Shown here: positions 1-64,000 of the stretch, one piece after another
Layout of the letters: every line of letters starts with the position of its first letter
Numbering within the stretch: position 1 is the first letter of the stretch
From: Sipunculus nudus
Lineage: Eukaryota > Annelida > Sipuncula > Golfingiida > Sipunculidae
Direction: 5' to 3'
DNA: 64,000 bases
NCBI GenBank assembly: GCA_026874595.1
Contig: CM049322.1
Location: 3,395,900 to 3,459,899, forward strand
Translations under genes and position numbers: made by a program
Notes under the pieces: model-generated
Told to the model about the DNA's origin: nothing
The model's input: the letters and a program-made list of their open reading frames with translations, nothing else
Database searches by the model: none

Positions 1-49
1 CATTAAGGAAAAAAAATATCTACTTGATATCCATTTCCTTCTTGCATAG

Positions 50-390
50 GCTATAATTTACATCGTGGCCTGGCACACATTGTATACACTGCGTTTGTAG
101 CTCTGAATGAAGAACACCTCTGCCAATCACTCTACCTCTTACATAAAATAAAAATAACAAAATCATGGCATGCCCAAGCATCCCTGATAAAACGAATGTA
201 AATATACACTACACCTGACGTGGTTTGGTGTTCTATAATGTCCACTAATTTTATAAGCCCGTTGGCCTCACTTTGCTCGTGCGAGTCAGGGTGCGTCTTT
301 GATACAGATATTTTTTATCAGTGGTCGTTACCCGGGCGCCTGAGGCCCTGATTCAGAGTAGTCCACGCTGGTAAAGTGCGAAACACAGAG
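50..390. repeat. NLR 3'-flank segment, diverged duplicate of 57705-58045
   Basis: Collinear blocks shared in the same orientation include ATAATTTACAT, GAAGAACACCT, CATGGCATGCC(C/G)AAGCATCC, TAAGTGGTCGTTAC-like and AGAGTA(G/C)TCCACG. The match stops before the coding part. It lies about 155-495 bp beyond the last stop codon, so it is either a duplicated gene flank or an old dispersed repeat. Confidence 0.7.
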
Positions 391-544
391 GTCATCAGGT
401 GCATGTTGCCTGTGTACAGACGACCTGAACGTAAACATCAGGCTGGTCATGTTTATGTCAGGATTATTACTGTTACCGGGATTTAAAATGGATTACGATT
501 TGAACAGTTCTGTCATGGCGGTCTGAGATAAGTAAAAGATTTGT
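391..544. other. 3' flank of NLR gene
   Basis: Immediately downstream of the LRR stop. No clear AATAAA on the minus strand was found between the stop and the window start, so the transcript end cannot be placed. Confidence 0.4.
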
Positions 545-1123
545 TTATATCTTCAGCTTCAGATCAGGACATTTTATTGCCAGCGTCTGTTTTATTTTCT
601 CCCTCACACGGTCAGATATTTTTCTGTTAGCTGACATATTTAGTGTCCTAAGACCTGACAGTTTTTCTGTTCTGTTTACCAGATCCTCCATGTTGTCATC
701 CATGTGGTTATGTTGTACCTCGAGGTTGATGAGTTTATGACAGTCTGGTAGTTTGTCCAGCACTGACCAGAACTTCTGTGATGTGAGGCGGCAGTCACTG
801 AGTTTGAGAGTAATCAGATGTGTGTCAGGCAGACATTCTGTTAGTGAGTGGACAGAAACCATGGTCAGGGGGGTCAACGCAAACTCTAAATGACCAAGAG
901 TCTTTAAATGTCTGACTGCTCTTATTACAGCCAGCAGGTCAGGAGAAGTGTCATCATCATCATCATCACCACCACGCCACAGTGTCCCTCCATATCTAGT
1001 CAGCAGGTTAAACTGCTGCACTTTGAGTGTTTGTATCGGGAAGTGTGTGAGTATCAGGTCAAGTTCCTGTGTCATGTAACTCTCATCAACAGAACAAAGT
1101 GGACCAGACGACCAGCAATACAA
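545..1123 (-). pseudogene. Leucine-rich repeat C-terminus of the NLR, beyond an in-frame TAG
   Basis: Directly after the TAG, the same frame stays open for 192 codons to a stop at 547-545, and the sequence is clearly NLR-like: HLITLKLSDCRLTSQKF, KLINLEVQHNHMDDNM and GLRTLNMSANRKISDRV are consecutive RNase-inhibitor-type LRR units. A run of six Asp comes from a CAT/ATC trinucleotide stretch near 951-968. The intact LRR frame means the stop is young, polymorphic, a sequencing error, or tolerated by readthrough. No splice pair that skips the TAG was found. Without readthrough this part is not translated from this transcript. Confidence 0.75.
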
Positions 1124-2488
1124 CTAGAGCCATGTTAATGATGGAGCATTTAAATGTTGTAGTAGACGGAAATATCTCTCATCAGGTGACCACAGTGTAA
1201 GCTTATTTAGCTTGTCAGCTTTCATGGAGAGGTATTTAACATAAACCTGGGCTGGATATTTGTCTCTGATCTCTAACCACATCACCTCCGGTAGGACCAG
1301 GTCAGCCTTGGGATTTTCTGATAAATAACTGATCTGTAGTGAGGTGTACATCACCGCCATGTTGTCATCACCACTTATGATATTTACTATTTGATCCTTT
1401 ATGTCCCCTCCACCCAGGCCAGATAAAAATGTGATGAGCATGGCCGACTCTCTGAATGCCTGGGGCGAGCCACAAAAATGAAGTAAAAGTTCATTTTGTT
1501 TTGATTCATCACAATTGACAATAAAATAAGCCACAAACCACTCTTGAATGGTTTTATGGAGAAAGGAAACAGTTTTTTCTCTGGTAGAATGTTCTTCTTT
1601 TAAAAATCCAAGTTCCCAGGATTCCTGACTGATTGTCTTCATTACGTCATCATACTGGAATGTCAGTTCAAGCCTGCTTTTCATCATCCCACGTGTTGCT
1701 ATCTCTCCTAATTGCATAAAGCATTTATGATATTTTTGCAGAACCTCTGATAATTTGCTAGTAGGTATTTTTTTCCTTTTCTCAAATCTGCAACATGAAT
1801 ATTTAATAAAATCCTCATAAAATCCTCCAAATGTGTCCGCTAGTTGTTTTGTCTCCTCCCATAAACAACACATCAACAACAATATGGCCGGGTATCGGCT
1901 CAGATGTGTTAAATCTTCTGATTGTTTTATCTTCTGTAAAAGTCTCTCTCCTTCCCCTCTGGTCTCTGGGTCTTGAAATGATTTCTGTACATACTCAGAG
2001 ACGCCCTCTGGTGAGAATCCCCGGAGTGACACCTCAGTCTCAGGAACATCATTTTGTTCAGTAAAATGTGAGTCTGATGAATGTCTGGATGTTATGAATA
2101 TCTGAGCGTATGGTAAATGTTGTCTGTGAGCGAGGCGTGTAATGTCGTCAGATATTGTCTCTCTGTATTCGTCATAGCCGTCTAGCAGGAACAAAGTTGA
2201 CTGGTTATCTTTGATAAGTTCACATAACTCCTCAGCATCTGTCATCTCAAGCTTCAGCTGTTCTTTTATTACATCCACTAACGTCTGCTTAATCTTGACA
2301 TCTCTAAGGATTATAGGAATCACATAATTGAATTTACTGAGTACCTCAATCTGTTCTGTGGTCATGTCTGTTATCTTGCCCAGGATGATGTTACTCCAGT
2401 CCACACAGATTCTACGTGAGATGGTAGACTTCCCGACACCTGGCTCTCCAGATAAGTACATGAAAAGGCCACGCTGGTCCGGTGCAAC
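1124..2488 (-). CDS. NLR exon 5 (NACHT ATPase and winged helix, ends at TAG)
   Basis: Acceptor attttttttcag before 2488. The exon begins VAPDQRGLFMYLSGEP, so the P-loop starts 14 residues in. The frame is also open upstream of the acceptor to 2575, but that part (IRSICRKYIFF) is intron and AT-rich. Single large NACHT exons are common in animal NLR genes. The exon runs through Walker A, Walker B (LDGYDEY) and LSRYPAILLLMCCLWEE to FLHKTIQEWFVAYFI, and ends at TAG 1126-1124. Confidence 0.9.
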   Translation of the reverse strand, partial: VAPDQRGLFMYLSGEPGVGKSTISRRICVDWSNIILGKITDMTTEQIEVLSKFNYVIPIILRDVKIKQTLVDVIKEQLKLEMTDAEELCELIKDNQSTLFLLDGYDEYRETISDDITRLAHRQHLPYAQIFITSRHSSDSHFTEQNDVPETEVSLRGFSPEGVSEYVQKSFQDPETRGEGERLLQKIKQSEDLTHLSRYPAILLLMCCLWEETKQLADTFGGFYEDFIKYSCCRFEKRKKIPTSKLSEVLQKYHKCFMQLGEIATRGMMKSRLELTFQYDDVMKTISQESWELGFLKEEHSTREKTVSFLHKTIQEWFVAYFIVNCDESKQNELLLHFCGSPQAFRESAMLITFLSGLGGGDIKDQIVNIISGDDNMAVMYTSLQISYLSENPKADLVLPEVMWLEIRDKYPAQVYVKYLSMKADKLNKLTLWSPDERYFRLLQHLNAPSLTWL

Positions 2489-5400
2489 CTGAAAAAAAAT
2501 ATATTTTCTGCATATTGATCGAATGCATGACCCTATTAAACGTTTAAAACTATTTTTTCCATTGCCTTTTACCAATTCCTCAGCTTTATTATATGTTTTT
2601 CTTATATTTTATGAAAGTATATAGTTAAGACTGCTTAAACCAGTTTCACACAAATAAATAAACAAAATGAGACAACTGTGGATTTAAAAATATTGTGAGA
2701 ATTATTTTAGAAACGACGAAGAAACAGCAAATATCGTTGCAAATAATATGGACTGGATCAAATTCCAGATCCACCCTTCAAAAGTAAGACGTATACCATA
2801 AACATTCATTTTTCCAAGGTCAGCCCGTAAAAAATTCTTTGAATTAGTGATGAGGTACAATGATTTTATTTTATACTGATGACGTACAGACATATTTTTC
2901 AGCTACCACAGACTTGGTAGTATGACAATGTATAAACACAGAATGCTCAAGGGCATTTCCGTGAACAACTTTCAAGTAAAACTTTCTCAATTTGCAGATG
3001 ACACTAAATGCTTTGTTGACGATGTAGAATCCGATTAACTGGCTCTCGAAACAAAATCTTTTGAAATGTAATCTGGTCTAAAAGTAACTATGGATAAGAC
3101 AGAGGCCAAGTGGGTAGAGAGCAGAGCAGGTAGGGAAGATGGTGATCTCCCAGTCATATGGTTTAAAAGAAACTTTAAAACACTAGGTACTTAAATACGT
3201 GACAATTGACATGAACGAATGGAACATAATATAAAAGAAAATATACGAAAACTGAATAATAAGTCTATATATCTGGCAATGCAGAGCACTTACCAATCGA
3301 GGAAGAACTTTAATAACTTAAACTCTAGGACTTTCTCAAATAATTAACTATATGTCAGTTTGGCATGTTACAGATGAGTAATTAAAGGAAACCTTAAAAT
3401 GTATAATTGCATTTACAAGGAAAAATTCAACACCTAAAATCAAATACGTCATGATAAAAAAATATAATGGAATAAGGTATATTGAAACACAAGTCATTAA
3501 GACTTAATTGGATAAAAAGAATCTTTAACATTTCAATGCCATTTATAGCAATTTTTTTAATGTATAGCTTGAAAAAATTACATGGATGTAAAAGATCTTT
3601 TTTTTGAGTCGGTGTAGATTCAAACTCCCGCCCATCATCCCACCGTTAGGGCCATCACCAATACTGTAGTAGATTTCAAATCTAGAGTGCCAACTGCAAA
3701 CACTGAGGACTTAAAACAGGAAATAATACAGTACACTCAATTTATCACCATACTTAAGACAAGTTTATTTTTATAAACACTGGCAAAAATATGGTATAAA
3801 GAGTATCAAAGATATTGTCAATGACAAAGGGTATTTCCTCAAAGCCCCTGACTTGGAACAGGGGTACTTACGAGCCCTATAGCTCAAGGGATCTTGGTAA
3901 CAGAGACCTTCAAGTTTTTTAGGTTTCCAAGAGATTTTTCATGGGCCTATCTGGATGTCAAGTTAGAAGATTCAAGGTCAAATTGTTAAGATCTGTGCCC
4001 TGTTAACGGACGACCGCATCGTTGAAGCTCTATAAATAGAGAAAAAAAATGCGTTAACATTCAAAAAAGGTGTCGCTACCATCTGCAGGAACTGATGAAA
4101 CATTGCTTGGTGAATATGCATGCAAGGAATCATCGTGATCAATGCATTAGTTGCTCAGACACTGGGGCTTTTGAATGAAATTTTAATTATCCTGTTCAGG
4201 TACTTCTGAACTCAATAACACGGAGCATAAAAATAAAAGAGACCTTATTCCAGGTTTCAAAGAAGATTTTACTGGATCTCCCTGGATATTAATCAAGAAG
4301 ATCCTAGGTTACGATTTAACGTACGACCACATCTTTGAAGGTCGCAACAAAGATTCGAAGAAAAATGGCGTTACCATTCTGTAGGATCTTATGAAACAAT
4401 CCATGGTGAGTATGCATGTATCAAAACTCTTATTATTTTTGTGGGTAGCTCTGGGCCATATAGCTCGTAGGATAAGGGTAACAGAGACATGATTTCAGGT
4501 TATTAAGGAGGTTTTTCCTGGACCTCCCTGAATATTAATTTAGTAGTTTGAACGTCTATCAGTTATGATTTGTGCCCTGTTAACGGACATACAGACAGCG
4601 GACGGACGAAGGACAAAGAGTGATTGCTTTAGCTCAGCTGAATAATAAAAATAATACCCTGAATTGGTTTGGTAAATTTGTTGTTCATTTTCATGAAATA
4701 AGATTTTAGGGTCATTCAGACGAATGATTACATAACAGGGTGGGGTTAGATTTTCAGGGGTAGGGAGTTATTCCAACTAAGGTGCCTCCCCAATAGGAAT
4801 GTCTTCATAGCTATGGTGGGGTTAGATTTTCGGTTACTAAACAGGAGTATCGTTATAGCAGGGGAGGGGTAGCGTTTATTTGGGTTGGGGTGGGTGAAGG
4901 AGCAGACGTTATGATGTTGATGGCAGGAAGCAGACAGTGGGGCTATTGATACCAGGAAACAGAATGTTGGTGTGAGCAAACAGAATGTTTTGCTGATATT
5001 CGTATCAGGAAGCAGACATTGACGATGTTGTGGTCATGAAGCAGACTGTGATGATGTTTATGTGAGGATGCAAGCAGTGATGTTGTTCATGAGAAAGAAC
5101 ACAGTGGTTATGATGATGTGTGTAAGCTGAACGGGAAGCAATCAGTGATGTTGTTCATGAGAAGAAACACGCAGTGGTTATGATGATGTGTGTAAGCCGA
5201 ACGTGATGATGCTGGTCGGAGGAAGCAGATAACGATGATGCTGATGGCAGGAAACAGGATGTGATTATGTTAATTTCAGGAAATAGACAGTGATGATGTT
5301 GATGCCATTGAGCAGTGATGCTGGAATTGTCTTAAGACAGACATTATTGATGTTTACGTCTGATATTACAGTGATGATAAAGATTTGTTTAGTGATTAAG

Positions 5401-8400
5401 AATATGTATAGGTATCAGGATACAGATTTGATATATCTGTCAAGCAGTAAATGTGATGTAAACAGAAAGATAAATCAAGACTAAGGAAGCTGTGGTCACT
5501 CACTGATGCTTCAAGACAGTAAAATAATAGTGAATACGAGGGCTTAAAAGTTTACCGAACCTGTTTTGTAAAAGGGATGGGTCCATGCCCTGTTGGTGGC
5601 ACTGTCTATTGAATGGGGATGAAGGTATCCTTATTGATTTCAGGTTTAATATACACGGGGTTTAGGAATAATCCAGAAGTCATAACATGTCGGTAAGGCA
5701 TTAACGTTAATCTCTGAGGTTCAAGCGAGATTTCACCATTATACCATTGAGGCACCGGCGGGTTTCGAACCAATGTGTACAGCTCCGAAGTCTAACGCCT
5801 AAACCACTAGGCCACGTCCTACGACCGCAGGTATTATGTAGGTATGAAAATGATCATATAGATAAATGGTGTTATTTGTACAAAATGACCCATTTTGTGG
5901 ATATGGTGAAGTGACACTGATGCTGTTCAAGGGACATCCATGATGATAAAAAAGTTATAAAGTGAAAGGCTCAGTATCAGTGTAATGATCCGATGATGTC
6001 AGGATATGATTGTGATAATATTTGCAACTACAGGAACTTGTAGCTGTATTCATCTATAAACCATAACGGTGACATGACATGACCATCATGGAAGTGGTTA
6101 CTGTGATAGGGAATGAACATCGTACAGGTTTTTATAGGGGATATGCTTTTTAAAGTGATAACGGGAGGGAGTAAAAGAAATTTATATTTTGTTAACAGTG
6201 AGTGGAAAACGACATCAGTGAGTAAATAAAGCTTACCATATGAATATTACTGACCATATGTAAATAATTTAGGGAGGCATTAGTAGTTATAGGGAGAGGA
6301 ACATGCCAGAGGGGTTCACAGAATGTAGAAGCAGAACAAAGGGAGTTAGAAGCTCTATATAAGTGACAGGGAGCTGGTACAATATTTGTAGACGTTAGTA
6401 TAGCTCAGAACTTAGAAACAAACAAAACGAGTACGAGTCCCTATATTAGTGACAGGGAGTTGATTCAGTCCTTACCTCTGAGAAAATCTCAGTGTAGCTG
6501 GCAAGGCGATGAGGCTTCTTACGATGAATTCCTTTTATTCTGACCCAAATCAACTCCACGTAGAGCTCATCCATAAGGACTGACACGTGCTTGTCATACC
6601 AGCACCATAGGTCAATCTTGTTGTAAAATTTCAGAGATGTCCCAGCCAGTAGACGCTGTAGGCGTCTGGTGTCAGGCTTATCTCCTGACAAGGCGGTGCG
6701 TCCCATTCCTGTCGTTAAAAAAAAACATTTTTTTTTGCTCTCTGAAACGGTGCATGTTTCAATTTCAAGATTTCGGATTGCCTCTTCCCATAGATGAAAG
6801 AGAGAACAAATTAAGGATTAACATAAGACAAGTCCAACGAAATGATATATCTTACATTATCTCATATGATATATCTTAAGATCACATATGACATATGTCA
6901 CTGTTCAAGGGTGAAAACGCTACATTCAAGAGTGTATGTGTACAATCACACATACAATCCATGATTCGTGGAGCTCAGCTGATTTTTGTAGATTGTTAGA
7001 ATATGCAAAGAAGTTTTATTTTTCTATCTTTTTAATCGCACTTGGAAAGCTAAGAGTGAATGGAGCTGCTACTTCATGATCTCGACTTGATACAAACCTA
7101 TGTTTTTCAGGCTCAGATTTTTTAACATAGGTTTTAAGTACAATGGCGGGATTGCTGTGTCACGATCAACCTCAGGCAGTGACGCTGACCGCACAAGGAA
7201 GAAACTCATCAACAGTTCAAGTATAAAATTAAAAATCTGTCAAATTCTTCGACGTTAACTTAGACAAACAACGGACTACGCAAACCATACAGGAAACCCA
7301 ATAACCAAACAACCTATATACGTCACCAATGAAACCACCTTCCAGCTATCATTATAAACCTACCGCAGACGAAATGCTTATTCTACTTAAATTAATAAAT
7401 TTGAAAATTTAAAACTTTGAATTAAAAGTGCATCATTATCGTTTGGTCAACTCATTTCCACTTTCTTTTTTTTTTTATAATATTAACATGTTTATTACGG
7501 TCTCTAAGTTGAGATACTGATCCATACACAAATATGTGCTACTAAGAGACCCCTACATGTTTCATGTAGTCAATAGAAGTACATAGTTAACTCCAAATGT
7601 ACCAAATGTGTGTATTGTGCACATGTCTGAATTTTCGAGCCGAAATGATATTTTTAGTTGTCTTGAGGTCAGTCAAAGAAGGGCCCAAATATCCAAATAA
7701 CTTAGGAATAGTTACATCCATTATTTACGTTAATCGTTAGTGCGAATTAGCTATATGTGACGCAATCTGTGACGTTTTAGTGGTGGAATTTTAGTTCACT
7801 CTCACTTCAGCTAGTATGCATAATGAAGCACAGATTCAGCATTAGAATTCCGGGTTTCCTGTTTTATGATTAATCTGAGTAAACCAGGGATACTTATATA
7901 GAAAATGTCAGGGATTTTATTGAGAATGAAAATTAACAATGATCAATATTAACCTTGATTTTTTTTATCCATAACCATGGGCGCCTTACGTAAAATTTGT
8001 TACATTATGTTATGGATTTATCCAACAAAATTATCCGCAGCAGTTTATCTTATATTTCCATAAGGCACATAGTTGTGTTTAATGAAAGGTAAAACGTACA
8101 GCTTGCCACTAAAAGCTGTTTAAGACACAAGTGTAAGCAAAAGTACCCTAAAAGTTTATTCCAAGTAACCCATTTTAATCTGTTATACACGGTAAGGCCA
8201 TGAATGAGGACATACGATTGATCATTTTGAACTGATGTTACAATATGAAGCGATGTGGATATCACTTAATCTGATGAAAAAAATCTAATGTGGATTTTCT
8301 AAGGATACATATTTCCTAAAGACATTCTTACCTTTTCTAATTTTCTGGACGACGTGTTTGTGGTGATGATTTTCCAAACAGTTGATAAATGTCTGCCATT

Positions 8401-11400
8401 CGTTACCGGACCTTCTCCATAATTGATCTAACAAAGCTGATACGCGCTGATCATTGGTGGAATTTGTTTGCTGCAATTACAGAAAACAGTGCCATTATTA
8501 AGAACACCTTTGTTTTGAGATTTATAAATATAAATCCCTTCTGTCTATCTGCCTATTGATACTTTAAATTTTGTCGGCTGAATCTGTGCTTCATTATGCA
8601 TGCTAGCTGAAGTGAGAGTGAAACTAAAATTCCAGCACTAAAACGTCATAGATTGCACATTGACAAAACCAATTCAGGGTATTATATTTTTTATTCAGCT
8701 GAGCTAATGCAATCACTCTTTGTCCTTCGTCCGTCCGCTGTCTGTATGTCCGTTAACAGGGCACAAATTATAACTGATAGACGTTCAAACTACTAAATTA
8801 ATATTCAGGGAGGTCCAGGAAAAACCTCCTTAATAACCTGAAATTATGTCTCTGTTACCCTTATCCTACGAGCTATGGGGCTCAGAGCTACCCACAAAAA
8901 TAATAAGAGTTTTGATACATGCATATTCACCATTGATTGTTTCATAAGATCCTACAGAATGGTAACGCCACCTGGATTTTTCTTCGAGTCTTCAAAGATG
9001 TGGTCGCATGCGGGTGACCCATATAGTTCGGATAAACGCATGCACCTTTAATTATTATTTCTCAAATTTTAGTGTAATGTGTTAAGAACATATTCTATGT
9101 AAACATTTATACTAACTGATGTGGCAGATTGAAGCTGATAAATATTGTATCTCACCATCTAGTCTTAAATGGTGACCATTTCCTGTCACTCTCAAATTAG
9201 AGCTGGCCCCGGGCCGTATCTCAATGAAGAATGGTAGTAAGTACTTTTATGAAGTCAAATAAGCTCTCTCAGCTCAAAGATAAGGACACATACCTGCTAC
9301 TGATATATACATGTAGCATCCGCATGCGGGCCCCCGCAGAATCTCAGCACTGTTGGATCCGCATGCGGGACTTGCGTTAGTCGCGCGCGGGAACCCGCAC
9401 GTATGGAAAGAGGACACAGATAACACGCTTGTTGGATTTCAACCGGGCGGTATCCGCGCGGGGACCCGCGTGTATGGAAAGGCACCCTTACGGAGAATAC
9501 ACCGTGAATTTCCCAAGACACAGACTATCTACTACAAAGACTGCCAACAGAGACGGCGCACACGGAATTATTTTGCCCTGAAAGTAACATCAATTGAGAC
9601 GTGTGTGCTCTCTACCCAGAGTTTTCACGCTAATGTTAATCATGATGCTACATATTAATGTACAACAAATTATCAATACTCTCATCTGGTTATTTATGTC
9701 ACAGTCATCTGGTGACACCACCAGTAGTCAGGAACTGCATGATCAACATGCACGGAAAAGATCATAGCAGTCAGTGCAATATTTATTCAGATACTGGAGT
9801 CCTTGGTTCATTCTTTTAATTATTCTGGGGGTACAAAAAAGCCCCATAACTCGGAGGATATAGACCGCAGTAACCTTACCTCCGGTTTCCAGGGATAAAT
9901 TATATGCCCCATGGGTGTTTATTGTGTAAGTATAGCGTTGATGATTTGTGCCTCGTTAACTGCAGAAGGCCTTAACTGATGAAACTTTCAATCACCTGAG
10001 CTGGAAATTAAAATTAAAGTTTCTCGTAAGAAAATTGATTTGATTAATTATATGATCAGTAATAAAGAAAGTAAAAGATTCCATTACCTTAAGTGAATCC
10101 AGCTGGGTCTGAGACATTACACCATCCTGGACCAACTGGTCAAGGATGAGTGTTTTTGTCACGTCAGTTTCCTGGATCAACCACACCCTGTTCTTGTCTA
10201 TAAATCGTCGGTGTTCTTGATCTGTAAAATAAATATCGTATCACTACAAAGTCTATCATTAGTGTCGCAGGGGAGACACGTAGTTTGCCCACTTAAAAAA
10301 AAAACTATACATGACACATTTACAATGTTATTACTTTTTATAACATTTCCCTTGCCTTTTGCTTTTTGAGAAATCAATTGGTTAAGTGCAAAATTAAAAA
10401 AAAAAAATTAAGCGACACAACTGCAAGGATTATTAAAGGCCCAAGTAAGGACAAAATGTTGTCATTGAACATTTTCTGTTGGGAATACCAGAAAAAAATC
10501 AAACTCATATGCAATATTCATCATCAGTTAGTTTTGTCTGAGCTACCCGTCATTGTATTTAATATATACAGGGTATTTCGTATATTTGTCATGGTTATGA
10601 GCAAATACTTGACGCCTATCAGTAAGGGAAGAATCTTTGAAAAGGTGCTGTGAAGTACAACTACATCTTAGAAAGATCAATCTTAAAAAGAAAACCCAAC
10701 AACTGTTCAAGCATTGTTAAGAGAATGCGCGTTTAAATGAAATCTACATTTGCTGCCTGGCGACCTTAATGGCTTTCTGAGGGATCTAAATTTTGACTGC
10801 CCGCACCCAGTATTAGGGCCTAAACTAAGGGGAAAAATAATAGAAAACACGCTGCAATAAATGCTTGTGCTGCAATTATCCTATGGTCAGTAAAGCATCT
10901 CGTGTGTGGAGGTAGAACGCTATCCTACATTAATGCAATTCGTATGGTCAGCAAGTAGCGGGGCCTACAGAATGAAACGGAAAAATGGAGAAAATTGTAT
11001 TAAAAATCACACTAAGTTAAACCAAAGCTTTTCTAACTGAAACCTCTTTCGAAACTTCGAACAGATCCGTTCAAACCTTGCTGCTATACATCGTGCATGC
11101 AAAGTTTTTTTTTATGTGATGTTCCGATGCAATGAACTGTTTAAGACTTATTTTTAGACTCAATGCATCTACTTAAGTGTGGCTCCAGGAGATTGGCAGA
11201 TTTTATAATAAGAATCTGCCAGCCTAAATTGACGAATTAATTGAGACATCATTCTAAGCATACTCAATATTTTGTTAGGTGTGTTTCGCGTTGACAGTAA
11301 TACATAATGCAACAAGTATATTTATTGTGTTAAGGACATACGAGATTATAATACATTATTTTCAAATATACTTAGTAGTGGTGGTAACAATAATATTGAA

Positions 11401-14400
11401 GTGGTAAAAATTAGTATTGAGGGTACAACAAGTATTGAGGGTATTAATGCTAGATGGATTCACACAAGTCTTTGACCTCGAACGTTTGGCGAAAATCGTT
11501 CGCAAAGTTACTAGGGAGTTATGTATTTCATTTACATAAACACTTCAAGCCAGAGTTATTAAAAACTGATGTGTAACTGACTTTGACGGGCAAACTGGAA
11601 CCACTTTATCCCATAACAAAACGGGTGTTTCATAAAAAAAAAAAAAAAAAACAGAAAAAAAATTAAGCCTGCAATGTGCTTCCCCTGAGTTTGGGCCTAC
11701 CGTTTAAATCTCACCACTTCGCCTGAGGTTTGAACTCACGACCTCCCGGCTTTGAATCCTGTGCTCAACCCCTGAGCCACAGAAGCCAAAGTTTTCACAG
11801 AAAAAATACCAGGAATGCTTGTTCATGTTTTAGCTTAGCTGACTGAAAGTCATCTGAGCTATAGCGACCACCCTTTTTCCGTCGTCCGTCTGTCTGTTCG
11901 TCTGTCTGTCCATAAACAAGACACAAAATGGTAACCGTTGGAGCTAGAATCTTCTTACTTCACATCTAGGGAGTCACCCATATCCTCCTGTGCCATGGGG
12001 CTTAAAAGTACCCCTCAGAATGATTTAAAAAAAGATACAAAAGCTCCAGTATCTGAATCACTAATGTATTGATCACCATGATTCTTTACATGCATATTGA
12101 TCATGGAGTGTTTCATCATTTCCTTTAGACTGGATTTCCTCCCTTCAAATTATACTTTTATTTTTCTCAATTTTTGAGACATTAAAAGATGTAGATTTCT
12201 GTTAACAGGGCAGAAATCGTAATCATGGCACCTAGAATCTTCTAACTTGTTATCCAGGGAGGTGGATGAAAAATTCAGAAAATCCTTAAGTTAGGTCTCT
12301 GTTACCCATATCCTCGGAGCTAGGCTTCAGTTGAACGGGGAAACCACCTACAAAATTTGGCATTCAGATGATAAATTACATTTTGTGAATGTCTTCTTAG
12401 TCAGCTGAGGGTCATGACCCATGGGTCACTTGTTTTTTTCAAATAGTTTAGTTCAGTGATTTAGGACCGAGTTACAGGAAGCTGAACTTAATTACTTAGC
12501 CAAATTAGAATACTATAGTTGCAATCCCAGGAACGGCATCGTCGAATCATCACCGAATTATATACCGGTATTGGTTACAGGGGCCAACTTTACAACTTAG
12601 GTTTGGGTGGCTTCACCTGCATTGAGCTTTATTTTTCAAATGCCATCAGTCTTCTGACTATTAACACATTATATCTCAGAAAATGCAGGACTAGCATCAC
12701 TAAAGGATATAAAAAAGCAGTCACGTTCTATATGCTGTGGGATTGAGCTTTTCTTGCATAGAGTAATTACGGGGGGGGGGGGATCTCGAAAACCTTTTCA
12801 AACCTTTTCTGACATCATGCAGGTAGCTTCTTGGCTTTGTCACCTTTTTCAATATGTTTGAGATTTGATAACAGGCCAATATTTCGTCTGTATATCTTAT
12901 TATATTTCTGCAGACTGCCAACTTTTTCAGAAATGGTAACAGGCTAAGAGTTGAGCCTGCAGGTTCTGCAGCTATTTATAGTTTTGGTAGTCTGCCAACT
13001 GTATCAGATTAAGCAACAGGCCATATTCAGTTTAAGGTGCAGCCATACCGTGTACATTAGTTACTGTTGACTTGGAGATCAACTGCCTTGGACAGCCCAG
13101 TGCAATTAACTTAAGCGAAGTTTTTGATGCATTGACCTAAAGGGTGGCATATCAATACATCTTTGATAACTTTCTCCTAAACAATACTTTGGTTGCCCCC
13201 TTCATTGATTATTTTGCAAAGTATATCTCCCTGCTTTCTTCTAAACAAGGATTTTATACATCAGCCTGTAGTTGTGCATATCAACACATCTTGGATAGCT
13301 CCATTGTAAACGCGAATGGTCGCGCAACCTACATTGAATTATGCGCAGTGTATGTTCCTACTTATTTCTCAGAGGTGATATGACACAAGCCTGATAATGT
13401 GCATGTCCGTACATCTCGGAGAGTTCTGTTGTATGCAGGACTGATGGCGCCACTTACAGTTGTTTTTGGGTTGTTGAAATCTGGCCACTAAGCTTAAGAG
13501 TGGCTTAAAGTATCTGCCGTAAGTTTTCATGTCCATACATTTTGATGGCTTTCTCATATACAAGATTCATGGCACCACCTGAAAACATATGTTATGTCTG
13601 CCGTTACGTCTTAACTTTTCGTGGAGGTTTTGTACACAGGACATATGACGTCACCAAGTATGATATTTGTGCAGTGTATCTGCATGCTCGTTTCTTAGCA
13701 TTTATTTGATATATCAGCCTACACATACCTTATAGCTTTGTCATGTACAATCTGGTGTCGCATGGCCATCCATGCCGGTGACACACAAATGATCGATGTG
13801 CAAATTGGTGCTTGTCCTCAGGTTCACGTTTCTACTTTTTTCCTTTAAATATACATGTCACACGTACTTGAAACGTAATTAAACATGTTATAAAGGAAGT
13901 ATTTTTGTATATTATAAGTTTCGCAGGTTTTTATTAGGCCCGTCGGCTTTTTTTTTCGATTTTAGCTCATAAGGTGAAGACTGTCGTCCGGTGTTTGTTC
14001 TGATAAATAAATCATCTCATGACTTATTTATTTGAATAAACTTAATATTTTTTATTGTCATTGTTTTTCTACACCCCTTCTTGTTTTGTATAAGCCGGTC
14101 ATAGTTTGCAGGTCACAACTGTTCAAACATTAGTTTTCCATTGATAACTCTAAACGGAAGTGATTAGTTTGCTGCATCTCACTCTGAAAAGAATTCTAAT
14201 CGGCTAAATTAGTCCACCTTAAACAGAAAATTTCCGCACACTTTGAATCTGCTAGCCATTCTTTTAGAAATATTGTTGACAATATAAAGATGGACATTTA
14301 TAGATTACATGATAGAAGTTCACAGGAAGAAAGGGCCACGGATGGACGCTGAGCCATGATAATAGGTTACATGTCAGACGTTCACATAAACAACCTTCGT

Positions 14401-14461
14401 TATACTTACCAGTCTGTATTTCGACTTCGACCGTTTTCTGTCTTTTCTCTGGCGACGACAT
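1124..14461 (-). CDS. CARD-NACHT NOD-like receptor, five exons (640 aa to first stop)
   Basis: Five exons join in one frame: 14461-14410, 10221-10088, 8470-8332, 6708-6476, 2488-1124. Every intron starts GT (gtaagt, gtaatg, gtaaga, gtaagg) and ends AG after a pyrimidine-rich stretch; junction phases are 1, 0, 1, 0 and match on both sides; the summed length is 1923 nt, 641 codons. Predicted domains: CARD about residues 22-106; linker about 110-186; NACHT from about 194, with Walker A GEPGVGKST (200-208), Walker B LFLLDGYDEY (285-294) and a sensor-like ITSRH near 318-322; then a winged-helix/NAD region with FLHKTIQEWFVAYFI (495-509), a typical NLR signature. Known role of the family: cytosolic sensing, with CARD recruiting partners after NTP-driven oligomerisation. 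The ligand cannot be inferred. An in-frame TAG at 1126-1124 stops it before the leucine-rich repeats, which remain open downstream. Confidence 0.9.
2930..3530 (+). mobile_element. LINE reverse transcriptase fragment (L1/Tx1-like), decayed
   Basis: Frame fragments read QFADDTKCFVDDVES (the YxDD box as FADD at about 2991-3002), SGLKVTMDKTEAKWVES, a stretch resembling the RT-downstream 'fKTLGt' block, and later KNSTPKIKYVMIKKYNGIRY, which resembles the 'K.PKIK...GGi' block of L1-type LINEs. In-frame stops and frameshifts show it is dead. It lies antisense in NLR intron 4. The 5' part is missing, as is usual for truncated LINE insertions. Confidence 0.8.
3840..4665 (-). repeat. AGCTCAGCTGA-family element, minus orientation
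   Basis: Its terminal end is at about 4640-4665 (TTTAGCTCAGCTGAAT on the plus strand), next to GGACAGACG-type sequence; the body contains the recurring blocks 'ctgatgaaac...tatgcatgcaa', 'cagacactgggg' and 'cctgttaacgga'. The same body blocks recur at 9735-9975, 11833-12435 and 59060-62238. Part of it (about 4330-4680) is nearly identical, inverted, to 8660-9010. Confidence 0.75.
4905..5335. repeat. Degenerate GATGATG-rich minisatellite
   Basis: Repeats of CAGTGATGTTGTTCATGAGA followed by AACAC(G)CAGTGGTTATGATG recur about 67 bp apart at about 5074 and 5147, with looser GAAGCAGA...GATGATG units around them. It sits within NLR intron 4 and has no coding frame. Confidence 0.7.
5755..5826 (-). 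repeat. tRNA-derived SINE head
   Basis: On the minus strand an A-box-like TGGCCTAGTGGTTTAGGCG and a perfect B-box-like GGTTCGAAAC are spaced as in a tRNA, starting GGACGTGGCC. The arms do not form a complete cloverleaf ending and the sequence runs on into unrelated DNA, so a SINE head or tRNA relic is preferred to a working tRNA gene. Confidence 0.6.
6476..6708 (-). CDS. NLR exon 4 (CARD-NACHT linker)
   Basis: Acceptor ttaacgacag before 6708; donor gtaagg after 6476. It encodes residues 109-186, with a basic stretch GIHRKKPHRLASYTEIFSE immediately before the NACHT exon. No catalytic motif; this is the helical linker usually found before the P-loop. Phase 1 in, phase 0 out, in frame with exons 3 and 5. 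Confidence 0.85.
7757..7840. repeat. Left arm of inverted repeat around NLR exon 3
   Basis: Contains GACGTTTTAGTG, GGAATTTTAGTT, CACTCTCACTTCAGCTAG and AATGAAGCACAGATTCAGC. The reverse complement of 8576-8666 carries the same blocks in the same order, with a handful of mismatches. The arms enclose 735 bp, including exon 3. Confidence 0.85.
8332..8470 (-). CDS. NLR exon 3 (C-terminal half of CARD)
   Basis: Acceptor tgtaattgcag before 8470; donor gtaaga after 8332. It encodes QTNSTNDQRVSALLDQL followed by a W-R-R-S-G-N-E-W turn and TFINCLENHHHKHVVQKIRK, i.e. CARD helices 4-6 (the 'LLD.L.RRG...F..FL..L' pattern). It enters in phase 0 and leaves in phase 1. It lies between two inverted arms at 7757-7840 and 8576-8666. 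Confidence 0.9.
8576..8666. repeat. Right arm of inverted repeat around NLR exon 3
   Basis: Reads GGCTGAATCTGTGCTTCATT, AGCTGAAGTGAGAGTG and CACTAAAACGTCATAGATTG, the inverse of 7757-7840. It continues directly into the 8660-9010 repeat copy. Confidence 0.85.
8660..9010 (+). repeat. AGCTCAGCTGA-family copy, inverted duplicate of 4330-4680
   Basis: Starts CCAATTCAGGGTATTAT, then TTCAGCTGAGCTAATGCAAT, CTTCGTCCGTCCGCTGTC and GTTAACAGGGCACAAAT. It is the reverse complement of the intron 4 copy with very few differences, so the two were duplicated recently or gene-converted. Truncated at about 9010, where GC-richer sequence starts. Confidence 0.85.
9297..9500. repeat. GC- and CpG-rich islet in NLR intron 2
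   Basis: In contrast to the AT-rich surroundings it holds CCGCATGCGGG twice, and two similar segments, CGCGCGGGAACCCGCACG and CCGCGCGGGGACCCGCGTG, each followed by TATGGAAAG about 80 bp apart. The reading frames across it match nothing known to me. It could be an old repeat with preserved CpGs or a regulatory islet. Confidence 0.5.
9735..9975 (-). repeat. AGCTCAGCTGA-family body fragment
   Basis: Carries the family blocks CAGGAACTGCATGATCAA, TTATTCAGATACTGGAG and GTTTCCAGGGA in the same order as 59630-59720 and 61240-61330. No termini are present, so it is a truncated copy in NLR intron 2. Confidence 0.65.
10088..10221 (-). CDS. NLR exon 2 (N-terminal half of CARD)
   Basis: Acceptor ttttacag before 10221; donor gtaatg after 10088. 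The exon encodes residues 18-62, containing the CARD helix 1-3 pattern: FIDKNRVWLIQ, then TLILDQLVQDGVMS, then QTQLDSLK. This matches CARDs of the RAIDD/NOD/Apaf-1 kind (a basic 'K.R..L' helix 1 and an 'L...GV(L/M)T/S' turn). It is phase 1 on entry and phase 0 on exit. Confidence 0.9.
11695..11790 (-). repeat. tRNA-derived SINE
   Basis: On the minus strand: GGCTTCTGTGGCTCAGGGGT (A-box region), GAGCAC, then GGGAGGTCGTGAGTTCAAAC (B-box region). Typical of tRNA-derived SINE heads. It lies in NLR intron 1 close to an A-rich run at 11634-11665. Confidence 0.7.
11833..12435 (+). mobile_element. Short complete AGCTCAGCTGA-family element (about 600 bp)
   Basis: Begins TTTTAGCTTAGCTGACTGAA and TCATCTGAGCTATAGCGACC, then a run of GTCCGTCTGTC tetranucleotides; ends AGTCAGCTGAGGGTCATGAC followed by CCATGGGTCACTTGTTTTTT. 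Both ends contain CAGCTGA/TCAGCTG in inverse orientation. No open frame. Non-autonomous; Helentron-like termini (T-rich both sides, short inverted ends, tetranucleotide run near the 5' end) are possible but unproven. Confidence 0.7.
13020..13780. repeat. Degenerate tandem array, period about 126 bp
   Basis: The unit core 'GCATATCAACACATCTTGGA...TAGCTCC...' recurs at about 13146, 13271, 13397 and 13526 (spacings 125, 126, 129), each followed by a CACC-type end such as GGCGCCAC or GGCACCACC. Later copies are more diverged. It lies in NLR intron 1. Confidence 0.6.
14410..14461 (-). CDS. NLR exon 1 (start codon)
   Basis: Starts ATG at 14461 and encodes MSSPEKRQKTVEVEIQT plus one base of the next codon (phase 1). 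The donor is a consensus GTAAGT at 14409. No other ATG lies upstream in this short exon, and the split codon completes to GAT with exon 2, which supports the join. The first residues are polar and basic, with no signal peptide, as expected for a cytosolic sensor. A 5' untranslated exon could exist further upstream and cannot be seen here. Confidence 0.85.
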
Positions 14462-14892
14462 TTTTGCAAAGAGAATGTCTGAAATAAATAATTTAAAGCA
14501 CGAATTATTATTTTAAAGCAGGGTGACCATTAATCACCCGTAAAGTTAGCTTGGTATATTTTTAGTATTAAAAGACAAGAATATGGTAGGCCGAGTTATG
14601 GGCTTATTCAAAATCCACAGTTATACAAATCACACACAGAAAAATTGATAAACTAAAAAAAAAAACAAGAAAAATACTGCTTACATCCAAGAAGCTTATT
14701 ACTACAATAGATTGACAAAGAATTTTAGCTGCTACGAACCCCCATATGGCCATTTCAATATTAGTCTAAGTGATTTCCGGTCTATGGCTCGTGCAATGTA
14801 GACGTGCTTTCTGGAACTCCTATAGTACTGGGAAGATTATTGGAAATTACGGACAGCTTGTGTACTAATAACCCTTGAATATTACAGAAATA

Positions 14893-15680
14893 ATGCCACC
14901 AAATAATCCCAAGCAGGCAAAGCATACCATAGAAGCCTACACACTCAGAAAACACAGCCAAGCTTCGATGGAACATAGCAATACCAGTGCTACGGAGAGT
15001 CATGGCGAGGAAGCCTCGCATGAAGGAGTGGAACATAAAAAATATGAATACATAATGAGTGCTATAAAGGGGCTACATACACAAGATTACTAACAAGTGT
15101 GATTAAACAAAAAATAGACTAGTTTGAATAACGCACATGAAGAAATGAAGGAATTAAAAACAGAGAAAAAACGATTACACGAGCTGATACAGAATGAAAG
15201 ACAAACACGAGAAAAGTTAGAGAGCAGACTAGATGAAATGGAACTTGATATGTTGCAGATACAGTGGTATAACAGAGTGTTTAACATTAGAGTCAGTGGT
15301 ATCAGATAAGACAGAAATGAAACTGTTCGAGAAAAATTGGTAACTTTTATACAGGAAAACAACTTGATGACAGGGTTAAACAGACCTAAAATAGACCAAA
15401 CCATTGAAAACACACACAGAACGGGAAAAAAACGGGCGGACCAAGCCAGAAAAATAATAACACGGCTTTTCGGCAGGAAGATCAGAAACCGACTGGTTGT
15501 AAAGGGAAAACGTACAGGGGAAAATGGGAGGAAGGTGATCCAAGAGGATATTACTAAAGCAGATTTTGAAAGAAGAAAGTAAGCTCTGCTACGAATGCGA
15601 GAGGAACATTCGGTTGGACGTGAAGTCAGGTTCTTCCTCGGTCACCTAATTGTCGAGGGACAGGTTGTGCAAATTAACTG
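14893..15680 (+). pseudogene. LINE ORF1-like protein relic
   Basis: An open segment from ATG 14893 (MPPNNPKQAKHTIEAYTLR...) is interrupted by stops near 15090, then continues in a charged coiled coil (EEMKELKTEKKRLHELIQNE), an RRM-like piece (VFNIRVSGIR) and a basic C-terminal piece (RLFGRKIRNRLVVKGKRTGE, then KADFERRK). This order of coiled coil, RRM-like domain and basic CTD is that of L1/Tx1-type ORF1 RNA-binding proteins. At least three in-frame stops show decay. No ORF2 follows within the next kilobases. Confidence 0.7.
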
Positions 15681-15769
15681 ACTGCTATTGAAATGCTAAT
15701 TTAAGGCATTGAAATAAAAGAAGCTTTTTTGGGTGAGCAGTCAAATGTTGAAACCTGCGGTTTTCTCAG

Positions 15770-16150
15770 TCTGGGTGTTGAGTCTCATCGGCCTCTAGTC
15801 TCTCCAACAGACGCCAGGTGCCGCTACCGCATGCGTAAGGAAACCCCCCTAGTATCTAGACGTGAATACAGAATGGATGTCACCCTTGCACAGACCCGGC
15901 AGACCACAATAAAGATAAGTAAACAACAGTGTTGTTTGTGTGGCAAAAATAATCCTTTTTGCTGGTCTGTACAAGGACGACATCCATTCTGTTTTCACCT
16001 CCGGATGCTAGGGGTGTTTCATGCGCATGCCAAAAGTTTTTCAAGATTCAAGAAATCTTGAAAAAAGGCGTCCAATAACAGACGTCGTGGTAGAGGTAGC
16101 GGTAACTGACTTATGGTTGAGAGACTGATCGGCCTCTTAAAGTAGGCCTG
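15770..16150. mobile_element. Foldback (snap-back) element
   Basis: The left arm, about 15817-15900, includes GCATGCGTAAGGAAACCCCC, CAGAATGGATGTCACCCTTG and CACAGACC; the right arm, about 15962-16106, holds the inverse (GGTCTGTACAAGGACGACAT, CCATTCTGTTTTCACC, TTTCATGCGCATGCC, GAGGTAGCGGT). The loop is about 60 bp. The right arm has an extra hairpin-like insertion (TTTTTCAAGATTCAAGAAAT). No transposase frame. Confidence 0.75.
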
Positions 16151-18680
16151 ACTTGTCATTTAAGTTCTGTCTCAGGAAACTTTTTTTTTAATTTCTTTAA
16201 CTGAAGGAATCAAAATAAAATAAACTAAAATAACATATACCTTCAGATATATAAGTTATATTGAATACGGCAATAAGACTTTAGAATGAATAGTGGCGAC
16301 ACCAAACTAGTAATAAATGAACTATGAGAAATCGGGACTCTCGGGTGTGTTCGCCCTTACGAGCCATAGTCCCATTGGACGAATATGAGGGAATGTACAA
16401 AAAGCAGAGACCAAAGTGGATATGAGAGACATAAGTTTATTTTAACTGTTTATAGCCTGACGGAAACATGGCAATTACACGGCATGCCCGGCATCACTGA
16501 GGTCAGCAACTACCCTAGTGCAGTAGGTACTAACAAATAATGAAGTTGCACAAGTAGTGAAATAACTACATGTATGAGCAGAACATATGAAAGTAAATAA
16601 ACTGTGACCAAAACATTACCTCTTTAATGTTTTAGTCAATTTTTAGTTATGACAATTATGATATAGATGACGGCGGTAAATCTCTGGACCCTGTCGTTCT
16701 GTGCTTGATCTGTTTGACGGAGGGCGATGGGGTCCAGAGATGGACTAAGATGACGGAATCCAAGACTTTTAACTTATGATTCTTTTACCTTTATAATTGT
16801 ATGATGATGGAAACTGTAGACACTTTTCTGATCGGTGAATGACTTGGCTATTAATGCCTGGATGCAAGTTGAAATGTATTTTATAACTGATTTCTACAGC
16901 TAATAATCTTAGATATGTGCATATGTGTGTATACATAACTATAAGTATATCAGAACGAGGAGTATATATAGGAATATGTTGGTTCTGTCTGTATTTTCAC
17001 AAGACACTGCAGCTCTTTATATATTCCCTCGAATGGCATTATTAAATCAGCTTGAAAGGGTTGCTGAAAAATTGTTATTTTGGTATTTTCTTAGCCAATA
17101 CTTTATAAGGATTGGGAGGTACTGGAGGGTAGCAGAGCTTCTCTGTATTGAGAGCGCTGTTATTTATTTGTAGGTTTTGTGAGTAAATTAATACATATTA
17201 TGAATCTTAATTTATTTGACTTTCAATTTCTTTAATTTAAGCCACAAATGTTGATAAGCCTTAGGAAACAGGCATACCGTTATATTACATGGAGACTGTA
17301 ATTCTACCTTAGCCTATGGAACATATATGTGTTGTATGGGATATTTTAGGCATATTTGAAGTGGTATAGGTAGATACAGGGCTGGTAAGATTTAAATTAC
17401 ATAACTGGGATTGTTAAATTACTGTTAAAAAATCATAAAAACCATAATTTTGTTCAAAGTTACTTCAACAGTTGTGATAGAATAATACTGTATTATGGAT
17501 TATATTATATTATAAAATCGCCAACTGCAGCTAATGTGACAAATGTGTCATAAAAATCTGAAGTTGTTTGTTGTAAGCCGTGCATTACCACAGTCTACAG
17601 TACATATTATAAAATTAACACTGCCTTTCAATTTGATTTTGCAGCCAGTTTCCTGTAAAGGTCATAACAAACATTCCAGCTGTATTATTTAGCAGATACA
17701 CTGATCTGGTACTCTGTTGTTCTAATGCTGCACTGATGACAAGCATTTCCAATACAATACATATACACTGCAGTTAATACATGGGTTAATTTATCAAAGA
17801 TATATGGTGAATTATTTCATTAATCCTAATTGATAGTATAACGACTTAGCAGTGGTGCGTAAACAGGTCATGTTGTAGGAGGTTAACATTCCACACATAC
17901 TTTTGTAAACAAAAATTAAATAGGGAAGACTGACAGTTGAATCAAACATTATATTTTACAGGATTTTATTATTTCCATTCAGTATTGTTTGATGATGGGA
18001 CATGAAATGTAAGCATGCAAGCATATATTACGGTATAGCACATGATCAGCCTGTATTGACCAGTTGGATATCATGCTTTCTTATGGTCACAACTCAATAA
18101 CAAAACCTTTCTCTCTAGTTCATTACATACTACTTGTTACTTTATAAAATACTTTTAAATACGGTTATGTAATCTGTATTATTATATTTACATTTGTGTA
18201 AATATGCAAATGTATATTTAATACACATATTAGGTATAAAATGTTATTTTGGGTGCATATGAAGGTATGTAGGTGAGCATATCAATTTTGACCAAATTGG
18301 AGGAATTTTGATTGAAGGGGCAGATAGTATAAAACACATTATCATGAACCTTAGATCGGGTGAAAAAATGCTTCATTATATATATGTTTTGATATGAAAA
18401 GATTGATTCTCAAAAACACGCATCTACAATAAATAGAACACTGATAACATTGAACAGGTATCCAAGGTGACATGCTACATCTTGGATATAAATAGGATCT
18501 TTATGATCCAAGTAATCTTCCTGTTGTTTATTTCTTGGACAGAACTGGAAAACAGGAAGATTACATTCATTTTCTTAGTTTTTAAGCTGACAGGGGTATA
18601 TTTGTAATTTAATAGTAAAGTAACTACTGTTTCATATTAAAGATATTGTGACTCTCAGATAAAATTAATTGTTATTAATT
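16150..18680. other. AT-rich intergenic DNA without recognised genes
   Basis: No credible coding exons on either strand. It holds two short perfect hairpins (16681-16740 and 18512-18564), described in the findings, and otherwise non-repetitive AT-rich sequence. Confidence 0.6.
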
Positions 18681-18689
18681 GGAAGTACA

Positions 18690-21026
18690 GAGATTGACTT
18701 TCAGGATAATTAGCTTCAATGTTAGAGGACTTGGTAACCAACAGAAAAAAAGAACAGTATTTAGATGGGCTAAAGTGAATAACTCTGTACTATTTTTATA
18801 AGAAACACATAGCAATAAAAAACAAAGAGCCCGTGGCAAAACAAATGGAATGGCAAAGCCTATTTTAGTCATGAGAATTCAGAAAAGAAATTTAGAAATA
18901 GAAGATTAAGAGGTACTCCATACATCAGTAGATGGTAGAATACTAATATTAAAAGCTAAAATAAAACAAGTTGAAAATAGATTAATAAATATATATGCGC
19001 CAAACATAATCTCAGAACAAAAAACATTTTATGAAAGACTATTTAACTTGGTTAAAAAATTAGATGTTTCAGGATCTAAAGGAAAAGGATATTGGAAACT
19101 TAACTCAGAGTTATTAGACGAGCAATACTATGTTGCAGGTATACTTAAGTCGAAAATTGAATGGGATCAAGAAGTTAAAGAATTGTCCTATGAAAGATTA
19201 AAATGGGAATTAGTGAAGTATACAATAAGACAGTATTCTATATCTTATAGTAAATAAAGAGCAAGGGCAAAAGTCAAAAGACATATACCTAAACTCAAAA
19301 CTGAAAGGATTATATGAAATATTAGATAATTCAGATGCTGATATAAGAGAAAAAGTTAACCAAGAAATAGACCAAGTTATATTACAGTTGGAAGAAATTT
19401 ACAATTAAAAAACAGAGGGATGTATCTTGCTTTCAAAAATACAGTGATTTGAAAAAAGTGAAAAGAGCTCGGTATATATCTTAAAATTTAGAAAAATATA
19501 ATAATCAACAAAAATGCATTAGTAAACTTTGGTCTACTGACGGGGAAATGGTCACAAAACCTAAAAGTTTATTAAACATGCAAAAGGAATACTCTGAAAG
19601 ATTATACAGTTCACATTCTAAGATATCAGATTAAGCATAACACATTATTTAAAAGAAATTAAACTGAATACATCATCCCAACAATAATAAGATATACTTG
19701 ATGAAACAATTAAAGTTGATGAATGTTATAATACCCTTGAAACCTTTGCTATGAATAAAAGTCCAGGCAATAATGTTATAACTGCTGAATTTTATTTAAA
19801 ACAATTGGTCACAATTCGGGGCATAAAAGGTAGCTTCATTTAACAAGTCCTTTAAAGAAGGCGAGTTAACTAGTTCACAAAACATGCTTTTATAACTTTA
19901 ATTGAAAAAAAAGAAATATAAAACATTATTAAAAAACTGGAGACCATTGTAACTGTTTAAAGTAGATTATAAAATATTATCAAAAACTCTTTCACTTAGA
20001 TTGGAGAAAGCTATGACAAATATCATAAAAGGAAACCAGACTGGTTACATCCAGGGAAAATATATAGGAGAAAACATTAGATCTTTTTAGATATATTAAC
20101 ATATGCCAAACAAAACAAAGTTCCAGGTATATTAATAGGAATTGATTTTGAGAAATCTTTAGATTCATTATAATGGAATTTTATGTTTTCTGTCCCTAAC
20201 AAATTTAATCTTCCTTCTTCCTTTTTTAAATGGGGAAACATCTCATATAGAAATATTGAATGTTGCACACTAAAAAACGACAATATCACAGGTTATTTTA
20301 AAGTACTATATTATTTATTATATAAGCTTTGGAAATAATGCCGGAAAAAATGACTTGAAAAGATAAAAGGAATTAAAGTTTGTAAAGAAAATATAAAACT
20401 TCTACAATACGCAGATTACACAGTTGGGATAACTTAGAATGTGAATTCAGCAAAACAATTTTTGAAGATGATGCAAGATTTTGGAACATATGGTGAGCTA
20501 CAAATGAATAAAGATAAGTGTAAAGGGATGTGGGTAGGGAATAACAGAGAGAACAAAAGAAACCCCTTTAGATTTTTGTGGCCTAATAGCCCTGTGAAGT
20601 TTTTAGGAATTTGTATTTCATTTGATAAAAAGGCAGTAGATGAACTTAAGTGTTACTCTAAATTAAAGGAGGCACAAAATACACTTAATACTTGGAAAGG
20701 AAGAAATTTGAAAGGAAAAATTCAGATTGTTAAAACTATTATTATCTCTAAGTTCCACCATATATATTAAATAAGACCGCCCCACCCGACTTTTAGAAAA
20801 AAAAACTTAATAAGTTAATATTTTCATTCATTTGGAATGTCAGAGGAAAAGAGAAAATTCAAATATCAAGATTAATGCAGGATTTAGAGAATGGAATGCT
20901 ACATGTCCCACATATTGAATTAACTTATAATATATCATGGATTGAAAGATACAATAGATCAGATAATCACATCTGGAAAGCATTTTGTAATTATCATTTG
21001 GAGACAATATGTCCAAATATAGATTT
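18690..21026 (+). mobile_element. L1/Tx1-like LINE ORF2 relic, 5' and central part
   Basis: Frames read, in order: an endonuclease start (FRIISFNVRGLGNQQKKRTV ... ETHSNK) near 18695-18830; GKGYWKLNSELLDEQYY (19080-19130), a block of the EN-RT linker; SPGNN...EFY before the RT fingers (about 19760); GILIGIDFEKSLDSL (RT motif A, about 20135-20173); LLQYADYTVGIT (the YADD box changed to YADY, 20408-20419); then LQMNKDKCKGMWVG and SPVKFLGICISF, and post-RT FSFIWNVRGKEKIQ. Many stops and frameshifts. Continues at 25490 after a nested insertion. Confidence 0.85.
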
Positions 21027-22520
21027 TTAGCTCAGCTGACTATAAGTCATCTGAGCTATAGTCGTGGTCCATTGTCCGTCGTCCGTCCGTCTGTCCGTCC
21101 GTCCGTCCGTCCGTCCGTCCGTCCGTCCGTCCGTCCGTAGATGTGGCACGTTTTGAAACCATAAGACCTAGGAATCCAAAATTCAGCATAATGTTAGATG
21201 TCCCAAAGATCTCCTACCAAGCCGAAAACTGGGTCTTTGCGACTTCATTCCTTTGAGAAATTTAGGAAAAACCTCAATTTTTTATTAAAAACCTATTTTC
21301 ACACTTCAGGACTGCCTAATATCCAAACCACTCATCTGTTTTCCCTCATATTTACCATAAATATTCTTCTATATAGTTCCTATGTACATGCCGGAAATTA
21401 TGTCTGTATTATATAATTTAAAAAAGTTATGGGCCCAAACATAATGCATTTTGTAAAAAATCAGGAAAGATATTTGATCACTTAACACAAAACTTGTTAA
21501 AGCTATGGACTTTTTTTCCAGTAATATAACTTTAATTTATCAAAATTAAATTGTATACCCAAAATTAGATCAAAATCTTTTAAATTTTTTAAAATATTAA
21601 CAAAAATAAAAAATTGGTACCTTAAATTTTGCCCAACTTTGACCATGGCACATTTTTTTCCTGTAAGTACTGTGGATTTAATTTTCTCAGCATGTTTTTG
21701 TTAGCATTTTGTCTGTTAACACCAAAAATTTGAAACCAGTTGATAAAAAACTGTAGATTTTATTCAAGTTTTCAAGCACCATGTAACAAATTGTTTACAT
21801 CAAGCTAGTGTTATGCAGTTTTCAAGAGCTCAGCTCCCCAGCTTCAGCTCTCAGTTCCTAAAATTTGGCATACAATTAGATGTCTCCAAAATTCCCTACC
21901 ATGCCAAGAATTTGGTCACTAGGACTTAATACCTTCGAGATATTAATGAAAAACTTCATTTTTCCATTAAAAACCTATTGTTACACTTCAAGACTGCCTA
22001 ATATCAAAACCACTGATGTGACTTTAATCATATATAATATACATATTTTTCTATACATTCTCTATGCATATGCCAGAAATGATGTCAGTATTGCGTAATT
22101 GTTTTAAGTTATGGGCCCAAACATAATGCACTATGTAAAAAATCAAGAAATATATTTACTCCCTTAACAAGGGGATTGCTGAAGCTAGAGTTTTTTTGCC
22201 AGGGATGTAACATTATTTAATCAAGATTCAATTGAATACCCCAAATTAGTCCTGAATTTTTCAAATTTTATATGTAATTAGTATAAATATAAAATTAGTA
22301 CCTTAAATTTTGCCCAACTTTGACCATGGCACATTTGTTTCCTGTGAGCACGGTTGATATAATTTTCATATCATGCACACAAGGATTTCAGCTTTTTAGT
22401 TTAGAAAGCTGAAAGAAATTGGCCAAAAATTGTAGCTTTTATTAATGTTTTTATGAGACCATGTCAGACCTTAACTCTCTCCAGCCCCTCTTGAGTCACC
22501 TGTATGTTGACCTTGTTGAA
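21027..22520 (+). repeat. AGCTCAGCTGA-family 5' part, in tandem
   Basis: Starts TTTAGCTCAGCTGACTATAA, then TCATCTGAGCTATAGTCGTG, and a pure GTCC run near 21095-21138. The downstream body (ATGTTAGATGTCCCAAAGAT, CACTTCAGGACTGCCTAATA) is repeated as a diverged second unit from about 21850 (CACTTCAAGACTGCCTAATA near 21975). So this segment is a dimer of the element's 5' body, with a unit near 700 bp. Confidence 0.75.
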
Positions 22521-23580
22521 CTTTCAGCAAATTATGCATGCTTGAGGCGAGCCATACACTGTTGCAGGTAGGCACTTTATGGCCAGCCACAGTTGATCCA
22601 GGTGTCCAACCCAACTCATCTAGTAGTTTTAACCAACAACATAACAATTAACAATAAATAAATAAATTTTTTATTGTTTTTTAATAACAAATTAAAGAAA
22701 AATAAAAAAGAATTTGTTAGTTTATAATAACAGGAAATCAACTTGCTGTTACTGATGATAAAAGAATCTTGTATCGATGGATAGAATGTCACGTACTCCA
22801 AATAACACCATGCAGTCACCTATGGTATTTTTCAGTTCAATTTTAATGATAAAAAAGTAAATCATATTATTCATTACTTATCATTAGGGATCATATGAAG
22901 GAAATTAATGATAGACAAAGATGCAGTTGATATTATTAATCTAGATTCCTACTGTGTCTAGTGTGTACATTGATGTGAAATTAGTCCAAAATGAATATAT
23001 TACATTTTTTTTTTTTTTTTAATATAAATAAAAGCCATAAAACCAGGTACTTTTGATCATAATTTAAATGTGTGAATTTTGTATATTCTGGATTCTCAAC
23101 ATAATTGTTTGGTGAAAACTGAATAAATGCCAGTAATGGTGGGAAAACTTTGCAATTGTATTTAAATACCAATATGAATATGTACTCCATTATAAAATGT
23201 CTTGCATAAAGAATTGGAATTCATGTAAAAATGAAAGTATATGAATACCAGTGCAAATACTTTCAAAATGTATTCATGAATGCATTCATGAATATATTCT
23301 TTAATATTATTTTAATAATCATTTCAGTTATATTTCATTTTAAAAAATCATAAGATTCTCTTATTATTTATAATAAAAAATTATATTTGGGACGATATTT
23401 GTAATTTTTTTTTAATAAATAGTTAAACTCTTATATCATATGTTCTGCTTATAAGTTATATGGCCAAGTCAAAATCTGTGTGACAATAGTACTCCATTTG
23501 TTAATAAAATAAATGAAATCAATCCTCTTCCCTGTCTCCAAAGATAATATCATAATCATACATAAGCTTAACACCAACAA
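22520..23580. other. AT-rich filler between two element copies
   Basis: Between the dimer and the full copy at 23586. No coding or terminal motifs recognised; contains an 18-T run near 23007. It may be unique DNA carried within the insertion or a diverged 3' half of the first copy. Confidence 0.4.
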
Positions 23581-23585
23581 TATTT

Positions 23586-25489
23586 TTAGCTCAGCTGACT
23601 ATAAGTCATCTGAGCTATAGTCGTGGTCCATTGTCCGTCGTCCGTCCGTCTGTCCGTCCGTCCGTCCGTCCGTAGATGTGGCACGTTTTGAAACCGTAAG
23701 ACCTAGGAATCCAAAATTCAGCATAATGTTAGATGTCCCCAAGATCTCCTACCAAGCCGAAAACTGGGTCTCTGCGACTTCGTTCCTTTGAGAAATTAAG
23801 GAAAAACCTCAATTTTTTATTAAAATCCTATTTTCACACTTCAGGACTGCCTAATATCAAAACCACTCATCTGTTTTTCCTCATATTTACCATAAATATT
23901 CTTCTTTATAGTTCCTATGTACATGCCAGAAATTAAGTCTGTTAAGTATAAATTCTTTAAGTTATGGGCCCAAACATAATGGACTTTGTAAAAAATCAGG
24001 AAAAATATTTACTCACTTAACATGCAAAATTTTGAAACTAGAGTCTGTTTTCCCAAGTATATAACCATGTTTAATTAAGATTCAATTGTTTACCCAAAAT
24101 TAGATCTGAATTTTGTAAATTTTTTAAGTAATTAGCATAAAAATAAAATCAGGACCTTAAATTTTGCCCAACATTGACCATGGCACGTTTTTTTCCTGTA
24201 AGCACCATTGATTTAATTTTCACAGCATGTGAACATAAATATTTAATTTGTTTAAATCTGAAATTTGGAAGTAAAAGCTTGAAAATTAAGCTAGTTATTG
24301 ATTTTTTTCTTGAGGCTCTATTGTAGTCATTTGCTTTGTTTACAGATTACAGATGCAGGGTCCCACTCCAGGTCACTGGAAGTCAGCTATGCCAGAGTTT
24401 CTGATTTGTTACAGTCACTGGGGGAGATCCCCTGCTGTGACAGGTGTACAGTTATTCTCATATCACCACCCCAATGACCCCCCCCCCCCGCAAACACAAC
24501 CCACCAAGTGTTATGCAGTATTGTTATTGTTTTCACTGTATCTCCTTAATTGTAATGCTGCTTCCACTCTGATATGCAAAAACTTTCCTTGAAAAAGTAA
24601 TTCAAGGTGTAATCCAGAAGATGCAATGTTGTGTAATGTAGCATTTTTAAAGAAATCATTTTTCTTTTAAATGATTTTACCAATCATAATGGAACCCATT
24701 AGTATGCTTAAATTATGATAAAATATGAAGCACATTATGGATAAATAAAGACACAATTAAAAATTATAAAATCTAAATTCAAGTATTTTTTTTAGATATT
24801 TATTGTTTTGCAGATTTAAAAGATATATTTTTGTGGTAAAAAATAAATAAACATTTGTATGCATGATGTGGTGTTATCTGACAAGATTGAGATTTATGAT
24901 GATGCAATTGAGAATTATGAATCAACTTTTATATTCAGATATATATGTTATATTGAAAATGTATAGAAATATAAACTTAAATTAAAAAAAAAATTGATGT
25001 GATAAAAAAATGAGGATTTATTACAAACATTTGTTCATTATTTTCCTGCATCAGCAGAATTTGAGATCAGGCTTTGTTTGCCATGTTTTATGTTGTTAAT
25101 TAGTTATATTTCAACTGTATACATTTCATAAAAAAAACATATTTAATAATATATATTATACAAAAAAAAAGATTCGATTGAACAAATGTGTAAACTACTG
25201 AAATGTCAACAGTTAATCGAAAAGCCAACTAATGGTCATGGTAACTGTACAGATCATTTGTTCACAAACTGCTCACATGCTTCAGTTTCAACATTAGGAA
25301 ACACATGGTCAGGTCACAAAATATTATTTGCAACAATTTCTTGCTCATCAATACAAACCAATAATATAAACCAACCATGGCCTTTATTACCTCTTCCTCT
25401 TACACTTTATCTCCATTTGATATTATTTTAGATTTTTACCTTCAAGGTTAACTTCAGCTGAGCACAGTGACCCATAGGTCCCTTGTTTT
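23586..25489 (+). mobile_element. Full-length 1.9-kb AGCTCAGCTGA-family element
   Basis: The 5' end is TTTAGCTCAGCTGACTATAA with a GTCC run (23633-23670); the 3' end is ACTTCAGCTGAGCACAGTGA, then CCCATAGGTCCCTTGTTTT at 25489, where the LINE resumes. Internally it has a poly-C stretch near 24480 and an endonuclease-like fragment at 25186-25431. Inverted copies of the same body lie at 26890-28818 and 46335-48820. No transposase, Rep or helicase frame is present, so it is non-autonomous. Confidence 0.8.
25186..25431 (+). pseudogene. LINE endonuclease-like fragment inside the 1.9-kb element
   Basis: An 81-codon frame: MCKLLKCQQLIEKPTNGHGN, then TDHLFTNC..., then GNTWSGHKILFATIS. The pattern 'L.QLI..PT...N.LD.I.TN...V...(S)DHK...A.I' is the C-terminal part of non-LTR retrotransposon AP-endonucleases; here the catalytic SDH reads SGH. 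A second copy at 46351-46629 (minus) keeps the same pattern. The frame has no start context of a host gene and is only a fragment. Confidence 0.55.
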
Positions 25490-26470
25490 AAATAGTAATA
25501 TGGATCTAAATAATATAAACGTATTAAAAATGACTAGTTTTCATAAAGAAATACTGAGAAAATATGTAATCTTGCGCACAAAGTATTTAGAAGTGGTCCT
25601 TGTAAGACAACAGATAATATGGAATAATAAAATGTTAAAATTATATGCAGAACCTGTCTATTGGGAAAGTTTTCTAGAAGCAGGCATTATCACAGGATCA
25701 GATTTATTTCTGAATAATTCTATTGTACCTTTCAAACAATCGACAAATAGAGGTATACCAAGAGTAGATTTCCTGAAGAGGTATGCTCTGGTGTCCGTGA
25801 TTAGAAAAAAAGCGTAGGCAGGCAGTTTGACTCTGAAAATCCTCTAGACTTTCTTTTATTTACACAGATATATTTGTACAATAAATAGACCCCCAATAGG
25901 ATAATATATTCTACTTTTAAAAATATGTTGTTAGAAAAAGGACCCTATGTTCCAAATATTGTCCAGACTGTTATATTCGTTTAGAAAGAATATATTCCTT
26001 AAAAAAAAACTATATGTATGTCAGGTCACGAGCATTTCAATATAAATTCCTGAACAATTGTCTGGTCAATAATTATTGGTTATGCAAATGGAAAATTTAA
26101 GAATCAGTTCGATGTACATTTTGCGATAAGGAACCAGAGACTTTAATCCATTTTATTTTGGGACTGTGATCTAGTGGCTGTTCTCTGATCAGGGTTAGAA
26201 GTATAGTGTAGGAAACAGAAGATCATATTTGACAAATGTTTATCAGTAATATTGTTTGGTGATTTTAATGCTTCATTGAGTAGTAATTTAATGATGTTGC
26301 TGGCTAAACAATTTATAAATAACTGTAGAAATAACAAAGAATATCCAACTTTACAAAAGTTACAATGTTTAATTTGGAGATATGTAAAAGTTGAATATAT
26401 TATTGCACAAAAAAAACTAATAAAGTGGATAATTTTATAAATAAATGGCATTCATATATTACAGACAGAA
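25490..26470 (+). mobile_element. L1/Tx1-like LINE ORF2 relic, 3' part
   Basis: The LINE resumes: NVLKMTSFHKEILRKYVI (25515-25570), then QQIIWNNKMLKLYAEPVYWE and GIITGSDLFLNNS, matching the post-RT 'iWNN..i...gkp.f...W...GI....dll' block; near 26105-26165 it reads VRCTFCDKEPETLIHFIL, the C..C...H zinc knuckle at the end of L1-type ORF2. Together with 18690-21026 this is one element split by insertion. No poly-A tail is visible before the TA tract at 26544. Confidence 0.8.
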
Positions 26471-26541
26471 ATTTGTTAAATATATACCATAGTCAGGACA
26501 TGTGCATACATGTATAAACATGTATGTTTGTGTATGGGTAT

Positions 26542-26543
<2 letters not shown>

Positions 26544-26579
<36 letters not shown>

Positions 26580-26599
26580 ATATATATCAATATATATAT

Positions 26600-26637
<38 letters not shown>

Positions 26638-26640
26638 ATA
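26544..26640. repeat. (TA)n tract with TATCAA interruptions
   Basis: Long alternating TA with three TCAATA interruptions, directly after the LINE 3' end; all long frames here (repeating I-Y) are artefacts. Confidence 0.95.
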
Positions 26641-26889
26641 TGTATGGGCCTATATATGTATATTGGTATATATATATGTGTGATGTATATGCCAGCAAAG
26701 AGTTAAATTTACATTAACACTTTGAGAATGTTTGTTAAAGCGATTTATTCAGGAAGATGGCATAACATGTATTTTATCGCAGGACATGTTTAAGAGTCAC
26801 ACATTAGAAATCTATTATTTGTACTTATTTTGTGAAACTGGTTTTTTTTATATTATTGGAGGTGGGATGGGGGGGGGGGAGAGGGTAGA

Positions 26890-28818
26890 CTGAACAAGGG
26901 ATCCATGGGTGACTGTGCTCAGCTGATGTTAATCTTTAAGGTAAAAATCTGAAATAATATCAAATGGAGATAAAGTCTAAGAGGAAAAAGCCATGACTGG
27001 TTGACATGATTGTTTTGTATTGATGAGTAAGAAATTGTTGTAAATAATATTTTGTGACCAAACCAAGCATTTCCTAATGTTAAAATTGAAGCATTGTGAA
27101 CATAAGATGTATATTATTTACATGATCATCGGCTGGCTTTTTTGTAAATTGTTTACAGTTCAGTAGTTTACACATTTGTTCAATTGGATCTATTTTTTTC
27201 TAATTTATACATTATTAAATATATGTATTTGCTAATTTTATAAAATATACAGTTGAAATATAACTAATGCCCCTAGTCCACAGATGCAAGGACTTGATGG
27301 TGGTGTGGTGCGGGGTGGGGGTGGAATGATCGGAGTTACATGGAATGTGGGATCAACTACACTTCTGCATATACATACAGGGCAAACAAAGCCTGATCTC
27401 CACTTCTGCTAATGCAGGAAAATAATGGACAAATGTTTGTAACAGATCTTCGTTTTTTAACATAAGTCTATATTTCTATACATTTCCAATATTACATATA
27501 TATCTGAATATAAATGTTGATTCATAATTCTAAATTGCATAAACATAAACCTCAATCTTGACAGACATATACCACATCATGCATACATATGTATGTCTAT
27601 TTTTTACCACAGAAATATATCCTTTAAATTTTCAAAACTATAAATATCTAAAAAATACTTGATTCAGCTTTCACAATTGTGCCTTTATTCATCCATAATT
27701 TGCTTCATAATTACTTAGTTTATGCATACTGATGGGTTTAATTATATTTTAATTTGTTAAAATCATTTAAAAGATAACTGATTTCTATAAAAATGCTACA
27801 TTAACACAACATGGCATCTTCAGGATTACTCCTTTAAATACTTTTTCATTGAAAGTATTGTATATTGGTGTGGAAACGGCATTACAATAAAGGAAATATA
27901 GTGCAAACAATATCAATTACTGCATAACACTTGACAGGTGGGGTTGGCGGGGGGGGGGGGGGGGAGAATATGAGAATAACAGTACACCTGTCACAGCAGG
28001 GAATCTTCCTCAGTGACTGTAACAGTTCAGGAACCCTGGCATAGCTGACTTCCAGTGGCCAGGAGTAGGCTGCCTGCATCTGAACAAAAGCAAGTGACTC
28101 TAATAGAGCCTCAAGAAAAATATCAATAACTGGCCTTATTTTAAAGCTTTTATATTCAAATATCAGATTTAAACAAATTAAATACTTATGTTTAAATGCT
28201 GTGAAAATTAAATCAACACAGCTCACAGGAAAAAAATGTGTCATCGTCAAATTTCGGCAAAATGTAAAGGTACTAATTTTATTTTTACGCTAAAAACATT
28301 GAAAAATTTATAAAATTCAGAACAAATTTTGGGTATACAATTGAATCTTAATGAAACAAAGTTATATACTATGAAAAAAGTCTATACGTCGAAAATTTCC
28401 ATGTTAAGTGAGTAAATATTTTTCCTGATTTTTAACTAAGTCCATTTTGTTTGGGCCCATAACTTTAAGAAATTACACGGACTTAAATTCTGGCACGTAT
28501 ATAGGAAATATATAGGGAAATACTTCTTGTAAATATTAAGAAAAACAGCTAAGTTGTTTTGCTGTTAGGCAGTCCTGAAGTGTGATAATAGGTTTTTAAT
28601 GGAAATATGAGGTTTCTCCTTAAGTTTTCGAAAGAACGAAGTCGCAGTGACCCAGTTTTCGGTTTGGTAGGAGATCTTGGGGACATCTAACAGTATGCCG
28701 AATTTCGGATTCATAGATCTGACTGTTTCAAAACGTGCCAGTCTAACGGACGGACAGACGGACGACGGACAATTGACCACGACTACAGCTCAGATAACTT
28801 ATAGTCAGCTGAGCTAAA
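26890..28818 (-). mobile_element. Full-length 1.9-kb AGCTCAGCTGA-family element, inverted
   Basis: On the minus strand it begins at 28818 with TTTTTAGCTCAGCTGACTAT, followed by the GTCC/GACGG run (28750-28770), and ends at about 26893 with CAGTCACCCATGGATCCCTT. The body is collinear with 23586-25489. It contains a 15-G run near 27950-27963. The endonuclease-like frame is broken in this copy. Confidence 0.8.
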
Positions 28819-28930
28819 AATGACTAATTTGAATGTCAAGAGAAATCTGGTGATTGAGTTGTATTGCATAAGGTACCTTCCTCCAATGAGCATATGAGCA
28901 TTTGTTTATTTTTTTGCAGTATACCAATGC

Positions 28931-28932
<2 letters not shown>

Positions 28933-28978
<46 letters not shown>
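28933..28978. repeat. (TA)n tract
   Basis: Pure TA alternation between the inverted element and the 29.1-kb minisatellite. Confidence 0.95.
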
Positions 28979-28979
<1 letters not shown>

Positions 28980-29122
28980 ATGAATAAATAAGAAAATGTG
29001 AATTGCCTGCAACACAATATGAGTGCGGCGTGAGGATTACATATATGTGAACAATTGAGAATCAGGTGAATGAATATGTTTGAATCTGGAACAGCTGAAT
29101 GATGGTTTCAAAAGAAAAGACC

Positions 29123-29458
29123 AAGGAGGCTCATATCATAGTGAACCAGAGAAGTACGGTAGAGATCTAAAGAGGGCTAATATCGTGGTGAACTTGAACA
29201 GGAATGTAGAGATCTAGGTCGAGATTATATCATGGTGAAATGGACCAGTGCCGTAGAGATAAAAAGAATGCCGATATCATGGTGATATGGAGCAGTACTG
29301 TAGAGAACTAGGGCTGGATTAAATCATGGTGAACTGGAGCAGTACAACAGAGCTCTAAAGGGGGCTGATATCGTGGTGAACTGGACCAGTACATTGTGAT
29401 CGAAAGAGGGCTTATATCATGGTGAACTGGAGCGGTACTGTAGAGAACTAGGGCTGGA
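29123..29458. repeat. Minisatellite, unit about 50-55 bp
   Basis: Units of the form 'gggctaatatcgtggtgaac ... ggaccagtac...gtagagatcta' repeat about six times with point changes (GGGCTGATATCGTGGTGAAC, GGGCTTATATCATGGTGAAC, and so on). It ends exactly where the duplicated element body begins (about 29460), suggesting a duplication breakpoint. Confidence 0.85.
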
Positions 29459-29459
29459 C

Positions 29460-30413
29460 TTGGTGGTGTGGTGCTGGGTGGGGGGTGGAATGATCGGAGT
29501 TACATGGATGGTGGGATTAACTACACTTCTGCATATACATACAGGGCAAACAAAGCCTGATCTCCACTTCTGCTAATGCAGGAAAATAATGGACAAATGT
29601 TTGTAACAGATCTTCATTTTTTTAACATAAGTCTATATTTCTATACATTTCCAATATTACATATATATCTGAATATAAATGTTGATTCATAATTCTAAAT
29701 TGCATAAACATAAACCTCAATCTTGACAGACATATACCACATCATGCATACATATGTATGTCTATTTTTTACCACAGAAATATATCCTTTAAATTTTCAA
29801 AACTATAAATATATAAAAAATACTTGATTCAGCTTTCACAATTGTGCCTTTATTCATCCATAATTTGCTTCATAATTACTTAGTTTATGCATACTGATGG
29901 GTTTAATTATATTGTAATTTGTTAAAATCATTTAAAAGATAACTGATTTCTATAAAAATTCTACATTAACACAACATGGCATCTTCATGATTACTCCTTT
30001 AGATACTTTTTCATTGAAAAAGTGTATTGGTGTGGAAACAGCATTACAATAAAGGAAATATAGTGCAAACAATATCAATTACTGCATAACACTTGATAGG
30101 TAGGGTTGGCGGAGGGGGGGGGGGGGGATATGAGAATAACAGTACACCTGTCACAGCAGGGAATCTCCCTCAGTGACTGTAACAGTTCAGGAACCCTGGC
30201 ATAGCTGACTTCCAGTGACCAGGAGTAGGCTCCCTGCATCTGAACAAAAGCAAGTGACTATAATAGAGCCTTAAGAAAAATATCAATAACTGGCCTTATT
30301 TTAACGCTTTTATATTCAAACATCTGATTTAAACAAATTAAATACTTATGTTTAAATGCTGTGAAAATTAAATCAACACAGCTCACAGGAAAAAAATGTG
30401 CCATCGTCAAATT
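29460..30413 (-). repeat. Direct duplicate of 27298-28252 (partial AGCTCAGCTGA element)
   Basis: Runs from TGGTGTGGTGCTGGGTGGGG to GAAAAAAATGTGCCATCGTC with very few differences from 27298-28252, so this is a recent direct duplication about 2.16 kb apart. It stops after the G-tract and captured 3' body; the 5' end with its GTCC run is missing. Confidence 0.9.
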
Positions 30414-30569
30414 TCAAATCACGTAACTTCAGGAAATAATTGGCCTTAAGCCCTGACTCCTCCATATGTAAGGCCCGAACGTCACCATTTAAGTGCCACA
30501 AGGCCAAACTATGTAATATTTGATAACTATATAGGTACATCGTAAAGCGGCTCTAAGCCAAGTCTGTGT

Positions 30570-30571
<2 letters not shown>

Positions 30572-30614
<43 letters not shown>
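30572..30614. repeat. (TA)n tract
   Basis: Pure TA alternation in non-coding DNA. Confidence 0.95.
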
Positions 30615-30615
<1 letters not shown>

Positions 30616-30964
30616 TACCTGGCCAGATGCATAATGTAAATATTTTCTCTCATCTAGAATACATTTATTCTTAGGTCTCATATTTTCACTCTCTCGTAAT
30701 GAGAGAGACAAAACACCGAGTACTCGATATTAAATTTTCTTCAATATTACAATCGGGTGGATTCGTCTGCCGCCCATTTATTTTAATATATCTTCGTAAT
30801 AAATAACCGAGACGTTATCGGGCTCAGACCATGTTTGGGCCAGATGGATTATAAAGTCGGTGAATGATCCAGTCTTAATAGTTGTTGCCATATTTATATA
30901 ATAAATGTTTTGTATTTTTTATATGTTTAACGCAAATTTTGTTCACCAGCACTGAGCACAGTCG

Positions 30965-30965
<1 letters not shown>

Positions 30966-31022
<57 letters not shown>
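30966..31022. repeat. (TA)n tract
   Basis: About 57 bp of pure TA alternation. Confidence 0.95.
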
Positions 31023-31026
<4 letters not shown>

Positions 31027-33410
31027 AGTTAAAACTATAGTCCCTGTTAAATGGACGAAATAAGAAACAAATATGAAAATACCCTTTTTTAACAAACCCA
31101 GAACGTCGTAACTGTTGAGTTTTTATGCACGTTTTTTATAATTTCAATATTGGCTGCTCCTCCTTCGACGGTTTGGTCCCGCCATGGGCGCGTAAAGCAT
31201 TTTTAGTTGATATCAAGGAGATTACAGGTGAGAGACTGGTTGTGTCGAATGTTTCTGACGGGGGTCATAAAACTTGCTGCTTACAGGCACACAGAGATGC
31301 CGCTGATAAGCGCGGCGCTAATTGATACAGCATGAGAGACCCCAATCGGCGTGGCTTCGGAACGTCTCGTTAATTACCGGCTGAGCTAAACATGGGCGAT
31401 AATACGAGAACAACACTGTCAGGGACAGAGTGGGCGATGGCTCACTGTTATCCATCAAAATGAAAGTCATCCGGTCATAAGCGTCAAAATAATTAGATAT
31501 CGACGGAATACTTTAATACATGGCTAATTATTTATATATATCAGAAGTATGGGAACTGATGTAAATTTTTATAATTTCGAAGTTATTCAGGGAAAGTAAG
31601 GTTTACACTGACCAGTCATCCGTCATGAATCACGGCAGATATTAATGCAGAGTGACAGCATCTATCCCAAAATCGATCCAGTGATTCCTCAATACAAGAA
31701 CTTTCTAGATATAGTTGTATCCCAAAATTTTTGACAAAACAAACCCTTTGCGCATTCCTATTTCCGGTCAATGTTATTCCAGTGATTTACCGCTCCGTTA
31801 CCGGATATATCGCTCTCTGCTTCAGCGAGCTACAGCGGACCGCGGAGGTAACATCTAGCAGACTCGCTTTATCAAAGGCCCTGCCGCCACTGCGCCTGAC
31901 ACCGCGGCACTATAGGTGCACAGTAGAGTTAATGGGCTTATCAGGTCTTAGCGCACGACTGACACTCGAGGCTCCTGACAGTTTATATTCCAGTCTGTAA
32001 TCTCCTTGGTCGATATGAAGAGAAATATGACGTATAAAGAAATTAAGGAGCATCTTGAAGTGTATTAAAGCGATACACTTACAAATCTTATAACGTCAGG
32101 GCCTGTGTACGGACAGACCTGTGTACGGACAATTTGTATATTTGACAAAGGCGACTTGTAAAGTCCTGTCAGGCTCTCCGGTCACGCACACTCACAGAAC
32201 ACTGAAGACTGGATAGATGATGTGATTATTTAATTGAAAGTTGATGGTATATGGTTTTACACTTCGCATTTACAATCAGTTTGTTGATCCCATGGTATCA
32301 TCAACCGGCAAATGAAATGTCCTGCTCCCCCCCCCCCCCCACCCGACCAGATCGGGAGTTCCGTGTCGGCTGGCTGGGAGTCAACTCTACTTCCCGTCAT
32401 AAACCCGCTATTCCCTATATAGTTGTCCCCTTAATATATCTATGGTTTGTACATCTCAGACCGATATTGGTTCAATTTGCCTGTCAGTCATTAATGGCCT
32501 GTTAATGATATTTAATTCAGTATCAAATTTCAATATTTCATCCTTGTAGTTTGCTTACTCACAACTCAGTGCACCCCCAGGCATTAAAAGGCATCAAGAT
32601 ACATCACAAATATTCTCTAGTCCCGCATCAAATATACTTCTAGCGGCGATAACGTTATTACATAACCCCCTGCCTTGCCGGTCAATACTCATACTTGAAG
32701 CATCTATACATGATAAATATATCCCTAAACTGGCACTCCCCAATGATAAGTTGACTTATATGAAATGCATTCAAATATTCACACATACATAATGGAACAT
32801 AAAATAGAAATTCAACATTCAGTCAAACATTGTGTATGGGAACTCTACAGGCCAAGTGAGGTCGCCTTACACTCTTAGGGCTATTCCAAATAAAGTCGAT
32901 GGAGTCAGGGCAGTGGCTTTTACTTGTTAATAAAATTATCTATAAAAATTGACTTATTTATATATATATATGTTTTAAACAAACAACACAGGGTACATAT
33001 ATGTTAATATTTTCCACTGAAAAATATTAACAAATGTATGGAAGTAATGTAGGTATAAAATGAAGCTGTCTTTGTCAGGCCGTCTTCCTGGGGTGAGAAT
33101 TTAGGCAAACACCGGGCCATAGCCACGTCATATACCGATCGTTAACGTTATAATTGATCTAAACATAACTGGTTAAATGACATCAGGTCACTGACTACAT
33201 AATCAACTAATTATATATATATATGTTTGTGTGTGTATGTACTCCTATTTACAACAAAGTAAGATTGTACAAAATTATGAAAGATAAAGGACATATTATG
33301 TTTAAACAGTATTGCTAAAAAAAGTCAGTCCTTCATGACAACAGTTAATAATAGTATACTTTATACATATACATAGATAAAATATAAATTACACATATAT
33401 ATATGTATAT
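31023..33410. other. Non-coding region without recognised genes
   Basis: GC rises at about 31150-31400 and 31740-31990, where open frames of 66 and 89 codons occur, but neither has a recognisable domain or convincing splice sites. A C-run lies at about 32328-32340. Possibly non-repetitive intergenic or intronic DNA. Confidence 0.5.
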
Positions 33411-33435
33411 AGTAAGTATATATATATATACATAT

Positions 33436-33483
<48 letters not shown>
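33411..33483. repeat. (TA)n followed by (GATA)n
   Basis: TA tract then about eleven GATA units (33438-33482). Confidence 0.95.
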
Positions 33484-33912
33484 AATATAAATACAGTGTG
33501 TGTTCACTTGATCTCTGAAACGAATATGAAATAGAGTATAGAATAGTTTGACTAGCTCCGGCTGGCTCTAAGTATTATGCCAGCTTCTATTAAACATTCA
33601 AATTAGTTGTTCTATGTTTCAGCATACTTGCAACACACAAATGCCCTTGCTGGTCTATAATTTTTCTTATCTGTCTTTTCTTTTGAATCCTGCTGACTCT
33701 GGGCCTATGTCAACTCGCCCTTGGAAAACCCGTCCCGCAGAAACCCAGCCGAAGCCCCTCTGACATGTCCCAGACCGGGTAATATGTTACATGTTTAATC
33801 GGTAATTACTTTGCTGACATAATTACTTTGTTTTGAATAAAAACAATTCTGGGTTCATTATGTGCAAATCTATATAAATAAAGTTTTATTCGAAATTAAA
33901 TGAGAACAAGTC

Positions 33913-33913
<1 letters not shown>

Positions 33914-33973
<60 letters not shown>

Positions 33974-34086
33974 ACAGTCAATGTGTAAAATCAGGCAATT
34001 TGTAAATTGACTGAACAATTCAGGAAATTTACAAATTGACTGATTTTACACATTGACTGTAACATATATATATATATATATATATA
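33914..34086. repeat. TA tract containing a 96-bp near-perfect hairpin
   Basis: The left TA run (33914-33970) is followed by GTTACAGTCAATGTGTAAAA... and its inverse ...TTTTACACATTGACTGTAAC, then by a right TA run (34064-34086). The arms are 39 bp with two mismatches, the loop about 18 bp (including CTGAACAATTCAG). Confidence 0.95.
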
Positions 34087-35342
34087 CTGTGGTTGCCTTT
34101 ATATTGGCGGGGCTGAATTTTCGCGATTTTTATATTTTTAAAAGTTTCACGGGGTTCCTTTTTCGCGCTCTATCATTGGTCTAGTAGTATATTTCATTAT
34201 CAAAAATAGTTTCATTTACCGGTGATTTCACTATTATCTAGGTCTCCTATTTCTCTGTCCGGATATCGCGTGTTCGAACATTCACAGACGGCTGAACCGA
34301 CGCCTGCGGGAAGCATTGACCCCGCTGGCTGTAATTAGTTCAGGGCCGAGGCTCATTAAAAACAACTCAAATGTTATTAAGGTGTGTCGAGAAACCAACC
34401 TGTAACTACAAAACGGTATATTTTGTTTGTTTAGGGAAACTGTCTTGATAAGGGTATCTTACTCCTGTTAATTAAAAGTCGAGTGGTAATCACCTGCTCA
34501 ACCAACAAGGGACGCCTGTAGGTAGCCCCCTTGTTTTAGTATCAAAGGCAGGGATGTGCCCAGAATAATTTGAATGCCGTTTATATATGTTGCTAATTAC
34601 TTCCATATAGGTGGAAGAAGGAACCGTATTCAGTTTCTCACACTTAAAATCTGAAGCAAATCATAATATTCCACTGTTTTAAGGCACTTTGGCCCCAAAA
34701 TGAACTGCGACCTTTCAAATATATTCAAAACTCACGTCATCACTAGCCAATCATACATCGTTTGGCGCGTCATGATTTCACAGAATTAGTCTTTTATACA
34801 ATTACAAGGTGGCACAACCCTAGCGGCTATGTTCATTACTTTAGTGGCAAATTTTATTCATTAACATGACTAAATACGGCACAATGTGAACGAGTACCTT
34901 CTACTCAATATTCATTTTTAAGCGGCACCGGATGTCATCTAACTTGGCACACATACACATAATTTTTAAATATTACTGCCCAGCGGGCATTGACACTTTC
35001 CAGTCATGTGCCGGGGGAAAGGAATAACTGCCGGGCGCGTCCGCCGGAGTTAGCACGCACCTGCAAAGGGTCCCGGTTTTTTGCATCAAAGCCAACCGAT
35101 ATTATTTAAAATGGGCCCAGCATTCTCCCTGAATCATTTATCGTATATGCACCAGGCTCGATGGACAATCACTACGTAGCTGAAGATAAATATCAACTGT
35201 CGCAAACTATCGACAGCTTCTGAAATTAATGATTATGGTCTGGTATATGTGCATTCAAAACTGCGCGTTTCATTTTCGCGGTCAGGAAGCGACCGCGAAT
35301 ATCGCGAATTTGAAACCACCGCAAATAAGAAGACAACCACAG
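34087..35342. mobile_element. Non-autonomous DNA transposon, 1256 bp, TA target
   Basis: Left terminus CTGTGGTTGCCTTTATATTG, right terminus (inverted) CTGTGGTTGTCTTCTTATTT; both continue with CG-containing TTCGCGAT-like and GGCGGGG/GCGGTGG segments. TA flanks both sides, the left TA being the end of a TA microsatellite. No transposase frame. The TA duplication points to a Tc1/mariner-type or other TA-targeting superfamily. Confidence 0.85.
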
Positions 35343-35650
35343 TATATTAGTGGTAGGAATTTTAAAAGCAAAATCAATGGTTGAAAAATAATCGATTATT
35401 ATATGTACTTTCTATATTAACTAAAATCAGCTGTAGGCTAGTACCCCAATAAATAGTGTGACATGTACATCGGTATTCATAATGAAACAAATAATCTTCT
35501 TGCATTCAAGGTCGACTTGCCATCGGATGATTGTTGGCTGGGCAAGGCGCACATTTAATACTGTTCTTTACTTTGCGTTCATATATCTCTGACAGGATAA
35601 GATTCGTTGCATTTACATACATAATCGTTTTTAATCGATTATGCAAACAT

Positions 35651-35900
35651 TGTCTTCTTCATCATCAGTCAAAGCCTGCAAACATCCCCTCCCCTCACAC
35701 ATCCCCTCCCCAACGCTATAACGTCACGTCCAATACACTCAATTATTGTCTACTTCATCATCAGTCACAAACTGCAAAATACCCTCCCCCCCCCCTACAC
35801 ACATACACATACACACACCCCATGCTATGACGTCACGTGCATTGCACTCAAACATTACTAGTATCTAATTCACCATCAGTCACAGCCTGTACAGAACGAC
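35651..35900. repeat. Tandem repeat, unit about 100-120 bp, 2.5 copies
   Basis: TTCATCATCAGTCAAAGCCT, ACTTCATCATCAGTCACAAA and AATTCACCATCAGTCACAGC start successive units, each with a C-rich centre and a CRE-like AACGTCACGT or TGACGTCACGTG near the end. Confidence 0.75.
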
Positions 35901-37410
35901 AGACATTATACATCTATGTTTTTCACAACATAAAGTCTCCAGACATAATGGAGACTGAAAGGATGTTAAATTATGTTGATATTTGATACTTTATTTTGTA
36001 TTAAATGAATTTCAGTGAATGAATGTGGAATATTGAGATATTGGTTGATTTAATTTGAAGGCGCGCTGAATGCGGATACAGGTGTTGGCGGAGGTATATG
36101 CGCTCTGTGAGTGCTTTCTAGTTCCTTTTGATTTGCTATGATTTTATACCACCACTTCCATGTCATTGTAATGACAGCCCTATCTATTTTGTGTCTTATG
36201 TCATCTTTAATAAATTACTGTGAAAAAGTCCTTCGATTTTGATTAATTTCTAGTCTGAAGGTGGCACAACAAACGATAAACAAATGCATATGTCCAAAAA
36301 GAATTGTATATTGTACACTATTTGTTATCCTCTCAGACGACTCCTCTTCAGCCTCACTAGGAAATCCAGTCTGTCTATTAAGGACTGTCATCACTTTTCC
36401 TATAGTTTGGCCATTTATAATTCTAAACAAAGCCTATTATGATTAGTATGTTTTTATTTCCTCCCTGAGAGCTCAACTTTACCCCTGTTATAGCCTTTCA
36501 GAATCCCATACGCGTGTTTTTAAGCCCTCACCATTTTGTTCATAGTTTCTATTTCCATTATTGTCTCCGTCAGAAGGAAGTGTGTTCATTCCAGATCGTG
36601 TGTGTGTGAGGGTGGGTGTGTATGTGTTTGTGAGTGCGTTCGTGTTTGTTCACAACATGAATCACGGAGTCAAAAACGAAATGTCATACAATGTTTTGTC
36701 ATTTCAGGGAAAATACTCATTTGTGTTAATAGCCAAACATCCAGGAATTGATTTCGTTGGCTTATTTATCAAACATTTATTTGTATTACACAATATCACT
36801 TGCATTGCACACCATCCACGGACAAACGATACTAAAAACAACCAAGAATGTGGATATATAACAAAAAATATTTAATCAGACAACTAGTCAAGTCTAAGAT
36901 ATGATGACAAAACAATGATCAGTATTCGTGGATGATGATTTGACTGAAGGAGATATTGCTAAGCGGTATGGTAGAGGTAATAATTAGGATATCAGGAACT
37001 TTGTTACACAGACATATAATTAGTCCACTTATAAATTACCTCATACCGAGAATTTCTCTAGTATTACAATGATTACACAAACATCCAAACCCAAACATCC
37101 CTAAAGCGGAAGATAAAGAATTCAAAAATAAATCTTTACCACGGTTCAAGGAAGTGGCTAATCTGGAATTAAGTTTAAATATTTTTTTATGTGTGCCCTG
37201 TGAAAGCTCCAAAACTTTCATATATGTTTATAAGGCTGATACACTGTGAGGCTGATACACTGTGAGGCTGTTTTGCAGTCGATATCCGGAATAATTATGT
37301 GGGAGGATGATATATTTATTTATTTTTCACAAGTCTGTGTCTGAGTTGAGTTCAACGTTTGGACATTTTCATATATATCATATAAAAAATAACATCTAAT
37401 TCGCATCTAA

Positions 37411-37480
37411 TACTAGTTGGTCTGTGGTACAATGGTACAAGCCCCTCAGACTTGAGTGAATGTGGAATTAGGGTTCATGA
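37411..37480 (+). repeat. tRNA-derived SINE-like head
   Basis: TCTGTGGTACAATGGTACAA (A-box-like) and TTAGGGTTCATGACTTGGG (B-box-like) have tRNA spacing; it is followed by a long G-run. Degenerate. Confidence 0.4.
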
Positions 37481-38269
37481 CTTGGGAAGGGGGGGGGGGG
37501 GGGGAAGAGAATCCTGTTTACGGTTCCCCCGTTCCAGACCAAACTCTGTTATTTTTTTTAAACGGCTCGTCACATTGCGTGCCTGTGTTTCACTCGCATA
37601 CATGTCATTATGAAATGTACGGTTTATACATTAATGGACCGGTCCAGGAAGTCTCATAAGAAAACCTAAAAAATCCCCAGATCCAGTAAGGGAGGGATCC
37701 AGGCCTAGGCCTGCTTTCTAGATTAACAACATTTAATGGGTATTACCCCCCCCCCTATCAATGCGTGGTCATTGTATGTATATTACATACATAAAATACA
37801 TACATGCATATAATATATATAGGACCCTATATATTATAGGAATAATGGGAGACCCGGCACATTCTGACCCCCCCCCCCCCCCCCCCGCCACATCCCGGTA
37901 TGTAAAATCCCGGATACGCGTCAGGTGTGACGTGAATAATAATAATAGGTAGAATTTTGCTAAAAAAAACCCCAGAACTTTACATATTTCTCAAAGTTTC
38001 ACAAAACTTTGATCGATACCACATAACATGAACGTGGATATTATATCAGCGAAAATGCATGACACACTTGGAATTTAAATAGCGCGGTGTTTAATACACA
38101 GAATACTTGTACTTGGTATTCTTCAAAGCGATAATTAATATCATTTGGCTCAAATCACAACAACAGCCAATATATATTTTGAGAGCATCCCCCACCAACT
38201 CTACCCCCCCCCCCTCCCCCCGGCCCAATGTGGGCAAGGCCAGTAGCAATGCTTTAATTGTATTCGGTT

Positions 38270-39475
<1,206 letters not shown>

Positions 39476-39512
<37 letters not shown>
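39476..39512. repeat. (TA)n tract, right flank of pogo-like element
   Basis: TA alternation starting at the right terminus of the 38369-39475 element, supporting insertion into a TA tract. Confidence 0.9.
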
Positions 39513-39515
<3 letters not shown>

Positions 39516-41090
39516 ATCATGGATATAATCAATAAAAGTATGAATAATTATATGCTCCTAATCTGGCTTTGCCCACATTGCCCACAAATTATGTATACCG
39601 GCCGGTAAATGGTAGTAACAAGTCACTGAATGAACAAACAAAATATCATTTTTTCACACCCCCCCCCCCCCCCTCCGGTGATCATAGTCCGCCGCTTGCG
39701 GTGTCAATAAACTCCCGAGAACTAAAGAAACTAAAGAGGCTACATATTGACCGCTGCCAGGTTTGACCGTTTATGATATGTTTAGCCACCAGGTGGCGGG
39801 TCGGCGTCCCCTGCACAACACCATGACTGGCAGCCAATCAAACGGCCGTTGACAAAGACTAAAAGAGCAATGTTCCCTAAAGCTGTGAATATATAACGGT
39901 ATATATATCCTTATGCCATGGGCCTAGACTGAACTCCAATCATACAGGCTAACGTTCCGGTAGTTCCTATGAGCATGCGCAATGACACTGCTGGACACAT
40001 CTATGGAAGCAAACTCTTGCACGGCAGTCTGAATTCTAGACTCTAGCCAGAGCAATTTCTATTGCACCGACAGACCTACCACACGTCCAAAACATTTGCT
40101 TAGTTCCAGCATTTAGTAATACATATCAGTTTATTTGATTTTAATTGTGTACACATTTCTTCACTGGGTCCGAAAAGTTCTTAGTTACTCACTCTTTCCG
40201 TGATATTTAAAATAATCGATTATTAAATCAATTAATTTCTGACATGTCGTTCAAGTGTTGTTTAACATCTTTCGGGATCGTCAGCAAATATGATAATTAA
40301 TTTTTACTTTTGTTTTAATGTCGTGAGCTGAATAGCGTCTCCATCTGTCTGTATGCCAGGCGAAATGGTACTCATCTTTCAATATAGGAGGCGCCAGTGA
40401 ATTCCTCACGAACAAAGCATGCTTTTCAACAGCACTGAAAAAACATAAGGAGTGTTCCTTTGGTCCCCCTGGGCGTCTTGCCAGAGTCTACCCTAAATAA
40501 ATGCATGATATCATTAACGCCTTATGTTTGGTAGGTGGGACTAATACACAGAAACACGGTTTGGCTTATATGGAAGTGAGGGCCCCGGATGTAAACTTTG
40601 TTTACTTAAGGTTGGCGAGAAAACAGTAGCACGTGGGCGCTTTGAATATGGTGTTAAGTATATAATAATATAGAAAAGTTAACACCTGTTTTGGATTAAT
40701 TAATCACGGTGCTGGTCTAAATTATCATTCCAATCCAACAAGTATAACTAAAAGTAGGTTAAACCCTGATGTTGTGACCAAATTTAGCTTTAATGGGAAG
40801 ATATCCATCATCTGTCCGACAGTGGCTGGGCCAGTATGGCGTATCTGTTCTGGTGTGGTATGCATGTCGTCACATCTCCTTAACATTGACAAGATGTCCA
40901 GCCCGTGGTCTTGTGATACATTTACATTTCATCTGAGGTTTAACAGCAGACTTTACGCTGAATACTCATGTCGGTCTTTTAGAGGGTTCATGACACACGG
41001 ACATGCTATCGGATCATGCAGCTTATTAACTGCTGATGGTTATGCATCTGGTAACATTTAAATGCTTTAATAAAACTTTCAATGTTGGGT
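39513..41090. other. Non-coding region without recognised genes
   Basis: A 15-C run at 39659-39673; moderate GC around 39760-40120. The open frame at 40774-41061 (+) has no recognisable domain. No terminal repeats seen. Confidence 0.5.
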
Positions 41091-41161
41091 ATACATGTAT
41101 ATATATTTATATAAATATGTTTGTATTTATATATATATGTATATATATCTATTTATATATA

Positions 41162-41226
<65 letters not shown>
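41091..41226. repeat. (TA)n and TATATTTA tract
   Basis: Imperfect then pure TA alternation over about 135 bp. Confidence 0.9.
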
Positions 41227-42672
41227 ACATACATATAATAGTCTGGTAAGAAAATGCTTCAAAGGGACCTATTAAGTAAAGAAATAATATACAAACAAAC
41301 TTTACATGATTCTTTGTAAACATTTTTGTACCAAAACAAAATAAAATAATATAAATGATAGGAAGACAGGAGTATAATTCATTAAAGTTGAAATCGTTTC
41401 ACAGTGAAGGGAATCACGCAAAGGCGGAGTGGGTCCGACGTGGTACATGGTATTGTTATTTACACAGTCTGCAATTAATTTTTGGTATTATATTTGTGTC
41501 GCATTCTGTATATATATATATATGCTGTTTCATGGCGCACCTAATTTTCATTAAGCTATTTCTTGAATATATTTAACGAATAAACTTAATTTCTTCTTAG
41601 AACTCAGCCAGCCTCACAAACAGAATATGACAAATTTTATTCGTTAACATCTAAGGCACGTAATTAGGCCCTTTTCATAATGGTTTGAAAGAAATGTCTG
41701 AACATTTGGCTAGACCGGTCAGACTGGAAACATTTGTTTATGATGGGCTTTGCTTGGTTGCCTGACTTAAGTTGTATTATTATATATAGTATACGCAGTT
41801 GAATTTCATGTTAAATTAGAAATATTGCCAAGACAATTGTGTTGTTCACTGCCGAACAATGTTTAGCAATATAAATATAAGTAAAGGATAATTTTATATT
41901 ATGTTTATACGATTTAATATAATATACTATAATGTGAAACTCTTCTAAAATATAATTTCTCTATGGATTTTCTGATGACGTGAATAAATATTATATATGA
42001 AGAGATCCAAAACTAATAGTTTAGTATAGTGTTTGCAAATACTCATTCATATACTCTCTTTGAGAATATTTATAATGATCTGTCATTATTTGGTTATCTC
42101 GAAATAATGAACATCTTATATCTTACTCTTGAAACCAGTCTAATGTGTTTTAGCATAAACTTTGAATTAATGACCATCGAAATATTAAACTGCATGCACA
42201 TTATAATATAAATTATTATACCTTTATTTTGAAGAAAAAAAGTGTTATATTCGTCAATACAATCAGAATATATGTCACCAATAAGTTCGCAACATAAAAA
42301 GATGACAGGTATTCACAGTATCATTCATTGTCAGGTCCTATATATAGTTACAGTTTGCATCAAGTCTTATTATAATTAAATCATGGAATAAGATATAACT
42401 GATTTTTTATTACATTAGTCTCGTTTTGTTCCTAGTTCTACATGACCTACACAACACCACAATTGGTGGAATTGATCATAAAAGAAAAAGCAACTTATAT
42501 GGCCCGGTAATACTGTATAGTATTAATAATGTATACCTTATTTATTTAGCATGATTTATTAGAAGGGTATGGAAATGGAAAATTATCGTTCTCGATAATC
42601 AATGTAGAATTATAACCCAAATTTATTGATATATTTAAATTCACAGGCTATAATCAATATTATTACACCGAC

Positions 42673-42675
<3 letters not shown>
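41227..42675. other. AT-rich DNA without recognised genes
   Basis: No coding or repeat signature identified; short AT-rich frames only. Confidence 0.5.
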
Positions 42676-42731
<56 letters not shown>

Positions 42732-42746
42732 ATTAAATGATATTTA

Positions 42747-42790
<44 letters not shown>
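42676..42790. repeat. Two (TA)n tracts
   Basis: TA runs at 42676-42726 and 42751-42790, separated by a short AT-rich spacer, just left of the 9.5-kb element. Confidence 0.95.
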
Positions 42791-42793
<3 letters not shown>

Positions 42794-43009
42794 TGTTATT
42801 TTTTTATATATAAACATTTAAATGTTTAAATTTTGTATAATGATTATTTTATTATATATATACATATATACACAGATGAACATGTACATATACGTTTTAT
42901 TATTTTGGTATATCTAATGTGGAATAAACAGTTTTTGTGTTTTTGTGTATAGAGATATATGTGTGTATATATACATATATATATATTTATATATATATAC
43001 ACTCTAAAA

Positions 43010-43300
43010 ATGGATCGGTTAAATTCAACCAAAAAATTGGTTGAAATCAACCGGTCTTCTCGGTTGATATGTGTCCAACCAATTAACCGGTTGATTTCAA
43101 CCGATACCAATTGGTTGATTTTTCAACCAATATTTTTGGTTGAAATCAACCATGTGACTGGTTGAAATCAACTATGTGATTGGTTGAAATCAACCAACAA
43201 TAATGGTTGAAAACAACCAATACTGAATCAACCAATTTGATTCAGATGACCATATTGGTTAAAATCAACCAAGAAAATTGGTTAAGAAGGAACCAACCGA
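43010..43300. repeat. Array of GGTTGAAATCAACC palindromes
   Basis: At least eight copies of TTGGTTGAAATCAACCAA or close variants (GGTTGATTTCAACC, GGTTGAAAACAACC, GGTTAAAATCAACC), with irregular spacing of roughly 25-35 bp. Each copy is a self-complementary 14-mer, so it is a likely array of binding sites or foldback units. Confidence 0.9.
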
Positions 43301-43443
43301 ATACCCTAGCAAAATATGAAATGGTTACAAAATGCAGTTGAATTCAGCCACAATTGCCTGAAAACAACTAACATAAAAAAAATTTTGCATAAAATTGTGA
43401 TGCAGTGTGCTCAAATATCATGGTGAAAAAGAATTAAATATAC

Positions 43444-43630
43444 CTTTGTACCAAGTAATGTCAAGGAATATTCCTCAGCCAGTCAAATGAACAAAATAAA
43501 ACACAATTTGCACTTTGCATGATACTGCTGTTCCTCTGATTGTAGAAATGTAATGAAATTGGAAATATCACTCTGTGTGGCAGTACAAGTGCTCTGATAA
43601 CCAGCTTGCATTCATACATCAACCTTTTGT
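43444..43630 (-). pseudogene. Exon-like segment of the transposon gene
   Basis: Bounded by a good acceptor (accatttcag) and donor (AAAG|gtatat). No frame is fully open with a recognisable domain; one has two TGA codons. Judged an exon relic by its splice bounds only. Confidence 0.3.
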
Positions 43631-44220
43631 CTGAAATGGTAGACACAAAACAAGAGCATTATATTGATAAAAATAATTGTTTAATAAGTCCAGTAAAATA
43701 ACAATGTAACATATAATTAAATCATGCATGCAGTACACAACTTGTAACTGCACAACTGGCGACACAAGCCTCCATTTAAAAACATATATATACAAGTAAG
43801 ATTTTCTAGAGTCCAATGCTAAAAATTGAATTTCAGGAAATTGAATTCACAATTACTGATAATTTAAAAATGGACAGATAGACAGGTAGACAAACAGAGT
43901 TAATCACTTTATCTCCCTTTCTGCTGAAGCTGGAAAATGATTAACATATGTTTGAAGTACTCTGGAAGTGCAGTGTCATGGATACCTGACTCATAAAATG
44001 ATGAAACAAGAGTCTACAGTCAATACTGTTCCCTGATGACTGTCTTCATTGCATATGCCTACATGCATCATGGTGTCTGAGAAACACAGCAACACTGAAC
44101 TCAGTCACTGTTGATCTTCATCAAACATTTAGAAACTGAATTTCTAGATCTGAAAATACATCAAATTTCACATTAATAATAAAAGATGAAAATATGTGTT
44201 GGTGTTAATACTGTTCTAAT

Positions 44221-44222
<2 letters not shown>

Positions 44223-44276
<54 letters not shown>
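44223..44276. repeat. (TA)n tract inside the 9.5-kb element
   Basis: Pure TA alternation, about 54 bp. Confidence 0.95.
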
Positions 44277-44280
<4 letters not shown>

Positions 44281-44799
44281 CACACACGCAATTTTAATCC
44301 AACCCCTTATAACTGCTTGTGATATAGGCATACTTCATGCACAAGGAAGTACAAGAGGGCGAGACCTAAACAGTGACAAAACATGCAATTACATATTAAC
44401 AGTTTGTTATGATGACGATAGACTACCTATCATCAATGGATATTAAATTAGTCTGAACGAGGTAGGCCTACAAGTATAAATGTACTCATTATTGATTAAA
44501 TATGTACTGTAACAGAATTCAGACTTTGTGCATATCTTGCAATTGTACAATAATACAAGAAGAAATACAATAGAATATGGGTCATCATAACATGATTTCA
44601 GGTGATGGAGATTTGCCCATTTCCAAAATTTCAAAGTTAGAAAGTTCCAAACATATTTGTTTTGCTTATCTGAATTTCAATGCTAAAACCATGCACTTTC
44701 TTAAAGTTCACAGAACATTAGTCATAGTGTCCAAACTTCAGGATTCAAAGGAGACCTCCCTAGATATTGAGTATGAATGGCCTAATGGTTAAATATATG

Positions 44800-45670
44800 C
44801 CCTGTCAGTCTTTTAGGCTGCTCAAAATTATGTTTTCGGCCCGTATCTCACAGAATAAAGTTCACTATGTCCTACAGTTTTTGACAAAATGCTATCGAAT
44901 TTTCATATTATAATAGTTTTAATCTTTGCATTTTGTACATACAAAATGTCAACTGTGCTGACAGGAAAGCAAATGTGCAATGGTCAAGGTTTGACAAAAT
45001 TTAAAGGTCTGATATTACCTTTATGACAATAACTTAAAAAGATTATAAAAATCTGTCATATGCTAGAAAAAAAATATAAATCTGTTATATGCTTGAACAA
45101 AATTTTAAAAAAAATCTGTTATATGCTTGAAAATTTTTGTTATAAAAAAATCTGTTATATGTTTGAAATTTTTTTTTATAAAAAAATCTGTTATATGCTT
45201 GAAAATTTTTTTATAAAAAAATCTGTCATATGTTTGAAATTTTTTTTTATAAAAAAAATCTGTTATACGCTTGAAAACGACTCTTATCTTCAACATCTAT
45301 CATGTAAAGTAAGTCGATATCTTTCCTGATGTTTTCACAAGATACATTTTATTTGGGTAAATAACTGCTACAAATTGTGCAATTGTCACCCAATTTTTGA
45401 CAATAAAGTGCAACAATTGGCTTTTACTGAAAAAATTGAGGTTTCTCCTTAATTTCTCATAAAAAATGTAGTCACAGTGACCAATATTCAGGTTTGTTAG
45501 AAAATAAGGACATCTACCTGGATGTTAAATTTTTGATTCACTGGTCCAGTGGTTTTGAAACGTGGCATGTAAACGGAGATCGAGCTGGACAACCAGACCG
45601 ATAATGGACAAATGACCATAGCTATATCTGACATAACGTATATACAGGTAGTCATCTGAGCTAAAAATGG
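44800..45670 (-). repeat. Diverged AGCTCAGCTGA-family copy
   Basis: Minus-strand end near 45665 (TTTTTAGCTCAGATGACTAC), then 'gaaacgtggcatg' and 'gacatctacctggatgtt' equivalents of the family body. It is interrupted by the minisatellite at 45046-45285. Confidence 0.65.
45046..45285. repeat. Minisatellite, unit about 30-34 bp, about seven copies
   Basis: Unit TCTGTTATATGCTTGAAA plus a T-run and TATAAAAAAA; variants with CATATG or a truncated spacer. Frames through it on both strands are repeat artefacts. Confidence 0.95.
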
Positions 45671-45775
45671 TGCTACATAAATATTCCCTTTAACACAATA
45701 TCAATTATTCTCAATTGAATGATAGCTCTTATTTCTAGAATTGTAAGAAATCTAAAAGCCTAAATCAGTATATAC

Positions 45776-45889
45776 CTTCTGAACATCAATAAATGCTGCC
45801 TTTGCTTCTGCTATGGTGGGCTTGGCATTTCTTCCTCTGTGCTGGAATCAGTTTTGGCAGTAAACGAAGCATCATAGCACTAATGGCAC
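45776..45889 (-). pseudogene. Exon relic of the transposon gene
   Basis: Acceptor gtttctttcag, donor AG|gtatat. One frame starts AISAMMLRLLPKLIPAQ and a second frame continues RGRNAKPTIAEAKAAFIDVQ up to the donor, so a single frameshift splits what looks like one exon. Not assigned to a known family. Confidence 0.5.
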
Positions 45890-46334
45890 CTGAAAGAAAC
45901 CAGGAATATAACAGAATGTCAACTTGTAGGACAATAACAGATTTACTACGAAAAATTTAGTTTCTCGACCAATAAACAAATTTCATGGAATGTCCACAGG
46001 CATTATGAAAATCATGATCCTGCTGATCATGCAGTGGTCAAGATTTTGAAGCAAACTGGTTTGATAACCTTCCTTGTAGATATATATATACCATAACTCA
46101 TGAGTGGTCATATTGAGTGATTGATAAAGGGACTATTTAAAAGTTAAATGTGTCCATTAGTCATTTTTCTCCATGAAATGCATTTAAAACTGTTTAAAAT
46201 GTTAATGATGAGTCAGAAACAGGTTTAAAAGAGACCATTACATCAGCTTTATTATACATATAAAGATGAAGGAGGGCAGATTAATAAAAAGTCACATACA
46301 TGTCACTCTCAAATCCATCTGGAACCTCTGTATA

Positions 46335-48820
46335 AACAACAAGGGATCCATCAGTCACAGTGCTCAGCTGAAGTTGACCTTGAGGTAAAAATCTGAAAAT
46401 GGAGGTAATGTCTGATATGAAGAGGTAATATAGACCATGGCTGGATGATATGATTGGTTTGTATTGATGAGTAAGAAATTGTTGCAAATAATATTTTGTG
46501 ACCTGACCATGTGTTTTCAAATGTTAAAATTAAAGCATGTGCACGGTTTGTGAACATTAGATGTATATTATTACCATAATCATTGGTTGGCTTTTTGATA
46601 AATTGATGACAGTACAGTAGTTTACACATTTGTTTGATTGGGTCTATTTTTTATTAATATTTTTTATATTATTAAATATATGTATTTTTTATTTTATAAA
46701 ATGTATACAGTTGAAATATAACTTATGTTCCCAGTCCACAGGTGTAAGGACTTGGTGGTGGTGTGGGGGTGGTATGACCGGAGTTACAACATCTCTGTAT
46801 TATCAAAGTGTATATACATAGGATTTTCACTTAATTCAACAAAGCTTGCAGAATAAAAAAGTTCATTCACAATTACTTATATTTTAAAAAAGGACAGACA
46901 GACTGGTAGACAAACAAAGCTGATAATATATGGTTCAATTATTTCTTAATTTTTTTATTATATCAATTTTTTTTAAAGTTTAAAATCTGAAATATTACAC
47001 AATTGAGTATATAAGTTGTTTTCAAATTTCAGACTTTAATAGCTTAAATCCATACACATACAGCATATGAAAGTTATTTCAACAGTGCTTATAGGAAAAA
47101 TATCATGATAAATATATATTTAATGATAACGGAGAGATGATGGACAGACAGAGCTGATCACTTTATGTTCCATTCTCCTGAAGCAAGAATGTGTTTCAAT
47201 TAGATCTTAATTTTTTCTAATCCAATTGTTTTTTAAATGAAATAAATTTTACACACTTGCACAGGCGCAAAGGAATCATTGGTAGCGGGGGGGGGGGGAG
47301 GGGATTAACAACACTTCTGCATATATACATACAGGGCAAACAAAGCCTGATCTCCAATTCTGCTGAGGCAGGAAAATAATGAACAAATGTTTGTATTAGA
47401 TCCTCATTTTTTTTTATCACATCAATTTTTTTTAAATTTTAAGTATATATTTCTATACTTTCCCAATATAACATATATATCTGAATATAAAAGTTAATTC
47501 ATAATTCTAAATTCATCATCATATATCTCAATCTTGTCAGTTAACCCCACATCATGCATACAAATGCATATTTATTTTTTTACCACACAAATATATCTTT
47601 TAAATTTGCAAAACAATAAATATCTAAAAATAATACTTGAATCAGATTTCACAATTTTTCATTGTGCCTTTATTTATTTGTAATTTGCTTCATATTTTAT
47701 AAATTTATGCATACTGATGGGTTTAATTTTAATATTTTAAAATCATTTAAAAGGAAATTGATTTCTTTAAAAAGGTTACATTAACCCAAATGGCTTCTTC
47801 TGGATTACTCAATGAATTACTCATTCAAGGAAAGTTTTGTATATTGGAGTGGAAACAGCATTACAGTTGAGGAAATACAGGGCAAACAATAACAATTACT
47901 GCATAACACTTGGTGGGTAGGGTTGGCGGGGGGGGGGGGGGTGGTGGAGTTGATATGAGAATAACTGTACACCTGTCACAGCAGGGGATCTCCCCTAGTG
48001 ACCTGTAACAAATCAGGAACCCTGGCATAGCTAACTTAACTTCTAGTGACCAGGAGTGGGCTGCCTGCATCTGGACAAAGCACATGACTATAATAAGGGC
48101 CTGAACAAAAAAAATTCAATTATAAGCCTAATTTTTGAGCTTTTATTTTCTAATTTCAGGTTGAAACAAATTAAATACTAAAGTTTACATGCTGTGAAAA
48201 TTTAATCAACAGTACTCACAGGAAAAAAAAAAAACGTGCCATGGTAAAATTGAAGGTACTTATTTTATTTTTATGCTAATAATTTTAAAAAATTTAATAA
48301 TTCAGATCTAATCTTGGGTATACAATTGAATCTTAATTTAAACAAAGTTATAAACTTGAACGAAAGGTCTCTAGCTTCCAAAATGTTCATGTTAGGTAAA
48401 TTTCCTGAATTTGTAATTTACAAAGTCCATTATATTCGGGCCCACAACTTGAAGAAATTACACTTAACAGACTTAATTTTCAGCATTTATAAGGAAAATA
48501 TATAGGAGAATACCAGTACTTCGGGTAAATATTAAGAAAGAAAAACAGACAGATCAGTGGTTTTGATATAAGGCAGTCCTGAAGTGTGATAATAGGTTTT
48601 TAATGGAAACCTGAGGTTTTTCCTTAATTTCTCAAAGGAATGAAGTCGCAGTGACCCAGTTTCCTGTTTGGTAGGAGATTTTGGGGACATCTAACAGTAT
48701 GCCAAATTTTGGATTCATAGGTCTAATGATTTCAAAACGTGCAAATCTAACGGACGGACAGACGACGGACAATGGACAATGACTATAGCTCAGATAACGT
48801 ATAGTCAGCTGAGCTAAAAA
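46335..48820 (-). mobile_element. AGCTCAGCTGA-family element, inverted, expanded
   Basis: The minus-strand 5' end is at about 48820 (TTTTTAGCTCAGCTGACTAT), with GTCC-type run 48751-48775; the 3' end is at about 46342 (CACTGTGACTGATGGATCCC on the minus strand). The body is collinear with 23586-25489 but about 0.5 kb longer, with extra sequence roughly 46830-47290. It has a G-run near 47929-47942 and keeps the endonuclease-like fragment at 46351-46629. Confidence 0.75.
46351..46629 (-). pseudogene. LINE endonuclease-like fragment (second copy)
   Basis: A 92-codon frame beginning MCKLLYCHQFIKKPTND and continuing FTNRAHALILTFENTWSGHK, ILFATIS. It aligns along its length with 25186-25431. The same open frame in two copies that differ at many positions could mean inheritance from one captured fragment; selection is not shown. 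Confidence 0.5.
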
Positions 48821-48828
48821 AAAATTTG

Positions 48829-48900
48829 GGCAGCTTCTGTAGTCTAACAGGTAGAACACATGATTTATACCTGGGAGGTGGAAAGTTAAAATCATAGCCT
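48829..48900 (+). repeat. Degenerate tRNA-like SINE head
   Basis: CTTCTGTAGTCTAACAGGTA (A-box-like) followed by GAAAGTTAAAATCATAGCCT where a B-box should be. Weak. Confidence 0.3.
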
Positions 48901-49071
48901 AGAAGTAGTGTGCTTGTCTTGGACGGGCCATGAAAGCCATGATTGTTACAGAAGATGGTCAAGATACTGAAACTTGTACCACCGTACTCAACTGATTAGC
49001 AGACAGATTAAAATCATGTACAATATTTCAAAAAGAACTATACACCTACTTATAAGGTGGTCCAAGATTAC

Positions 49072-49243
49072 CTGCTGATGGCTCAGATGAATTCAAACCA
49101 GCTATCATCTTCATGCTGTCTGGGTATTTCACTGCCACCTGGTTCTTATCCTTCAGCTAGGATGGCTGCCATGTCATCTCATTTAGCCATCAACTCCATC
49201 ATGCCTCCTCATCCAGATATATTCCGAAGAAGTCTCCCTCTAC
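49072..49243 (-). pseudogene. Exon relic of the transposon gene
   Basis: Acceptor attcatag, donor CAGCAG|gtaatc. The frame reads RGRLLRNISG, then MMELMAK, DDMAAILAEG, then EPGGSEIPRQHEDDSWFEFI, separated by stops (three TGA, one TAA). The TGA codons are what CpG decay of CGA would give. No known domain. Confidence 0.45.
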
Positions 49244-49611
49244 CTATGAATGTCAAGTTAGCCAAATCAAGAATCAGTTTGCTTGGAATAGTTTACTGAT
49301 AGATCAGGTATTATATAAAACCTTGAATTCACCTACACAAAGTAAAATAATGAAATCATTTACATGATGAAAAAGATTGGGTGCCTCTGGCTTCTCACAT
49401 TAGTATTGTAGGAGACTTTTTATTCTCAGGTTGAAGAATCTGACCATTGTAAACAGGATTATGCATGCAACACGTCACTAGTAACTTGTTTACCTTTAGC
49501 CTAAAGATCCATTGGGATTATAGTATCATCTGAAAGAGTATTTTCACTGGTAGGACTAGTGATTGTAATATAGATTTTTTAAATAGAAAATCAGGAAGTA
49601 ATTACCCATAT

Positions 49612-49725
49612 ACAGGGGCGGATCCAGGATTTAGAAAATGTGTCATACAGACCCTTATGTGTGTGTCTGTGACTCCACCCCCCCCCCCCGAGTCCTGGAA
49701 CTTAAAGATAAATTGACGCCACTGG
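49612..49725. repeat. Short GGGGCGGATCCAGGA repeat
   Basis: ACAGGGGCGGATCCAGGATT followed about 50 bp later by CCACCCCCCCCCCCG. This combination is recurrent in invertebrate dispersed repeats (hAT-like ends or SINE tails); assignment uncertain. Confidence 0.4.
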
Positions 49726-49761
49726 CTGTAAGAATTAGCAAACCTTAGATATCTCATTTAC

Positions 49762-49911
49762 TTTATATCCAAACATGGGCCTTCTTCTCCACAAATCCAG
49801 GGTAACCTCGACACCCTGTCTCTGAAATGTACTTGTGCATCCTCTCTCTCAGTTCCTGATTTTAATGCTCGAGCCACTTGGTCTCGAGCTTGATGGAGGC
49901 AGTGTCTGGAT
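49762..49911 (-). pseudogene. Exon 2 relic of the transposon gene
   Basis: Acceptor atgttacag before 49911. With the last base of exon 1 it completes GAT and reads DPDTASIKLETKWLEH, then TAA (49864-49862), then NQELRERMHKYISETGC and RGYPGFVEKKAHVWI. The phase match with the 52240-52153 exon supports the join; the internal stop shows decay. Charged, helical; no known family recognised. Confidence 0.55.
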
Positions 49912-50298
49912 CTGTAACATAAAATTACCGGTACTCAGAAATACTATATATACCGTATGAATCTGTATTAAGCAGGCCCCAGGCAGAGCTGATTCATTTG
50001 GATTCAATTTGCATTTTTTTGGCAGGAAAACAAGTCATAATAGAATAACTACTTATTAAAACTACTTCTACTAAAATAATAGTTTCCACTTTACCAGTGA
50101 AATGTTCTGTTTTAATACTTACTACCAAGAGTTATTCTATTTTTCAAGAAATGGAACATTTTTTCTTTAAAGGGGAAAACAATTTTGTACTGTTTAATAG
50201 AAGAAGGGGAACCTTTTATTTTTGAACACATTGTGCACACATGGAAAACAACTTGGCTTCATGTCATATTGCACCAACTTTTAATTTAAGTGATAATA

Positions 50299-50308
50299 TA
50301 TATATATA

Positions 50309-50342
<34 letters not shown>
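50299..50342. repeat. (TA)n tract
   Basis: TA alternation with one AATT interruption. Confidence 0.9.
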
Positions 50343-50345
<3 letters not shown>

Positions 50346-51066
50346 CACATGCACACACATATATATATATTAAATACACATAGCGGTATATTTTTTTAAT
50401 ACCGTTGAAAGTTTCCGTATTTGAATTGCCCTACCTATGTTTGATAATTTATGAAAAAAAACATGACGGTGCATGCATGTCCAGCACTTCAGCCCATGCT
50501 CAGTTATGCGTGACATGCTCTCTCAGACCAAACATGTACGCTCGCACTTGGTATTCTCTGCACCAAAGGTGTGTTGGCCCATGTAACTATTTAACTGGTC
50601 TTATGCCACTGCAATGATGTTCAAGTTCCACTGATAAAGAATGAAAGGAATAAATGGTATAGCACTGAGAACCTGACAAGTTGGTATTCTCACTGGAATT
50701 GGATTAAATCCTGTTGGGTCTCCAATAAAATATAGGCAAAACCTGCCTCCTCTTACCTTGATCATGTTCTAGGTAAATAAATCATTATTCTTGTAAGTCG
50801 TTTGAGTCAGGGTTACATTTGCACTGAAAAGACATGATTTGGGTTTTATCTGACACATGACTTCTTGGCCTTGACCCTTTTATTCCAAGCGGTCAGGGTC
50901 TTCCTGCACACAGAACACAGGGTGACCCGAAAGAAATGAACATGCTGTGTAAAATGATGAAACTTAAATTGGACCACACCAACAATTAATGAGAAAGCCT
51001 GTGAAAAGACAATATATATGACAATATAAACATATATAAACACACATATCAATATTATATATACAC

Positions 51067-51079
51067 TATAATATATATA

Positions 51080-51126
<47 letters not shown>
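51067..51126. repeat. (TA)n tract
   Basis: TA alternation with a TGTGTA interruption. Confidence 0.9.
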
Positions 51127-51129
<3 letters not shown>

Positions 51130-51470
51130 TATACTTATTTAGTATATACTTATAAAGCATATATATATATATAAATATATATTCATTTAAAATATCTTTT
51201 GAAGATGTTACTGTTTTAATGTTATTTTATAAAGGAATATATTTGTTTTATATTCCTGTGACGTCACACAAACATGTTTTTAATATTTCATTTTATTTGT
51301 ACTTAATTTCTATTCATATTAAACATTTAAATATTCATTGGAAGGGGCATATGACATATTAAAGGCATTGGAACCGAAGCCCCCCCCCCCCACACACACA
51401 CAGACACACCCCACACAAAAATTGAAAGTTGGGGTGGGGGCAATTTAATGGAATAGTTTTGCCCATATGC

Positions 51471-51473
<3 letters not shown>

Positions 51474-51525
<52 letters not shown>
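51474..51525. repeat. (TA)n tract
   Basis: Pure TA alternation, about 50 bp. Confidence 0.95.
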
Positions 51526-51527
<2 letters not shown>

Positions 51528-52152
51528 TAAATTTTAATTGTGTAAAATTACCTAAAATCTCTATATTTTTTCTTAAACATTTTGTATGGGCCAACTTGGC
51601 CCAAGGTTAGTGTCCTTCTGTAAAGATTTCCTATGGGATTTTTGTCACCAATATATGTTATATATAATATATATATATATATTATATATATATTTTTCAA
51701 AGAAATGATGTTCCCACAGGCCACGCCTATGTTTCTTCTAACATCTGTCAAACAAATAAATTTAGTCTGCGCATGCGCACTATTTGACAGCATGCATGGT
51801 TTCCTTCGTATCGTGCTCCCTGTGGCAGAACAGTCAGCCATTAATTTTTATTTACACCAAAACACTGCTTCATATTCATAAGAAAAATTAAGAAGGGTAC
51901 AAAAAAATAAAAGAACATTTTCTCTTTGGAATATGAACATTTTTAGAATCGGATGACTTAGAATATGCAAGATGTTATTGGATTCTAATGAAGTGATCTA
52001 ATGTTTTTTACATCATCAATCGATCATGACGGCAATGAATTTAGCGTGTCGGTTTTAAACTAAATACACTGGTTAAAGTCAGTTCTAAAAATACTTTACA
52101 GCCAAATTAAATACCAAAGCCAGTGAAATCTAACCAGAAAAATAAGCCTTAC

Positions 52153-52240
52153 CCTTTATATGACCTGTGAAAAACACCCAGGTCCCTTGCTCCTGCTTCA
52201 ACTTCAGCTTTTCAAGTATCTTCTTCACAAATTTGTCCAT
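52153..52240 (-). CDS. First exon of the gene inside the 9.5-kb element
   Basis: ATG at 52240; reads MDKFVKKILEKLKLKQEQ, then GTWVFFTGHIK, and ends in phase 1 before a good donor (AAAGG|gtaagg). The exon is intact, lysine-rich and probably helical. It joins in phase to 49911, where the frame meets a stop after 16 residues, so the gene as a whole is a relic or allelic wreck. Function unknown. Confidence 0.5.
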
Positions 52241-52261
52241 GTTGAACTAGAAGACGCTACA

Positions 52262-52345
52262 AAACACGTGGACTAACACGCAACTCCTATGCAGCGTCCA
52301 ATGAGGAAAGGCGATCGCGCACGTGCCCCCGTGTCAGAAACAAAT
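52262..52345 (-). promoter_or_regulatory. Promoter-like GC-rich segment upstream of the element gene
   Basis: Within 100 bp upstream of the ATG at 52240, the minus strand shows GGGCACGTGCGCGATCGCC (an E-box CACGTG inside a CpG cluster) and CTCATTGGACGC (inverted CCAAT box). Together these fit a TATA-less promoter; inference only. Confidence 0.4.
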
Positions 52346-52384
52346 CTAAATGTTACTTTGTATCAGATTATCAGTTTGCGGGCA

Positions 52385-52513
52385 ACCAATTGGCCGCGGT
52401 CGATGTCAACCAATATTCTGGGCTCTACTCAAACAATATTTGGTTGATTTTAACCAATATCTGCTTCAACCAATTAAATTGGTAGCTGTTTCAACCAATC
52501 CGTTTTTAGAGTG
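52385..52513. repeat. Right TIR and subterminal TTGGTTGA motifs of the 9.5-kb element
   Basis: Contains CAACCAATATT, TTTGGTTGATTTTAACCAAT, TTCAACCAATTAAATTGG and finally CAACCAATCCGTTTTTAGAG, the counterpart of the left array at 43010-43300. Confidence 0.85.
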
Positions 52514-52655
52514 TACAAATATGTAAATATATATAATATAATATTTATACATAATATATATACACATACATACACAAATAAGCATGTACACATACGTGCT
52601 TTAATTATTTTGATATATATATAGTTTTGGAATGATCAGTTTCTGTGCTATTGTA

Positions 52656-52663
<8 letters not shown>

Positions 52664-52700
<37 letters not shown>
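52664..52700. repeat. (TA)n tract
   Basis: TA alternation preceded by (TG)n; lies in the segment resembling 42875-42990 on the other side of the element. Confidence 0.9.
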
Positions 52701-52708
<8 letters not shown>

Positions 52709-53284
52709 ATAAAGATATACATAATAAATAATATATATATATTATATATTTTTTAAACTTATACAAGTATGAAATAAGTATAATGAAGTGAGTCATGACC
52801 TGTCTTATCTAACCCGAAAAACCGTATCATTTGGAAAGCATTGCCCACTGAACTGACTGTGACACAGCCGCCAAGTGATATCAAGGAGCTGATGATATAC
52901 AGGCCTCTTGAAGGCTGTCTATGCTAATGGTATCATGAGATACATTTTTCTTAACAGCTGTGGAATGTTTAATTTCAACGGTGTCAGGTTTTATAACATT
53001 ATTTTACTCAGTTATGAAAGAAAATATGAAAAATTTAGTGGATTAAGCGATGATTTACGTTTATTTCCCTAGTAATACAAAAGCACGTGGTGTTTGTTTA
53101 CTCGCCAAACCACAACGAGGCCAATATGGCCGCCAAACCGTGTTTCCGTGTATTTCCGTGATGCAAATGTTACAGGACCGGAGATAGGTTGATATCGAGG
53201 TCATGAGCGGGCAAATAAAGAGTTAGAGGTTCCAATGGATCAAGCTTTAAAACTATCAAATAGATAAGACAAAATTCAACATTT

Positions 53285-53569
53285 TTATTGTATTAATGTA
53301 CATTCATCTGAGTTCATTAAGGTAACATTATTAAGACAAAGCTGAGCCCCCGACCCAGGCGGGAGGTCATGACCCGTGACTGTTATCGTCCGGATGTGAA
53401 GCAGATACGTCATTATCCTCGCTTCTGGGCTTATGATAGAATAATGTTTGCCGAATCCAGAATGAATATGTGGCTTCATTGAAAGCTCGGCAAAACATAG
53501 AAACTCTGTGAATTCTGTCATTTTGTGAACACTGCTATTGATAATAAGATACATATATAAATGTCCAGC
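53285..53569 (-). CDS. Possible terminal exon of an unknown minus-strand gene
   Basis: Acceptor acttactttcag before 53569; an 89-codon frame (53554-53285) follows, ending SDECTLIQ. On the minus strand the stop TAA is followed at once by CAATAAAAATG, which supplies a polyadenylation signal. Codons are less AT-biased than the surroundings (GHDLPPGSGAQLCLN). No domain recognised; upstream exons would lie to the right and were not found. It could also be the 3' UTR of a non-coding transcript. Confidence 0.3.
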   Translation of the reverse strand, partial: AGHLYMYLIINSSVHKMTEFTEFLCFAELSMKPHIHSGFGKHYSIISPEARIMTYLLHIRTITVTGHDLPPGSGAQLCLNNVTLMNSDECTLIQ

Positions 53570-53704
53570 TGAAAGTAAGTTAAATTCGATAAAGCTAGCT
53601 CCAGTCTTATAGTCATAGCAATATGCTTAAACCATATGAACATTTTTAAAAGTTATATTAGGTGTACCGGAAGCAGACCATATTTGCATTTCAAAGTATT
53701 TCTG

Positions 53705-53893
53705 CCAACTTCGATTTGGGCGACCTCTTGGTTGTCCGTTAGCCAGGTGAATTTAGCCATGGAGCGGACATAAAGTGCCGGGTTGTCCCCGCTAGAGGTG
53801 ATCTCAAAGCAGTAAACACACTCGGTCGGCCCAAAATGTGTCCGTTATGCGGTGTTCACTCCAGAGGGGTGTGCGCAGCTCGGGGTTTCACTG
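53705..53893. mobile_element. pogo-like transposon end fragment
   Basis: Ends GCTCGGGGTTTCACTGTATC, i.e. inverted ATACAGTGAAACCCCGAGC, the CAGTGAAACC start typical of pogo/Tigger elements, and is GC-richer than its flanks. No matching left terminus found nearby, so it is a solo end. Confidence 0.5.
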
Positions 53894-54146
53894 TATCTAA
53901 TTATCTCGATAGACTTTTTTTCAATATTTTATACACACAAAGAAGAAAATATCTGTAAATACTTTCCCCATTGACAAAACTAAACAAATATATGGAAGTA
54001 ATGTTAAAATCAGTCCCTGATCCTCGGGTCCGAGTTTTACACCCTCACATGAAAGTCGAATACCGGTGGTAATAATTGGATCGACGACGTTGACTCAGTG
54101 GTTGAAGCCACGGAATTAAAGAATATTCTGTGGGTAAATATATGTG

Positions 54147-54150
<4 letters not shown>

Positions 54151-54201
<51 letters not shown>
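54151..54201. repeat. (TA)n tract in a segment resembling 33000-33360
   Basis: TA run flanked by 'acaaatatatggaagtaatg' and 'gcataaaggacatat', which have counterparts at 33030 and 33285, so both copies belong to one dispersed repeat of about 330 bp. Confidence 0.7.
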
Positions 54202-54205
<4 letters not shown>

Positions 54206-54299
54206 AAAGTACAACATTATGAAGCATAAAGGACATATATCAACCAGTACAATTTATTCCAAGTTAGTTCATTATGATAATAGTTATAAATAGGTATTT

Positions 54300-57200
54300 C
54301 AACAGAAAACGTCGCATTTCAAGGGTTTTCTTCGTGATTTTTTTTAATCTTGTTTTCATATAAAAAAAACTTAATTTGTATTTTCGACAGCGTGAATTTG
54401 TATTAAATATCTTTAGAATTTAAGAATAATGCCAGTCGTGCACTTTTCATTTTTCCTTTGTTTTAACAGTCCAGGTAAGGGAAAAATATGAACCATTTCA
54501 TAAAATATACATAAATAGCCTTTGATAAAATAAATACATAATTTAGTTATAAATTGAACAAAAAAAGTGTGTAAAAAAGAACATATTTGCTTCTTTATAA
54601 TTTAACTTTTGAAAACAAAAATTGTCTTTATTCTTTTTTCGCTTCAATAGGGGTGCATTAACAGGTATTTACCGGACAAAGTACTTAGGTACATCTACCG
54701 TCAGAACTGGAGTCAAATACTTTGTTAATTTTTTATGCACAGAAAATAAAATAAAAACATGGTTTAAAATCCTCAAGGTAAAGGTGTTGAGCCTCTGAAG
54801 TAAAAATAACCGTGGTGACTATTGGAATACCAGTTTATGTACATTGAAACAAGCAAATACCTGGTTTAATAAAAGACACGCAAATGTATGAACTTTTTAG
54901 CGCAAAATATGTTTCATATTCTATTGCACATATTGGATTTAATACCTAGTTCTCTACACCGTTACCTTGCTCTCGACACCGTTATTTTTCATGCAGGTAA
55001 AGAATTCGAGTGGTAAAGGTGCAGAGATTCTTTCATCTTTACATCAGATGCAGAAAAAAATAAATAACTTCCATACCGTCCATCAGAGGGCAGCACGAGT
55101 TATCACTACATGAGCAAGAAGATAAGGCCATGTTCGAGGAGTTTTATGTGACGGTTAATCTTTTGCAAGTGAAACGGTGTCGAGTCCAAATAAACATACG
55201 GTGATTTTTTTAACCATTTAATGATTAACAGACAGCATAGATATGACAGTTACTCAATTTAATTACGGTTTATGTGTATACAAATTTCCTGAACTCTAAT
55301 TAACGCTCTGCTCCCTGCATCAGCAAAGAGGTCAAAAGGTCAGGTATTGGTGCCGAGTATATTTTTGGGGACATAATATTTATATCCGAATTTTGGTATT
55401 AAAAACAAAACGATCAGGAAAAAAAATATCATCTTCATAAACTTTCACCACTGTGATTACGTGTAAAGCAAAATCGTTATAAATGGAAATGTGGTCACAG
55501 AATAACGCTGTCTAGAATTTAAGATCCAAGAAAAGGGGACAACGGAAATTTAAGGGTATTGTAACATTTGCAGCTTTTTTTCTGTATCAATTTCTGCCCC
55601 GATTTGAATTATTTTTATCTCATAATATTTATAGCATCAGCAACAATTTGAATGGTTATTCATGCCGTTTTGCATTCGCTAATTTCTCAGTAACAAATAT
55701 AGTTTCGGGACATGAAATGCGACAATTTTTTGTAGAAATACCCAAATTATAATATGCGCCTTGATGCCAAATGTTTGGGGGGGGGGGGGGAGTCCCATAT
55801 TTCCACCTAAACACGAAGATATTTAATTTATTAGAATTCTCCAGGGCGATTCGAAGCAATTCGGATGTGTCAAGAACTAGCTGTAGTACACTGTTTTACC
55901 AGTAGAGTACAGAGCGTCATCATTTTGCGGGACAGCGGGCACTTTTTAAGTATGTCTATTCACGATGCACAAACAAACTAAATTCTGATATATTTTTCAT
56001 GTTTATCTTAACGTGTATCTCCTATCCATGCAATCTGGTCTGAATGCAGTGAAACCAAAATACTGTAAATGATTAGGTTTTCGTGCTCTTCTCGTTTGCA
56101 ATACTTTTCGTATTTTCATTTCTTGGCACTTTATTGTTTTAATATTAGTCGTGGATATAGGCCCAAGATCAGGCCCAAGTCTGCTGACACGTCTAACGGA
56201 AGACCGGGTAATATATGTATAATCGGTAATAACCGAGCTTTCACAATATATATTATCTTTAAAATTATGACTGGCAGTAACTGAAAAGATTAAACAAATT
56301 CAGGACACATAACCTTTCATTTTTCACATTAATGGTGGTGGCGCTAAATCGTTGCCATGCAATTTCTTAAAGGTCACATATCATAACTGTCCATTAGTGA
56401 TCTTGAGGTTACGTCAGCGCATTAGTACGTGGGTGGATCATTTGCAGAGTGCGTAGTATTTCAAACATGTGATTTCTGATGTGATTGGCTGGGGACGTCA
56501 CAAGCAAAATTTAGAAATGACAAATACATGTTGTTTTATTCTTCCCAGAATATGGGGGGCTGAATTTTGAGAAGTACTAGGCTTTTAATGAGTTTTAGAA
56601 TTTTTGGTTGACGTTACTGCTGAGTTCAAAGTGCTCATAGATGTGTCAATAGCTTATTTTCTGGTACAATCTCATGTTATTTTTTCTCTGTGGAAAAATA
56701 AATTAAAGTCATTCTTCCGAGAATTGGCTTAAGTTTATGTAAAATCTGCATTAATAAAGCTTTTATATGCAATGTGTTATATGATAATATAATGAGACCT
56801 TGAATACGTTTGTTTGACTTTGACGTTGCGGGAACGATGTCAAGTGTATTCTCAGGGGACATTTCCCATATTTTCTTACATCTTGAAAAAAAAAATCATG
56901 AAACTCTATCGTAGCAAAATTTATCACATACTAAAACAACTGCTCGGCGAGTACCTGCATGTGGACCTGTCCCAGATTAATAACGAGTGATCTGTTGGTA
57001 GTTTTAAGCCCGATTACATGACACAAGGATGATAAAATGTAAAAAAAACTTCACATGAGATTGTTTTAATCTGATGCCATAATTACCCGAAAACGTCATA
57101 GCGGCCGTATTGCTCTTGAAGCCTATGCTCTACAAGATCTGTTATACACATTTACCTCGCTATACAAATATAAATATACAATGAAATCTACACTGGTTAC

Positions 57201-57700
57201 ATGTTCACATAACTGAATACGATACGTTTCACATATTTACCTGGCTATAAACATATGAATATATAACACAATATACAGCATTTACATGGTCATATAGCTC
57301 TACGTGATCTGTTTTACATATTTACCGAAATATAAAACATGGACATACAAAAAATATATATTTTTTATAAAGATATTTAATAAGTTTACTTATTGTTATA
57401 AATACTGAAATGTCTTGAATTGTTCTTCTTGTGCAACGATTGATTTTTTATAGTTTGACCGTGAATATTCTCATATCCCTGAAATTTGTATATATTACAC
57501 CTAATCCTTTAAAAATGAAGGGAATATTTTACCGTGTACATTGAAATGTTGAGCCAATGTTTTCACTAAAAATGTATATAATTTGGATTATTGCGGATTA
57601 TTGAAACATGGATTTATGCACTTATCATAAACTATTATGTATATAAGAAAAAAAGATATAATTTAGAACAAAATATCACCTTGATATAAATTTATTAATT
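54300..57700. other. Non-coding region without recognised genes
   Basis: A 12-G run at about 55778-55790 and an imperfect tandem at 57138-57345; otherwise no repeats, terminal motifs or credible exons identified. Confidence 0.5.
57138..57345. repeat. Imperfect tandem repeat, unit about 80 bp
   Basis: ATCTGTTATACACATTTACC, TACGTTTCACATATTTACCT and ATCTGTTTTACATATTTACC begin successive units, each followed by an ATATAAA/ACATATGAATAT stretch. Confidence 0.6.
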
Positions 57701-57704
57701 TTGT

Positions 57705-58045
57705 GCCACATAATTTACATGGTTGCCTCTCATAAATGATATACACATACATTTTTTAGCTGGAAGAACACCTGTACCGATCCGGCTATACAACGTTATC
57801 GCTACATAAAACCTAAAAAAACATGGCATGCCGAAGCATCCCTCATAAAATGCAAATATACCCTACACTTGGCATGTTTTAGCGTCCAATAATGTCCCCT
57901 GATCATAGTCAGCTGGCTCCTATTTCTTCTCGCGAGTCAGGCTGAGCCTTCAATCCAGTTTTTCTTTAATAAGTGGTCGTTACTTATAGTACTTAGAGTC
58001 CTGTATTTAGAGTACTCCACGTGACGCCGGAAAGTGTTAGAAGGA
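57705..58045. repeat. Diverged duplicate of the NLR 3' flank
   Basis: Same order and orientation as 50-390: ATAATTTACATGG, GGAAGAACACCT, CATGGCATGCCGAAGCATCC, CTCGCGAGTCAGGCTGAG, TAAGTGGTCGTTAC and AGAGTACTCCACG. The sequence to the right does not continue into NLR exons, so only the flank, or a repeat within it, is shared. Confidence 0.7.
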
Positions 58046-58051
58046 GAGGGT

Positions 58052-58105
58052 ACTAGGTAAAACCCGGACTCCGACTCGGACCCCGGACTCGGACTCCACA
58101 GTTAT
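58052..58105. repeat. Short GGACTC minisatellite
   Basis: CCGGACTCCGACTCGGACCC followed by CGGACTCGGACTCC: GGACTC(C/G) units in a tight cluster. Confidence 0.7.
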
Positions 58106-59002
58106 AATCGCCGGACCCTGAAACAACAGCTTATATATATATATTGTATAGAGTGTTGTTCCATAACAATTTTACGTGTGTTAGATGTTTAACTGTTTAC
58201 TCTTTAGAATACAATACAAATATGCGACACCCTAAGTACTTACCACGAGTTTAGCCAGTCCAATCAGATTCAACCAAAAGTCAGACATCATCGAGTAGAC
58301 AAGTAAAAAAATCATCGATTTTTTTGTCAATAATTCAAAGTATGGAACATTACACGTCATAAAGTAAACAAAACACGCTCTCCTGCTTGAAAGTATTCAA
58401 AAGTATGGTAAGAAAAGATATGAGGTTAAATTGTTTGGTATAACACATTTGACAAATATAGGCCAACCAGGTGCGCTGGTTATTATTCATTTTCTAAATT
58501 TATGCAACATACTGTAAAATCGTTAATATTTTGCGAGCATGGAATGTCCGAGAATTTGTGTTAATTCTAGAATAATTCTTTCTCTCTAACAATGGATTTT
58601 ATTTTACATTCATTATGAATACTTTTACAGTCCTCATTCACACGGCAAATCTGACAAGTCGGACCGCATCGTATAATTTCATGCACGTATCCTCAATTAA
58701 ACACAACGAGAGTATGGGTGGTTATAATGGTGCTCTGTTAATTAGAATATATACAGTATTTACAATAACAAAGAATTAAAGAATTAACACATAACAAAAT
58801 ATAAACAAAGTCTCTGGTATCTGCTGCAACTGAAGAAAAACTTAAGTCCAACTGGAATATCACTGAAGGTTTATGGAAAAACAGGTAACGTAATGAAAGT
58901 CCAACTTCAGGCGTAAACGAAAAGGTCCAATCCATCACACAAGTGCAAAGTCCGCATGTTTACTGTGGGGAAGAACCTGACGTTCTCACAGTGTCTGGGC
59001 TG
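58106..59002. other. Non-coding region without recognised genes
   Basis: The minus-strand frame at 58738-58938 has no known domain. Nothing else supported. Confidence 0.45.
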
Positions 59003-59061
59003 TTACGACCCATAATGTAATAACCGGCCCATAATGTAATAACGGTCCATACTGTAATAAC
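59003..59061. repeat. 18-bp minisatellite, left part
   Basis: Units GGCCCATAATGTAATAAC with variants, three copies before the element at 59062. The array resumes at 62239 on the other side. Confidence 0.85.
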
Positions 59062-62000
59062 TAGTGGCCCATGGGCCATGACGCTCAGCTGAATTCAAGG
59101 AATGTTCAACAATGAGCAAAATGACTGCCAGAGTGCAAACAAATCATGAATTTTGTGAAGAGTCCTTAGAAATGGTTTAATTGGGCTTTTGAACAGAAGA
59201 CAACTTTATTTGAAGGTCTCATAAATAGAATAAAAATGCGTACAAATTTGAAAAAAAATACAGGTAGTGCCACCAGTTAGCAGGAACTGATGATACTCCA
59301 TGCTCAGTATATATCCGATGAATCATTTCTATCAAGGCATTAGTTATTCAGATACTGGAGCTTTTGTTTGTATCAAATTTTTAATTATTCTCGGGGTTAT
59401 TTACGAGCCCTATAACTCGGACAATATGGGTAACAGAGACCTAATTTCAGGTTTCCAAGGAGATTTTTCATTAGTCTCCCTGGATGTCAAGTAAGAAGAT
59501 TCTAGGTTCAGCAGTTACGGTTTGTGCCATGTTAACAGATGACCACTTCATTTGAAGGTTTCATAAATAGAGAAAAAATGCCTAAAAAATTGAAAAAAAT
59601 ACAGGTGGAACCACCAGTGTACAGGAACTGATGAAACACTCCATGATCAATATGCATACTAAGTATCATGGTCATCAGTGCATTAGTTATTCAGATACTG
59701 GAGTTTTTGTATCACATTTTTAACGAGAAAACATTTGCCAAGCGACAATTTGTATCAGCCGAAGTCAGAGTGCGACAGGTGGAGTGAGGGATGGATTGAG
59801 TGGTATGTCACACCACTCCTGAATATAGTCCACTAAAACTCTGAGAAAAGGGCATTAATTTAATCTACAAAAACACCAGGCGCCACCTGTTTGGTTTATG
59901 AGAAAACTGTCCAAGACGGATTGACATGCCAAATTTCAGGCCAATACCTTGAACCATTCCTAAGATATGAGCAATTTTCACCCAAAGCAAATGTACAGAT
60001 GGACACCGCAGGAAAACCATTGCAGATGGCGCCTCCAGTCTTGAGTACAACGTGGAAGAGTCCAAGATATATGGACATGCACAATTTCGGGCCAATACGG
60101 CACACCACTCCTTAGAAAAGAGCAGTAATTTATTCTACGGAAACGGGAAGGTAAGTGGCGCCATCTGTCTGGTTTACGAGAAACTTTCCAAGATGGATGG
60201 ATATGCCAAATTTCAGACCAATACCTTAAACCACTTCGGAGATATGAGTAGTTTCCACTCAAAACACACCTACGGATAGACACTACCGGAAAATGATTGC
60301 AGATGGCACCACCAGTCTTGAGTACAAGATGGAGAAGTCCAAGATCTATGGGTATGCACCATTAAAGGCCAATAGCACCAATCACTCCTGAGAAAAGAGC
60401 AGTCATTTATTCTATGGAAACGGGAAGGTAAGTGGCCCCACCTATCTGGTTTAGGAGAATATTTTCCAAGATGGATGGATATGCCAAATTTCAGACCAAT
60501 ACCTTGAACCACTCCTGAGATATGAACAATTTTTACCAAAAGCAAATATACGGATGGACGCCAGGTGAAAATTATTGCAGATGGCGCCACCAGTCTTGTT
60601 TACGAGATGGAGGTGTCGAGGATCTATGAACACGCACAATTTAACCCAATACATTGAAAAACCACTAAGAAGAACAGATGGCAAATGCACAGATGGATGC
60701 TACGCAAGAAGTATTGTAGGTGGCGCCACCAGTCGCGATTACAAGATGGAAATATCCAAAATCTATGGACATGCAAACTGTCAGCTCAATACATGGAGCC
60801 ACTCCTGAGGCATCGGCTGTTATCTAAAAGACGCCCAGATTCACACTGCACATAAAGGATTGGAGGTGGTGCCACCTGTCTTTCTTATGCATAACTACAT
60901 AGGTGAGGGAACAACTTTGCCGGGATACGGAAAGATAGATCCAAGGGTCTCAGAGGAGTTCTCCAGAAACGAACACAGTTTTTGTATCACAGTTTTAATT
61001 ATTTCCGGGGTACTTACGAGCCCCATAGCACAGAGGATATGGGAAACAGAGACCAAATTTCAGTTTCCCACGAAGACTTTTCTTGGACCTCCCTAGATGT
61101 CAAGTAAGAAGATTCAAGGTCAAGTGGTTACTATTTGTACCCTGTTAACAGATGACAGCTTCTTTGAAAACCTCAAAAATAAAGAAAAAAATCGTAAAAA
61201 TTGGAAAAAATGCAAGTAGCGCCACCAGTTTGCAGGAACTGATGAAGCACTCCGTGATCAATATGCCTGCAAAGAATCATGGGGATCAATGCATTAGTAA
61301 TTCAAATACTGGAGGTTTTGTATCAAATTTTTAATTGTTCTGAGAAGTACTTACTACGAAGGAAATGGGTAACACAGACCTAATTTTATGTTTTCACAGA
61401 GACTTTTCATGGACCTCCCTTGATGTCAAGTTAGAAGAATCCAGGTCCAGCGGTTAAGATTTGTGCCCTGTTAACAGATGACAGCTTCTTTGAAGATCTC
61501 AAAAATAAAGAAAAAAAATCGTAAAAATTGGAAAAAAAATACAGGTGGCGCCACCAGTCTGCAGGAACTGTTGGAACATCCCATGATCAATATTCATGCA
61601 AAGAATTATGGTGATCAATGCAGTAGTTATTCAGATACTTGAGCTTTTGTATCAAATTTTGCATTATTCGGGGGGGGGGGGTACTTTTGGCCCCATAGCT
61701 CAAAGGATATGGGGACCTAATTTCAGGTTTCCAAGGAGACTTTTCATGGACCTCCCTGGATATCAAGTTTGAAGATTCCAGGTCCAGTGGTTAGTATTTC
61801 TGCCCTGTTAACAGATGACAGTTTAATTGCAGGTCTGAAAAAAAAGAGAAAAATATTCGTTATAACTGGAAAAATATAGGTTGCGCAACCATTCTGCAGG
61901 AAGTGATGGAACGTCCCATGATCAATATTCATGCAAAGAATCATGGTGATCAATGCAGTAGTTATTCAGATACTTGAGCTTTTGTATCAAATTTTGCATT

Positions 62001-62238
62001 ATTCTTGGGGATACTTCGGAGCCGCATAGCTCCAAGGATATGGGTAACAGAGATCTAATTTCAGGTTTCAAGGAGATTTTTCATGGACCTCCCAGGATAT
62101 CAAATGAGAAGATTTCAGATCCTGCGGTTACGATTTGTGCCCTGTTAACGGACGGCAAGACGGCCGGACGGCCTGACAGACGACGAACAAAGGGTGATCG
62201 CTAGAGCTCAGATGGCTTTCATACAGCTGAGCTAAAAA
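59062..62238 (-). mobile_element. 3.2-kb internally repetitive AGCTCAGCTGA-family element
   Basis: Minus-strand 5' end at 62238 (TTTTTAGCTCAGCTGTATGA) and 3' end at about 59062 (TTCAGCTGAGCGTCATGGCC, then CATGGGCCACTAG). The interior has two kinds of tandem repeat: a unit of about 330 bp carrying TTATTCAGATACTGGAG and CTGTTAACAGATGACAGCTT (about 59150-59740 and 60960-62150), and a central unit of about 170-250 bp carrying AAGATGGATGGATATGCCAA and CAGATGGCGCCACCAGTCTT (59880-60830). All frames inside are repeat-derived. Confidence 0.8.
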
Positions 62239-62335
62239 CGACCCATAACGTAATAACGGCCCATAATGTAATAAAAAACGGCCCATATTGCATTAACCAT
62301 ACCCTGCACATATTGTAATAATATCGCAGGTGAGT
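62239..62335. repeat. 18-bp minisatellite, right part
   Basis: Units CGACCCATAACGTAATAACG, GGCCCATAATGTAATAA and GGCCCATATTGCATTAAC continue the array seen at 59003-59061. Confidence 0.85.
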
Positions 62336-62578
62336 AAAACGGCCAAAAATTTTATAATTCACACAAATAAGTTTAAGCAATTCAAATATTAATTCAATTG
62401 ACACGAATGTGTAAGTGAACATACAAGTATGAAAAACCACTGGGTTTAAATAACGACTATCTGTTTAAAACAGTGACCAAGCTTACATGAGCGAAATATA
62501 GCCATGATTAAATTTTATCCTTTTGTTTAATCAGTGTTTATATCGGACAATAAAGTATTTAATCAGGAAAACAGGATA

Positions 62579-62579
<1 letters not shown>

Positions 62580-62616
<37 letters not shown>
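62580..62616. repeat. (TA)n tract
   Basis: TA alternation, about 36 bp. Confidence 0.95.
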
Positions 62617-62754
62617 GAACGATTCTAGTATTTTGGCGTCTGTATGAAACCCAACAAAACACGTACTGAATGTAATTTTGATTTGCTGAAAACATTTAAA
62701 TATTTCTCCTGGGAACATTTCTAGAATTTAATTAAGCGCCTGAGTCCATTAAAG

Positions 62755-62756
<2 letters not shown>

Positions 62757-62830
<74 letters not shown>
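62757..62830. repeat. (TA)n tract, longest pure run
   Basis: About 74 bp of uninterrupted TA alternation. Confidence 0.95.
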
Positions 62831-62831
<1 letters not shown>

Positions 62832-63261
62832 CCAAAATGTAAATATTTAATTTATTTTCTTTTTTCTTTTAAAAAGATGAAAATTTAAATTTATTGCGTT
62901 TTCCTCTCTGTATCATTGTGCTCTCAAAACCCCCTTAGATTTATAAATTATAAATGTATAGGTACTGCTGCAATTTGTCCTGTGTCAATCCACGGACTGA
63001 CTGCCATCGAGAAGAATTCGGGGGATCATATTATCTTATATTCTATGGTAAGAAAAACAATCAAAAGTATTTTGGTGCACATATTTGCATAGGTTAAGAT
63101 GTGTTAGGTCAATATATATAAAAGAGCTTTCAACACACGTATATTTGAAGTTAAAACGTGGATGCGTCATTCGTGCGCTTCAAGAGGGACACTGATACAA
63201 TTTAATCTTTAAAAACTAATATTACGTCGGAATAACAATACAACAATTTGAAAATGCCGGT

Positions 63262-63400
63262 TTCTGTGTTCTAGATGTAGCGCACAGGGCTCAGGGCAGG
63301 GAGATGGTGAGTTCAAATCTCAGCCGAGGGTCGGTGAGATTTTTCATGGTCGGCCCCCATCCAGGGTGAGCGCTTTGCAAAATGGCTGTGCCCCACAGCC
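63262..63400 (+). repeat. SINE-like sequence
   Basis: GGGAGATGGTGAGTTCAAAT (B-box-like) preceded by ATGTAGCGCACAGGGCTCAG, followed by CTCAGCCGAGGGTCGGTGAG. Resembles the head of a mollusc-type tRNA SINE; the A-box is poor. Confidence 0.45.
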
Positions 63401-63834
63401 GTGTATCACTCGTGAAGGGCAGCAAACGTCCGTCTGCGAATCCTGTGCTGTTGTCCATTGTGTTTTCTCTGCTTTTTGCATTGTTCCGACTTGCTTGTGT
63501 GTCTGCGTTGGAACCTCACCAAAGAAACTGAATTTTGAGACGACGTCCAAACAGAAGGGGCGGTTCACATGACGACATGACGGGTTCGGCTTCAGAGGTC
63601 CACAACAATATCTTGAGTAAGAATATTAGATTTAATAAAGACATGTCTTTTTAATCGACGAATTTCAGTGATCAACCTTTTTTTATATATTTTAAAATAG
63701 TCATCGACTTATGACTGTTAAGACCGGCTGATAACTGAGTAGTATAACAAGAGAGCACAGTTTGCTCACCAATTATGTGGTTTATGTTACCGCAGTTAAA
63801 TGTTCTGTCATTCTTCAGCGATCTTCGAAATAAG

Positions 63835-63837
<3 letters not shown>

Positions 63838-63881
<44 letters not shown>
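63838..63881. repeat. (TA)n tract
   Basis: TA alternation close to the window end; the final 120 bp show nothing further. Confidence 0.95.
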
Positions 63882-63884
<3 letters not shown>

Positions 63885-64000
63885 CCAGCTTGAGCATTCA
63901 TCTTCTGATGCATTTCTTTAATTTCAATTTTTATTCTTAAAAAATTAATTAATGCCTAGGCGAAAGCTAAATACCTGCTAAGGTCGGTCCATGTGAATTA

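Follow-up and report, generated by a model that had tools for sequence, protein, structure and literature searches.

A young 9.5-kb DNA transposon with palindromic subterminal arrays in Sipunculus nudus, probably non-autonomous and perhaps of EnSpm/CACTA type

The element and its subterminal arrays

In the window, by which we mean the whole 64,000-nucleotide stretch of Sipunculus nudus DNA that was analysed, positions 43000..52513 hold one insertion of a family dispersed in the 1.43-Gb host genome. The element (9,514 bp, no strand assigned) is delimited by its paired ends and by a 2-bp target duplication, TA, present on the left at 42998..42999 and on the right at 52514..52515 (both read on the forward strand), and its termini are 5'-CAC..GTG-3'. 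The left terminal inverted repeat (CACTCTAAAAATGG..., 43000..43023, forward strand) and the right one (CACTCTAAAAACGG..., 52490..52513, reverse strand) are identical at 21 of 24 positions; the 24-bp inverted repeats of the original prediction are thus present in inverted orientation at both ends, but as imperfect repeats. The 11-mer CACTCTAAAAA has two inverted occurrences in the window, with starts at 43000 (forward) and 52513 (reverse), against 0.09 expected. Sequence of a different repeat family is nested at 46331..48841 (no strand assigned) and is in turn interrupted; it has about 79-82% identity to pieces of 23559-25494 and 26893-28820.

Just inside both ends lie arrays of a short motif, neither assigned to a strand: the left one (43017..43290) holds 18 TTGGTTGA half-sites with at most one mismatch, several arranged as GGTTGA-AA-TCAACC, and the right one (52382..52498) holds seven at the same threshold. 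Exact TTGGTTGA half-sites number 17 in the whole window, nine in the left end and four in the right end. When GGTTGAAATCAACC was searched on both strands of the whole window with at most two mismatches, 16 matches were obtained against 0.67 expected, a number reached by none of 100 shuffles, and 15 of them, at 10 places, fall in the two ends of the element, in agreement with the predicted location of the arrays. The 6-mers TTGGTT/AACCAA likewise reach a density of about 45 per kb in each array, versus 0.2 per kb between the two. The 14-mer palindrome, described beforehand as self-complementary, is so in its 6-bp arms but not in its central AA.

The internal gene

On the reverse strand of the interior we identified several exon-like pieces. 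The first (MDKFVKKILEK..., 52153..52240), with an ATG, an open frame and a GT donor, starts 273 bp inside one end of the element; it is followed by piece 2 (49763..49911, AG acceptor, frame uncertain), piece 3 (49072..49243, AG acceptor and GT donor) and a later piece (45776..45889, AG acceptor and GT donor) readable in two frames (AISAMMLRLLPKLIP... and GRNAKPTIAEAKAAFIDVQK), which may resemble multi-copy fish SAMD3-like proteins; a literature search on these proteins returned no title about a transposon. A candidate fourth exon at 46392-46284 was dropped, as it overlaps the nested repeat. Around and before the first piece, the stretch 52201..52400 (12 CpG per 200 bp, GC 0.46) has the highest CpG count of the right end, with an observed/expected ratio of 1.17 versus 0.65 for the window, and may be a promoter on the same strand. 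The promoter suggested inside one end therefore coincides with the CpG-richest stretch there, but the ratio is as high further in, since the CpG-poorer bin 51901-52100 reaches 1.25 with 5 CpG.

Comparison among copies suggests that the predicted multi-exon gene is real in outline, with its splice signals, but has decayed through stops and frame changes. In older copies piece 1 has a form 8 bp shorter, which leads into the open frame of piece 2; in piece 2 of the window the frame predicted from the window's own piece 1 contains a stop, and another frame is open in the window and in four of the five other copies that align. Piece 3 has stops in all three frames in each of the seven copies aligning in full, as does the later piece in all five, and young copies differ from each other by a frame change of 4 bp within piece 3. 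Since piece 3 and the later piece are stopped in all frames, the element is probably non-autonomous, a reading that depends on the exon limits that we set ourselves.

The gene might, under other exon limits or intact in other copies, be an unrecognised transposase, or else the fossil of one, from an undescribed superfamily. The position of the pieces near one end, their splice signals and the conserved open frame of piece 2 are in line with this, as are the Pfam searches, in which no family exceeded the cut-off for the exon-like pieces (one match below it, a sperm-tail domain, E 0.036) or for ten further interior frames (one below it, E 0.061). However, little can be read from the absence of a Pfam match, as the pieces are short; there is no catalytic residue to point to, no intact version was found among the 150 matches listed of 337 candidates, and the stops common to the copies that align in full argue against a working product, so that we regard this explanation as unlikely. 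More doubtful still is its fuller form, in which the gene would be, or derive from, a transposase that resembles no known superfamily, elements with CACTCTAAAAA ends would still be inserted into pyrimidine-purine steps by an intact relative, and the GGTTGA palindromes would serve as a platform for a multimer. Similarly doubtful is the proposal that a non-autonomous transposon captured a fragment of a host gene (Pack-type): a gene that is multi-exon, decayed and, as far as seen, dispensable for spread would suit it, but of the long-frame matches, the three most divergent ones among those read (L069/70, L071 and L072) proved to be older element copies and not a host gene.

A dispersed and recently active family

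Among the 40 best-scored left ends in the genome, 39 are paired with an inverted right end at a distance of 7.6-14.2 kb; for this count we took 57 of the 69 matches to the end pattern plus one further right end, and left out 12 matches with variant letters, the 0.7-kb type among them. In every one of the 25 pairs with both flanks readable a 2-bp target duplication is present (20 TA, 4 TG and 1 CA), being exactly 2 bp in 20 and possibly longer in five, all in repetitive flanks; as two C15 pairs have identical flanks, these represent 24 events and not 25. The original prediction, a DNA transposon whose inverted ends and duplications should recur as pairs elsewhere in the genome, is borne out by these counts, and the outcome that would have spoken against it, two ends never pairing elsewhere, was not seen. 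Its TA flanks hold for the window copy, which has TA on each side, but not for the family, whose duplications indicate a pyrimidine-purine step (TA, TG or CA) as the target and not strictly TA. A Tc1/mariner-type element targeting TA, to which the 20 TA duplications might point, is accordingly very improbable when judged by target site, since the other five depart from the TA-only rule.

That the locus is no transposon at all, and arose by segmental duplication or holds inverted repeats by chance, might be read from the mutual resemblance of the two flanks of the window copy and from the flanks common to the two C15 copies, but is refuted by the dinucleotides, which match in 24 separate pairs of flanks. 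In an empty-site test with the flanking AT-rich repeat, the right flank alone scored 64 against the upstream repeat, where 46 AT-rich controls reach 80, and the joined flanks scored 93 without a control of equal length; we place no weight on either score.

The ends diverge from their consensus by 0.3-2.1% in 27 of 30 left ends and in 27 of 30 right ends, and the family has therefore moved recently. A 720-bp element with diverged relatives has its ends and motif in common with the 9.5-kb element. Some places that match the end pattern, among them C16:36943584, C9:69422910 and C1:87609552, are accounted for by neither the 9.5-kb nor the 0.7-kb type; at C16:36943584 the interior is new from about 140 bp inward. 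Longer copies were considered as autonomous versions and rejected: in the C9 copy the additional 4.7 kb, read by eye, is made up of two stretches that each have their own inverted ends. The end sequence gave no match in bacterial contigs and none in viral contigs; literature searches returned no title on transposons for the terminal and motif letters, and no related fish end.

Class and mode of movement

In plants, En/Spm elements have, beside their CACTA ends, subterminal arrays in which a short motif occurs in either orientation, together with 3-bp duplications and the TnpA/TnpD genes; arrays in both orientations are common to those elements and the present one, whereas the motif and the length of the duplication differ. 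For animal CACTA elements, 5'-CAC..GTG-3' termini are described together with duplications of 2 bp (PMC6004678), and ENS1_Cis of Ciona savignyi and the CMC-NA MITEs have such termini and duplications as here, a likeness of described termini and not of full inverted-repeat letters, and one that in our element comes with no link to a transposase (PMC6004678). The TRC elements of the CACTA superfamily (SmTRC1 and relatives) also combine inverted repeats and 2-bp direct repeats in animals, the latter flanking 7 of 14 SmTRC1 copies (PMC1636069), but their inverted repeats begin with CCC and they encode Transposase_21, which was not found here. For CMC as a whole, duplications of 2-4 bp are given (PMC4482050), a range that includes all 25 readable pairs, although the DDE transposase of the class (Transposase_21) was not found inside the element. 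ISL2EU (PHIS) likewise has 2-bp duplications, but of AT within A|AT|T (PMC4482050), and AT occurs in none of our 25 pairs, which have TA, TG or CA instead. The CMCT group is reported to have mostly 5'-CA..TG-3' ends and duplications of 2-5 bp, and the EnSpm-like ESTA has TA duplications as here, but is described from fungi, whereas our family also uses TG and CA sites and has yielded no transposase (PMC12730594). Under the Repbase naming rule, an element is to have its duplication length and its first 11 bases in common with a named family (PMC4455052).

Queried with three EnSpm transposases from this genome, the copies read gave no remnant of such an enzyme (best E 2.5). Transposase_21 was located at seven places in the genome; of the 69 matches to the end pattern, the closest lies 3.4 Mb from any of them. 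Three of the seven were read, and CACTCTAAAA is absent from the 10 kb covered at each, beyond which element ends may fall; the only Transposase_21 element whose end is visible (L067/L068) seems to terminate in CCC. A Plavaka profile gave no match in the genome, and likewise none in control genomes; among the places read, no autonomous partner with the same ends was found.

Taking these observations together, we favour, with a probability of roughly 0.55, a 9.5-kb cut-and-paste transposon, probably non-autonomous and moved in trans, most likely of EnSpm/CACTA (CMC) type; this class is the best fit for the 5'-CAC..GTG-3' ends, the 2-bp duplications and the arrays. We hypothesize that a transposase encoded elsewhere in the genome would recognise the CACTCTAAAAA ends, perhaps with the help of a protein that binds the two subterminal arrays of GGTTGA/TCAACC half-sites, and that the element would be excised and then inserted, with a 2-bp stagger, into a pyrimidine-purine dinucleotide that is more often TA than TG/CA. 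Its own multi-exon gene may already have decayed at the time the young copies spread.

A large 9.5-kb element with a decayed-looking gene has thus spread very recently in this genome, where older relatives that share its ends also occur. Since the transposase must have been active recently and must recognise ends that we have mapped to the base, its source should be findable. Should the partner prove to be CACTA-type, subterminal palindrome arrays would have one more example outside plants; otherwise the family would open a new superfamily.

Inverted ends, arrays and dispersal

The 9.5-kb element (window 43000-52513) is bounded by an inverted pair of 24-bp ends, and CACTCTAAAAA has two sites only in the window, at 43000 (+) and 52513 (-). 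The terminal inverted repeats of the original prediction are present in imperfect form, with 21/24 positions identical between left and right. Internal to both ends we identified arrays of the half-site TTGGTTGA (nine exact copies on the left and four on the right, of 17 in the window), in which TTGGTT/AACCAA motifs reach ~45 per kb, against 0.2 per kb in between. The 14-mer composing these arrays, described as self-complementary, is so in its 6-bp arms, which are separated by a central AA. In the older copy L069, the end (24/24) and the array (109/111) are identical to the window and the next 0.9 kb is at 0.95-0.97, a comparison of one copy that is no test of constraint.

The genome (1.43 Gb, 153 contigs) was searched with the left end (331 bp; best 40 of 116 candidates scored, all full-length at 98-100%) and the right end (364 bp; best 40 of 81 candidates scored). 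These two lists alone paired 30/40 left ends. When right ends from an end-pattern search were added (69 matches listed, 57 of them used for pairing; the reversed pattern, as control, gave 18), 39/40 left ends were paired in inverse orientation, the arrangement that the original prediction had proposed to look for, at spacings of 7,629-14,181 bp (27 at 9.0-9.9 kb). C13:28094450 is the one left end of the 40 tried without a partner, and 19/58 right ends had no left end among the best 40 of 116 left-end candidates. The element is a mobile family.

Its young copies moved recently: over 1.8 kb per end, 27/30 left ends lie 0.28-1.96% and 27/30 right ends 0.28-2.07% from the consensus. Three left ends (6.3, 16.5 and 17.9%) and three right ends (11.5-11.8%) are outliers, and for two of these left ends and one right end the figures are not ages, because of a deletion or insert (left) and an insert (right). 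An older layer (L069/70, L071 and L072) matches the element in long blocks at 81-93%.

Related elements and neighbouring features

L073 (C8:66120675-66121394, 720 bp) has the ends CACTCTAAAAACAGATTGGTTGA and CACTCTAAAACCTGTTGG, 16/24 alike, and 14 TTGGTT/AACCAA motifs; its adjoining dinucleotides, AA and TA, are unmatched, and no target duplication was seen there. It has 354 candidate relatives in the genome, 39 others being scored (best piece 71-85%, many partial), and this set of diverged ~0.7-kb elements has the end and motif arrays in common with the 9.5-kb element. Another locus, L075, shares ~140 bp at the end with L073 and then differs, no second end being found within 880 bp, and L074 belongs to the 9.5-kb type, its sequence passing directly from window position 51936 to 48145.

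Nested stretches occur in L061 (7400-8872, 1.5 kb, ends CAGTGAAACCTGA.../...TCAGGTTTTACTG between TA stretches) and L062 (615-3842, 3.2 kb, ends GGGGCACTTTCACAC..., with a recurring motif TGTCCTCTCCAGTAC); two 12.7-kb C11 copies may carry the latter type too. A repeat family with copies ~70-96% alike is present in both orientations at window 21010-30415 and 46331-48841, one copy being nested in the element. The window also holds an NLR-like gene on the minus strand (545-2608; NACHT domain, E 1.2e-15, with an adjacent leucine-rich-repeat match under the cut-off), a gene type that points to an animal host, and tandem arrays repeating every 277 and 337 bp (59879-62149; relatives at 3861-4640 and 11828-12322).

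The internal gene

The multi-exon gene originally proposed is represented by four exon-like pieces with splice signals on the minus strand (piece 1, 52153-52240; piece 2, 49763-49911; piece 3, 49072-49243; a later piece, 45776-45889). In line with the first observation that they resemble no recognised transposase family, neither these pieces nor ten interior frames yielded a Pfam family above the cut-off. Across seven copies, the window copy included, all three frames are stopped in piece 3 (7/7, with a 4-bp difference between the window and C9 copies) and in the later piece (5/5 copies aligning in full). Piece 2 is ambiguous: it carries a TAA in the frame predicted from the window's piece 1, but an alternative frame stays open in the window copy as well as in 4/5 other aligning copies (L061/62, L069/70, L071 and L072) and is closed in L064/65; the piece is deleted in L063. 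Piece 1 is 8 bp shorter in L069/70 and L071 (by eye also in L074), a length which in L069/70 and L071 runs into the open frame of piece 2, and therefore the two layers cannot encode the same protein.

A genome search with the pieces listed 150 matches, the best 150 of 337 candidates scored. Among these, the 18 full matches to piece 3 each have two TGA and one TAG, every match to piece 2 is interrupted by one or more stops in the query frame, those confined to piece 1 stay open, and none corresponds to the later piece. Given these stops, and with the exon limits defined here, the gene is probably dead and the young copies were probably moved by something elsewhere.

Target site, class and mode of movement

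Matching dinucleotides adjoin the ends in 25/25 pairs with both flanks read. The predicted TA held in 20; the others have TG (four) or CA (one), a pattern at odds with both a TA-only target (Tc1/mariner) and AT, the ISL2EU target according to the available text of PMC4482050. In 20/25 pairs the identity stops at exactly 2 bp; the other five, which have repetitive flanks, allow a longer match. Two C15 pairs, identical over the 22 bp shown per flank, were counted once, and the resulting 24/24 pyrimidine-purine targets are not due to chance, since such steps make up 0.25 of the window dinucleotides. The element's flanks (42820-42999 and 52516-52700) are alike, as if the insertion had hit an AT-rich tandem repeat, a resemblance that is weak given AT-rich controls.

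The ends, duplication and arrays agree with animal EnSpm/CACTA elements, as far as these are described in the available parts of PMC6004678, PMC1636069 and PMC12730594. Against this assignment, Transposase_21, the transposase family of this group, was found at seven places, all at least 3.4 Mb from the 69 end-pattern matches listed; the element's end was absent from the 10 kb read at each of 3/7, where the ends of the transposase's own element may fall outside. Two EnSpm elements with this kind of transposase, L067 and L068, are 98.6% identical across 8.3 kb, have open frames of 973 and 858 aa and subterminal tandem arrays, and are possibly young; they seem to terminate in CCC, at the point where the two copies diverge. 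No remnant of their type of transposase was detected in the element copies read. In its ends, duplication and arrays the element resembles a member of the CMC (EnSpm/CACTA) group and would work like one; membership is unproven.

Paired ends, 2-bp duplications, dispersal, recency and stops common to the copies are direct observations. In plant En/Spm, TnpA binds the subterminal arrays, and by analogy the half-site arrays may form a binding platform for an element that would be moved in trans by cut-and-paste and inserted at pyrimidine-purine steps through a cut staggered by 2 bp.
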